From NCBI RefSeq assembly GCF_027744825.2, contig NC_071342.1, positions 18,878,501 to 18,942,500 on the forward strand: a stretch of DNA of 64,000 nt, given 5' to 3'. Shown here piece after piece: positions 1-64,000 of the stretch (the first letter of the stretch is position 1; each line of letters begins with the position of its first letter). Source of the DNA: Synchiropus splendidus. Its lineage: Eukaryota; Chordata; Actinopteri; Syngnathiformes; Callionymidae. The notes below the pieces were generated by a model. That model searched no databases and was not told the origin of the DNA. It saw nothing but the letters and a program-made list of their open reading frames with translations. The translations under genes were made by a program, and so were the position numbers.

Positions 1-102
1 GGTAAATACACGACCAAACTACTTTGGAGGTTAGCCATTTGTTCAACAAGGTATATTCCCGTTCCCCAGTATGTTTACGTCATTGCTGTTGGGTCTATTC
101 CA

Positions 103-181
103 GGAAAGTATGGTGGGACAGTTGGGACTGGACGAAAAGGTGACAGCCAAACAAGCTGGAAAATGTAAAACAAAAGTACAA
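103..181 (+). CDS. Possible penultimate exon of an unknown gene (left edge)
   Basis: The segment follows TCTATTCCAG and is followed by GTATGT. It reads ESMVGQLGLDEKVTAKQAGK, then CKTKVQ, in one open frame. A second acceptor (TGTTCTTTAG) at 312 would add two residues and a stop, then AATAAA signals occur at 453, 552 and 629. This could be the tail of a plus-strand gene whose body lies left of the window. I do not recognise the protein, and chance is a serious alternative. Confidence 0.22.
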
Positions 182-684
182 GGTATGTTGTATTTATGAT
201 TATTAAACCTGCTGACTCAATAAAAACAACAATGAATGTCAACCAAACTATTATAAAGCCTGCATTAATACAAATATGACATCTTAATGTTCATGCATCT
301 CTGTTCTTTAGGAACTTGAACCTGCCTTTCTGAGGGCAACACCCTCACAGCATGAAAAAGACAAAAATCAAGTCCAGTTTTGGATTCACCTCTTGAATTG
401 CATGAATCAAAAAGAGAACAAAAGCAAATTATACATTAAAAAATACATTAGCAATAAAGTGTGTTATGTGATCGTGTGATAGATGAGACATAGTTCTGTT
501 ACCAAGATATTCATCACCAAAAAGATTTAGGATTTATACTGAGAATCTTTCAATAAAATGTTCATAAAATGAAATACTATATTATGAAACAACATTTCAT
601 GCATATAATATGATTCTCATTGCTTTGTAATAAAGATAATTCTTCTGTACAATCTGATCTTCCTCCTCAACATCCATAAACATC

Positions 685-2245
685 ATGTCCCTGAAAGCTT
701 CCTTGTCACTCTTGCTGCTGCTCTTCTTCACCTCCCTTCACCTCTGTCTATTCTCTCTCAAGACTCATGCAGTCAGAGTCAAAAGAGCCAAATAGAGAGC
801 GATGAGATTTTAGGTGAATCAAGTGTTTTACACAATATTTAAAACAGGATTTTAAAATGACATCATTTTCTACATAGCTAAGACATCAAAACTTCAACTT
901 TGCATTCTGAATTATATTAAGAAACACAAGTTAGTGAGAAAAGAGAAGCGGCCATCAGAACACTTAAAACAAGTTGTTTTAAATAGTCAGCTATAATTCG
1001 GATCCTTGATCAATGCGGAGCGACCAATAATCCTTTAAAGATGTCCAGACTGAGTCGGAACAGAGGCATCTGTTCTGAACTGAAGAACACTCTGAAATGA
1101 AAAACGAGTAAATGAGCTTTAAAAAGAGAACATTCATTTGGTAGGTAAATATTTCACGTGTAAAATCTTAGCAGGTCCAGTGCAGAATTAGGGCTTTTAT
1201 TCATATTATATTGACCTATATTAGTCAAGGTTGTGGCTCCATAAAATGAATATCAATCACCAATCATTTCTTCATAAGCATTGCAGTGTTTTAATGTGCA
1301 AAATGTTAATATTTGTACGATTGTATTTGAGGTTACTCCTTCAAGTGCCTCTCTGTGATGTTACTATGGTGTTTGAGTTATGCTTGATAGTGATGCTCCA
1401 TGAAGCAGCTTAGGATGAGGATCAGCCTCTCTTAAGTCTGAGGCCTTGATTCTCGGTCAGAAAATGGGGCACCAAGTAGTCGCTGGAGACCCGAGGAAGT
1501 CCCACTATTCCCAGGAAAACCTGGACCTGCAGCCCTGGACATTCGTCCGGGGATAAAAGACGGGAATGAAATGAACCCATTCTGTTATTTTCCACATCAA
1601 CCAGCACTGAAGGTTGAGTCAACATCCACCCAAACATATGTGTGGCATTTACATCTCAGACTGCGGACGTTAGTGAACATGAAAACAGACGCACAGTGTG
1701 GAGTCCTGCGGGAAAAAAAAGCACAGCGAACGAAAGCAGTGGAAATAGTTAATGTTTTCCAGCGATATAAATCTTTCAGATGCTCTTCAGTGGGTGTGTA
1801 CATCTATAAATCATTTTCAGCTTAATAATAAAAGGCGCTGGCAGCAGCAGGATGTGATGTCACCGGCAGATCGACCTCAAGCAACGTGTGAAATGACAAA
1901 AGCCTCTTTTGTTTCTGTACTTTGATATAAACACACCATCCCCACAATTACCACGACGTGCCTCACCTGTTCCAGCAAGATTCCAGCCCACAGCAGTAAA
2001 AGACGTCGCACTTTTATCTGGCTCGGCGATGGATAGTTCTGTCGATACGCCCCCCTTACTATGGCTGTGGGCAAGGAGGATACAGTAAAAATAATTGCTG
2101 GGTCGACTTGATACTGTAGGGCGTTTCCAAGCTTCCACGAGCCAGGTACAAAACCAAAAACATGTTTCATAATGCCTGAAACATGAAGCGGAGCTGTGAG
2201 CATGAGAGGAAGAGAACTTAATCTCCAATTCAGCAAAAAGAACAC
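685..2245. other. No gene recognised; short signal-peptide-like frame at its start
   Basis: At 685-795 a 36-codon plus-strand frame starts [19 protein letters not shown] and ends VRVKRAK, like a secretory signal followed by basic residues, but it is too short to call. Small overlapping frames elsewhere are unconvincing. Confidence 0.5.
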
Positions 2246-2247
2246 AC

Positions 2248-2897
<650 letters not shown>

Positions 2898-3386
2898 TAG
2901 CAGAGACCTGTTAGCAAGATGGCATCTATTTAGCTTCTTAGACTCTTTTTTTTTCAGCATTTACAGCAAGATAAATACACATTAGCGAGCTATTAATTCA
3001 ATATACTGCATATTTCATATATCATATTCACTAGAAAGTTTAGGTAAATCAACACCCTTGCACGTTGTGCTAAGGGATTAGCATTAAAAAGCTATCAGGA
3101 CAAATGAATAGTGAAGACGTCTAGAGTTAAGAGGCTACCTTAAACAACTCCCAGCAACATGTTGTGTATCTATACATGATTCAAAACAATATCAAGTAAA
3201 AATATTTTGATGAAATAATCTTACGTATTTAAAACTTCTTTCTTACTTTTTCTTTCCAGGAAATAGAAGCACAGCATGCTAATTTAACTTAAACATAAAT
3301 ATTTTTTGTCATTTGATGTTGATGTATATTTTAAAGATCCGCAAACAATGTCTCGACACTAAAGTTGTGCTTCGTTGTTGCTGTAC
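2898..3386. other. Intergenic, nothing recognised
   Basis: AT-rich sequence without exon-like blocks, repeats or RNA genes that I can recognise. Confidence 0.6.
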
Positions 3387-3454
3387 TGACGTCACAATTG
3401 GTCGGCTGTTATGGAGCTCTTCACTGATTGGCCGGTGGATTCGGTGTAAAATAG
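3387..3454 (+). promoter_or_regulatory. Promoter-like module: CRE plus two inverted CCAAT boxes
   Basis: A full palindromic CRE TGACGTCA (3387-3394), ATTGG at 3397-3401 and 3427-3431, and a TATA-like TGTAAAATAG at 3445-3454 lie in proximal-promoter order. No recognisable gene follows. Function is inferred from motifs alone. Confidence 0.35.
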
Positions 3455-3589
3455 GGCAACACACAGACTGGGCTGCCTTGCATTAAGGTATTCCCTCATT
3501 CCCCATTGTGAAATTTGTTATCTATCATGTGACTGCCTGGCTTCCATTAGGCCTCACACTCCCCTCCAACCTTCCTGCCCTCCCTTCCT

Positions 3590-4300
3590 TCTCTCCATCA
3601 CTCTCTGATAGAGAGAGGGTGAGGGGGTCTGCGACACATCTCTTCCCACGTATACAGATCTGGACCCCTGTTTATTTGTGCGGCGTCATGCTCAGCGGGA
3701 GCCTGGACGCGCGTCCGCCTGCGCCACATGTGCGGCCCTACATCCACACATCTGCTGCACACATCTACTGACGCTGATGTAAAGCTGATCAAACAGATGA
3801 AAGGCCATGGGTTTGCGTCCTTATCGGAGGAGTCATACAGCAGGTATGCGGCAACGCACGCTCACGATAAAGCAAATCTCCACCAACCTATCAGCCCCGC
3901 GGAGCTGGCGCCGTGTCAGGGCTGATATCGCACGACAGAGAGGGATTATGGGAGAAAAATGGAGTCTGTCAAACATGTGGCCAAACAGATAACTGGGGCT
4001 CTGGACTGGACCGGTATCAATCACCCTGACTCTTTATCAGGCTCCCAGCAGGCCCGCTGGCCTCCCCCGCCGCGGCCTGGCTCTGAGGCCGGGGGTGACC
4101 ACTCTGCTGGTCTGGTGTCAGGGTGATGGAGCGGGGGCTCTCCTGATGGACGCCTCCCCTTCACCTCCAGAGAAAGTGCTGGGAAAAACCAGGGAGGAGA
4201 GATCTGTCTCCACCATCAACACCGCTATCCACCACTCTCGCGGCATCTTTGAAACCTTTTTTTTTTCACGACAGCGCTTGACCTCCAGCAGCTAATAAAG
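3590..4300. other. GC-rich low-copy block, possible regulatory sequence
   Basis: More GC-rich than its surroundings and free of simple repeats. It contains GATAAAG, CTTTATC, TGATCAAACAGATG and CCGCCGCGGCC-like stretches. It lies in the wdr11 downstream flank, where vertebrates have conserved non-coding DNA near FGFR2. No coding frame is convincing. Low confidence. Confidence 0.25.
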
Positions 4301-4463
4301 TTTGTTTAAAACGCTCTTTCAAACTCTTATTATGAGCGGCCGCCTGGTTGATGCTGAAACCAAAACATCGGTCCTCTGTGAAACTTGTTAAGAACAACTT
4401 ACAGTGTCAGGGTCTAATGGGCATGTCCCAGCTAGTTGGGGCAAGAGGAGGGGAACCTTTATT

Positions 4464-4486
4464 GCTAACCCTAACCCTAACCCTTA
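4464..4486 (+). repeat. Short interstitial telomere-like repeat
   Basis: About three and a half CTAACC units in a row. Too short to imply a fusion point; such patches are common. Confidence 0.8.
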
Positions 4487-4499
4487 AAATGTGACAGAA

Positions 4500-5257
4500 A
4501 TAGTCTCGATGTGAAAATAAATTAATAAAAATAAAAAATAATAATAATTGATGTTCACTTAATTTAGAAATGACCAAAGACTTTTTTTTTCACCAATTAT
4601 GTATATTTTACATTATAAAATCAAATATCTAAATAATCTTATTTTTTCACAAATGATGAACAAAAATGAAAAAAATAAAAATGAAATAAATAATTGCTGT
4701 CGATAGCTTTGTTTAAATATTCATCTTTGGTCACACAAATAATCTGTGATTTTTTTTTTTATTTAAAAAATTAAAAACATTTTTAGATTTTTCTTCTGTC
4801 AGACAAAAAAAAAAATACTCTACTTTAACCACACAAATAAATGCAAAACTTTTAATATTCTCCTTTTATACGCCACAAAAAAATGCAAACATGAAAAACT
4901 TTCCTTTAATAGTCTTCTTTGTCTCAAAAATAATTTGCAAAAATTAAAGAAGTGTATATATATATATTTTTTATACACTTCTTTCCTCACACACATAAAC
5001 AGAAATGAAAAAAAAAAACGTGTTTTATCCACAAAGAAAGATGAAAAACATTAAATTAAAATGTTTTTGTTTTGTTGGACAAATAATTCTCAAAACAAAA
5101 AAACAAAACAATAAAAAAAATGTAAAAAATTATTTTCAGGCAAATATTTTGCAAAAACACTTTTATATATTCTTCTATAATCACACAAATAGAAGAAAAA
5201 TGATTAATATTTGTCGCTACCTTTGTTTATATATATATATATTTATATTTTTTTGAC
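4500..5257. repeat. Degenerate AT-rich tandem-like array
   Basis: Phrases recur in diverged form: TCACACAAATAA..., AAAATGAAAAA..., and a longer unit seen at 4693-4725 (TGTCGATAGCTTTGTTTA) and 5207-5230 (TGTCGCTACCTTTGTTTA). The array includes a perfect 13-bp inverted repeat at 4946-4958 / 4972-4984 around a TA tract. No gene. Confidence 0.6.
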
Positions 5258-5344
5258 ACATCTCCTGGCGATCCTAGCATCTCACCAAGTTTCACAACTC
5301 ATAAAACAGAGAAAAGAACCCAAGGTGAGATGGTATTTGGAGAG

Positions 5345-5370
5345 TGACGTCACAGAACAGGCAGTATAAA
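5345..5370 (+). promoter_or_regulatory. Orphan CRE-TATA core promoter
   Basis: TGACGTCA at 5345-5352 and a canonical TATAAA at 5365-5370 are 12 bp apart, the compact layout of cAMP-responsive genes. Transcription would start near 5395-5400 on the plus strand. The following 500 bp contain only short frames (for example 20 codons from 5414), so the transcript could be non-coding or its coding exon distant. Confidence 0.4.
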
Positions 5371-5886
5371 TGCAGACATTCGATTGAGAGCCACTGGGCT
5401 CCGGTCTCGCCTCATGCTCACAAACACACTGAGAGACATCCACGCTGTGAGAAGAAGCCAAAATACACTTAACTAATCTGCTTGATCTGGCAATTTATTG
5501 ACGATGAAAACTTCAAACGGGCTGGAAACTGGAGCCACATGCATCTTCTAAACCGTGGCCAATGCAATTTCCACCCGGGAGGAGGCGAGGTCGGGGGGCG
5601 GGGGGAGTAAATGGTGAGAGGAGGCCGACGATTAGATGAGCCTTTATTGGCGGCGTTGGCTTAAACAAGAAACTAATTCAAGCGTTGATGACAGGCCACA
5701 TTCCTGCTGCTCCGTCGTCGCGCTCCTGTATGAGGCGGTGAGAGACTCGCTGGCTCTCTCTGACCCAGACATGTCCCTCCACCGGCTGGGGCTTTACATC
5801 AGGGGGGAGAGCAGCGCACTCTGCTCGTGGCATGGAAGCATCTACTGAGAACCATGATCCAGCTGAGGCCGGAGTATCCCAGCTGG

Positions 5887-6045
5887 TGCCTTCTCCCTCT
5901 GCCTGCATGGCACTCTGGTTTCCTCCCACAAACCCAACACATACCAAGGTGAAGGGGTGGCTCTCAGTTGTCTGCAGATGGTTGTCATCGTCCGCCTCAT
6001 GATGGACTGCAGAGCTGTCCAGGGTGTCCCCCGTCAGGATAAAGA
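5887..6045 (+). repeat. Old teleost dispersed repeat (TTTCCTCCCACA ... TGTCCAGGGTGT)
   Basis: The order CTTCTCCCTCTGCCTGCATG, GGTTTCCTCCCACA, TGGTTGTCATCGTCCGCC, ATGATGGACTGC and CTGTCCAGGGTGTCCCCCG follows a repeat found in nearly all fish genomes, with scattered substitutions and gaps. It is a SINE or LINE-tail sequence. I do not assign the family. Confidence 0.65.
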
Positions 6046-8541
6046 GTCCACAACAGTTGAGGCTCCAAGTGAACTTTGGACACACCGTCTCATATCACCT
6101 CCACATGTGTGCCGTCGACAGTTTCCTGTGAGCTTATTAATGAAGAGGCAGCAGATCGGGGGATCCAGGACTGAGGGAGGCGGCTCATTTGTCTTCGTTG
6201 TGCAGATTTATCCTTCCTGTGTGGAGCCATACGTCTTCAGGGATCAAAGTTAAGGTGAGTTTAGCTGGACATCAATCCCACTTTGAGTGTGAGGCCTTTT
6301 CTTCGCTGGACAACTTCAGCTACACCAAGCCAAAATGGACTTCACGTTCACCTCAAGCCAGGACCGGAGCATGTGATGAGCTGACCTCCTCAGACGACTT
6401 AAATGATGGTATTATATACAGTAGATCATCAAATCTGAGTAAATTCAGTCTGTCAAGTCGGTTGCCTGCAGGGATGTTTAAGGTCCAGCAGGTGTCAGTA
6501 TTCAGCGACACAGTATCAACACAGTATCAGCAGTAACGCTTTACGATGCCTCATGTACCCATCAGTAGCTCAGACCTTCGGCTCTTTCTAATGTCTCGGT
6601 CGGGAAGTCGCTGCTGAAGGAGGCTGGTCCTGTTCTGTGTCAGGAGGTGAGGGAGAGGAGGACCAGAGACGCTGGAGACTACAGCCTGACTCATCTCGTC
6701 TAGGGTCATGACTGACTGGTCTCTTATCTCTGGATATCTGCTTGAACCTGAGCTTCCACTCTCATTTTATTTTTATAGTTCCATCTTTTTACTTATCATT
6801 TCATGACTCATCGTGGTATAATAAATAGCCAAGTCAGATCCATCACCACTGCCCGTGAGGAGGTTCGGTAGCCACAAGTCCAGCTGGGCTTTACAAGCAG
6901 CCCCGATCACGTGACCCCACTGTTGGGTCTGCTGAGCTCTCCTGGTTCCACTTAGAGCCCCGTTTCATTATTTTTGATTTATCACTGTCATGTTTGCCAG
7001 TCGCCATGTTCCCCTACCAAGTGGAATTGATTGTGTCCAATAATGGATCGTGGAGGGGCTGCAGAGGTTGACCAGGGTCGACCCGAACACAGCATGAAGC
7101 GTGGCGGCATCGTACATCAGCGTTGTTTCCAGAATACATTAACGTGTTTGCTCATTTATGTGGATGACTGGGTCTCAAAATACAAGCATGACTCTGGGAC
7201 CATCCTACTTCTGACACCAGTGAGTAAAGAAAGCTATCGCCTACGTTCTCTTGAGCAGTGATCCGCTGTCATAACACGTACTTTCACCCAAACTTGAATT
7301 CCATTCTTAGCCATTCCAAAGATTCAGATCAGGAGTTGGAACTAGCGTCTGCACTCTTCACATGATTGGTTGGGGGCCGTTAAAACGGCTCTGTTCTGGT
7401 GCCGGACACTCTCACTGAGACAAGGACTTGGACCCCGAAAGCAGCAAGCAGGGGAAGAGAACCGGGGTCCATCCTCCATTAGCATAATAGAATTAGCACG
7501 GGGACAAAGGCCGCATTAGAGCACCCACGGTGGCATTTGGAGAGGATCCATCTCTCTTTTGCTCCGTGGGTTGGTGCTTCGAGGAAGAAGGAAATCTGTC
7601 TTTTGTCCCGCTCCTTTCTTAGCAGGCTGGCCAGAGAGAGGCCCGGAGGATTCACATGCAAAGACCCGGACAGAAACAACTGCTCCAACAACCTGTTGGT
7701 GACCGACACGATAAACATACAGGGAGAGAAGTGACTCTATTCCACCTGTTTACATGTGTCAGTCACTCATTCACGTATCGGTTACATTCTCCCAAAACAA
7801 TTTTTTCTGTACATCGTCACCAAAATATTCTTCAAGAATTTCAATCATTAACAGCTTTATTTTTCTTCAAGAATCACCATCTGAGGGTTTTTCATACCAA
7901 CATGAAAAAACACCATAAATAGTACACATTTTTAATATACTAAGGGTTAACTACATTTAAATACGTTCCTGAGCCTAGTGGGTTGAAGACTTTATAACTC
8001 CATATTTACTTCAGTCAAATCTTGAATAAACACAGGAGGTGATATTAGTCATCTAACTTCTACTTTTCAACATCAATTTGTTAGTTCTGCTGGGTTTCTC
8101 TCAAATGTTCATCCACTTCGTGGCTTGCTCCTCAGTTCCACAAGACTACTGTACAGATCAACCCGAAATTTCAATCATTCATGATAACAAGAAGACAGTG
8201 CGACATGTTTGACCATATTAGTTCCTGAGACCTCACGAATTCCCTTCACAGTAAAGGCCGGTGTTCTGTTCTAAGATGATCTGTTCAGTAGACGCGCAGC
8301 ATGTGGCTTTGACCTCATGATCCTCTTTCCTGGTCTCTGCTGCTCTCTAGCGGACAACCAATAAACCTCGTATCTACGCCACAAAGGGACTATTACTGAA
8401 CAGTACGAATCAAAACCGACTTAAGATAAGTCTTCTAAAAGAAAAAAAAGAAAAAAAAAAGATTTTTTTATATAGATTTTTTTATTTCAATTTTCGAGAT
8501 TAATCAGGGTTGTTTTTTGGTCTCATTAATTATGCAAAAAA

Positions 8542-8575
<34 letters not shown>

Positions 8576-10218
8576 TATAATGATAAAAAAAACTTTCAGT
8601 TACATTACACAATAATACGATACAAATTTTAATGGGAAAAATGGCCAACATGCTTATAGTGATGACATCACACAGACGTAAATGGATTATTGATACATTT
8701 AAAAAAAAATAGATTTGATCATGATATTCTTCAATAACCATAAAAGTTATGTTATTGTCTCTGTGGCAACTGCAGGCCCATCTGTGTCATTTCATGCTAT
8801 TAACCTATAAACTTTTAGAACTTTAAGGGATTTTTGTGACGGCTGAAAAGCTGAAAGTTAGCCACCAACCCCATGAACTCGGATGTATTATATGTTTGTT
8901 GCGGCTCTAAATCCCCAAGAAGGCGTGTTCCATCGAGGTGGCTCATAATTCAGGGAGCCTGCTACGAGGGCGCTCCGTCCAGACCCGGACACAGCGCTCT
9001 CTCTATTGCCTCCAGGACACAAAGCTCTCTCTTGCAGCGCTCGCCGGCTTTCTGCTGTGATTGATTACCATTTCAACCACAGAGCGGATGTTTTTGCTCT
9101 GAAAACCACAGGCGAGAGTCCGGCCTGGATCAGCTTCTCTCTTGGCACAGCAGCACGTGCTTCTGCCCGGTACAGAAGGCCTGTATGGGCCACGGCGGAA
9201 CTGAACAGCAGAGCACTTCTGGGACTTCAGTCCCTCACAGCGCTGCTCACACATCAGGAAACACACACTCTTGCTTGACTAGAAACCAAAACACGCAGAG
9301 GCCTGACACACCAGGACCGAGAGCTGCGCCTTCATCCTTGGATGCACTTTTCAGACAAACATGTGCACAACAGCAGCGCAGGAAGTGATGGCTCTGCAGC
9401 ACAGGTATCCTTTACATCCTCTCCTGGCTCTCCAGCCGTGTAAGGAGACACCCTGCTCCAACGTACGGCAGCACACAGGAGGCCACTTCCTTCATAAACA
9501 GTCTTCACATTCCTCCGCCGCAGATCGGTCGAGGATGCTGGTGAATGGCCTGAAGCCGACCGTACAGTGCTCAAGAATTCAAGACACGCAGCTCACCGTG
9601 GTGATGTCAGTCACCACGACTCAGATTCTCTCTCCAATATTTGATCATACCACTGCAAGTTACTCTTTCCAGTCAGGGAACACAGTCAGGAATGCATCCA
9701 GTCCCAGATCATATGAGGAGTTTCACCGGAGAGCTGTACTTTCATTACTTCAAACCGACACACACCTCCCTTTATTTCCCTTCAAAGGCTTAGTTCAAAA
9801 GCTATCCGACCTTCGAAGTAGCAAAGCGTCTGATGCTGTGTTGAAGAATCTGAATAGCGGCTAATGCGCTAGTCATGCTGTGATGCTAACTGTTGGTAAA
9901 CCATGGTGGCAAAAGGTCATTAAACGTTTGAAGCCAAAATTGAAAATGTACGCGCTCAACTTAGACAGGATCAGAGGATCTAGAGACCATCCACAAGTTG
10001 AGGCCTGCTCCGCTGCATCACCGTGCCGAGGGCAACATTCAAGATTTATTTATTTAAGTCTAATAGGCTACATACTTTTAACGCACATGTTGACTTCCTG
10101 TGCCACTTATTGTAGGTACTATAGGAACATCACACCCGTACACCATAATCCGTATTACAGCGATGAAAGACAAAGGCTAAAATCGACCTGGATCCATCAG
10201 TATTTGGATTAAGTGCCA
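6046..10218. other. Intergenic, no gene recognised
   Basis: Mixed sequence with several GC-rich patches (7030-7740, 8870-9560). A poly-A then TA microsatellite lies at 8536-8580. The longest frame (9361-9864 plus, 167 codons) has no family features and fits chance. No tRNA or rRNA seen. Confidence 0.6.
8536..8580. repeat. A24 followed by (TA)n
   Basis: A run of 24 A then about ten TA units. On the plus strand it resembles a retroposon tail, but no recognisable body precedes it. Confidence 0.9.
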
Positions 10219-10226
10219 ATAAGAAA

Positions 10227-11075
10227 CAGTGGCGGCTGGCCAGTAGGAGGCTCTGGGGCACTGCCACACACGTTATAGGGAATTTATTTTTATCACTGTT
10301 GAATACTAGGCACTAACTGTTATTGTTCTGAGTAAGCAAGCGTTCAGAGTTCTCTATAAAAATCACTGTATTTTGGAGGAAGCTGCTTCCTCCTCATTGT
10401 ACACCGCTTGGGGGTCACTGCCAAACACAGACATGAAACAGTTACATGACGCCAGAAATTCATCCCATCAGCACTGGAAGCATTGCCGCCTGAGGTGCAC
10501 TTCTCTGCCGAGTCCCACGTTTCCAAATTAGTCATGGCTCTTCTTCTGCTGACAATTTGCCCTTTTCCACTGGGCGTCCTGAGGCCGTTCCGGGCCCAGC
10601 AGTGACAATCGCATAGACTTTCAGAACCTCTTCCAGTCTGGCTCTAGAATACAGGGCTTTGACATCACTGTAAACTGATTGGCCAATAGAGCCGGGGGCG
10701 TGTGGGTGAGCGCACCTACCTTGACTCTAACACTTACAGGTAAACAACTCAGCAGTTCATTGGTGAAAATGGCTTTACACACAGCTTCAACCATTCTGTA
10801 GAGACAGAGACGTCCAGCCGTGGCCCGGGCATTTCTGTCACCATACAATGGAGGTGTTTTCTTCATGCTCTTTTGACCAATCGTGTGTAATTTTGCAAAT
10901 GGTTACATGGCCATTTCCATTTTTTCATGTAATTTATCACACAACTCTGGAACATCTGAGCACTGCACACACTAAGAATATGATGCGCTGGATGCCGGTT
11001 CCTACTGAATATCTCGGACAGTCGGGCGATTGCTAGGGATTATTTTTTACCTTTGTTTTGCACCAGCCACTACTG
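10227..11075. mobile_element. Non-autonomous hAT element with 8-bp target duplication
   Basis: Left end CAGTGGCGGCTGG (10227) and right end, read inward, CAGTAGTGGCTGG (ending 11075) match at 11 of 13 bases. The 8 bp outside are ATAAGAAA (10219-10226) and GTAAGAAA (11076-11083), 7 of 8 identical, the duplication length of hAT transposons. The 849-bp interior has no transposase frame, so it is an internally deleted or MITE-like copy. Confidence 0.75.
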
Positions 11076-11083
11076 GTAAGAAA

Positions 11084-13199
11084 AGTTCGTCCAGTAAGTC
11101 ATCTTGGAACAACAGCCGTCTCTAAAGTGACATTAAAAAGAAAAAAAAAAACAAAAACCAGAAAAGAAAAATCCAGTGATTAACTTGCTAAAACCCACCA
11201 ACTACTAAACCCATGTTCCGAGGTTTCGCCAGACAGACAGCACCACCATGTTTCCCCTCATAATAAACTTGTTAGTACACTCAGCTATTGTCCACAGAAC
11301 CCACAAGTGACTGGACCCGCCGATAAGAACAGCATTTCAAAGCCTCCCGGTCCACAGGGTTCAGCACCAGGCGCTAACGTTCCACAGTTCCTGCCGAGCT
11401 CCTCACTGGGAGCACTTGTGGTGGGTTTACATCACGGTCTGCTGAACACCGAAGCGGCATCAGATAAAGCTGGAGGCAGGAAGACGTTCAGCAAACATCA
11501 CCTGGAGCGTTGTGCGAGGAGGGAGCCTGCGGCACAGCCAATCACAACGCTGGAGGAAACCGAGGGACGGAAGTGTGAGATTAGGAAGAGGTGCTGGAAC
11601 ACATGACCTTCTCCAGGTGTAGAGCAGAATCCCGGTGGTTGGTGAGAACAGGGAGTTTAGTGCTGCTTAAAAACTTGTTTTTAAGACTAAACAAATCATT
11701 TGTTTTCAATTTTCTGCACCACTCTGAGTCTCAGATTAATGACGGAGCTCCATGACTACACACATTTGCTCTGGTTTTGTTTCGCCAAGGGCATCAAGAG
11801 GAGGGAGAGAAGGTGACGTTGGAAGCGGAGGAGGTGTTGCTGGCACATGAGTTGCTGCCTCTAGGAAAAGTAGTGGGAGATGCACCCAAGAAGTGCGAAC
11901 TGTTTGACAAATGGTTGCAGATTCAGAGCCGTTTTGGGCTGTTGAATGTCCAAACAGCCAGTGGAGAATGGACGTATTGAAACGCTGCATACTGATGACC
12001 TGGCAGCGCCGGCACTTATTCATTAAGCTGTAAAAGAACACAATCTTGTCATTTGTTTGGCCTCCAGGTTTCAGAAGAAAGTAAAAACACGTCGAAGGAA
12101 TAAATCACGGGCAAGAATGGGGGAAACGGCCCGTCTCAGGCTGCGAGCCGAAGCCAGCTGTTGGCCCCGCGTCCGAGCAGAATAGAGGTAATTAATGGAG
12201 GAAGTGGTTTATGCAGCCAGCTCATTCACCTCACAGACAGCATGATGAATGAATGAACCTCCAGATTTTATCTACCTGAGCTGTAATAAAAGAGGGTAAT
12301 TGCAGAAGGAGCTTGATGGAACACTCTTTTCTTTCCCGGGGTGGTTAGGAAGCTACCAATTATAAACTCTGAGCGCCCCCTTGCGTCCATATACTATAAC
12401 ACCGCCACAGCGAAACGGAATAATATTGATTTTATTGCCATTTATATGTACAGATATTTTCTCCAGATACATTTCTGTTTCAACCTCGCCATTTTTTGAC
12501 AGTAAAACACAGTCCGAGGCATGTAGTCCGACACTTGAAGTACAAAATAAGCAGCGACTTAAGCACAAGGTGTTGGACAATACTGCAGTTCTTCGACATG
12601 AGTGCAGATATGTGTATTTCATAAACACGGGGGAAAGATGGAAGGACCCGAAATAGCCTGGGGTTAGGGATACAGGGTCCCACAGATCACATGAACATCA
12701 AGAATATCAAGTTTCTGCGTCACACTGGAGACCAAAACAACGAAGAGTCGACTGAACAAAGTGTGACTGCAGCGGTCAACATAACATTCACTGATAGTTA
12801 AGATCCCTTACCTGGGCAGGTGTTGAGACAAAATTGGACTTTCCACTGACAACAACTGAATTGATCTTGAATGTACTTCTAATACAACAGTTCAAACTCG
12901 ACAGGTGTAGTGTAACAGTGAAACAAAAGTACTTGCTTACTTGTAAAGGCTGCAGTACACCACTTGCCCGACATTAAATTAGAGGAGATTGTACATCAAT
13001 ATCAATGTAAAAAAAAAAAAAAAAATCTTCAAGAAGCATTCGAATGTCACATCCAAGTACTTGTGATAAACTTCCGGCCGTTTGGAATGAAACGATGACA
13101 TCGAAACGACGACGACAATTTGGGTCGTAATAAAGGTTCATTGTCATTTGGTCCATGTGCTGCATGGTCACGACAGTTAAAGGGATGTCTCATGCATTA
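11084..13199. other. Intergenic, downstream flank of wdr11
   Basis: No gene recognised. The stretch 12040-12320 looks low-copy, with TAATTAATGG, GGTAATTGCAG and CATGATGAATGAATGAA-type motifs, so it is a possible regulatory block. Short frames at 11777-11980 and 12381-12656 show no known domain. Confidence 0.55.
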
Positions 13200-13551
13200 T
13201 TTATTTACTTTGATTTTGGTAAAACTATAAGTGCAAAAATAATCAGTGGAGAAGTTTAAAGTGAGAGTCAGGGTGAATTCACAGTACGCATACGTCACAT
13301 GACTTTGTGGTTAGTAACACAGGCACACAAGCGTCACATACAGCCAACTGTCTAAAAATGTAACCTAAATGATGGAGAAGTGTCACAAAATGAGGGCATG
13401 GAATGTGCTTCTACTGGGGCGGTTGCATGCAGACTCACTGGTCCCAGCCAAGTCTTTAACTAATTCTCGTCACACCTGAGTGACAGGTTCTTCTGAATGA
13501 GATAAAAGATTCGCTGGAAATGCCCAACCCTGCTTCCCACCAAACCTGGGC
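13200..13551 (-). other. wdr11: Probable wdr11 3' untranslated region with AATAAA
   Basis: The first AATAAA I see downstream of the stop on the minus strand is at 13200-13205, suggesting cleavage near 13175-13190 and a 3'UTR of about 360 nt. Further AATAAA copies exist downstream (for example near 12430), so a longer form is possible. Confidence 0.4.
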
Positions 13552-13751
13552 TCACTCGCTGCTCTCCTTCTCCAGATCAACTGGGTCCCCCAGAAGAGCC
13601 TCTGGGATGCCGGCCTCTCCCTGGAACAGCTCCTCCATCAGCTGCTCCCCAGCGGTACCGGCCCGGGACGCCCACAGAGCGGCGCCCTCCCGCAGCCCAA
13701 GCGAGCGCAGCATGCGCGCGTAGTCCAGGAAGGAAGCTTCGATGAGCTTAT
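13552..13751 (-). CDS. wdr11: wdr11 exon 29, last coding exon and stop
   Basis: Residues 1177-1242 and TGA (200 nt): [40 protein letters not shown], then an acidic tail ending DLEKESSE. The ADYARSLKNLGFRQG-type motif of human is recognisable. The exon is much more GC-rich than its surroundings, and the tail is longer than in human. Confidence 0.95.
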
Positions 13752-16700
13752 GTGAGGACAAGGTCAAGGAGAAGAATGTGCACCCAGCAGGATATACAGT
13801 ATAATGTTTTGAACTGAGGCCATAAAGTCAGGGGAAAACATTTTAGAAAAATAAAATGTATTGAAACATTATGAAGTTAAATTAACCCACAAAATTACAA
13901 AAAAATTATATTAATAAAAGTATATGAAAAATGTGTAAAAATGCATATTATGGAAGTTTTTTTTTGGTAAAAAATGTAAGGTATTATGAAACCATGTTTA
14001 AGCAATATTTAAGACTAAATCTCCTGACTGATAAGTTAACATGACAAAGAACTAGTGTATATAAAAGGATATCCATATATTATTTGTATGAACTGATCAT
14101 ATAGAAGTTAATTCACAAGTCATTGTTTAAAGTACAGTATTAAATAAAAAGCACTCAAAGGATATTGGTGGAGTCGTTGGCCTCCATGACGCCGTATTTC
14201 AGACATGCTTCGATGAACAGGGCAGCGCAATCAAACTGCCTCATACTGTCAGGAATAAGAGGCAGAGATACGAGTGTTAGCAGCACTTTCAAGGTGAGAA
14301 GTCTGTACAGCTAAAGGCAGCAAGAACTTGTCAATATCAGGGTAAAAAAGTGTCAGCAGAAATGACACAAAGGCAGATCTGTAAATGAAAAACAGTCGGC
14401 AGGGAAACAAAACAAGACAAAGAGGAATGTAATGGAAAAACAAGTATTAAAGATAAACATAAATGTTGGGTGTTTTGCAAAGAGATATGTGTTTTCAAGG
14501 GCGCCCATTCACAATGACAACCCCAAACTTCAGATGACCCATCCTTTTTTTAAAAACTTACTATTACACCCCAAAGAGTCAAGACTGTTCTTGGGAGATG
14601 GCTCCTCAACTTAGCCTGTGCCAGTTGTCTGTGCATCTCTACTTGTAACAAGAGAGACCCTGAGTCGAGAGGAAGCTGCACTTGCCTGTGGAGCATCTCG
14701 CCGACTTTATAAAAGCAGCCCAAAGAGAGGAGCACCAGGATGGCTTTGGACTTCTGGTTGACCTGCGGGGAGCACAGATGCTCTGCCCATCGCTTCAGCA
14801 CATCAGCGCCCTCTGCTGGATTCAATCGCACCTGCAGTCAAACAAAGCAATGATAAGTGGGAATGCATATTTTCGCCCGGCAACAAGAGAGTGAAGGGAC
14901 AACTACAAAGAGACGAAGGCAAATACAAGCACAGGAAAAAAAGATCACAACATTCAAACAATGAAAAGAAAAGGTAAAAAAAAAACAGCCTGTGTAGCTC
15001 AGTGAACGCATCAACCCCGTGTCCATTCAGCTGTCGTCACTCACGACAGATATATTCTTGTTGACGCAAGTGACTTGCCTTGGCCAGCCAGGCGGCACGG
15101 TTCCACTTTCCGTAGGTCTGCAGGTAGCGACAAGCATCCGCTGCCTTGTCAATCAAGCACAACAGCTGGACTCCCTCTGCCGAAAGAGACGTGCGTTTAA
15201 AGGTCAGGAAAGATTGATCGCCTCAATCCATCACACGCCAGAGAGAAGACTTCAGCCAGCGATACATCTGAACTGTCATTAAAATCAGTCATAAAAAAGC
15301 GGGGCTTTTGGGGAGACATCTACTGTATATTGTATTATTCATAAAAAAGTAATCATTTCAACATCCATGCTGGCATTTTAGTCAACAAACAAATGCTTTC
15401 TCCCTGTACAATGGAGTCAATGACTTGTTCGATATTGAAAAGTTTTAGCTGTAAAATACAACTTCAATTCATTATGGAGCTTGAAAAGATTCAAAAAGTG
15501 TCACATATTCAAAAACGATAATTGGTGCTTCTTCCCTCATCATATTCCAGAAGCTACAAAACATCTACGAGATTTTGGGAGAGGAAAAACAAGGCTTCTG
15601 CTTCAGTCACCAGCATCCATGAATAATGACTTACTCATAGAGATATCTATCAAGCCCAACAACTTTCTCAAATACTCATCGCCACATTGGAACTCAACGT
15701 ACCTTCAAGCTTGCCGTTGGCAATCATGTTGGTGGCCACCAGCTTGATGGTGGACTGCGAGGGGCCCGAGGACGTGATGGTGGTCACCAGACAGGCCTTG
15801 AGAGAGTCGCAGTAGTAGCTGGGGTTGTCTGCGCTGGTCTCCAGCAGCAACTGCACGGCACGGTCCGTCTGAGAGCAGAGACGAGAGACGGACGGCGGAG
15901 AAAACAAGAGACAATTCAGGGCATTAGCAAGCCTCGGGGCGCAGGGACAAAATTGCGAGGGGAAATTATATTTATTCTTGTGCTTTTCGTCAGATTCCAT
16001 TTTGGGGTCAGGACGTGCTGACCCTGGTCTGGCCGGCGACGGGGGAACAACAGACAGCTTTTGATTGTGACCACACTTGAGGATGGCAATTACAGGAGAC
16101 CCTCCATCCATGAGGCGGCGGCGGCGGCAAGAAATCGTCTTTCATTTTCCTTTTTTTTTTCTTTTTACAGACAGTAATAAGAGTTTGAGAGTTTCTCACA
16201 GATGATTGTGACTAAAGTTGTTGCCATCCTTTTTCTGCACCCAGCATTTTATGAGAATTCAGATTAATCGAGGTTGAACCACAAAATTCCACAATTCTAA
16301 TTGGAATAATAAAGCTGTGGGGAAATGAAAAAGTCATTTTTTTAACAGATCGAATGACCCCTCGTCCTTGTCTGATACAGCAGGAGGAATCCAAGTATTG
16401 CTACAGTGGATTTAGGACTTCAAATAATTCTCTGTGAAGGTTTTACTCCCTGTCACACTCTTCGTTCTACCGAGGCTGTTATTTGATGGCAGCTCTAAAA
16501 CGTATTACCATTGACTCTGGAGTTCCATGGTTCCGGAACACTCTGTCAACCACAGCCTGCTATTTGAAAATTCCCAGTAAACAAACACAAAACTGAGAGT
16601 TAAAAAAGCCAACAACAAACACTCGCCAGTAAGTGGCGAGTTTTTTTTTGGCACATTTTGTTTTGTCTTCCCTGAATATAGCTTGTGTCATATTAGCTCC

Positions 16701-19700
16701 ATTTTATACGTTTCAAATCAAATTTTCAGAAAGGCCCTTATTGTTTGTGTGTGTTAAGAGAGTTTGTGCAAGGTTTCAAATCAACAGCCAATCTTTCTGA
16801 TTTGATTTGGCAAATACTGTAAGTCTCTGCAGGTGTCTATCATCCCCCTAACCTTACAATGTAGTATTCTACTGCAATACAGCGGACCAGACCAGCGGTG
16901 CCTGGCCCTCTCTTTCGTTCTCACATGACCCAAACACCTCCAGGACACTGAGACTCACACGTGACATTTCAATTCTCACTAACTGCCCCACGAAAGCAGT
17001 AAGCCAAGATCTATCTATCTAGGCTCCCAGGAAGGAAGACACCTGAAAACCATAACTCATGACAATAACACAGGCTAAGTTTCCATGGTTAAATGTATCA
17101 TCAAAGACTGAAGTTTATCCTTCAAAGGACACAACCACATTTCAGCAGAGGCTCTTAACAAAACAACTTTTGCTGTGTAAATGAACAACCCCTTCTGCAT
17201 ATTGTTGAGGAAGGCGCAAACAGCTACTGTTTTGAATACTTCGGCCTTTGCTCATCTATTTTCCATGTCCATTGGACGAGGCCAAGAGAGGGGAGTCAGC
17301 AGCTTCCTCTGAAGGAGCATGGGGCTGCATAGGACCATCCTCAATGGACATGAGACAAAGCTTCAGCTGCTCATGAGGACACTAGGAGCGGTTTAAATTG
17401 TCAAGGACACGATGTAATCCATCGGTATGATAACTAGCAGCAACTACAGGTATAGGCCATCCCGACAATACGTGACACCCAGGTGATAGCCATTGTAAAG
17501 GGTAGTCGAGAAGAGCTGAGAAAAACTGCAGGATTCCTAGCACCTGCATAGGAAGGCTAGCTGTCTGCTGAGCTGGAGAAAAAGCTCAAGATAGCACATT
17601 GTTGCAACAATCCTGAGGCCAGATAAAAGACATCCACCAGGAGGGGACAATGCATTATGGACAAGGCTAACAAGTCAAAGAGGACCATTGACAGTGGGCC
17701 ATCCAATGCCGGAGAAACACCAACAGAAGAGCCATCAACCACATCAGAGAAGAAGCAGAGAAAGCCTTGAGATGACTCTGGATTAGCAGATGAGATAAGC
17801 GAATGCCACTTGAACACGTGCCGGGCCAGATCAGGCATCAGTGGGTCGTCTGAGCGAGGGAGTTGGATGATGAAAGACCCATAGCACCAGAGGAACCTAG
17901 GGTCGGAACAGGTGCTTCCAAGAGATGTACCCTAACAATAGCAGTTTAATAGTTGGACAGATTGGATGGAATTCAAAGGATACCACTAAAGAAATGCAAT
18001 CTATGGCAAAATTGCCAAAATAGGTTTATTAAAAAATTATGGGATGTTCATATGAGAAATTAAAAATTCTGCTTATGTGAAATATGTCTGACGCAAGTCT
18101 CCTTCAGTGGAGTGAAGTGGGATGAAAGAGTTTTTTCAAGGCAAAGCTTTAAAAATAGTAAAACATTGATGTCTCCGAGAGGAATAATTTTTTTTAATGT
18201 CAAGCAGACAAACATAAATTCAGAACCAATTTTTGATCACGGTGTAGTACTCACCTGGCCCAGCAGGAGGAGCTGGTCAGCACATTTCTTGGTGTGTTCA
18301 TAACTTGAGCGCTTCACCTCCTGCAGGTGAACACGATCCAGTTGGAACTTCTGCGGAGGCACAAAGTGATGCAGTGAGCTTCATACATTAATGTGACCAG
18401 CGTGTACCTCACACACATGCACATAATAAAAAAGCTACGAGACAAATGTGCAGAGTGCAAAATAACACAACTACAAAGAATTGTAATCATACAGTCAGTC
18501 GCCCTCAGTCAGTGTGTGTATGATGGCAACAAATATCACCCTCCATTAATGCTGGGTTACCCCCAATTAATCCACACAGATGGTCTCTGAGGGAGGATCA
18601 CACTGGTCTTCAGTGAGGTATGAAACATTAAATCGCAGCAACAGATATTTCAAAGAATGAGCCATTGCGGGAGCATCATAGCAGCCGAAACAAGAGAGGA
18701 GATCACCCTGCAGCAGACAGTGTTTCTTCATGTGCGTCGTTATCTTACACAGGAGCTTTACATTGTTAGACGAATTCCTGGCGAGTTAGTTGCCGTGGGC
18801 GGAATCCTCGTTCTGATACCAAATGAGTTTATTAACTTCAGAGGTGTATGTGTGTGGGAAATGGAAGTCGGTGGATTGTAGTGATTAAAGTCACGCAGCT
18901 CGCAGTGAAGTTGGTTTTCGACAGCAGGAGCCAAATATAACTGTGGTCCGTCTCTGGGCGACTCTTTGATGCTCCGAAATTTGTCAGCGCAGCGTGGCGG
19001 CTCATTATCGCGAACAGAACGAAAAAAATATATAGCTGCACCAGGACTATTAGGCTGTGTTTATATAGGAACACATGAAATGTTCTTCATTGAAAACATG
19101 AAACAAGAGTAGAGGATATTGAAAACACAAAAACGGCTTTAAGACGAATTCGATAGCAGCCATATCACATGGAGCATCTCTGCATAACCCTGTAGTATCG
19201 TGGGCTGTAACATACATTCTGAAACTCCTACCTGCCAAAGAAGTGAACCAAGAATATCAGCTCGACTGACTCTTTTTATGATGAAGCGCATCAGTTACCT
19301 GCTGTTATCAAACACAAGTAAAGGAAAGAGAGCGCTGGTCTTTCCTTCCTGCAGCTGAGAGATTATAAAGCCAGCGCTAATTCAGAACTAAGGACAGTTT
19401 GCAGCAGGTTTCTCCAACTTAAATAGAGAGAGCCAGTAATAAGGCTCCACTCAGCAAATAAGGGTTAAGTATTAAAGGGTTGTAAGTATTTCTAAAAAAT
19501 ACAACTGATCCATATCAGTGCTCAGGAAGCACATAAACATTAATGTGCCTTTGATGGATGAAGGAGTGGATGGATGGATGGATGGATGGATGGATGGATG
19601 GATGGATGGATGATGATGAAACTTAATTTATATATCACCTTTCATAAACAGTTTAGTTCAATGTGCTTAACATAATGCAATTCAGATCAGATAATCTTAA

Positions 19701-22700
19701 AGATAAAAAACAAATTTAGTATAATAAGATTACTATATTTAGACATAGGAAAGTGCTATCGGTGCGTCCCCGTGAAGGCGGACCATTGTGGGGAGGCACC
19801 AGAAATAACAGTAGCATTTTGTCACAAAAGCACCATAAAAACATACTAATATTAATCGGATCATATGAAAGCAACTAAGCAACTAAAGGATGACCGTATA
19901 GTTGGCTGATGTTAAGCATTGTCATCATGAAGCTGAATATTAAAACCAGTCAAATGTCAATAATTCCTTAGACACTCCCATTTTACATCACCCGTGTCTC
20001 AGGGAAGCATCTCTCTTCAGCTTGCTGCCATGACAACCAGCTGACCATCTATCAGCATCTCCATGTAATCCTTTTGTTGTAAAGCAAAGAAGAGAAATTC
20101 CTCATTACATCGAGAGAGACACCCAAGGTCGCACTCACCACACATCTTAAGTGCTAACAACATTACTGTAATTGCACCCAACAGGCGAGATTTACTGACA
20201 CGATGCGTTGGAAGGAGGACACACCAGCTTGACCACATGTGGGTGATTAGTTTGACCTCAGCGCTAAATGGTTTTTGTACACAACATGACTGAAAAAAGC
20301 GAAGATGACACTTGGATTACGGTCACAGTCCATGCTAGGAAGTATTTAGAGCATGTTTGCCTTGTTTCATAAATGACTAAAATCAAAAACAAACAATGCA
20401 CAAACTACAAACAATGATGCAAAATTACAAAGGAAAGGACAACACCATTCTCTATATCTCAGACCCACAACACATCATTACACGTCCTACTAGTCAAGTA
20501 TAGCCATCAGTACCGAAGAAGTCACCTCATGGCCCAGAAACACACAGCAAACTATAAGTCAGTATAATGAAGCCGCAAGCTTATGTAAGGAAACCTGACT
20601 TCAGTTTCAGTGTGAGGCTCACACTAGATCCCAGGTATGGAGGAGACATCTGCCTCCTTCCACATTGAATTTCATCTTCTGCATCATCTCCAATGTGTGA
20701 CCCAACACGTGTCCTCAGTGTGATACCATGTTGATTAAAATATGAGATGACTCACACTGCTCTCACAACTCACGACTGCATACTTATTTGTGCGATTTCA
20801 CAATCCTTTAAGGCTCTCTGAGACACGCAGTTTCTGTTGTTCCCCCAAAACCCATGAAGTTCTTCAATAAAGCAACAGATAATATGAAATCGCATGAAAT
20901 CTGAGTTTAATCTCAATAGCAGTAGATGTGTTTGTCCACAAGGACCAAGGTATCTCCTCCATAGCTGATCTATTGGAAGCCACTGGGGGAAACACTTCAC
21001 CATCACTGACCTGAAAGTAGGAGCTTTCACAAAGCACGTCGTGGCAGATGTCCAAGTGGTTCTGAGGAGTCGCCTGTGCTGCTTCACCTTGACTCTGCCC
21101 TTCTGTTGTGGACACACTGAGCTGACGAGACTGGGCAAACAACTGGAGGTAGTGGGAGGCCACGGTCCAGAACTGAAGGTCAGACTCGTCCCCAAAGAGC
21201 CTGTGAACACACACATCAATGTCACACAGATTTCAAGGAATACAATTTCCTCTAAGGACCACACTTTCAGAGTGTAATCCTTGTCACCACATCGAGTGGC
21301 ATCTTTTGGCATATCTTCTGCTGGGCTTTTTAACATATCTCCCCTGGCATACAGCTGTTGCTAGGCTACCAGAAACCATTAACAATGGTGTGATAGCTCG
21401 TCCAGATGCAAAGGCGTTGCAGAATCACGAGCTCCTTGCAAGAACGCCAAGTAGATATTTAGAATGTCAGGAAGCCATCCTTCATGCTTCACAGGTAAGG
21501 AACACTTTTAATAACAGGATTCAGGGACTGAAGTGCACATGACTGACTGCTCCAAATTCGTCAGCTGCCCGAGGGAAAAGTGTAGCGGAGATGAGATCTT
21601 TGGGCTGCTGAGAAGCAAAAGCATACATTTCCTCAGAATCTGTAATTTTGGCAGGTTGGAAGTTTTAAAACCATTCCCCTGACTTTGGCTGCCAAATAAC
21701 TATCACCTTCCTAATGTGGCATATCGATTTTTGACTGAACAGATGTGGTGAGGTCACAGGAAAATTGAAGCACCTCATTATTTACAAACATTTAATTTGG
21801 CCCCAGAAGGTTTGGGGGTTTTCTCAGTCGTTGCACTCCAAAAATTAAACTAGGAAGTGACTGCTGACCTTAAAAAAAGTGAATTATTCATGAAGTGTTC
21901 AATTTAAATATAATAAGTTTCTATAGATTTGTATTCAGTGAATACCAACCCTTTTAACTAGGTCCACAATACGACCAAGAAGCAGTTTATTATAGAATGT
22001 AAGTAACCCTATACGTTTACTTATAGACACTTATTGATACTTATAGATAAACTCACAAACACATTCATGTTTCAGGATAGCTGACTGTGCTGTGGGAGGA
22101 AAGCTGAGCTCTTACTAAAGACTTATAACTGAAGTATGAGATTCACTCCAAACTCAACTCACCTTCAAATATGTCAACTGTGTAATGAGAAGTAGGATCT
22201 AAAGGCGCAATGACTCCTTATTCTTTTCTACTTTATTTAGTTGAATTCAAGTCTGCTGTTTTCGTGAGGGTGATGCCAGTTAAGCCCTCATTCACTCGGC
22301 AACATTTGTCTTGATCCCAATTCATTATTGCAGCCCGCTTGTTGAAGTCAATTCTTATTTTGTAGTCACTATTCACACCTCCAATATTGGGCTTTCAAAA
22401 GCTCACCATTCAGAGGAAATACATAGTTATGCAACCATCGACTGCCAAACTTTATAAATACAGTTCAATAAAAAGTCCAACACTGAAGTGAAAATATTCC
22501 TTGATAGACTTGAGAGACATTTAATTTTGTTGTTAACAAAGCTACAGCTCCAGACGGGAAACCATCTTTAATCTTTGCTATAGCAAAAAAATCAGATTGA
22601 GTCCCCGAACTCACATAAGCCAAGGAGAGATCTGTGCGTTCAAACATTGATGCCCAGGAACAAATAACTCCTAATGAACAGCAAACGCCTGTGTTTCAGT

Positions 22701-23333
22701 TCACCTTGAGACTAAGAGGCAGCGTTGCAGCAGGCTGAGTTCCGGGTCCTGCAGCACACTCTTCATGTCACTGGGGAGGCAATCAGGGAAAACAATCAGT
22801 ACGCACTCAGAGCCAGTTACTCTTCTGCAGCGCAGCAGGTCTGGCGGGGCAGTTACAGGACGCTCCCCTCTTATCTCTCACACCAGCAGACCTGCTCTGT
22901 GAAGCTGCGTGTAAAATAAAGCTACTTCACATGAGAAATTGCAGAAAAAGATATATTAGCATATGAAACAGCTCCTGCCATTCAACACATGCTAAACAGT
23001 AACACCATCATTGCTGAAAAAACTACTCACTTAGTCAGGGAATTGAGCTGCTCCTGGATCAAGCCCTTTATCTCCCCCTTCTCGTTGTAGTCTCTGGAAC
23101 ACCAAGCCATAATCAGTGAAATGAACCCCCACAACTTTCTGAAGCAGCGCCTGACCTCATGGAGAAGAGGGGGGCGCTATTTAAGTGAATTGCCGAGTTT
23201 AATTATACCAAGGTCGGGGTGTGTTTGGGAAGTTGGAGCAGCCTACTATTCCACTTGCGAAATGCAAAAGGGTCAAATGCAGTTTAAACCTTTGAATTTC
23301 TGCTTTGAAATGTTCTTTGAATTTCACACTATA

Positions 23334-23382
<49 letters not shown>

Positions 23383-26300
23383 CAAAGCAGAAAACTTTTC
23401 CTGCATGTATAAATAAATCTAGTAACACTGCCTATAATGGCGAACACAGGAGAGAGAAGATAAAAGAGGAGATAAAACTCTCACACTTGAGTGATGTCCA
23501 TGGTGAAGGTTCCGGACCACGGCTGCAGCAGCAGGAAGGCTTTCAGTGTTAGAGCGGCTCTGGGCAGCAGAAGGTAGGGACACCAAACTGAATCTGGACA
23601 AATTACACAAGGCATCAATCCACAGCAGCCACAAGTCTAACCTGAAGTTTGATAGAGCTTTTAAGCGCCGTCTCAAAGGCATCTTCTCGCAAACCTGTCA
23701 AATCCTGTTCGTCCATTCGGTAGCTAGCAGACTTCATCGCCATCTCCAGAACCCGGATGCAGCCGTCATCTGAGGCCAGCACAACTTTGTCGGATGTGCA
23801 CCAGTCGATGTCAAGGACACGGTAGTTGACATTGCGGCCGATTCGCATGCTGCTCACCATTTGTACCTGAAGGAAGGCAAACAAAACTGTGAGATGGAGA
23901 GAGGTGGTAATTACCCTGGTCGATATTCCTGCTTGGATCACGTCCCCCAGTAGTTTGCCTGAAGACTCATCGTTCCTTGTTATTCAACAAAACCCAACAG
24001 AGAAGAATCATTCGACTTAGTTGCCCTCTACTTACATTAGCGGCTCTATCATTGACATAGCTGATACTTGCATGTTAAACGACAGTTGTCCCAATAACCT
24101 GACATTATTTATTTATTGCATTACAACTCCACAACCGAGGAAAGACAAAGCACCAATGGGACAGACCTAAAATAGTTTCCTGAAGGTTCTCATGCATCTA
24201 AAGAACATAACCTTTATTTTTAAATTTCAACTTAATATGTTTCTATTTACTGTAACTTTGTTTAATAGCGTTTTTAGGGAGCACTGCAGTGCCAGATCAG
24301 GGTTGGGTTTTACATTCCCAAATAATTCATTTCCCAATACTGATAAGTATTTTCAGATCAGAGAAAATGGATGCAAAATGTAGATTCGTCCATAAATGGC
24401 ACAGAATGTGAGGAGCACTGACAACCTGTAATGCCAGTGCCTGCAGTATTCTAATACGAGGTCTAAGGCTCAGGCCACTCTGTCTTGATTCACTGGATTC
24501 ATTCCATCATCCATAACCTTTGACATTTTGGTCCACACATGCATATATTGGACTTCAAATAAGGCTCCATCCAGCCCTAGGCCTGTGAGCCCTCACCTCT
24601 GATAGTGTGTGGCAAACTGAACTTGACTCCCTAAACCCAGTGTTTACTGACATGTTGGATCATAAAACCATGATTTCAGTGGTGGTATTGATGTGCTTTT
24701 GTCCTACTTGTGTCACCATATTACATTCATGCTGTTGATCCGACCCTTGTTACATCACATAGATGAATTAACTTCATTTTCTTCTGATTTATTTTTTTCT
24801 AGCATATAAATAGTACAAACATAGATACTGTAACACTAGACGAATAAAGGTCAGACACTTGTTGCTACAATGCCTTCTCTCAAATATTATTTTAGACTCA
24901 GACACCTGAAAATAAGAGTCAGCTTGTCAGTAATAGTTTTGACTTCTTGTTAGATTTTGTTGCTCTTATGGGTGTTTGATACGTTTAAATATGAAAATGT
25001 GTTCTCTTGCTTTATCTTTAAAGTGAGCAACACGACCAGTGCAATGTTTTTTTGTGAAAAAAATGTGTCAGTACCAAAATATTAAAACAATGTATCACAC
25101 ACATAACTAGGGCTGAGTATTGCTGGGAAACTGGTGACAACACGTTTCCTGATGCACGACATCTCCAGGGTGGAAGCTTTAGTACTACTGAAAAACCCAA
25201 ACACAGTCAATTACTGCTTTTTTGAAATATCCATAAGGAAAATCTAATATATCGATAAAGTATTGTGAATTAATAGCAGTCAATTGGCTAGGCAAGTGAA
25301 GTTAATGACAAAAAACAAAGCAGTTCAAAGAGCACTCGGCTGTCATGAAGACATTCAGTCTCTCATGATGCCCTTAAACAGGGTTGAAAAAGAAAGTAGG
25401 TGTGTTTCATCAGGAGCGAAGGAGCTCATCCATCCTGAGGCAAGTGTTTAAACATGTCAGTGGGAACCTTTCACGGCTAATGTACATGTGTTGGCTCTGT
25501 GCTGTGTAATGTGTTGTTAAAACAAGACAGGACGATTACAGCATTTACACAACAGCATCTGCATGAGAGCGTTTACTTGGAAAATATGCTGTAATGCAAA
25601 ACCTCCACGCTCCAGTGATTACGGTGCCACAGGCCGACATTAAACCTGCCAGTGTAAATCTGTTAAACCTTAAACTGTTGAGAGTTGCACAGCACATTCT
25701 CTCGCAGTGTGTTTAAGTCCAGGGAACGCACGCCGTCACCTTCGACAATGCTGACATAATCGTTGACAGCAGACATAATTTCGGATGCCTGACCTCTTTG
25801 GTGTCCCACACCTCGGCTCCGTCAGTGTACATCACCAGCAGCTTCTGGTTGCCCTTTCCTGGTGCAAAGCGGATCTTCTTCACCCAGCCACGATGAGTGG
25901 GTATACCCCTTTTTTGGAGAAAAAAAAGAGACTATAATTTGCATCTTCACTGTAGCATCAATTACGTAGAAATCAATAGTGTTTAAAATAAATCGACACT
26001 TCAATGGCGCTGGGGAAAAGTAAGAACCTACATTTTATCTTCTTACTTTGACAACCATAAAGAATATTTTGGCAGGACCTCACAGGCAGAGAAGTAATAT
26101 CAAAACATAACAGTGTTTATATCTTGTAGGCTTTGTCATTAACGCTACAATCTTCAAAAACTTGTCTTTACTTTCTCATTTGTCAGAAGTCATTCATGGA
26201 GATTTTTTTTCCTGGACCATTGTAGGATATTTGTTCAACCCGGATTGTGAGCAATATATTAAACACTCACAACAGACAAACAAAGCATTATAGTCGAGAG

Positions 26301-27323
26301 TCTCATCCCACCCCCTCCCACAGCTCTGTCTCACTGCAACAAGAAAAGGTCAGCAAATCAACGCCACATAGATCAGACACATTTTCCATGATTACCTTTC
26401 ATAAACTCTTGAAAGGAAGATTTTCCTTCTCCTTGTTTATTTCAAGATCACTTGATCAAACTCTATTTTTACCCGAGGTTGCTCTTGGCCAGTACCTATC
26501 AAAATGAGTTGATAATTAACAGTAAAAAGCTCTGTGTTCACACTCTTGGTTCTGATTGCCCAACAGATAATGAAGATGTTACCAGTGCAAGAACAGAGCT
26601 TGGCAAATATGTCTTTAAAATTGCCGTCCCATCATTCCGGAATGACTTTCAAAAGGACATAAAAATGTCTGATCTGATCACCCTTGGGAGACTTTAAATA
26701 GCACAGAGAGTGATGCTCTCCTGGTGCCTGCTGCTGCTTTAAGTGAGTTGAAAGTCATGTTAGCGTGGAGGACTGTTTCATCTCTTTTTACCAGGTTACA
26801 TGAACATTATTGTTTGATCGAATCAGTTCACACATCACTTGCATTGAGTAGATTATTGTAAATAACCACGCCATGAGTGTGTTCTTTTACAGAGCTTTAC
26901 ACAGCCACCTTGACATAAGAGTTACAGTGCTAAAATGAAAATAAAAGTTGGCATGTGAGGTGGCGTTACACTCAACAATAAACTCAGTTACAGTGATGTG
27001 AAATGAAACTAAATGGTTCCCTTGATCCTCCACAGCCCAGTCGCCCAATCTACATCTATAGGCTGTGTGCAGGTTTGTAAACGTAACATAGAAAACACTG
27101 AGTATAAAGTGAGATGAACATCATCGAATCAAAACCTGGCACTACCTTGACAGACGAGCTTTGAGGTCCCAGAAGTTCAGGTTCCCGTCGACGTCTCCAA
27201 GCACCAGTGTGTCTCCTTTCCAGGCGATGCAAGCGATACTTCCCATACTCCCCTACAATGGAAAAAAAACATATAACAACATTACTTCACATGATTTTAG
27301 ACAATGTTGAGAACTGGCAGCAT

Positions 27324-27373
<50 letters not shown>

Positions 27374-30300
27374 CAAGGGAAAAACTTCTTTCTCCTTATG
27401 TAAGACAGTTGTTTGATTCAGTGGTTTGGGAAATGCAGCTTTAATAACTCATTCCTCTTTTGAAAAGGCAGTAAAGATGAGATGAATTGGAAAATCTCTC
27501 AGGCAGCTTAAGCCTGAGAAAGATTATAGCACCTGACAGAGTGCTGCTCCTGTGTCAGCTCAGCTTGGCACCAGTGCAGCAGATGACAGGATAAAACTTT
27601 TCAGGTCACCACAGTTGGTTTCCTGATGCAGATATAAAGATTTTCTATTATCCCGAGAGAAGCGTAAAAACCTTTAGAGTATGCAAATCTTGAAGCGATG
27701 AATCTGCAGCCGTCAAGAAGATAAGACTTTAAATCCCCAGATAAACCTACGGTGTCTGTTTCTCTAGGCTGAAGTGATGCAGGTACTGAGTGAGGAAAAA
27801 CGCAGGCGGCAGAACAATCCAATCTGCTTCTTTGAAATGGACTCTTTTTTTTACGCTCTAAGCAATATTGAAGCTTTTGCAATCTGCTGAGAGATTCTGA
27901 AGAATGAGATGGATAAGCGAATGTGAGGGCGAATGAAATTGTCATTTCTTTGGAAAGCTCAATTGAAAAAAACAGAAAAGCTATTTCAAACATTATGATG
28001 ACTTAAATATTTCAAAAAGGGGATGCTGCAGCTTTACATTTTCATGGGGTGGAGCACAAGTGTAATCCTGATGACAGACCTATAAGTGATCTGCAAATAT
28101 ATTAACAACTGTATTTATTAAAAGTCCAAAAGAATAAAGGGATCATGATGTTGATTTTCCTTTTTTAAACATTTGACAGTTATTTGACTTTCTTCCAGTT
28201 TTCCTCCCACTCCAAACACCTTGTTGTTGGACCCTCCCATCATCTTACTAGAATATTTTTCCACTTTTTAAAACCATGCATTAACGTTAACATTGCCACA
28301 CAAGTTCTACAATGTGCTGCACCAAGATAGTGGTTTCACATTTAAACCTTGTCTTTGCTTGAAAAAAGACTGCAGCCTTAGTAATATGAACATGAGCGTA
28401 ATGAAATGTCAGAGAAGAATATCTCAATTCATCTTGTTTAGATCTTCTTTTCCATTTCCTGTCCTCGATTAAATAGTTTCTGATCATAAATCAGCTTGTC
28501 TCCCCGTATTGACAGTCTAACTTATAAAGCAAACAGAGTCATCAGTCATTTCTTGTCCTTTATCTCAATATGAAGAGCCCCATTTATTTTCCTTTCCATT
28601 CTTGTCACCTGATTCATTTTTTTCTTTTCTGGGAAATTCATTGGGAATGCTCTGAATCACCACAAATTTTTAAAGACACAATCTTATCTAAATTATTGAC
28701 TTTTCATTCCGAAGATAGACAGTCTAGACTACCTGTCATCCGTCTTGTGGTACCGGGTCTCCTGGAGGGTTTGTTTGTTTGTTTGTGTGTGCCGTTTTAT
28801 ACCTGTTGGCTCTTAAAGTTAGCTTAACAACCCCAGGCACTACAAGGATTTTTTTTAATGAATTCAAAACACACTCTTTTCCTCCACCACATTTTACGTT
28901 TTCCCCAGAGAATAATGGATGTCAGAGTGTCATCACTGTGTCATCAGCCTTCACCTAGACACTGTTTGTCCCCTCCAGGTGTCTCAGGCAAACAGAGGAT
29001 GCTGCAATATTTACTTGCTAGACATATTTCCCAGCTATTTATTCTACAAATAGATAGTCATAAAGAAGGGCTGCAGGACATGTATCAAATATGCAATGGT
29101 GTTTTTGGAATCTTGCCATATTGGTAGCAACCAGAAAAGTAAATTCTGGGATTTAAAAAGTGAAGAATTGAACGCAGGGTTGGCTAAAGGATGCCCAAAC
29201 GATTTCATGCTCAACAGCAGATACACCACTGTCCCTAGTATGACCCGAACTCTCTTACAGTACTTCTCTTTCTCACTGAAGCCCAGGGTTGCAATTCAAG
29301 ACACTGATGGTCACACAATGATGGCCGCTGGGGTGTCGACAAAAGTATCACCTTTGCACGCTTAGCTTAGAGTACTATTAAGTATCGCTCTTTATAAACT
29401 TTGCTCCCTTTTCTCATTGAAAGCCTGAGGGCCGAACATTAACTTCAGGTTACCCCGTGATAGGAAGCGGTAGACAGCCATGTGCTGACATGGTCAGCTC
29501 ATTGTTGGCTCCCATTATAGAAAATAAAGGGAAGGGAATTGCACCTGGGACCACACAAGCAAGTCACATTTTAATTTATTGGTGGAGGACGGTGGTGCTG
29601 CGATGGAACAATTCCAGCCAATTACTTTCTCCTCCTTTTTCTGCATAGAGAAAGACCGCAGTGAGCCACTGTGTTTTGAACTGAAGGACTAATTAATCCT
29701 CGGAGGGCTTGAAGAGTCGCTTCTCACATTGTCCCCCAACTTGTGAACATTAAACCCAGATAAAAGAATGTCTTAATTGAAGGGACGGTCTCTAAACCTG
29801 CTTGGCGGAAGTTAATTCACTGTTTGATTAGATATGTAGAAGTGCTTATCCTCATCCATTTGAAGTGAACCAATGATTAGTGGCGGCTGAGGGCAGATGA
29901 AAAACATAATGAGTCCATGTTCACTGAACAAACCTTGGGTGATCAGGTATTAGCAACAAGCCAGGGCAAGTTGGACAACTATCCTTTGGATTGACCTTTG
30001 ACTCACAAGTAATGTGACCATTCCAACGGAGCACAACTTATCAGCAGAGGTCACCAATGAGCGACCTCCATCACAGAGATCTGGATGCATAATATCGTCA
30101 TTATCAAAAGTTCAACAGTCACCACTCTGTGTGTATAGCACAGCGATGGGTCACAGAACAATCTGTTAAAAAAGATACACAAGGGTTGCGATTCATGAAC
30201 TGTGGGTAAGTGTACCCAACCAACAACCTGAATTGAATGAAGTCTCGTGACTCACATCAGGTGGAATCCGTGCTCCGTCTTTGACTGTGTTGCCCTCCAC

Positions 30301-33300
30301 GGTGATGTGATACACCTGCCCATCTGTGTCAGTGAACACAAAATGCTCCCGGGCTGAAATGGCCTGGCTCGTCTCCGACTTGCTCTCAGCATCCTGCAGA
30401 AGGCTGGAAAGGGAGTCAATAACAGTTGTCAATCTTGGTGTACAAGGTAAGACCTTTACGCATGATGGCAACATGCATGGGCTCATTAACGGGAAACGTT
30501 GCTGGCCTCGGCAGCCTCCCACGTCTTTTGTACTCTCACAGTTGATAGTGTGAATGGAATGGCTGATGAAACACAAATGAAGTACAGTATTGTAGCGTCT
30601 GCTGGGAGTCACAAAAAACAGCCGTTCTGTCGTTGACAATCTTCTTTTTAATTCCGTTAAACTCTGTGGATTGGTCTCACAGAAACAACAGCAGCTCGTG
30701 GCTCTCTTTAACAACTCGAAACAAAACTCCCTCTCCCCTTCAGCGCAGCCCCTCGCTCCACCCCCACTCACCCGTCACCACTGGACCCTTACAGGAACAG
30801 CATAAACACACACCCAGAACGTTACAGTATGTATGGATGTACTTGTTAGGTTTTTGGGAAAATATTTTGTTGATGAATTGAGGATGAGGGGAAAAGAGGA
30901 AAGCATCAATCTAAAAGCCATTCAATGATCTCTCAGTGTCTCCCAAAGCCCAATAACAGAATTCCTTGCCAGCCATTACAGTTTAAATTAGCTGAAGGTT
31001 GGTGCATGTTAGAACATTCACCTCCATAAAAATACTTAGCTCCTCGCCTTTGACAAACGTACAAGATGACGAGCCATGACTGCCCTGAATAGTGCCGTGT
31101 TTGGAAATTCAATATAAATTTAAAATGAGACTCCTTTTAAAGGGGCCTTAAGAGAATGCTATCATAGGCAGATGGAACAATACGATATCCGAGATATCTG
31201 AGAGACATTTTTAGATAAATCCTAGAGCCAGACTGTTGCCCTGCTCTGTTGAGCAGGAGACACACTTGAGCTTGGCTTCCCAGGAAGCAGATATGCCATT
31301 GCGTATTGACATTGTCACAACGTGGGGAAAAAAATAGATTCTGGGCGGAAATATTGATTTCAAATTGTCAAGAAAAAAACAAGTACATTTGAGATTCATG
31401 CCCTTGTTCTTTAACGGTAAGAGACAGTGAGTGCTTGCTCTGTGAGGTTTTGATCTTCAATGGTGGCTAGTGTTGGAGATGTTGAGTCAATATGTCTAGT
31501 AAGACTGTGATGATTTATTTTGGGGGAATTTAGTGAAGGTTGGGAGTAGAACTGCCATGTCTGTAACTCCAGACTCCCTACGTAGCTCTGCAATTGTGTC
31601 GGCTCTGTGTACCTTGCCTGCTTGCATTTATCGAATTCTGGGTGGGTTTTAAGCAGTAAATCACATATTGTGAGGAAACTGGAGTAGCTAAGGGAGGACA
31701 GGCCAAATATAAAACCTACACACAGAAAGGAACCACTTGCACACCAAACACTGGCTTTGAACCTTCAACCTCCAAAAATGTTAAGAAGCCACCCCACAGT
31801 TTCGATGCGTATTGAATCTAACTAGCGCTAAAGATTGAAGGCTTGTCTTAGTCCCCTTCCTGCAGATTGGAATTTAAAGGCGCGTTTTTGTAATCACCTT
31901 TGTAGGGAAAAAAAAAGAAAAAGTGTCGATCAAACTTCAACAAAAAGTGGCTTAGCATGACATTTAATTTGACCCCCCGCTTAATTATCAGCAAACTTCA
32001 TTTCAGTCTCTTTGAACCTCCATATGGCTGTAGGACAAAGCAGCCGAGGCTATTAAAAGGACATTTTTATATTCTAAATGACGGCAACAAGAGAACAATG
32101 AAGACACTTAACAGTTGTGACCTGATCACAGAGGACTCGACACTGCTCTGCTCAGCGTCTGACACAGTCTGCCGCGCCATGGCTTCCCTTGCAGCCATCT
32201 GCTTCTTCTTCAGACTCTTGAGGTTGTGAGACGGTGACCATTCCTTTGAAAAATACACATATATAAGGGAACAGCCAGAGGTGTGTGTCAAACAGGAGTC
32301 TTGAGAGCTAAAAAGAATGTTGTGGATGGTTGCATAAATGGCACTAATGTCGGCATGATTTACCTTTACTTCACTTCCTACCGTCCTATGGACGCTGTGT
32401 GGCTTTAGCCTGAGTCTCAGGGTTGTAATCAATATGGAAATAAGACAGCAATACGGTGCTTAGGGGAGACCGGCATACATTATTAAGGATACTGGCGGTT
32501 TTATTTGCAGTGTAGAGGATTTTATAGTTGGACTGTAAAGTTTGTCCTGCATAACTCTTCTTTTATGAGCCTTTCTCCAGCCTAATGAAGCTATGGTTCT
32601 GTGCTGAGCACGGAGGATTTGTTCAGACTAATCTCTGAAATGGTTCACACGCAGACAAAGGCAGAGGGGTTGAGAGAAAAGCCAATGACGGGTATCAGCA
32701 CAGCATCAAGCATAGCTTATTGATTCTTTGGATTTCCATTATGATTTATTGGTGCTTCAGTTATAACTGTGTCACTTCATACCAGTGCAGTGACTGTGGG
32801 GAAATTCTTGGCCATCTCTCGGAGCAGTGTCCCGGTCCTGATGTCCCACAACTCCAGCGGCTTGTCTCTGAATACTACCACCAGGTACTGTCTGTGGATC
32901 AAAAAACAAAAATAAAAGGAGGAGTAAGATGAAAGCTATTAGTAAGCTGAACTCTGTTGATTTAATAGTTTATCAGATTCTACAGTCAAGTTTCAATGAA
33001 GCAATATCCAACTACAAGGTGGCATGATGATGTGTGTACTATGATCCACTAAAGATTCACTAGAGCAAAAACATAGAAATATTTTGGGCACATTAAAAAG
33101 CAAGGACAATGATTTATTGAGAGCACATCCAAATTGCAATATGCAATGAAAATACAACTACAGGCGTCACTAAAGAGGCTGAAAAACAAACACGTCAACA
33201 GAAACACCAGTGGATTCACACAACTGTGGATGCAGAGCACGCTGCAGGTATAACACTTTATCTGTCTCTGCGTCCGTGAGTGCTGTAGATACAGTTGTAC

Positions 33301-36300
33301 AGACGTCAACTTCGAAAAGACAGAAAATTGTACAGCAGGCACTTATTACTGTCATGTGATGACGGTGACCAGACCAAAGAGGGAGGTTGGGTTTTTCAAT
33401 TGCAACCTTGGGAAGTCAACTGTAACTGAGCAATTCATCAATGGTGCGAACTTCTAGCATGTGCTATTTCATGTATGTGAACAAACATGTGAGACACAGA
33501 GAGAGACAGATTTATGAAACAGGACAAATTACACAGCCAGTTTTTGCATTTTCTGTATGCAATTAAAACAATTTACGATCTGTGAGTAATTTTTTTTTCC
33601 CAATGCCGAGGAGGAAGGACACTTACTTTAGATGAGACACTTTAATCATTTCAATGGGCGGCTCATCGTTTCCTCGCTCTCCTCTGAAAGCGAAGCATCT
33701 CCCTGTAAGACAGAACATAAACCCAGTTAAGAGTTTCAGGGAGATATTGGAGACAGCTGATTTCTAATTGGTACCAAGGTCAAAGGCTTGGGGCCCAGGA
33801 ACGTACTCTTGACAACCTTCCGCCCACCATGGCAGACATATGCAAAGCACCTAAACCTAAACGTCCTTTGGTGACATTTATCTAAGAGAGTGCTGGTGAG
33901 AGTTAGTCTGTTAGAGATACACAAGCGACAGCGCAGCCTGAGGTGTTTTTTAGGCAGGTGATGACCTTCACGAAACCCAAAAGAGATGGCTGTTTAACGG
34001 TGCGGGAGAAAGTGAAGCACAAATAGTGAGGGAAAACTCTAAAGAGCACTCAAGACTAATGCAGTGTTCTTCTTTGTGTTACTCGGTTTATCTCACTGGG
34101 AGATATGAAGAGCCTAATGAGTCACAACACTTGGATACACAATGATCTATGCAGCATTTTACAGAACATTAACCGTGGCACACAGGGTACAGAGAAGACA
34201 CATGTATCCTCATTTATTTAGTGTGAGGGACATGATTTAGATGGTGAAGACAGTCACCTCACTTGACGTTCCTTGCTTATGAGGGAACTGATCAGTGTGT
34301 TCTCGGACAGTGTGGCCCTACCAGTAGCGCAACAAACCGAATGGCAGTCTCATGTGAAAGCAAGTGACTGCAATGACAGTAGTTAATACGTTTATAAAAA
34401 CTCCTGGTGTGGCCTTTAATTATAACTATCAGTGCTTTTGTCAGACCTAATCCGTCAGTCCGTATTCCATCAGCAAATATTTCAGCAACCCCACATCCTG
34501 AAAACGACGGCTACAAACAGCTACTGTGGCAACTCCGAGCTGCCAGAACACCTAGCGCAGCTCTGTTTTTATTTATCAGGCACCTCGTGGCACAGGTGAT
34601 TTACCAAACACATAGGACTATAGAAAGGCACAGCAGAAGTCAATGAATTTTTTTTGCACATAGTCCGCTTCCATATCCGTCTTTATGTGCACTATGTGCA
34701 TAGCCCTCTTCTCCTCTTTCCTACACTGTCTGTTAAAAAGAGTATTTTGTATTTTGCATTTTAGATTTTACATTTTTAAGTTATAATTTTCCAGAATTAA
34801 TAAAGTTTTTCTGATTCTAATAAGAGTTGTGTCTTCATTTATCTCATCAGGTAAAGATTGACTCCCCCTTACATGATTGGAATGTATTCTACTAACTACT
34901 ACAACTATCACTGCCAGAGGAAACTTAAAATATGGTATGTATGAACCAGAGTGAGAGGTGGACTCAAGTGACACCTCAATGTGATTGCACTTCGAGAAGC
35001 TGCATATCTTCAAAAGGAGCCCAAAATGCAAGTCATATAGAAGATGAATGAGAAGCCAATGATGTGAACTGCTAAAAATAGCATCCTACTCTCCAATCCT
35101 GCCATTTATGTTGTCATTCTTTGCTTCAAACTTGGTATTTGCAATTTTTCCAGCGGACAGCATTAGACATGTATACACATACCTGTCCATTGAGTTATGT
35201 GTGTCAAGCTCATAGTGTGACTTTCAAAGGCAAGTTTTCAATGCCATGACCTTATCGTTGCGAAGTTTGGACCAGTCTATCAGTAACCAAAAGTGGAACA
35301 AGAATCTCCTCCGAGGACATATAAGGATATAAAAAGGAAGCAAGAAGAGTTGCTATTTCCCCTCCGCAGAATTCATTACAGATTTGCTGGTAGTTTCCCA
35401 CGAGTAAAATTGTCTTGGTGTGTCATACCGGTTGGCAGGTTGACGTGCTGCAGCTCGTTTCTGACAAGGCCCATGTTGTTTGGAGAAGACGTCGCAAACG
35501 AGAGGAAACTGGTGAGGCTCACCCATTCGATACCCCTGTGAGGAAAAGGACACAAAAGCGCAGGCAGACGTTTGTTTTCAATAATTCAGAGGAAATACCA
35601 CTGCATTTGCCGAAAGACGGCAATTTAGCTTCCTCAGTAAATCAAAATGTTGCAAGCAAGGAAGTAAGGAAAAGGCTACCATGAACTCTAAATAAAAGAA
35701 GCCTGTAAATGAAAGCAGGAGAGAATATTTTGGAGGTGTTTGCCCAGCCCTGGAGGAAGCACCTGGAATGAGATGGTAAATTGGCTGATGATTAATTAGT
35801 CAATTTCTCCACTGAATGCAAATGTGATGCTAAGTAGCGCGAGTCCTTTGGCATGGCTCTACTGGGGCAACCGAGCCTGGTGTCATTTGCATTCCGCCCC
35901 TCGCTCTCTCCCGTCAGCAGACCAAAGAAAGCCAAAAATAAAGTCCAGATCTGACAGCACAATTTAGATGCTAATGTTTGGGTTGGAGTGTGTTGAAGTT
36001 ATTGATTTATTGTGCCTGTGTGACTCAGTCAAGTTGGCTCTGGTTTAAAGTAACTTCCCTCATTAATGTAACCTATCAGCTTGTGCTTGAACGGATGGCG
36101 TTCGCCTTAAGTCAATCCCTTAAAAGCACTAATTGATTCAATCTCAAGCTGAATTAATTCCAGTGGATCAGACTTTTCACGATCTAACGTAGCGATACAC
36201 AACACAGATTTGACAAAAGACGCATGAAGACACATCTGAGATGCTCAACTTCTTATTACACTTGCGTTTCCAATATATTAAAATACGCAACGAGCTTCAA

Positions 36301-39300
36301 ATCAACCAAGTTCTACTTTTGAAAATCTTCAATGAAGGTTTCTTGATGCCTTGGAGATCGCTGGTAGTTGCAGTGAACAGGGAGGGATGTCTCTTCCCCT
36401 CAGCCAACATTGGTCATATTTCTGTTGCAGGCCAAAATCTGTCACACAAAGGCTTGACTAACTCCCTTGCTGCTTCGCTCACCATCTTCCCCTGTCAAGT
36501 CATCAACCAAGCCTCGCGCCCAGACGACCGCTGGGTCACCATTTATATTCCACCTGTCTTCGTCACGCTCTTTGACCCAATCTTTACAACCTTCTCTCTT
36601 CTTTTGGTATATTTCTTCAATTATTTGGAGAGAAGGCAGGCTGAATGAAAACAACATATTTGGCTGAAGCTTACTGAGGTAGAAGTGGAGCCCAGGTCAA
36701 AGTCACAAAAGTTAAATGATTCAAATGTAGTGTCTATGACTAGTCTATGTCTTTTGAGGTTGAAGACATGGTCCATCCACTGGGACATGGCTGGAGACAT
36801 CCACACAATGTGACCTGATTTGCAGAGAAAGGTGCCTTGAATAGATAAACTTATTTGTGAGATGGAAATCCAATATAACGTGCACATTTTATTAGTGCAG
36901 CAGACCTTTAAGGTCAAGGCTGGTGCATTAATAAAATAAATATGCTACCATGTTTAAAGTAGAACCAGGAACAAGGGAGTTATTAAAATTCTTTCCCTCA
37001 CATCTGCAAATGAAATGGAGGCAAACAAGAAGAGACAAATTACAGCAAGATGATATTTAAGTCAGCGTTTACATACGATTTTGTTTAGATTGTCCCAGTG
37101 GACCGTAACAACCGCTCTTCTTTTCCAACACTGAACTTCTCCAGGAGATTCATGAGTGACGGCAGTGTTAATTAGCATCATGAATTGAAAAGGTTACCGA
37201 GTGATTCACAAGGACCACTGCGAAAGTGTGAAGACTTGGCTGGAACTAATTGATTGTGACGGGGGATGCTGAAACTGGAAAAACAAAAGTACATCTTTGT
37301 TGACTTTTCGGAGCAAGAAATATGCAACAGCACCACTCGGTGTGATGCTGAAATCCCAGGTGTTACGAAGAGCCGGCGAGCCCACGCAATAGCAGAGTCA
37401 GCAGTGTGATGGAAAAACACTGTTTACTTCACAGTCAGTTTTGTATTCAAATTGGACGGGTATTTGCATAATTTCTAATTTAAGTTTCTTGCAGGGTGAG
37501 AAGTGTGGAAGCTGGGTCAGTTACAGCACATCTTTTGTTTGTAGTACATAATTTAGTGATAAAGAAATTGTCTTAACTGAAACAATGTAACCAGTGTTTT
37601 AGCGGCTGAGTTTACCAAGATAGATGTTTAACAGTGTCATTTAGATCATTAAATACTGTATCCAATGAATCGGCGTCATCTTCCTCCAGCTAAACCTATC
37701 ATGGTCATCCTCCACTGTCACACCTGTCCTCATTCACCACATTTGTGATGGCTCTCTTCCACCATCTCCAACATTCCTAGTCCAACTTGGTGTCTCCTCT
37801 CAACGTGTCCAAACCATCTAGCCTCACTAACCTTCCACCCAAAGTTCTCCAGATGTCCCTCTGATATACAACTTTTAGATCTTGTCCCCTTCACTCACAA
37901 CCTCGGCATGTTCACTTCTGACTCTTTGAACTCTGTAACGTATCTAAACCGGACATCATCACCACTATTAGCCAACATCACTGCCCTCAACTCAGGCACA
38001 AACACTCCAAATTCTACCTGCTCAGCTAATTTAATGTTGGACAAAGACCTGTCATGAGATAACCAAAAAGTCATCAAGTCGAATGATAATAATAGATGAA
38101 GTCAATCATTTTATCAGACGTGTGTGGAGCAACATAAGATAACATAGAAAATGAGGAGCAAAGAATGATTGCAAAGTCAAATGCCACAACCCTGGAATCA
38201 GAATCATTTGGCTGCAAACCTAATATGACAACAGTAATGTGGCAACATGTGGTGACACCAAAAATAAAATCAAACGACTTGCAAATGTTTTTTTAATTTG
38301 AAACAGTGTAGAGGCAATGTTTTAATACCTTATCATGAAGTCAGTGGCTAATTTAGTCTCAAAATAATGTTTGTAATTTGTTGGACAATATATTGACCAG
38401 TAATAAATGCGTTATTGCATTTCTTTCTACATTATTTAGTTACAATTGTTTAAAGGTATTGCTCATAACAAGCACTTTTTGAAATACTGCACCAGAAACA
38501 CTGGCTCTTAATATAACATATTTCCAATTACACTTTCTTTTTTTAACTGGGACCAGTTATTTAACTGCCTGACCAGTTAAATAACTGGTCAGGCCATTTT
38601 GAGTAACAAGACACACAAGCGGAATTTCATACCAGAAACAGTAAAGCTGTGCACCAATTGAAAAAGCCCAAACTCAATGACAAAATAAGCAACCTCACCT
38701 GACTTCACAAGAGTGGACACTGAGCTCCTTGTGGAGAACCCCACTGGTGAGGTTATAGACCAGAACTGAGCCATTACTGGTTCCTAGGGAGAGGACAGAG
38801 AGAGAAAAAAACAAGATTGAAGGCTGTGCACAAACAGACACACATAAAAACCGTTGCTGGAAGCAAGACAGTCATTTCAGCAGCATCCAGCCTCCAGCGT
38901 GATCACAGAGACGTCGCTTCAGTGTGACACTTCGGTGTGTTGTCTTGCTGCGATAGGTGTGGAGCGAGGCAACACATCAAAACAATCTTTCAGTACAGAG
39001 CCATGGAAATATGGCTTTATTTCATCCTCTGCTACGAACTTCCAACTCTGTGCTCCCACTCCAACTGAATAAAAGTGGCAGAAGATATACAGCAGTCAGA
39101 ACTGACGCGTGAGAGTTTGACAAGCCGCCATAAATCTATTACAACTCAAAATGTTGTCAAGGAATACAGCGTTGCTTACCTGGTACTTGTTTGGAACTTG
39201 TCTTCGAGGATATATTACGCACATTTCCATTGTTTATAATGAAGGAATCTTAGCCAGTAAAGCTTAATGCTGCTCATCAGACCAGCTGACTGCACTAATT

Positions 39301-42300
39301 ATTACTCCTCTATTAGCATCTGCCACATGTGGCCCACACAGCAGTTGCTCAAGCATAATTTACTGCCACCATGTCAACATGATGAGAAACACATTCTGTT
39401 CATACTTGTGTCTTCTGTCCAAGAATATGACTGTGGCTGAAGGAATGAAGGGAGGCGGCTGATGTCTATTTACAGACAATGCTATCGGCATATTAACATT
39501 TGCTGCACACACTTCCTCATCCTTTTCACCGAACAGTGGTGAACATCTGCCTTTCAATTCGTCCACTCTATAATAAGCATCTACAGATGGACTGACATTT
39601 GACCAAAGTGAATTTGGACTACAAACTAGACGGTCACATTTTCAGTTAAAATTAGCTCAGACACTTGTCAGGGTCTGAAGGCAGACCGTCCTGACACAAT
39701 GTAAAAAAGAATGAGTCCATTAGACGGGATGAGTTTGTAAAAATATGCAATAAATTTAAGTGACTGAGTGAGATGAAACAATCTTTTATTGCTCACAAAT
39801 TGGCCGCTGTTCCATAGAGTCAATTCAAATTAAAATGACTTGAGAAAAAGACAGTATATACAGTCTTTTAGAAAATTATTTCGTAGACTCTCACAGAGCC
39901 TGAGGTGTAGTTGGCTGATTAACATGTCTAGTGAAGCTTCAGTAAAGAGCAGTTCAGTCTTTTTCTTTATACAAGGAAGATGTACCTATGGAGCTCGAGT
40001 CCTTAACTATGTAGGGACGGTACCATGGGCACTGTACGCCTCAAGGGCATCAACTGATGAGCTCACTACAATAACCCCACTCAGCTGCATATAGTACACA
40101 CTAACCCCCTTTCCCATGATGAGTGCCCTATTAAGGGAAGAGAAAAAGAAAAAAAAACCTGTTAGCTTGAAGCGATAGGAATAAAATCCACAAACTCAAG
40201 AGTCACTCAGCTGTGGAGTTAATGTGGAAAGGTGCCGTCTACTGACCCAATCTATTCAATCATAGCGGTGTGTCCTGTAAAACGTGTTCAAGCCTGACAT
40301 TTGCCTTACGCGTTACATTAATCTTTTAACTATGAAGCCATCAACAAGCCATTTACATAAATTCCAGCAAGTTCATACCCTTCAATTATTCCCTGAGATC
40401 TAATGAGTCCATCCCAGCCAGATGGCTACCGAGCTGGCACACTGTCGGCTGACCCATGGCAGAAATACAAGTCACTCAACATTGCAAATGATGATACGAA
40501 ATACTGTTTCTTTGTCCCAAAATATCTAATGCTGGGAGTCAAAGAGGCTGGGGAGGTTAGAATTGTAAATGAATTTATTAAATTAATATTCCATCTACAC
40601 TTGCAGAATTGTTCCGTGAACGGCTTATCAAGGCATGAGATGAAGGGTCACCATTTAGGAAGAAGGTGCGTCTTCTAGCACGATTGAGTTGTTGCAGAAA
40701 AGTTGCCATTAAGATCAGAGGGCCCAGGACAGAACCGTACAGTCACAGTTAAGGTCAGGTAAATGTTAATCTACAGTAGCCTTAGATGCTGGTGACTCAC
40801 TTCTGGCTCTACTTTGTCACTCAACTCTCTGCTTTTCCTTCACTTAATTACCAAACTATGGAAAGCACTCCAATCAAGATTCCCTTGAATGTTCTTCCAC
40901 TGTCGCAGCAGAAGTGAAGGAGCCACTTATGCACTCAATTTAAGAATGGAAGGTGCTAAACTCTGGAGAGGCTCCAACAGCTGTCACAACAACCGGCAGT
41001 CTGGCACCATTCTTACCAGGAGGATAGTTTTACACTAAAATCTGTTTCAAACTTCTGAAAAACATTGCACCGTCAACAACAGTGGATCAGATGCTAACCT
41101 TAGGAAAAAGTGTGGGAAATAGAACTCAGAGTGAAAGTGAGGGAGATTTAACAATTTATGTGAAGGGAATGCTTAACTGCCAAATTATAATTTAAAATTC
41201 AAAACATCACTGGGAACCAGCTGCGCAGAGTCAACCTCAAACCATCTGCAGTCTACAGCACCAGATCCAGAATTCATTATCTTAAAAAGAAATGAAATAA
41301 CTAAGCAAATGAGTGGCGTGTGATAAAAAAAAGACACCTGTAACTGACAGATGGAATGCCATCATCCCATCGCAGTGTTGGGAAGCACGGCTGTCATTAA
41401 ATAATCGCATATGCAGCCAGAGTGGGAGTCCGATAACAAACCGAGTTGGCAGTGAAAGTGATTCCACGGATTTGGAGTTTGAATGAGTCATTATTCATCT
41501 TCCCGTCTGTGACTCTGACAGAGACTGTGCATCTTTTGGGGCATGATTAATTTATGTACAATATGTCAAAAGACTGGCGATTCTTCAACAGAGATAAAAT
41601 TAAACTTGTTTCACTGTTTGAGGAAAAAAAAGGACCGATAAAATCTCAGTCAGTTCAGTAGTGAGAAGGATGCATCTGCACTTTACCCCAAAATTAACCT
41701 GAGCTGTGGTATAGGAACCCACACATGCACACTAAGGCTTCAGCCTGAGTCAAGATTAATTACATAAATACATTAAAATACAAAAGTTAGTTGGGTAAGT
41801 TGACTAAAATCTTCAATTCAAGCTGAATGAGTTAGCACAAGAGCCGACAGCAAACATGCATGTCATCACCTTCATGATAATTTTTGATCTAGGTGTTTCA
41901 CAGAATTTATATTCCCTATATTCTACATTATATTTCAGAATGCTTCTATCTCTTTGAATAGTACCTTGTGCTGTGTTTGGGTGTTTGGCAATCTCGATTT
42001 GCCTGAAGGAAGAGAGGATATTACACAATTGAAGCAGGAAGGTTTCACGCAGGGTGTCAAGATCAGGCATGGAGGTGATGTGGGCTGTTGTGCTGACGAA
42101 GAATACAAACTAACATCAGTGTGTACTTGTGACCAGCTCAGTCACAAGTCTCAATTAAATCAAGCGGCAAATTACCAGGAATTGTCCACCTATTTAAAAA
42201 AATATATATTTCATGGAGACAGCAGAAGCTACAAATATGGTTTGAAATGCTTTACTGTTGCCTTCTACACAGTATGACGTTCCAGTTTCTGGTAAATAAT

Positions 42301-45300
42301 GTGGGAGATTTGTTTAATGGCAATAATAATATATATAATAATAATGTATGTCATAGCAGTCATGGTAATAAAATAATAATAATCTAATAAAATGATGGAC
42401 ATTTTACAAACTGTGACAGAAAATGTATTTCTATTAACTTGCTAGCATTCAAAAGAAAACCTGTAATGATTCAGATTGAATAAAACATGAGCGGCTTGAG
42501 AGAAGAAATAATTCAGGGGCCATTAAACCACCTCCACAATAATTTCTCAAGCAACACTAAACACACCATCATAGTGCCATTCAAACTGCACCATTACCCA
42601 TTTGAAAAACATCTTGAAGAAATATGGCCTTGCTGACGGTAAAAACTAATCCAAACGTTATCTCCTTTTTGGGTGAATAATAGTTTTGGCACAGATAGAA
42701 ATGCTAAAATCTCATAAAATATTACTTAGCATGGGAAAGATTTTCCGAAAGCAAAATGGCTTCTTGATCGATTTTATAAAATTGAAAAGAATGATGACAG
42801 CATTTTCAATTAAAATGAAACTCTGCCAGCGAATTATCAATCGGAAGATGGATAGGAATATTAAAGGTGGTTGGGTTTATCTGACAAAGTGAAGTCATTG
42901 ATCAGCCAACACTCAAATTCAGTTCAGAGGCTGTTAATTTCCGGTGTTGTGATAATGCTTGTGCTCTGGTTCTATTCTTTGCCAGTGCTCATTAAGTGCA
43001 TTTTCAGGGTAATATTGCAAAAAGATAAAGACTAAATTGTTGTTGAAGCGATTAAAATGTACGTGTTGCTTCCAATTCACTCAGCCTCATCTTTTTCTAG
43101 GAATCGCTCAAAGAAAGAGCAATATCCTCACCGCTGTGCAGACACATTTAATAATGCAAATCCCTCCCTTAGGGAAAGTGACAAAAATAAACCATCATTG
43201 AAAAGACAGCCTTGATCATGGAAGAATGGAGCAAAGTTTATTTCACAGCTGATAATGGGGACGATGGAGAGTCTACTCAAGCGCGCAGAAACTCATTGGT
43301 GCATGGGCTTAGATCAGACAAAAAGGAAGCTGTTTCGTGACTTGTAATGTTCTAATTGAGTAGAGTACCGAACAATGAGGAGGAACAGTACTTGCACCAG
43401 CAACTTATTCCACAGCTCAGTAATTCTGAGGGTGTGTATATTGAATTATAATGGGCTGAACATCTCTGCCCACAAACAGTAAATCAGAAGGTCTTGAATG
43501 GAACTGTAGAACTTTTGGATGCACAATCAGCTCATAAAAACAGTGCTGACAGTTTGATACAGAATAGATTTGTGGGAGAACATAAAAGTTTTTAAGAGGA
43601 TTCATTGGCGAGAGATGGAACAGACACGAAGATAAAGAGTTCACTGTTGACGTTCGGCGTTATGTGTTACAATCAATGGAGTTATTGAGAAATAGCGTAA
43701 ATACTTTCACAGAGTGATAGACGGATGAAGACTTGTGTCTTTAATATCCAGCCAAATCGATGGTGCTGTTTAAGAGTCACGTTGACATTCATAAAAAAGT
43801 CATTTAAAGCCATGGATTATTGAACAGAGAGCTCTGCGTATCAAAAATTTAAGAGTTCATGAACTTCAGAACTGCTAGATTTTAAGGGAAACTTTAGCAT
43901 ACCTTTTTTACTACATTCATATTTCAAAGGAGTCAATACACAACACATTTGATGGCAGCTGTGATCAACAATACAACACACATTGGGAACAAGTAAAAGC
44001 AGCTGAGCAGGGGCTGAAGATAGCTGTCTTTTTGTCAACATTTGCTGACAAATATATTTCATACATTATCAATATTTGTTTTCCACTCCCTTTAAGGTGC
44101 CATTGTGGATTTCCACGAGTGCAATCATGCTGGCGACACCCCCCTGTCCTTAAAAGCCCGAGACTTCCCTCACTGGCCAAATGTTCTTGCGGCGTGACCA
44201 CGCTGATGAGTCTCCTAATGTGCCAGCTGATGAAAACTACTCCCACAGTGGTCACGGAGGAAGGCTTTTTCCGCTCCGAAGTAGATACACTAATGAATCT
44301 TCAACGGGGCAAGTCGTCTAGAACTCCACTCACAACAGGCAACAGATTTATTTCGTGTGGGCGGGGTGATGTTCCACTTGCAGCTCCGCACTCAAACCCC
44401 CTGACCTTCATCACACGCTCCACCAGGGTGTATCAACATGTCTCTCCCTACTGAGCAAAGCATCAGTGGCACAGGGGTAATATATAGAATTGTTAATATA
44501 ATTTCTGAAAGGGATTATTCAAGAGAAAAATGTGACCTTTACAGAAGAAGAAGTAGCATGCATATTTGCTTTGTAATTTCAATGCAGGTAATTTAAGTTG
44601 CACCATTTCAATACAGCACTTTTTTCTAGTGTGGTATATGATCGAGCAAGAAGACAAAACAGCCAAACCTAGCCTTAACTCCGAGCTGTGACTCGTGCTT
44701 AGAGGAACTATAGGAAACAAGGTCTCCCCACTGTATTCGCAACATGACTTACCGATCGCCAGCATGGGTTGATAGTGGTTGATGTTCTTTGTGGTCAGCG
44801 GTGGACACATGCGGATGGCAAAAGGTGGAAGCGGAAGACCAGAAAGTAGACCAGTCAGTAGGAACTTCAGTTGGACTTCTTGCTGGTTGGACGACTGCAG
44901 AGGAGCCTCGCCAGCGATCAATGTTTGACCTGGAGAGTAGACAAAACCTCATTCAACAAACTTTAAAAGAAAACACAGCAGTGTGATTTCCGACTGAAAC
45001 ACCAGTTTACAATAACTGTTGATGATCTGAGCCTGATTCAGAGAGGGAATGAACAACAATATTACTCAAGCTGATCTAATTTGCAGGAAGCAGCAGGGAG
45101 CCAAATTACGCTGCATAGAGAATGCGTGCTGTGTTGTTGAATAAGTGGCAAGGGAACGTTTCAAGGCTGTAAATGCTTATAAAGAATAACGATTCAGCGT
45201 CTGAGTCATGAACATTTCTTTGTGTCTCTTGCACTGCGGTTTCTGAAATCAGCTACACAAATAATCAAAACGATTATTATCTGCCGTTTGTCCCGCAGAG

Positions 45301-48300
45301 TCTAAAGCATGTGGCTCGATACCTCATGCCCAGGACAAAATATTATCAACAGAGAGCAAACAGAAACTTTGTATCGTGGCTCTCTGAAAAGTGTCTTTAC
45401 CAGTAGAACAAAGCACTGTAACATCCCAAGGATGAGAAACATACAACATAAAAAACACAAGATGCAGGATAACACACATGAAAGAAAAAGATTTAAGGTG
45501 TGAAAGTTTCCAGCTCCAAAATTGTAAATATTAAAATATTCCAGTGAAACACTAAAAACCTCCTCCACTGCTTCAAGTTGTTGGTTTACTTCAGAATACA
45601 TTGCAGGGCGACATTTCCACCAGCTTCCACAAGAGTGATCCCAATGTGTCCTAAATATGTGCTTATACAGTAGATTTTGACATTATGTGAATGCAAATAT
45701 ACCGATCATGCTGTTGAGTGACAGGTCTTGAACACTTTTCTGGTTTGGACCCAAGCGAGTTCCACAAAATGAGACTGGGGAATAGAGAGGAGATAGACCC
45801 GAGCTGAAAGAAAATGACAAGGCGTTACAACAATAAAAAATTTAATGCGACAACTTATCATTATTGCAAAGCACAAGGCTCAAAAGAGTGCAATCAGGAA
45901 ACAATATAACTGATGAGTGGAATAAAAGAATAACAATGAAGGATCAGCTTGCGTAAGCATGGATAATAATGACAGAGAAAAAAATACTATTTACTAGCCA
46001 CAAACTCTGAAAAATTTGTTGTGATGTAGAGCTACTGAAAAGAAACAGCAGTCTACCATAATACCCACTGATAACTTCATCGTCAAGATTTGAAGTTATT
46101 ATAGATGAGTTTCATCTAACCATTACAGGAGGCTGTGTAAATAAATGTGCAGCATAAGGTGTCGTGCAGAATCTTATCCACTATGACTGAAGTACAACAT
46201 TCTTATCCACACCACTCTGCAATGCAGGCATTTACAAAAAAGTTTATATCAACAAAAAAACAATCTGATCGACTGAAATAAAGTTGAAATATTTAGCAAG
46301 ACTGGTAGAAGATGATATTTCAGAGAGTTATTTTTAGGTCATCTCATCCATCACTTTCCATAAGGAACAAAAACATTGTCAGTCAAAGGAAAGACAGCTG
46401 TCTCTTTTTTCATTCTGTGCTGTGGTTTCTTATTAGACGCGGAGGCAAATCTAAGCACAAGCGTCTCCTCGACAGCAGCAAGGGAGTACAGCTTCAAGGA
46501 TTCAAGGCAGAGAAATATTCCCTCCACGTCAAATCTGACAGTCACTCCAGACTCCATTTAGGTCACAGGTTTCGGGAATATACAAAGTACACTGCCTTAA
46601 TTGGTTCTACCTGCTCTCACACGTACCTAGGATTTGCAGTGGACCTCCCTGTATGGGCTTTCAGCTCCCACAGCATGACTCTGCCATCGCTTACAGTGAG
46701 AGCTGCTTTGTTTTCGTTGACAGGACAGATAACCATTCGATACGGCCGGACTGTCTTGGTGACTCGGATGGCATCGCACTGAGATCTCAGGTCGTAAACA
46801 AGCTCTTGAACGCTCTGTTCTGGGTCTGTAATGAAAAATTAGTCATACAATATAAATAAAAAGGGGACTGTGAAAATGTCAGAAAGCTAGGATAGCGGAA
46901 GAGAAAACAAGTCGCTATTAATAAAGAGGAACCGAGTCACAACAAAAATGTGACAATAAAATCACTAAGGAAACGTTCATAGTCGAAGAAAGAGTACAAA
47001 TAGACGGAAGAATCTATAGAGCTAAACAAAAGAAGGGGAAAAGCAGAACTTTAATAAGGCCCACAAAAGCAAATGGAAAAAAGAGAAGAGTGAGATTATC
47101 GTAAAAGCAATAGAAAAGAGAATCAGTGGCAAAAAGAAGACGATTTGCTGAGACAATGGACTCCCACTGGCCTGTAAGCTAGTGATAAATGAGACGGTGA
47201 GAGTCTAAACGCTCTCTAGAGCACAGAGAATAGCAACAGACTCTGATGTCAGAGGAGCTCAGACGAATGGATGTTGACAGCGCAGAAATCAAAGGCACGG
47301 TGAGCGACTACAATTGAGCAGCGGGCACAGTCAGTGAGTCAGAGGGAGAGTCATACCTGCTGATTCCTCCGGCGCAGAAGTGGAGCGACACACTCGCAGA
47401 GTGATGCATCCATTTTCATGCAGGCAGTACAGAGCGTCCCGCTGAGCGCAGGGAATTACCTGAACAGAAGCAGTAACAGAAAAGGGCGTGAAGTTGTTGC
47501 CAAACTTAACCGCTGACCATGCCGAATGCTTTCATCATCGACTGTCTCCTTTCATGCTGAGGATCATAAATTATAGGTCCTGGATGTAGCAAGTGAAATC
47601 ATAGCTTTAAAATGATTCGCCCAACAAGTTGATTAAGGAAACTCAATTTTCCTGAATACACACATCAGCAACAAACCCATTCAATCCGCTGAGAAATGCC
47701 CTGCATCCACCACTTCACCTGCTCTTTGAAAGACTTTCCATTATTAAATGAAACGTTCACTCCAAGCACAGAACAGGTCTCTGGCGAAAATGGATTGGCT
47801 TTGCTATCCACGAGTACAACAGCAGACAACTCCCCTTTTCAATTATGTCCGTGTCATGATGAAAGGAGGAGCGGAGAGATGCGGACTCCCTCGCTCATGT
47901 CCGGCAAAGACAAACCCAAGATGAGATGGAGAGATTACATCGCTTCTCTCGCCTGGTTAGATCTCAGAACCACTCAGCCACGCTTTCAGTGGGTACGTTT
48001 GGAAATCCCTTAAGAAAATGCATCAGTGCCAAGAAGATGTGTAATGACGTTACAAGGGAGATGATCTCTCTATGTTCATTTGTAAAAGCGTTTTCATCCG
48101 TCATGCAAATTGGCTGTTTGGCAAGCACTTTATAACACTTAGAAAAAGGTGCTGGTCAGCTGCATAATTCCCCCTTTAATCTTGCTCAGTGACTTCAGGA
48201 GTCACTTCTCCACAACACAGACTTGCTCACCACATTTGTAGAGCTTAAATGTAGATGCATTAATTAAAGCTAGACAAGCAAAAGAAACCATGATGCATCG

Positions 48301-51300
48301 ACAAGGACAGAAACGCAGAACTAAACCTCACATCTTTAAGTAAGACGGAACAGCAAAGACGAGCAGAACAAAGGGCTAATCAATAGTCCATGTAGTTGGA
48401 GGTCGAAAAGAACTTTAATACGCACAAGTCAGACGCAAGAAGCTATTCGGTAAAGTTAATTTAAACAATGGGAGATAAACAGTACCACAACAACTGTGTT
48501 TTCAATTTGAAAGCAGAAAAGTGAAATTGAAAATAATTTATAATAATAGTAATGACATTAAGAGTAATATACCAGAGATCAAGAGGGGGTGAAAAAGAGA
48601 AAGCAGGCAGGATGCTTTCTCCTGCCTGCGTGGAGACAACAGACAGCATTGACTGTGATGATAGAGAAATTCTGGAAGAAGAAGCAGAGTAAGAGAATCA
48701 GGGATGAAGAAGACACTGAGGTTGCCAATAGGAGTAACCAGAAAGGAGTAGATCTGAAATAACTTTACAGCATCAGAGCGACATGTGGAGAAGTTTGGAG
48801 GCAAAGTTAGGGAGGCTAGACAGTTTAGACAAGTAGAGAGGAGAGACAGTGTGGACCAAGAATGTTGGCCATGAGGAGGACAAGCAATGAGGTTCATAAA
48901 TATTGGGCCAGAACTGCCCATAAAGAGAAACAATTTAGTCCTGGCTGAAGTTTTTAGCGAGCGAATAATTCACAGCAACGGCTCACAAAAATGTAATTGC
49001 TATAATGGTAATATTTTCAAATAGTTTTAATACCATGTTTGACACTTTGAAGAGCCGGTCTATTTAACAGACATGCACTGCTATTTAATTAAAAACGAGC
49101 AAATGGATCCAAAGGTCAATAATTTCACTCAACACAGGAGTAGAAGCAGTGATAGGGAAGGAAAGTTCGGTGCTCTGCTTTCGCAGCTACAGCTGTTAAG
49201 CCGTGATGAGGTGAACAGAGGGAGGAAGAAAAGTAGAGACTTTTATCATTGGCGGCAGGGGAAATTGGCTTCTTGGAGGAATCATTCATTTAGAGAAAGA
49301 CTCTTACAAGTAATGGAAAAAGAGAAGAAAACTGCGGCAGATTCCTTTGAGGATACAAAGGCGGTGAATATTCAACATCCATGGTCAGTATTTTCCAACT
49401 TAGGAATAAGCTCACAGCCAATGTCTGCAAAAATGTATCAGTTTAATTAGATGTAGTTGAGCCAGGGTCTTCGGATTTGTAGGTTTACTTTTAGTGTTGT
49501 TTTCAGACTTGGTTTGGGCGCATTTTTAAGCAATAAAACGCCAATTAAAACGAAAAAGCTGGCTCTGGTCTGACCTTAAAAATCAATATCATTGTATACA
49601 CGTCAACCCTTCGGGAGATGAAAATGCACAAAAGTCACACTAGCAAAATATACGGGAAACAGCCAGTTTTAATAGAGCAAAGAATGCAAAAGAGCACCCG
49701 TGTTGTGTCAAAAAGTCAACAAGAGTCCTAGGGGTATGGTAAAAGTCAGCTCAGAGTTCAGTTTGATTCATGATTCGTGGCAGAAGATACTCTTCATGAT
49801 AAACAAATCAACACTGTCTTAGTCTGAGTTCCGCAGCTCACCTAATTAATCCCAGTAGCAAAGACGGTGTGGGCAACTAGAAGACAGAGGTCAGCATTAG
49901 CACCTTGACAGATCTGCAGTCGTGCAGGTCCATAAGTTCATATATTCATTCATGTACCAGCACATTCTGATCAAGTGTTGGATCCTGTCAATGAGCCATC
50001 ATCACCAATTAAATCAGTGAGTCATGGCAGTTTAGAAGGAAATCTGACCCCTTCAGGCAGGATAAGAAAAAAACCCAGAGGACCAATTGTTGGTCCAGAA
50101 ATGTATTACCAAGTTACTCCCCCAGGAGTGACTTGAACTGGCACCATTTCATAAACCCGATCACACAGCAGTTGACCGTCTCACCTGGGTGAAGGGGACG
50201 CCAGATCGCTCTATGGCCACCACACCCACAGTCTGGCTGAGCTCCAGGTCCAGGATGAGAATTTCTCTAGGATAAAGAAGCAGCATGTGGTTCCTTTTGG
50301 ACGGCAGGTAGGACAACTGGAGGCAGTCATTCAATGTCACCGCTTCTGCACTGCAGAGGAAGACAGAGAAAAAGGTAAAAGGTGAGCACAACTTGACTAC
50401 ACTAAATCATTTTCAGGCTGGCGGTTCCATTGTTAGCAGAGCAAAAACACGATTCCATCAGCTCAGTCAGACACCTAATGGAAAATGGAGATTTAGAATT
50501 CAGCTTTCGGTCAATGTTTCAAGTTTTTGCTTCAAGTTTGACATGTTCACATTCATGAAGACAGACATCCATATTCACAATACAATAAATGTGAAATTAG
50601 AGTCGACTATAATCAACTATTATATTTTGTCGCAAATGGGTTCACTGGTCGTGATGCCATTATTCTCTGAGCACACTCAGCCCTAAGAGGAGAAATGTCT
50701 GAGGGTGTGGGACCAGTGCACAAAACATTCAAAGTATGGGACCATTTCCCCAAGGACACAAACCTTTCACACCGTATTTTGAGCAATAGAAATTGAAAGA
50801 CTACGTTTCAAAACAGTATTTAACACTATACAAGTCTTAGCATACAATTTTTATTTATATTTATTGAAACGCTACAGTATTTACAACACCACAACCAGCC
50901 ATGTTGACGTGTTCCACTAACCATACATGCCGTATGATGATTAGTCGACTAATCGTTCACATTATGTGGTTTGAAAAATTCTAAAAACTCCATCGTCACC
51001 ACTGAGCTAGCTAGTGAAACTTCTGCTGCCTTTGTTGCCACTACCAAACATGACAGTGGTTTAAATGTCCACAGGTTACCATCAATCCTTCTTTTTCATG
51101 AACAATAACAGATGTAACATTCACACCACATAAATTATTAAAAACATGTTTGCCACTGTTACAGAGTGATCATGGCGTAAAACAAATCTATGAGGGAAAT
51201 AATGTATTGGTATAGTATATAAATTTTAATAAACATAAGAGTTTTTTTTATATAATTTAACTGCATTTTGCCCCTTTGATGACACATAAACTCAAAGGTA

Positions 51301-54300
51301 AAGCCAATTATGAATTCAACTAAACATGAATATGGTGGCACTCATAACACTCATAATATTAATAATTCAAAATTATTCCGGAGAGTTCTGGAAAGATTGC
51401 AGAACATATCCGACTCATACATAACAAAGAATGTGGTGGGATTCAGCTTCAACAGCTATTGCATATGAAAAATAGATTAAATATAATATTTTCACTTCAC
51501 AGTGAGTCCATCGGTGGTGATATAACCAAATGTAATAAGAAGACTTTTTTTTTGTAGAATCAAGATGATCATCACTCATGTATTCAGAAACAGCAGACAT
51601 TATTGAATAATTTGCTGTTTTGGTTTCTCACAAAACTTAAAAGAGAAATGTGCAACAAATTAAGACAATTAAGATATCAGCATTAAAATCATCTTAAAAT
51701 GCTGACTTGTTTCAAAAAAGACTAACAACAAGGATAATGATTCGATCATTACAAAAAGACAACTACAAGTTTTCAGACAGGAAAAGGATTTGATTCCTCC
51801 GGAGGACCAGCAACCAGATTGCGTGGGACCTCTGAGGTCATTATCATACATAGCAGCCTTTGGGGAGAAAGTGAGTTGCATCACACTGCTCGCAGCTCAC
51901 CAAGGCAGCAGAGATGGAGGCTGATGCTGCTCAGCCACCGAGCTGAAGGCAAAACACCAGGGAAAAAAAGTAAGAGAATCGGAGGAGAGATAATGTTTTG
52001 GCTGTGAACAAGAAGAACTTCAGAATAGTCAGCAGAGAAGTCATGTGAGCAGAAAGAACAGCCACCTCTGTTGTGTCAAACTAAACAGTTATATACATCT
52101 ACACAAGTCGACGTTTAACATGAAGACACGTCACATTTCATTTTCTAGCCTTGTAAATTCAACATTTATACGATACTGAGATAAAAAAACAAGTTAACCC
52201 CATTGGAAATAACCAAAAAGATACACAAAAGTGATCTCAGCATAACACATGCAAGGACCCTGCTATCAGGACACAGTAGCTCTTAGCCGAGAACACACTC
52301 GGACTGATAAAAAAAAAAAAATGTCAGCATGAATCAACAGGTGTGAAGAAGTGACTGGGATTATTTTCCAGCAGCGACAGTGGTGCTGAATATACAAACG
52401 TTCAGTTTTGTCAAAAAGGTCACCAAGATTTACTCTATTATATATTATATATAAACTCTCATTTGCATATTGGCAGAGTTGTTCTTTTTTAATCCACACA
52501 TTACTCCCTATACACTCACCGAGCAGTAAAATGGAATATTGGCAGTAGCAAGTGAATTCTTGGCTCAAGTTCGCACCTTCTCGAGGTCAATGACATGTGA
52601 GATTGATCAGTTCAGTCAACTTCGAACAAGAGCAGTAGTGAGGAATTTGTTGTGGTAAACAACAAACAATTTACAACCCCACAATACTCTACGATGACAG
52701 AGACAAACAGTGTTTTGTTTTTTTTCTTAAAATCAGTTAGACATATTTCTCTAGTGTGTGGAGCTCAGCCTTCCTTCTGAGACTCTGAGTTAATCTGTTG
52801 CTTCACCATGAGAAGGAAGTTGAGGAGGCCTGAGTGACTTCAGTTCTGGAATGCCAATGCAAAAGTTAGTTTCTGGAACAGACACTGAGCAAGAAGGAGA
52901 GGTCACATTGTTACTCTAGCATTTGCTCATTTGGGATTCTTCTGTCAATCTTGCTTATGTAGATGGGTACTGATGCACCTAATGAGACGGCTATCACAGT
53001 AGCCTGGCAACGGCACGCAGTGAAGGAGACAATACTTCAACAGCTTTGTGTCTGAACACAGTGAACTTCTATGGTTGTTTGTGCTAAATATTGGTTCGTC
53101 TGTGCCACTAATTGTCATTCTTCAAGTTAATTCATTTAGGGAGTTCCAGTCACCAGTTCACGTTCCCATTTCCCACCAGCAGCTCTGACAGCTGAGGCCG
53201 CCTGACAAGACAATGAACAATCAGATGAATTATACAGGAGGAACAATCAGGACAAAATGTGATGTAACTGTTTTTTGAAGCAGCTGATGATTTTCAACAT
53301 CAAATATTGTTGAGTCTGCTTTTGCGAGTCACCATGTTACCAAGCAAAGTGTTACAGGCCAGTTTTGACATTTTCACAACACGTTAGTAAGTTCAGATTT
53401 TTCTCTCAGTTTGTAGCCATAAGATAACATAATCAACATTGCCTACACATTTATCTTCGGCGCCTGTCAACTTGACATCATTAAATATATATATAAAAAC
53501 TCAACTAGATACTGGCAGACAGGAGTCCATAAATCAAGTCTGGGGCAGACGGGGCATTATTACATTTTATAATTGAGGCCACATGTCTTGGCTGACAGAG
53601 GACAGCAGCGGCAGAGACATAAACAAACAACAAAGACACTAAACTTTTTTCCCCTCAAAGAATCAGCAAACAAATTATAACACAGTTAAATGATAAATAT
53701 CCATTCGGAACACCACTACCCCTCCTGCTGACCTGTCAGTGACTGGGCCAACCAGGATTGGCATTTCAAATAAGATGCAGACATTGTATTTTATCAGGAC
53801 CAGCGTTAGCAGACCAATGGAGCAGTGGTTACAGATGGAAAGACAGAACATCTTGATTTAAATTGTCAACAAGAATTTGCAGTCCTACATTTAATTAATT
53901 AATTAATTTATCTTTTTAATTTTATTTATCTCTATAATAAAAAGTGTAATTTTGAGTTCAGGAACTCTCTCACACAACCCAGCAACAGCACCGAAATTTG
54001 CTCATGGCTTTCCAAGATCCTTTCCTAACAGACAGAAAATGAATATTCACACGCATTAGTGGCAACCCTGACACGACAGTGGGGTGTGAAACCAACGTGT
54101 TTCTCAAAAACACACACGTTGTTCAAAGACTTTTTTAGCACAGAGGGAAGGTCTGAGTACAAAAGTGCAGTCCAACAGGAAACAAGAAGAAATCCAGAGG
54201 CAAGGATTCAAGAATAATTAGACACAGTAAAGACAGGAGCTGGTACAGTGATGAGAAAGCACAAAGATGCAGATGGACTTGATGAGAGTGGTGGGAACAT

Positions 54301-57300
54301 GGAAAAGACATGTTAAATTAATGGTGTGTTTGTTATTGGAGCGGGTCAGGTGCTTACAAGTAGGCAGAGGATCTGATGCTATAAATACACATGGCTGACA
54401 GAAATGAGGGCTCAAGCAGGAAGCTGCCTGCACATCAAACAACTCTGCTGCGGATCTGTAATAACTTCGGACAGTACAACTTGCAGGCCAGACAGTTAGA
54501 AAGGGGCTAGTGTGGCTCAACCTCTCAGTAGAAGTGGGGAAAAATATGGAGCATAATAAGGAATAAATGATCAGACCTAGGCAATGACAATCATATTTTT
54601 ACGTGGCCACAACTATGAGCTCTCTTACGGTGACCTTAAGTCACCATTAAAAAATTCAAGTTGTGGAATATGCATTAAAATGGCGACAGGGTGAAATGGA
54701 TGGCCATCACTTACGTTGGTTTCTCATTGGTGATCAGCACTTTCACTTTGTTGAGGGCTTTTTTGGCACCAGTGGGTGCTGGCGCAGCAGCAGGTGCTGG
54801 TTTGGCGTGCGCAGGGCTTGCATGGGGGCTGGCAATGTAGACTTTTTTTCCTGCACTTCCTGGTGGTTTGGAGTGTGAGAAGTCTGTAATGAAGACTATT
54901 CCTTCGCTGGTAAGCACTGCAAATGAATTGTAAGACAAATACTGTGTCACTGCACTTCACAATCAACTGCCAAAAGCTTTAGTGTCAATCGAATTACTTC
55001 AGGAAGGAAGCAAATATCAGCATAAACTTCATTTCGAACAACATTCAAAAGCCATGTGGAGATTATGGAGGCCCGACGGCAGAGTTCTGATGGCATGTCT
55101 GTGTTGGTGGGAGGCAAAACCTTTCGAATGACTCTATCAATAGTGTTTGCTTACAGGCCATGTTGGAGGGGTCAAAGGGGTCGAAGGAAAAAGAGAGAAT
55201 GTTCTCAGCATAGCTCTTCTTCCACAACTTGGTGCCTGTGTCTCCATTCCACAGCACAATGTAGTTGGGTGGGTGTACAGCCAAGAGCAGGTCACGAGAT
55301 GCATCCTGATTCCACAGCCACTCCAAGTCTGACAGATAGAGAGAAAAGCAGAGAGGGGCTGTCAGAGTGAAGAGCATCAGGGCTTACTTTGTGCCAACGG
55401 GTAAGACAGAGAGCGATGTCCAGAGCATGTTAATGAAAACAAATAGTCAACATCAGAGTAAAGTGAGGATTTGCTACTTGGCAGGCCTGTCAGGGAGGTG
55501 TCCTTTTCCTCGTCTGCTGGAGACACAATCAATTCAAACAACAAAAGTGGAAGAAAAGTAAAAGACTGTCTACCTTGGATGGGTTTGGAGTGCTCTTGGA
55601 TCTCACAGTGAGCGGTGCCGCTGACCACATCCCACACGATTATCTTTCCTGAGGCGTCTCCAGAAGCCAATCGCAGACAGTATGGTGCACTCAAGTTATG
55701 GTAGTAGTTTTCTCTGGACCATTTCACCTGCCATCGGGAAACACATTGGCTTATAACAAAAGGATAGCAACATCCCTCAGAACTGAAGATTGTACAGCTC
55801 AAGGACAATCTATCTATCCTACTACAAGTGAGCTATAGGACCTTTTATATTTCTGCACTGCAGTCCATAAACTCGATCAAGATGACCTAGCAATGAATGG
55901 CTGGTGAAGATCTCTTAATGCTGATGGGATGAATGGAAGAATGCTACTCTTACTTCAAGTTTCTTCACAGTTGGTTGATAGACACTGTAACTGAACTGAG
56001 CGACGACGCATAAACATCTATGACACCTCAGGAGTATCGGAAGGGAAGCAGATTTGCTAGTCATCAAAAGAAAAATGTAGGCAAGTGGAGGATCTCTTAT
56101 TACCAAGAGTCACCCAGTAACATACAACCGTACCGTCTCAGCTGCAGCAGGTAAATCATTTTATCTCATGGCTTTGTTCACATCAAAAGGAAAGTTGACC
56201 CATCACACTGATGTTCTGTTGATCTCAAACTAATTGCAGTGTTTTAATTCTTACTTTGAAAATACAGTCAAGAATAAATATCTTGATTTGACTCTCCACA
56301 GCGTAAGTGTAACATGTCAGATTTAATAATATGAAGGTGTCCTCTACCTCGGCGACTTAGAATCATCTCCAGTAAGTCCTGAGCAATCAGACATTCCCAT
56401 CTGCTGTCTCAGCACATCTGCTTTTAAGAGTTATTAGCAAAGCTCAAACATCCACTCTTCCTCCACTTGCAGTGCGGCGATGGGCCGTGGTTGATTCAGC
56501 AAATTAGCAAAACAGGTAGTATAAATGTCAAAATTGTGTGCCCTAAAACCGTGCAGAATATACTTTTACATTGAACAGAAAAACGTATTCAAAGGCTGTG
56601 GATGCTGTCGCACTACTCACAACATTTCTGTGTTTTTTTGTCTGCAGTTATAAAATAATACAGTACCTACTTAGTGAAACAGACTTTAGAAACCAAACGC
56701 TCTTCAGTCAGACAGGATTGGTGAGGTGCAGTTTGCTGCTAGAGCTGTACGTCTTTACAAGATTAAAGTGTGCTTTGGAGTGAGGAATTGAGCTTGGGAC
56801 GTGGACCCTGGCAGCGATAATCAGTCTGCAATTTATGGGCCATTATTCACTCCTGAGAAAAACAAACAATTACACAAAGCCACACGTACACACCTGAAAG
56901 TCGTCCTCCTCTCAGAGGGACAATATCAGCTTAGATCAAGGTCACACACCGCAAACATCAACAGTGTGATAAATGATCCCACAAAAGAGAGGGTGCACAG
57001 GCTCTGAGAACACACACCTCCAACATGAACTTGGGAGTCCAGCAAGTTGCATTCACTTCAAACCCACAGAAGGTGATTAAGAATCATACAATGTGGAAAA
57101 ACAGTCACAAGAGTTTTTTGCATGTAGTTGCCATTTATATTCTTCGATCTAATCAATCACAGCTGTGCTCTAATCTCTGATCTGACCCCCCAGTCTCTCT
57201 TTAATCTATAAATACTCAAGTGACTTGGATACGATAAACGTGAGGTTCAAAAGTTGAAATGAAGTAACTCGATATTCTTACCTTGACCACATTGGCTTTG

Positions 57301-59352
57301 TGTCTCTCCAGCACCTGAATGGTCTGAGCAGTTTTTGGATCAATGATGAGGATGCTGGAGTGACATCCTTGTGCTATCAGGCCCTGCCAGCCCCTGTAGC
57401 AGAGCAGTGCACAGAATATTTGATGATGACAAGGACTTTTGATAGTGAGACACCTTTAAGGTTTAAGGTACTTTCAATATCTATAGGCATCTCATGACAC
57501 ACATGCAGTGCCGATATCATCCACGCTGACTAAGATTCAGGTCAGGTACCCTCACTGTACACAGAGAGTATTTGAACAAATACAAAATATACTTAAGTCA
57601 GGCTCTTGAGGTGATGCTGAAGCACAGTCAAAAAATACAACACTAAATCAGGTAGTAGAGGGTTTATAGGATAAACACAGCAAGGTATGTTTCAGTTGCT
57701 TTAATGATAGCCTCAAAACAACATTGAGGCAAGTGTAGTGTGGTCGTGACCAATACACTATTTAATTAATTATTATTATTATTTGATTAAAAAAAAAAAC
57801 TACAGACGGTAGTATGTAATGTCTGTTTTTTGTAAATTTGTTATGTTTGTTTTATTACAAATATTAGTGAGGGGGAGGGGTTGGAGAGCGTGAGGAATTT
57901 AAACTGGTACAGGCTTTTGCTGCTACTTAAATACGTAATGGTCTCATACTGATCAGCCAGCTGCCTTGGAGGATGTGAAGAAAATGTTTTGTTCTTTGAC
58001 CTTCAGCATTTCATCATCAACCTCGATTACCCTACCTAATCACACCCATCCTCATCATGTCTGTATGTACTGCAACCACAAACCTCATTGGTTGTTTAGT
58101 TGACTGCATCATAAAAACTGGCACTTCCATTCCTATTATTCATCTAACACTCACTCTTCTATATGCACCCAATCCTTTTCACCTCCTCCCTTTCTATTAC
58201 AATTATAAATATTTTAGACATACAGTGTTTGGTGTTCTAACCCAAACTTTCACCTTTGAGATGATGAAAACCACCAAGAGTCATGATGAAGTTGGACAAA
58301 AATTGCACAAGAGTCAGATCAGAAACTCTAAAACAACATTCTGCCTGAGGAAAAAAGGCATCCATAGCATTACCAACGACTCTATGACAAAAATGTGCAT
58401 GATGTTTTATACCTGACAGCAGTAGGAGAGCGTATTATGAAAACAAATCAGCATAAAACAATAGGAAAAAAATATTTTGACCACAATCAGAAACTAGTAC
58501 TATCAGGGAATCTCAAACAGAGGACCATGATTGGGCAGTGTATGTTGTTTATGTGTAAAAAATCATATACAGAACTGACAACGGAAAAGAGCTAATGTTG
58601 AATGTTAAAAAGACAGATAATAAAGCACATCAGTAAATAAAGCTAGATTAAAACATGGTCAAAAACATGTATTTGTAAGTTTAAAAAAGGTAACATTAAT
58701 TGCATGAGTGCACTTTATAGATCATTTGACAATGACAAAAATTCCTGCAGATGTCCAATTAAGTATTGTAAAAAGTTGGGCTAACCTGGATTTGCCTTTC
58801 TGCATGTGTCACTGCAACTGTCATGTATGTAAAAAGAGTCTGACTTGAAATATTTTCCTGAGCGCCATTTAAATCCAGAATTTTCTGTAATTTCTTGCAT
58901 ACAGGTTGAATCAGTTCCTTGTTAGAACACTGGTTTTAAACAAAAAGACCAATTTTGTATTGCATTTAAAGTAAATAAACAGCAGCAGAAGGAAGGATCA
59001 TAAATAACAAGCGTGCATGTGACATGTTGTTATATGACAGGTCATCAGAATTCCTCCGGGCCACATCACATGACACGAAATGTCATTCTACTAATAGCGC
59101 TTCAGCAAAACAAACCTCTCACAATTGGCTTTATGTGTGCATCTATAATTACCAATTCTAAAATAACTTCTGACATGACATCGCAGTTAGCTCGTCAATC
59201 GCACATATTCATTCAAAAACAACCGGCTAGCAAATACGCTGCTAACGGAAGAACAGCTGTACTCACCAATCAACTGCGGTTTTATTCTGCAAATTGAGGG
59301 TGCCAGTCAATGTCCGAGCCGCTAGTTTAATGTTGACTGTGTACGGAATCAT
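13552..59352 (-). CDS. wdr11: WDR11 (WD repeat protein 11), whole coding span, 29 exons
   Basis: Joining 29 exons on the minus strand gives one open frame of 3,729 nt (1,242 residues; human WDR11 is about 1,224). Every phase agrees across junctions and the order follows the vertebrate protein throughout. WD-type strand ends are visible as IIVWD (95-99), IVLWN (141-145), VMLWE (382-386), LELWD (593-597), LNFWD (732-736) and AEVWD (774-778). From about residue 840 the chain is expected to be helical (known for the family, not visible here). Known role: cytosolic/trans-Golgi protein that with FAM91A1 and C17orf75 helps capture AP-1 type vesicles; also reported to bind EMX1 and to act in ciliary Hedgehog signalling. 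Oddities: an Ala/Pro-rich insert at 213-223, a C-terminus longer than human, and three consecutive non-GT introns at the 3' end. Identification is near certain; single boundaries are given per exon. Confidence 0.97.
13752..14165 (-). other. wdr11: wdr11 intron 28: U12-type AT-AC intron (414 bp)
   Basis: Starts ATATCCTTT, a perfect match to the minor-spliceosome AT-AC donor consensus. The branch motif TCCTTGAC is at 13763-13770 and its A (13764) lies 12-13 nt before the 3' splice site. The intron ends in AC. No GT-AG choice joins exons 28 and 29 in frame. Confidence 0.93.
14166..14245 (-). CDS. wdr11: wdr11 exon 28, followed by a U12 AT donor
   Basis: Residues 1150-1176 plus one base (80 nt): [20 protein letters not shown], then EANDST. 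It ends GACTCCACCA and is followed by ATATCCTTT. Reading on gives N-I-L-stop. Splicing AT-AC gives the conserved T-N-K-L-I instead. Confidence 0.95.
14246..14685 (-). other. wdr11: wdr11 intron 27: GC-AG intron (440 bp)
   Basis: Donor CACAG|GCAAGT, acceptor TGACAG|TATGAGG. It has the same six-base GC donor as the preceding intron. Confidence 0.92.
14686..14831 (-). CDS. wdr11: wdr11 exon 27, followed by a second GC donor
   Basis: Residues 1102-1149 plus two bases (146 nt): [40 protein letters not shown], then YKVGEMLH. Ends CACAG before GCAAGT. Joining to exon 28 restores the conserved LHSMRQFD. Using the GT four bases on would shift the frame into a stop. Confidence 0.96.
14832..15078 (-). 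other. wdr11: wdr11 intron 26: GC-AG intron (247 bp)
   Basis: Donor AAG|GCAAGT, acceptor TGCAG|GTGCG. The flanks fit the strict consensus seen at natural GC donors, where the mismatch is offset by strong pairing elsewhere. Confidence 0.92.
15079..15176 (-). CDS. wdr11: wdr11 exon 26, followed by a GC donor
   Basis: Residues 1069-1101 (98 nt): [20 protein letters not shown], then [12 protein letters not shown]. The acceptor is GGCAG. The conserved WLAK ends at AAG, immediately followed by GCAAGT, so the donor must be GC. No GT nearby keeps the frame with exon 27 (VRLNP). Confidence 0.96.
15703..15868 (-). CDS. wdr11: wdr11 exon 25
   Basis: Residues 1014-1068 plus one base (166 nt): [40 protein letters not shown], then [15 protein letters not shown]. 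Almost identical to human here. Acceptor TCTCAG, donor GTACGT. Intron 25 (526 bp) shows no features. Confidence 0.98.
15869..18254 (-). other. wdr11: wdr11 intron 24 (2,386 bp)
   Basis: Contains a terminator-like hairpin at 16621-16650 and, at about 17230-17930, plus-strand sequence that reads like a decayed transposon protein. Confidence 0.75.
17230..17930 (+). mobile_element. Possible decayed retrotransposon coding sequence
   Basis: Near 17700-17930 a plus-strand frame broken by stops reads [20 protein letters not shown], then LWISR, then [16 protein letters not shown]. The (R/K)A..A.E.A...LW..R pattern recalls proteins of fish non-LTR elements. Three in-frame stops show it is dead. The family is uncertain and chance resemblance is possible. 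Confidence 0.3.
18255..18350 (-). CDS. wdr11: wdr11 exon 24
   Basis: Residues 982-1013 (96 nt): [20 protein letters not shown], then [12 protein letters not shown]. Acceptor CCGCAG, donor GTGAGT, phase 0 at both ends. Confidence 0.97.
19566..19611. repeat. (TGGA)n microsatellite
   Basis: About eleven TGGA units in a row, inside wdr11 intron 23, running directly into a dispersed-repeat-like sequence. Such runs often sit at transposon tails. Confidence 0.95.
19612..19760 (+). repeat. Teleost dispersed repeat (TTTATATA..CACCTTTCATA type)
   Basis: The order 'ttatatatcacctttcata ... caatgtgcttaacataatgcaattcag ... aagataaaa' follows the common fish repeat 'tttgtatagcgcctttcata ... caaagtgctttacataa.gcaatt'. 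The copy is clearly degenerate. Family name not assigned. Confidence 0.45.
21011..21200 (-). CDS. wdr11: wdr11 exon 23
   Basis: Residues 918-981 (190 nt): [20 protein letters not shown], then a variable linker, then [15 protein letters not shown]. The linker (about 940-962) is Gln/Ser-rich and less conserved. Acceptor TCACAG, donor GTCAGT, phase 0. Longer minus-strand frames over this exon are shadows. Confidence 0.97.
21201..22704 (-). other. wdr11: wdr11 intron 22 (1,504 bp)
   Basis: Standard GT-AG intron, AT-rich. No exon, RNA gene or clear repeat seen. Confidence 0.75.
22705..22770 (-). CDS. wdr11: wdr11 exon 22
   Basis: Residues 896-917 plus two bases (66 nt): [20 protein letters not shown], then S. 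Acceptor CCCCAG, donor GTGAAC. Intron 21 is 260 bp. Confidence 0.96.
23031..23093 (-). CDS. wdr11: wdr11 exon 21
   Basis: Residues 875-895 plus two bases (63 nt): [20 protein letters not shown], then T. Acceptor TTCCAG, donor GTGAGT. The IQEQLNSL core is conserved with human LQEQLNSL. Confidence 0.95.
   Translation of the reverse strand, partial: RLQREGGDKGLDPGAAQFPD
23297..23393. repeat. 15-bp inverted repeat around a (TA)n tract
   Basis: TTTCTGCTTTGAAAT (23297-23311) is perfectly repeated in inverse at 23379-23393, enclosing 67 bp that include a TA run at 23340-23380. Lies in wdr11 intron 20 (391 bp). Confidence 0.9.
23485..23593 (-). CDS. wdr11: wdr11 exon 20
   Basis: Residues 839-874 plus two bases (109 nt): [20 protein letters not shown], then [15 protein letters not shown]. 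Donor GTGAGA after CAAGT. Start of the helical half of the protein (inference from the family). Confidence 0.95.
23594..23694 (-). other. wdr11: wdr11 intron 19 (101 bp) with tandem acceptors
   Basis: The shortest intron of the gene. Two in-frame acceptors lie 6 nt apart: GTCCAG before ATTCAG (exon 20 start 23593), and ATTCAG before TTTGG (exon 20 start 23587). The first keeps two residues (D-S) where human has E-P and is preferred. The second would delete them. Confidence 0.7.
23695..23866 (-). CDS. wdr11: wdr11 exon 19
   Basis: Residues 782-838 plus one base (172 nt): [40 protein letters not shown], then [17 protein letters not shown]. It is the last clear propeller exon. Acceptor CTTCAG, donor GTTTGC (weak). 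Confidence 0.97.
23867..25793 (-). other. wdr11: wdr11 intron 18 (1,927 bp)
   Basis: Standard GT-AG intron. AT-rich, no exon, RNA gene or clear repeat seen. Confidence 0.75.
25794..25908 (-). CDS. wdr11: wdr11 exon 18
   Basis: Residues 743-781 (115 nt): [20 protein letters not shown], then [19 protein letters not shown] strand end AEVWD at 774-778. Acceptor AAAAAAG, donor GTCAGG, phase 0. Confidence 0.97.
25909..27145 (-). other. wdr11: wdr11 intron 17 (1,237 bp)
   Basis: Contains a plus-strand LINE-like relic at about 26500-26700 (separate entry). Otherwise unremarkable. Confidence 0.75.
26500..26700 (+). mobile_element. Relic of a fish LINE reverse transcriptase C-terminus
   Basis: The plus-strand frame reads [19 protein letters not shown], then [17 protein letters not shown]. 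It matches in spacing the 'RTELGKTAF...AP..WN.LQ..LK...L..LG.FK' tail that ends many fish non-LTR reverse transcriptases. W is replaced and only the last roughly 60 residues remain, as expected of an old 5'-truncated insertion. Family assignment is from memory. Confidence 0.5.
27146..27252 (-). CDS. wdr11: wdr11 exon 17
   Basis: Residues 708-742 plus two bases (107 nt): [20 protein letters not shown], then [15 protein letters not shown]. The WD strand end is LNFWD at 732-736. Acceptor TTGTAG, donor GTAGTG. Confidence 0.97.
27253..30255 (-). other. wdr11: wdr11 intron 16 (3,003 bp)
   Basis: Contains an AT dinucleotide run at 27329-27372. The rest is AT-rich with a (GTTT)n-like patch near 28770. 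No exon or clear transposon identified. Confidence 0.75.
27329..27372. repeat. (AT)n microsatellite, 44 bp
   Basis: About 22 uninterrupted AT units in wdr11 intron 16, within 80 bp of the exon 17 acceptor. Likely polymorphic in length. Confidence 0.95.
30256..30403 (-). CDS. wdr11: wdr11 exon 16
   Basis: Residues 658-707 (148 nt): [38 protein letters not shown], then ARIPPD. Acceptor TTCCAG, donor GTGAGT, phase 0. Confidence 0.97.
30404..32121 (-). other. wdr11: wdr11 intron 15 (1,718 bp)
   Basis: GT-AG with a weak GTCACA donor. A long minus-strand open frame runs from about 30771 into exon 16, but the part before the acceptor at 30404 is not conserved WDR11 sequence. Nothing else seen. Confidence 0.75.
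32122..32243 (-). CDS. wdr11: wdr11 exon 15
   Basis: Residues 618-657 plus two bases (122 nt): [20 protein letters not shown], then [16 protein letters not shown]. The basic KSLKKKQ stretch and the acidic/serine run after it form a probable exposed linker. Acceptor CAAAG, donor GTCACA, a poor match to consensus, but the phase to exon 16 is right (S658 is split). Confidence 0.95.
32783..32891 (-). CDS. wdr11: wdr11 exon 14
   Basis: Residues 581-617 (109 nt): [20 protein letters not shown], then [15 protein letters not shown]. The WD strand end LELWD is at 593-597. Acceptor CCACAG, donor GTATGA, phase 0. Intron 14 (539 bp) is empty. Confidence 0.97.
33627..33702 (-). CDS. wdr11: wdr11 exon 13
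   Basis: Residues 556-580 plus two bases (76 nt): [20 protein letters not shown], then KVSHLK. Acceptor TTACAG, donor GTAAGT. Intron 13 (735 bp, 32892-33626) shows nothing notable. Confidence 0.96.
33703..35428 (-). other. wdr11: wdr11 intron 12 (1,726 bp)
   Basis: Standard GT-AG intron with AT-rich sequence. No exon, RNA gene or clear repeat seen. Confidence 0.75.
35429..35535 (-). CDS. wdr11: wdr11 exon 12
   Basis: Residues 520-555 plus one base (107 nt): [20 protein letters not shown], then [14 protein letters not shown]. Acceptor CCTCACAG, donor GTATGA. Human has LVDL where this has HVNL. Confidence 0.96.
35700..36200. promoter_or_regulatory. Candidate intronic enhancer (octamer and homeobox motif block)
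   Basis: Within intron 11, this low-copy-looking block contains ATGCAAAT at 35816-35823 and its inverted copy ATTTGCAT at 35885-35892. A TAATTAGTCAATT-like cluster lies near 35791 and several ATTA/TAAT cores follow to 36160. That mix is typical of conserved developmental enhancers near FGFR2-type loci, but conservation cannot be tested here. Inference only. Confidence 0.3.
38551..38593. repeat. 17-bp-stem palindrome in intron 11
   Basis: Left arm GACCAGTTATTTAACTG (38551-38567) and right arm CAGTTAAATAACTGGTC (38574-38590) are perfect reverse complements with a 6-nt spacer. A second palindrome, CCTGACCAGTTA / TAACTGGTCAGG (38568-38579 and 38582-38593), shares the right arm. So the same half-site occurs three times in alternating orientation. 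Confidence 0.9.
38699..38783 (-). CDS. wdr11: wdr11 exon 11
   Basis: Residues 492-519 plus two bases (85 nt): [15 protein letters not shown], then [11 protein letters not shown]. Acceptor CCCTAG, donor GTGAGG. Confidence 0.97.
38784..44752 (-). other. wdr11: wdr11 intron 10 (5,969 bp, largest)
   Basis: No exon found. The stretch around 42900-43270 looks low-copy and includes an octamer ATGCAAAT at 43154-43161, a possible regulatory block. A plus-strand 140-codon frame at 44032-44454 is probably chance. The rest is AT-rich with short A runs. Confidence 0.75.
44753..44929 (-). CDS. wdr11: wdr11 exon 10
   Basis: Residues 433-491 plus one base (177 nt): [42 protein letters not shown]. This links the two propeller halves and is highly conserved. 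Acceptor CTCCAG, donor GTAAGT. Confidence 0.97.
45703..45803 (-). CDS. wdr11: wdr11 exon 9
   Basis: Residues 399-432 plus one base (101 nt): [18 protein letters not shown], then QDLSLNSMI. Acceptor TTTCAG, donor GTATAT (a weak donor). Both phases fit the neighbours. Confidence 0.96.
46627..46825 (-). CDS. wdr11: wdr11 exon 8
   Basis: Residues 333-398 plus two bases (199 nt): [37 protein letters not shown], then the WD strand end VMLWELK (382-388). Acceptor TTACAG, donor GTACGT. Introns 8 (823 bp) and 9 (773 bp) hold nothing I recognise. Confidence 0.97.
47357..47459 (-). CDS. wdr11: wdr11 exon 7
   Basis: Residues 299-332 plus one base (103 nt): [19 protein letters not shown], then [15 protein letters not shown]. 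The [10 protein letters not shown] core is conserved with human. Acceptor GTTCAG, donor GTATGA. Intron 7 (531 bp, 46826-47356) is empty. Confidence 0.96.
47460..50184 (-). other. wdr11: wdr11 intron 6 (2,725 bp)
   Basis: Contains a LINE-like fragment at about 47860-48010 (plus strand; separate entry) and a 10-bp-stem hairpin at 48603-48629. A 125-codon plus-strand frame at 49073-49450 has no recognisable content. Confidence 0.75.
47860..48010 (+). mobile_element. Fragment resembling the C-terminal end of a fish LINE protein
   Basis: A plus-strand frame reads [15 protein letters not shown]. It strongly recalls the 'RTRWRDYISGLAWERLGI' tail found in proteins of fish non-LTR retrotransposons. 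The stretch is short and isolated inside a wdr11 intron, with no reverse transcriptase upstream, so it would be a 5'-truncated relic. The match is from memory. Confidence 0.4.
50185..50350 (-). CDS. wdr11: wdr11 exon 6
   Basis: Residues 243-298 (166 nt), phase 0 at the end: [28 protein letters not shown], then ERSGVPFTQ. Acceptor CTGCAG, donor GTGAGA. Confidence 0.97.
50351..54714 (-). other. wdr11: wdr11 intron 5 (4,364 bp)
   Basis: Second-largest intron. AT-rich; includes short AATT repeats near 53893 and A/T runs. I found no exon, RNA gene or recognisable transposon. The open frames inside it are short and unconvincing. Confidence 0.75.
54715..54916 (-). CDS. wdr11: wdr11 exon 5, with Ala/Pro-rich insert
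   Basis: Residues 176-242 plus two bases (202 nt). Starts [13 protein letters not shown] and ends [16 protein letters not shown]. Between them lies a low-complexity Ala/Pro/Lys stretch at 213-223 ([11 protein letters not shown]) where the human protein is shorter and less biased. This loop is probably an exposed linker. Acceptor TTGCAG, donor GTAAGT. Confidence 0.96.
55155..55328 (-). CDS. wdr11: wdr11 exon 4
   Basis: Residues 118-175 plus one base (174 nt): [15 protein letters not shown], then IVLWN and [13 protein letters not shown]. This is among the most conserved stretches of the protein. Acceptor TGTCAG, donor GTAAGC. Introns 3 (245 bp) and 4 (238 bp) on either side are short and empty. 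Confidence 0.97.
55574..55727 (-). CDS. wdr11: wdr11 exon 3
   Basis: Residues 67-117 plus one base (154 nt). Begins [12 protein letters not shown] and carries the first clear WD strand end IIVWD at 95-99, then [11 protein letters not shown]. Acceptor GGCAG, donor GTAGAC. An open frame continues upstream into the intron but has no conserved sequence before the acceptor. Confidence 0.97.
55728..57281 (-). other. wdr11: wdr11 intron 2 (1,554 bp)
   Basis: Standard GT-AG intron. I see no coding exon, RNA gene or clear repeat in it; the open frames at 56571-57007 have no recognisable content. Confidence 0.75.
57282..57393 (-). CDS. wdr11: wdr11 exon 2
   Basis: Residues 29-66 (112 nt), starting [14 protein letters not shown] and ending ANVVK. 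Acceptor CTACAG, donor GTAAGA, ends in phase 0. It forms the first strands of the N-terminal propeller. Confidence 0.96.
57394..59266 (-). other. wdr11: wdr11 intron 1 (1,873 bp)
   Basis: GTGAGT donor, CAG acceptor. Mostly AT-rich unique-looking sequence with a short ATT run near 57770. The stretch 58000-58230 reads like a worn retrotransposon copy (C-rich on the plus strand, with 'cctcattggttgttt'-like phrases known from fish LINEs), but I cannot assign a family. Confidence 0.8.
59267..59352 (-). CDS. wdr11: wdr11 exon 1 (coding part), start codon
   Basis: Encodes residues 1-28 plus two bases of W29. The start was chosen because [17 protein letters not shown] aligns with the MLPYTVNFKVSARTLTG type N-terminus of vertebrate WDR11. 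The donor is GTGAGT right after GATTG. The 5' untranslated part lies to the right and its length is unknown. Confidence 0.95.
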
Positions 59353-59447
59353 TGTCACCGGTTACTACTAACTCTGCATTCGTGAATCTTCAGTAAACGA
59401 TGCTAGAGTAAATTAGCTTTACTGGGACGGCTCTGTTGTCAAATGTA

Positions 59448-59455
59448 ACCGGAAG
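59448..59455 (+). promoter_or_regulatory. ETS/GABP-type site in the wdr11 promoter
   Basis: The sequence ACCGGAAG lies about 96 bp upstream of the wdr11 start codon. This site is typical of TATA-less promoters of broadly expressed genes. No TATA box is apparent between it and the ATG, so transcription probably starts somewhere in 59360-59450. The promoter role is inference from position and motif. Confidence 0.5.
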
Positions 59456-61451
59456 AGAGCTCGTGTTACTACTCTAAAAAGCCGACTGGAAACCACATAG
59501 TTAAAACGTTCCGCTTTTCAAAAACGACATCTGAGCGCAAGTTTTAATCGAATTATACACTAAATCATTGAATTTTATGAAACAAATTCTAAAGTTAAAA
59601 CCTTTAATATGTGATTCGGAACGAGACAGTGACAAACTAATTCAACAGTGACACTTAGTCTTGACGTTAATATAAGATAATGTATTAAATATTCCAAATA
59701 TATACATTTGGACTATCAGCAAGTTTAGCACTTAAACCAAAGCAGGGATTATGTGGAGTGTTCTTGAATATTCAGTAAATCATTTCCCCTTCTCAAGGTT
59801 GCAGCAGAAACACCCTGTTCTGAAATAATAAAACAAATAGCGAGTTAAAAAGCTATGTACAGGAGCTGTATACAAGCTGCTGCTCTCGGGATTCTGCATG
59901 GCGGTGAGAGAGAAGTGTTGTACATGATTTCAGAGCCAGGAGAAGAATCTAAACTTGGAAGTTGATCAGGGGCCAAAGTAGATGTTGACGGACAACACTG
60001 ATTTGAATTGGTCATCTCAATAAATAATGTTCAGTGACGTTGATGGCAACTTGGAACGCAGCATTTTGTGTTTACAGCCTTTGTTAAAATGAATACAAGA
60101 ATCTGTTGTGGAAAGCAATCGATGACTTTTTTTTTATTTCCCTTTATCAGCTCTGTTTTCCTTTAGCCAACATCTACCCTGAGGTAATAAATCAGCCTCT
60201 TGTTTATTAGATTTTTTTTTCTTGCTTATCACCAAAGTGTGGTTGTGACCAACTGTCAGTAACACAAAACAGGGGAGGGATAATCACACTCTGGGTCAGC
60301 CCAATAAGGGTCGGAGTGCTATGAGTGCTGGGCAGCTGCCATGTGAAATAGCCCCATTTTTGTCCGAGACCCATCTGGATGGCTTCTCGCTGGTGTCTGA
60401 ACACAGCCGGCATGTTTTATTAATATGTTGCTGGCATTGTTTGTTTATGCTCACAAATTCTCACCTCAGGCTAAATCCTGTATGATTTTCCCTTCACATG
60501 GGAGGAAATATTTTCTCTTGGCAAACAATAAAAGCTTCTTGTTTTGAATACTTAGTTTTACTTCCAGTTTGAATCCAGATGGAATGGATAAAGAGGATAT
60601 GAATAAGCTTTTCTGACACATCTCCTCATGTTTGTTGTTATTGAGTTTTCCAACTAGAAAGCTCATATGGATTGAGAAAGACGAACCGATATCTGGATCA
60701 GGTCCAATTTTAAGCACATAACACAAGGGTGAACTGCAACCGTGCAAAGAAAGATGGGTTTTCATTCTCTCTTCAGCACTAACAAAGACGAGAAAAACAA
60801 AAGACATCTTGATTTGATGACCTTCAGCAGCCTACAGTTAGGATTGAACTCTGGAGAAGACATTTTAAACGATAATAATCTCCATGCAAAAAATATCCAT
60901 TCAGCCACCTGCGTCACCTCTATCTGCAGTCTATAAGACAGAAATCCCTTGTTATAATTTTCAATAGAGTGTCATCATCAGGGCTTGTCTTGACCTTCAG
61001 ATAAAGCAAAAACATCACCCTAGATTTCTTTATCACTGTTATCCCACAATTTTCTTGACTTTTTTGAGCACATGGAGTTTCATAGATGAGTATATGCAGG
61101 GTGGGGCTCAAATCTGCGATAGGCTTTACCACTGATCTGCAAGGTTGTAATGGGCAGCAGCATGAAACAGCCAAGGCCACGGTCCTCCAGTTCAAGCAGG
61201 GGTCCAGGGATGCAATGCTTCATAAACAGGCAGAATAGACTGACTCACAGAAAACTGCAGTCCGGGACAGGAGACAAGGTCAGTTGCCAGGGATCCAAGA
61301 AGCAGACAAAGATGAAAAGAAGAGCACCACGGTCAGTGCTGCTGCAAGTGAAAAACAAGTCGACGCATCAGGATAGATCTGTAGTGTATAGAAAGAATGC
61401 AAACAAATCCACGTCATTTCCTCATCCTATTTGTTCGTCCACTTCGATAAG
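59456..61451. other. Upstream flank of wdr11, no gene recognised
   Basis: AT-rich near the promoter; 60130-60480 appears low-copy. Minus-strand frames at 60466-60807 and 60920-61195 show no known domain. Confidence 0.6.
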
Positions 61452-61511
61452 GGGAAACTGGATCATTTCCCACGGCACACCTGACAGTCTCTCACAGCTT
61501 GAGAAACACTG
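61452..61511 (-). mobile_element. hAT transposon terminus (solo end)
   Basis: Read on the minus strand from 61511 the sequence starts CAGTGTTTCTCAAGCTGTG, then carries GTGTGCCGTGGGAAA. This is the characteristic end of fish and vertebrate hAT elements (CAGTGTTTCTCAACC...GGCACAC). I found no matching opposite end or clear 8-bp duplication, so only a fragment is claimed. Confidence 0.5.
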
Positions 61512-63611
61512 CTTTAAAGGAAAGATCGGTTAAAAATAGCTAGAATTAAACATCACAGACCCTTCCTTCCTTCATGGTCACCTTTTAATTCTCCTGTAAA
61601 TAGTAGTGTTTCAGGCTTTTCCCAACCAAAATACCTCATAAAACATCTTTTATAGCTGTGTGCAATGTGATCATCCACTTGAAATGAAATTTAAAAAATA
61701 GACACACTCAGTGCTTCAGTAATTAAAACGGTAATTTTCGGTAAGTCATAATTTTCATTACATGGATTTAATGCGGAAAAGGTTCGAATTGATATTCTAA
61801 TTATTGCCTATGTCTCTGTGTTAAACCAGACCTTCAACCTTTCAACTTTGCCTTGTTTGTCTCACTATGAATACAAATGCAATTACAGCAAACAAGGCGT
61901 GAAGCAAATAGAGTTACTTTAAATGTCAACCAGAGGAGCTCACGTGGGAGTAAGAGCCCCAGTAGCTCTCACAGTGACTAGTGCGGGTCAACATCTTGGT
62001 TTTAATTATTTTCCACCTGCTTCCAGCTGCCAGATATCAGCACAGAGGGTCAGGGGATTTATAAGTGTTGAGACTTTTTCCATCTTTTTATGTGGCTGTT
62101 TTTTTTTTTTCTCCATCTCTCAGAGCGTTGGCCTCAAACATCTGAAGTCCCTCTGGGCACCTGGCGATGCTGACCTCTTGCAGGACTATCCATGTTTATG
62201 ACGCCCCCAAGGTTCAGTGATGTCTACTGTCGAAGTATAAAAACTTTGAAACCCTAAAGGCGTTGAAGAACTTTCAAACCACAATATCCGTTGCAGTTTC
62301 AGCTCTAGAGATGAGAATGCCAAAAGTGCCACTTGTCTTACCTAACATGACTTGGAAATTAAAGATGTCAAAATGACATTTTTTTGGCTTCGTATTTAAG
62401 TCAAAGCTTTTGTTTTGATTGGTAACTAGGTGGTCTACAGTCCCTGTGTTAGGACAGATGTCTCAGACCAGATGAGTGAGCACAGACCTCCTCAATACAA
62501 CTCATTTCCAAAGACGTGATTTTTACACAGTTTTGTTGTCAGATTTAACTTGTACATTCAAGGGATGTCAGAACAATCGACTGCCTGTGTAAGCTTGCCT
62601 CTAGCAATTGCTACATAACAAAGTTGCCGTGAACACAGCGTTGAAGAGGTCAAACCAGACAGTAAAGAGTCAGTTTCCTGAAACCCAATGAAATCTGGAA
62701 CACACTTCCAAGCTATTTTGTCAGTCGATGGATTGATGGACAGACGTAGCCTGAACATAATCTCAGCGGCAGAGGTTATAAACACTTGACATTATTGAAC
62801 ATATTAAAATGGCCTGAGAGCATTGGCCATTCCACACGTACATTGACTTAAAGCTTTGATGTTTCACGGCCTCCTTGAACACAGAAGACATCCAAATTAT
62901 CCTGGTGCGTGCCAAGACAAACCATTTAAAAAATGTTTATGGGTAGTGAAAAGAAATTGCAAACCTCCGTGCCGCTCATATCTGTCAGCCTCTTGATCTG
63001 TGTCGGCACAACCATCTGTCTAAACTCTCAGTGCGAAGGCAGGGAGAAAGATTAAAGGACCGGCTGATGCTGAAACATTCACATTTGTTTCCTTTAGAAG
63101 ATGACGCTCATTGAAGTTGGTTAGCAAGTTGTACAACGGCACATCACAGTTGACGAATTAACAGCTAAATGTTTCCAACGTCCTGCCAGCAGACCGACTT
63201 ATGAAGCCGTTTGACTTTGAATCTCGTCCTTTAATAGTGGGATATGAGAATGAGTCAGGATGTCAACATAACAGTCCCTTGCAGATCTTCTTTTATCAAA
63301 CTCTCACTTGAACATCTGACATAAGAATACTTAAGGCAGCTTTTAAAGAGCCATTTGCCTGGGCCGCATGAATATGTATTTTATTCATTTAACCGTATAA
63401 TTCTCTCCAGTAGAATGATTGAAATATTGCCCTTTGATACAGTGCATTTTTGCTCCTGTGCATCAAGATACTTCTCCAAAAATAATTTCTAGCAATGTTT
63501 CCAAAAGTATTTATCATGGACGTCTTTATATCTATATCTATATATTTTTTTAATATATATGTATGTATATGCAGGGACAACTTAAAACCCATAAAGTAAA
63601 ATTACAGTTAC
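61512..63611. other. Upstream flank, no gene recognised
   Basis: Low-copy-looking DNA with no exon-like block that I can support. 62850-63300 has a balanced composition and could be conserved non-coding sequence. TA-rich runs lie near 63530-63570. Confidence 0.55.
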
Positions 63612-63720
63612 CACCATTGACAGCAAGGTCTTTGTGTGACATCAGGATACCATCTTTGCTTCTTGCGGGTGATGTGATTCCATTATGGCCATGATCTTGC
63701 AAAAGGTTCTGTCTAGGATT
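63612..63720 (-). CDS. Orphan exon-like block, unknown gene
   Basis: On the minus strand a pyrimidine-rich tract and TTAACAG precede a 109-nt open stretch followed by GTAACT. It reads NPRQNLLQDHGHNGITSPAR, then SKDGILMSHKDLAVNG. Both splice sites are good and the frame is open throughout, but I do not recognise the protein and found no partner exon in the window. In human the upstream neighbour of WDR11 is PLPP4, and this does not look like it. Chance is possible. Confidence 0.25.
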
Positions 63721-64000
63721 CTGTTAAGAAGGAAGAAAGTCTTTTCACCCCGACTGCTCGTGGAGGAATGGATGGACTGACTCATTAATATATCCAGAGT
63801 TAAACATTGTATTGTGGGAATATTAACAATAAATATTTACTGTTCCTACACTCGCTGATAGTTAAACTTCAAAGGCAGTTGCTACAACTACTTTCTTGTA
63901 GTCTATTATATTGTTATTATATTGTTATATACATTATTGTCTCGTACACAATGCACGTTGGCTACATTTTTTTAGCGATTGTTTCCTAAGCGGCAGTTTT
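63721..64000. other. Right edge, nothing recognised
   Basis: AT-rich sequence with no exon-like block; the window ends without a recognisable gene. Confidence 0.6.

What the first reader, a model, noticed from the sequence alone, without database searches (positions are those of the whole stretch)
13752..15078. Three consecutive non-GT introns (GC-AG, GC-AG, AT-AC) at the 3' end of wdr11
Seen directly: introns 26, 27 and 28 start with GC, GC and AT, while the other 25 start with GT. Each assignment is forced by conserved protein on both sides and exact phase. GC-AG introns are about one percent of vertebrate introns and AT-AC far rarer, so three in a row is highly unusual. The three could be spliced slowly or in a coupled way, making the C-terminus a natural control point (inference).
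Basis: partly seen in the sequence, partly recalled or inferred. Interest (0 to 1): 0.85.

Follow-up and report, generated by a model that had tools for sequence, protein, structure and literature searches.

The report
Known U12 intron beside two GC-AG introns
The last three introns of this wdr11 gene do begin with GC, GC and AT, but one has the full marks of the minor-spliceosome intron already known in human WDR11 and the other two look like ordinary strong GC donors, so the row of three is best read as a coincidence of known kinds.

Summary
On the minus strand, wdr11 introns 26 (15078..14832), 27 (14685..14246) and 28 (14165..13752) are GC-AG, GC-AG and AT-AC; no GT-AG junction in frame was found for them in the ranges searched. 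The other 25 of 25 introns are modelled as GT-AG.

The three are not one phenomenon. Intron 28 is a textbook U12-type intron: 9/9 to the U12 5' site, 8/8 to the branch consensus. PMC11039992 lists human WDR11 intron '28-29' as U12-type. U11, U12 and U6atac genes are in this genome. Introns 26 and 27 are U2-type donors, AAG|GCAAGT and CAG|GCAAGT, off consensus only at +2, as PMC2490688 describes for GC-AG introns.

Under independence, published GC-AG rates and assumed intron numbers, a genome should hold 0.09-0.68 runs of three non-GT introns and 11-44 adjacent GC-AG pairs. Slow or coupled splicing was not testable and has no direct support. With no RNA and no other vertebrate DNA, the age of the GC donors is open.

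The parts
13552..59352 (-). wdr11 coding span, 29 exons, Met at 59352, stop 13554-13552; 1242 residues by adding 29 (exon 1 and first base of exon 2) to 1213 (rest)
   Evidence: exons 2-29 joined: frame kept, one stop, at the end; exon 1 joined to exon 2; solved WDR11 chains match drafts of the two halves at E 9.8e-287 and 0
15079..15176 (-). exon 26 (98 nt)
14832..15078 (-). intron 26, GC-AG, phase 0, 247 nt, donor AAG|GCAAGT
   Evidence: 3 candidates, none GT-AG; donor 8/9
14686..14831 (-). exon 27 (146 nt)
14246..14685 (-). intron 27, GC-AG, phase 2, 440 nt, donor CAG|GCAAGT
   Evidence: 3 candidates, none GT-AG; donor 8/9
14166..14245 (-). exon 28 (80 nt), between a U2-type 3' site and a U12-type 5' site
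13752..14165 (-). intron 28, U12-type AT-AC, phase 1, 414 nt
   Evidence: only candidate; U12 5' site 9/9 and branch site 8/8
14157..14165 (-). U12-type 5' splice site ATATCCTTT; +4..+9 complementary to AAAGGA in the genome's best U6atac match
13763..13770 (-). U12-type branch site TCCTTGAC, 12 nt after its A to the intron end
13552..13751 (-). exon 29 coding part (200 nt) with the stop codon

Best explanation
Two unrelated, known kinds of non-GT intron lie side by side. Intron 28 is the conserved U12-type (minor-spliceosome) intron of WDR11, here with AT-AC ends: U11/U12 recognise its 5' site and branch site, and U6atac then replaces U11 at the 5' site (established knowledge of the minor spliceosome). 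Introns 26 and 27 are ordinary U2-type introns with GC donors in an otherwise perfect AG|GCAAGT context that tolerates the one U1 mismatch, most simply GT donors changed by T-to-C at some time. All three are normally removed to give the full C-terminus, and their adjacency is a coincidence. Shown: boundaries, frames, U12 motifs, presence of U11, U12 and U6atac genes. From the literature: the U12-type intron of human WDR11, GC-AG tolerance and rates. Inferred: actual splicing in this animal, and the T-to-C origin.
For: Boundaries and frames. Intron 28 scores 9/9 at RTATCCTTT and 8/8 at TCCTTRAY with 12 nt between the A and the end; introns 2-27 (26 introns) reach at most 6/9 and 7/8. PMC11039992 lists 'WDR11 introns 28-29 (U12) and 27-28 (U2)' among introns assayed by RT-PCR across the branch junction (legend passage); I read '28-29' as between exons 28 and 29. 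Numbering agrees: human intron 23 is at c.2931+1, i.e. after codon 977 (PMC8560748 passage), and intron 23 here falls after the glutamine aligned with residue 977 of the solved chain. U12 (130.8 bits), U6atac (132.2 bits, and a second match of 44.8) and U11 (98 bits) are over their cut-offs in this genome, and the best U6atac match holds AAAGGA, complementary to intron positions +4 to +9 (the same six bases also occur in flanks of the fetched loci). GC donors 26 and 27 match 8 of 9 consensus positions, missing only +2, as PMC2490688 describes (section 0, part 1 of 2). Chance: GC-AG 0.77-1.4% (human, zebrafish 1.2%, Tetraodon; PMC7367187 table 2), AT-AC set at 0.05-0.1% (PMC13149111 gives about 0.12%, passage) and 200,000-250,000 introns assumed: independence gives 0.09-0.68 runs of three non-GT introns, 0.014-0.12 of this mix in any order, 11-44 adjacent GC-AG pairs per genome.
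Against: No RNA. No other vertebrate DNA: searches found no relative, in collections not meant to hold vertebrates, so conservation of the GC donors is unknown; if both were old and shared, 'coincidence' would weaken. This exact mix is expected only 0.014-0.12 times per genome. An unconstrained U12-branch-site duplex test did not single out intron 28 (rank 11 of 28). Intron 26's donor ranks 20th of 28 by U1 pairing energy (27's ranks 8th). PMC2490688 itself reports GC donors enriched in alternatively spliced genes and offers selection for alternative splicing as one cause, though it calls neutral fixation in a strong context more plausible. The U4atac search did not complete.
Confidence: 0.9

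Rival explanations
1. The three introns form a coupled control point: weaker GC donors and a slow U12 intron are retained together, giving transcripts with other C-termini.
For: Retention changes the protein: intron 28 kept replaces the last 65 residues by IL, intron 27 kept puts 45 other residues in place of the last 93, intron 26 kept puts 13 in place of the last 141. GC-AG introns as a class have weaker sites and are over-represented in alternative 5'-site events (PMC7242645 passages). Work cited in PMC6717393 found minor introns on average retained more than their neighbours, and that paper finds shorter ones retained more often (passages).
Against: Early stops follow from retaining most introns. 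Both GC donors match consensus at 8 of 9 positions. PMC6717393 itself finds many minor introns spliced efficiently compared with their flanking major introns. No held paper has both WDR11 and GC-AG (0 papers).
Confidence: 0.05
2. The two GC donors are old and shared by many fishes, so the row is a conserved trait of the gene rather than a recent accident (not exclusive of the best explanation as to how each intron is spliced).
For: Some GC-AG introns keep their place from human to zebrafish, e.g. NDUFAF6 and ABI3BP (PMC7242645 section 19).
Against: GC donors also arise often: 298 GT>GC against 40 GC>GT events inferred in primates and rodents (PMC2490688); BLVRB and AZI2 have GC in mammals but GT in chicken, fugu and zebrafish. 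Not testable here.
Confidence: 0.3
3. One or both GC donors are assembly errors or a minor allele.
For: Single-base difference; one assembly only.
Against: Both lie in otherwise perfect AG|GCAAGT contexts; the assembly is contiguous (583 Mb in 96 contigs) and the joined coding frame of exons 2-29 is intact.
Confidence: 0.04
4. A regional bias (for instance GC-biased gene conversion at the 3' end) fixed both T-to-C changes.
For: Third-position GC of exons 25-29 is 0.70-0.87 against 0.44-0.81 in exons 2-24.
Against: The ranges overlap, and introns 26 and 27 have 0.42 GC, within the 0.37-0.47 of introns 2-25; intron 28 has 0.27.
Confidence: 0.1

Closest known systems
U12-type intron of human WDR11, listed as '28-29' in PMC11039992
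   Same: same gene, same ordinal place, minor-spliceosome class
   Different: the human terminal dinucleotides are not in the passages I saw
U2-type GC-AG introns of vertebrates
   Same: GC donor in otherwise near-perfect consensus, AG acceptor
   Different: nothing intrinsic; two adjacent ones next to a U12-type intron is the only oddity. In human and mouse the great majority of such transcripts have a single GC-AG intron and few protein-coding genes more than two (PMC7242645 section 19)

Membership tests
U12-type intron (28) | 5' splice site RTATCCTTT at +1 | tested here: met
   9/9; introns 2-27 at most 6/9. Consensus string recalled
U12-type intron (28) | branch site TCCTTRAY close to the 3' site | tested here: met
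   8/8, 12 nt from the A to the end; introns 2-27 at most 7/8 in their last 45 nt. Consensus string recalled
U12-type intron (28) | minor snRNA genes in the genome | tested here: met
   U12, U6atac, U11 over cut-off; U4atac search unanswered
U12-type intron (28) | branch site pairs best with U12 snRNA by energy | tested here: inconclusive
   unconstrained duplex ranks it 11 of 28
U12-type intron (28) | removal depends on the minor spliceosome | not testable with these tools
   no RNA; for human, PMC11039992 labels the intron U12-type and reports that RBM41 preferentially pulled down U12-type lariats (passages)
U2-type GC-AG intron (26 and 27) | GC donor with otherwise strong consensus, AG acceptor | tested here: met
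   AAG|GCAAGT and CAG|GCAAGT, 8/9 each; acceptors AG
U2-type GC-AG intron (26 and 27) | not U12-like | tested here: met
   U12 5' site match 2/9 for both, branch-site match 6/8 for both
U2-type GC-AG intron (26 and 27) | junction seen in RNA | not testable with these tools
   no transcripts available
WDR11 | sequence match along the protein to solved WDR11 | tested here: met
   last exons (244.6 bits)

The most novel reading that the evidence does not exclude
The GC-GC-AT run is conserved across fishes and its two GC donors are tuned to the pace of the U12 intron, so that introns 26-28 are held back and removed together and the WDR11 C-terminus is switched by minor-spliceosome activity.
Probability: 0.04. 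Interest if true: 0.6.

Novelty: new member of a known kind. Interest (0 to 1): 0.2.

Why it matters
Little beyond annotation: a gene finder that allows only GT-AG junctions would be expected to lose or distort the last 141 residues of this protein (inference). It is also a compact case of an exon (28) flanked by a U2-type 3' site and a U12-type 5' site, next to two GC donors, which could serve as a natural test of whether neighbouring donor strength affects minor-intron splicing.

Tried and rejected
The same gene end in other DNA: genome contigs (26 stretches matched a pattern, 0 relatives) and viral contigs (12 stretches, 0 relatives). These collections are of bacteria, archaea and viruses, so this says nothing about conservation among vertebrates.

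U12 branch-site duplex energies did not separate intron 28 from the rest (rank 11 of 28); an unconstrained duplex accepts any register, and I rely on the consensus counts instead. This choice was made after seeing the result.

Regional GC bias was looked at and is not convincing. Rfam scan of the window at gathering scores: 0 matches.

Literature: WDR11 with 'U12-type intron', 'minor intron' and 'minor spliceosome' each gave 1 paper, PMC11039992; WDR11 with GC-AG gave 0; a search for consecutive non-GT introns gave 46 papers with at least 3 of 4 terms, of which 20 were listed, none of the 20 holding 'consecutive introns'. Searches found the background papers. The library holds open-licence papers only, and supplementary files could not be read. 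Papers were seen as passages, except PMC7367187 section 17, PMC7242645 section 19 and PMC2490688 section 0 part 1 of 2.

The GC-AG rate of this genome itself was not measured, for lack of a protein set. Fugu's published 5.7% was left out of the estimate; it would make such runs much commoner.

Full report
What was claimed. Introns 26, 27 and 28 of wdr11 begin with GC, GC and AT, the other 25 with GT; this is highly unusual and may be a control point.

Check of the observation. I built the gene on the minus strand from peptides matching solved WDR11 chains (8xfb/8z9m and 24id/24ip; taken to be human, the listing gives no species). The model has 29 exons, Met at 59352 and a stop at 13554-13552. 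Exons 2-29 joined keep the frame with one stop, at the end; exon 1 joins exon 2 in frame. For introns 2-28, GT-AG, GC-AG and AT-AC junctions that keep the frame between hand-chosen conserved anchors were listed and scored against the link in the solved chain. Introns 26, 27 and 28 had 3, 3 and 1 candidates, none GT-AG; the best are 15078..14832 (GC-AG), 14685..14246 (GC-AG) and 14165..13752 (AT-AC). For introns 2-25 a GT-AG row was best in 23 of 24; in intron 7 I took GT-AG (123) over an AT-AC row (127), because the proteins differ there by an indel. Intron 1 (59266..57394) is GT-AG.

What intron 28 is. It begins ATATCCTTT (9 of 9 to the U12-type 5' site) and has TCCTTGAC (8 of 8 to the U12 branch consensus), with 12 nt from the A to the AC end; among introns 2-27 the best values are 6 of 9 and 7 of 8. 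The genome has matches over the family cut-offs for U12, U6atac (two) and U11; only the best candidates are scored in such a search, and the U4atac search did not complete. The best U6atac match contains AAAGGA, the exact complement of intron positions +4 to +9; six bases alone are weak evidence, since they also occur in flanking DNA of the fetched loci. An energy-only duplex test of the branch site against the genome's own U12 did not pick out intron 28 (rank 11 of 28). In human, a figure legend in PMC11039992 lists 'WDR11 introns 28-29 (U12) and 27-28 (U2)' among introns assayed by RT-PCR across the branch junction (passages). Exon numbering agrees: human intron 23 is at c.2931+1 (PMC8560748 passage), after codon 977, and intron 23 here falls after the glutamine aligned with residue 977. 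So intron 28 is most likely the conserved minor-spliceosome intron of WDR11. PMC10639083 quotes 91% of human minor introns as conserved in zebrafish (passage).

What introns 26 and 27 are. Their donors, AAG|GCAAGT and CAG|GCAAGT, match the U2 consensus at 8 of 9 positions, the miss being +2, and match the U12 site at only 2 of 9. By U1 pairing energy they rank 20th and 8th of 28 donors, so the first is below the middle and the second above. PMC2490688 (section 0, part 1 of 2) describes this compensation, frequent GT/GC switching, and 298 GT>GC against 40 GC>GT events in primates and rodents. It also reports GC donors to be enriched in alternatively spliced genes.

How unusual is the row. Table 2 of PMC7367187 gives U2-type GC-AG shares of 1.2% in zebrafish, 1.4% in Tetraodon, 5.7% in fugu and 0.77% in human; the section warns that many non-canonical boundaries in some genomes, such as chicken and Tetraodon, come from imprecise annotation. 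PMC13149111 (passage) gives AT-AC about 0.12%; I had used 0.05-0.1%. With 0.77-1.4% GC-AG, an assumed 200,000-250,000 introns and independence, one search gives 0.09-0.68 runs of three non-GT introns per genome, 0.014-0.12 of this exact mix in any order, and 11-44 adjacent GC-AG pairs. The row is rare for one gene but of the kind that a scan of many genomes will meet. Since one member is inherited, the residual surprise is a pair of adjacent GC donors next to it.

Mechanism. The best reading is that the major spliceosome removes introns 1-27 and the minor spliceosome removes intron 28, exon 28 being defined by a U2-type 3' site and a U12-type 5' site (inference from established knowledge of the two spliceosomes). 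Retention would shorten the protein to 1101 residues plus 13 (intron 26), 1149 plus 45 (intron 27) or 1177 plus 2 (intron 28) (adding the 29 residues before that call's start). This is what retention of most introns does and is no evidence of regulation. PMC6717393 (passages) found many minor introns spliced efficiently compared with their neighbours, but also cites work in which they are on average retained more and finds shorter ones retained more often, so slowness is neither shown nor excluded.

What could not be tested. No other vertebrate DNA was within reach, so the age of each GC donor is open; no reads or transcripts were available. Verdict: real, correctly described, and explained by known kinds; low interest.

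Noticed in passing
window 37733-37900, minus strand, inside wdr11 intron 11: A peptide piece resembling the end of a LINE reverse transcriptase (RWFGHVERR; resemblance recalled, reading frame), probably a decayed transposon.
   Followed up: no
window 2187-2985, plus strand: Long low-complexity tract reading as YLSIYLS/CLSVCLS, probably a short tandem repeat.
   Followed up: no
window 1-13000: No coding exon recognised by eye among 25 stop-to-stop frames of 90 aa or more; shorter exons were not looked for, so this is weak.
   Followed up: partly
L004 (G000 C15:2963938-2964020): A second, weaker U6atac match (44.8 bits, cut-off 33), perhaps a pseudogene.
   Followed up: no
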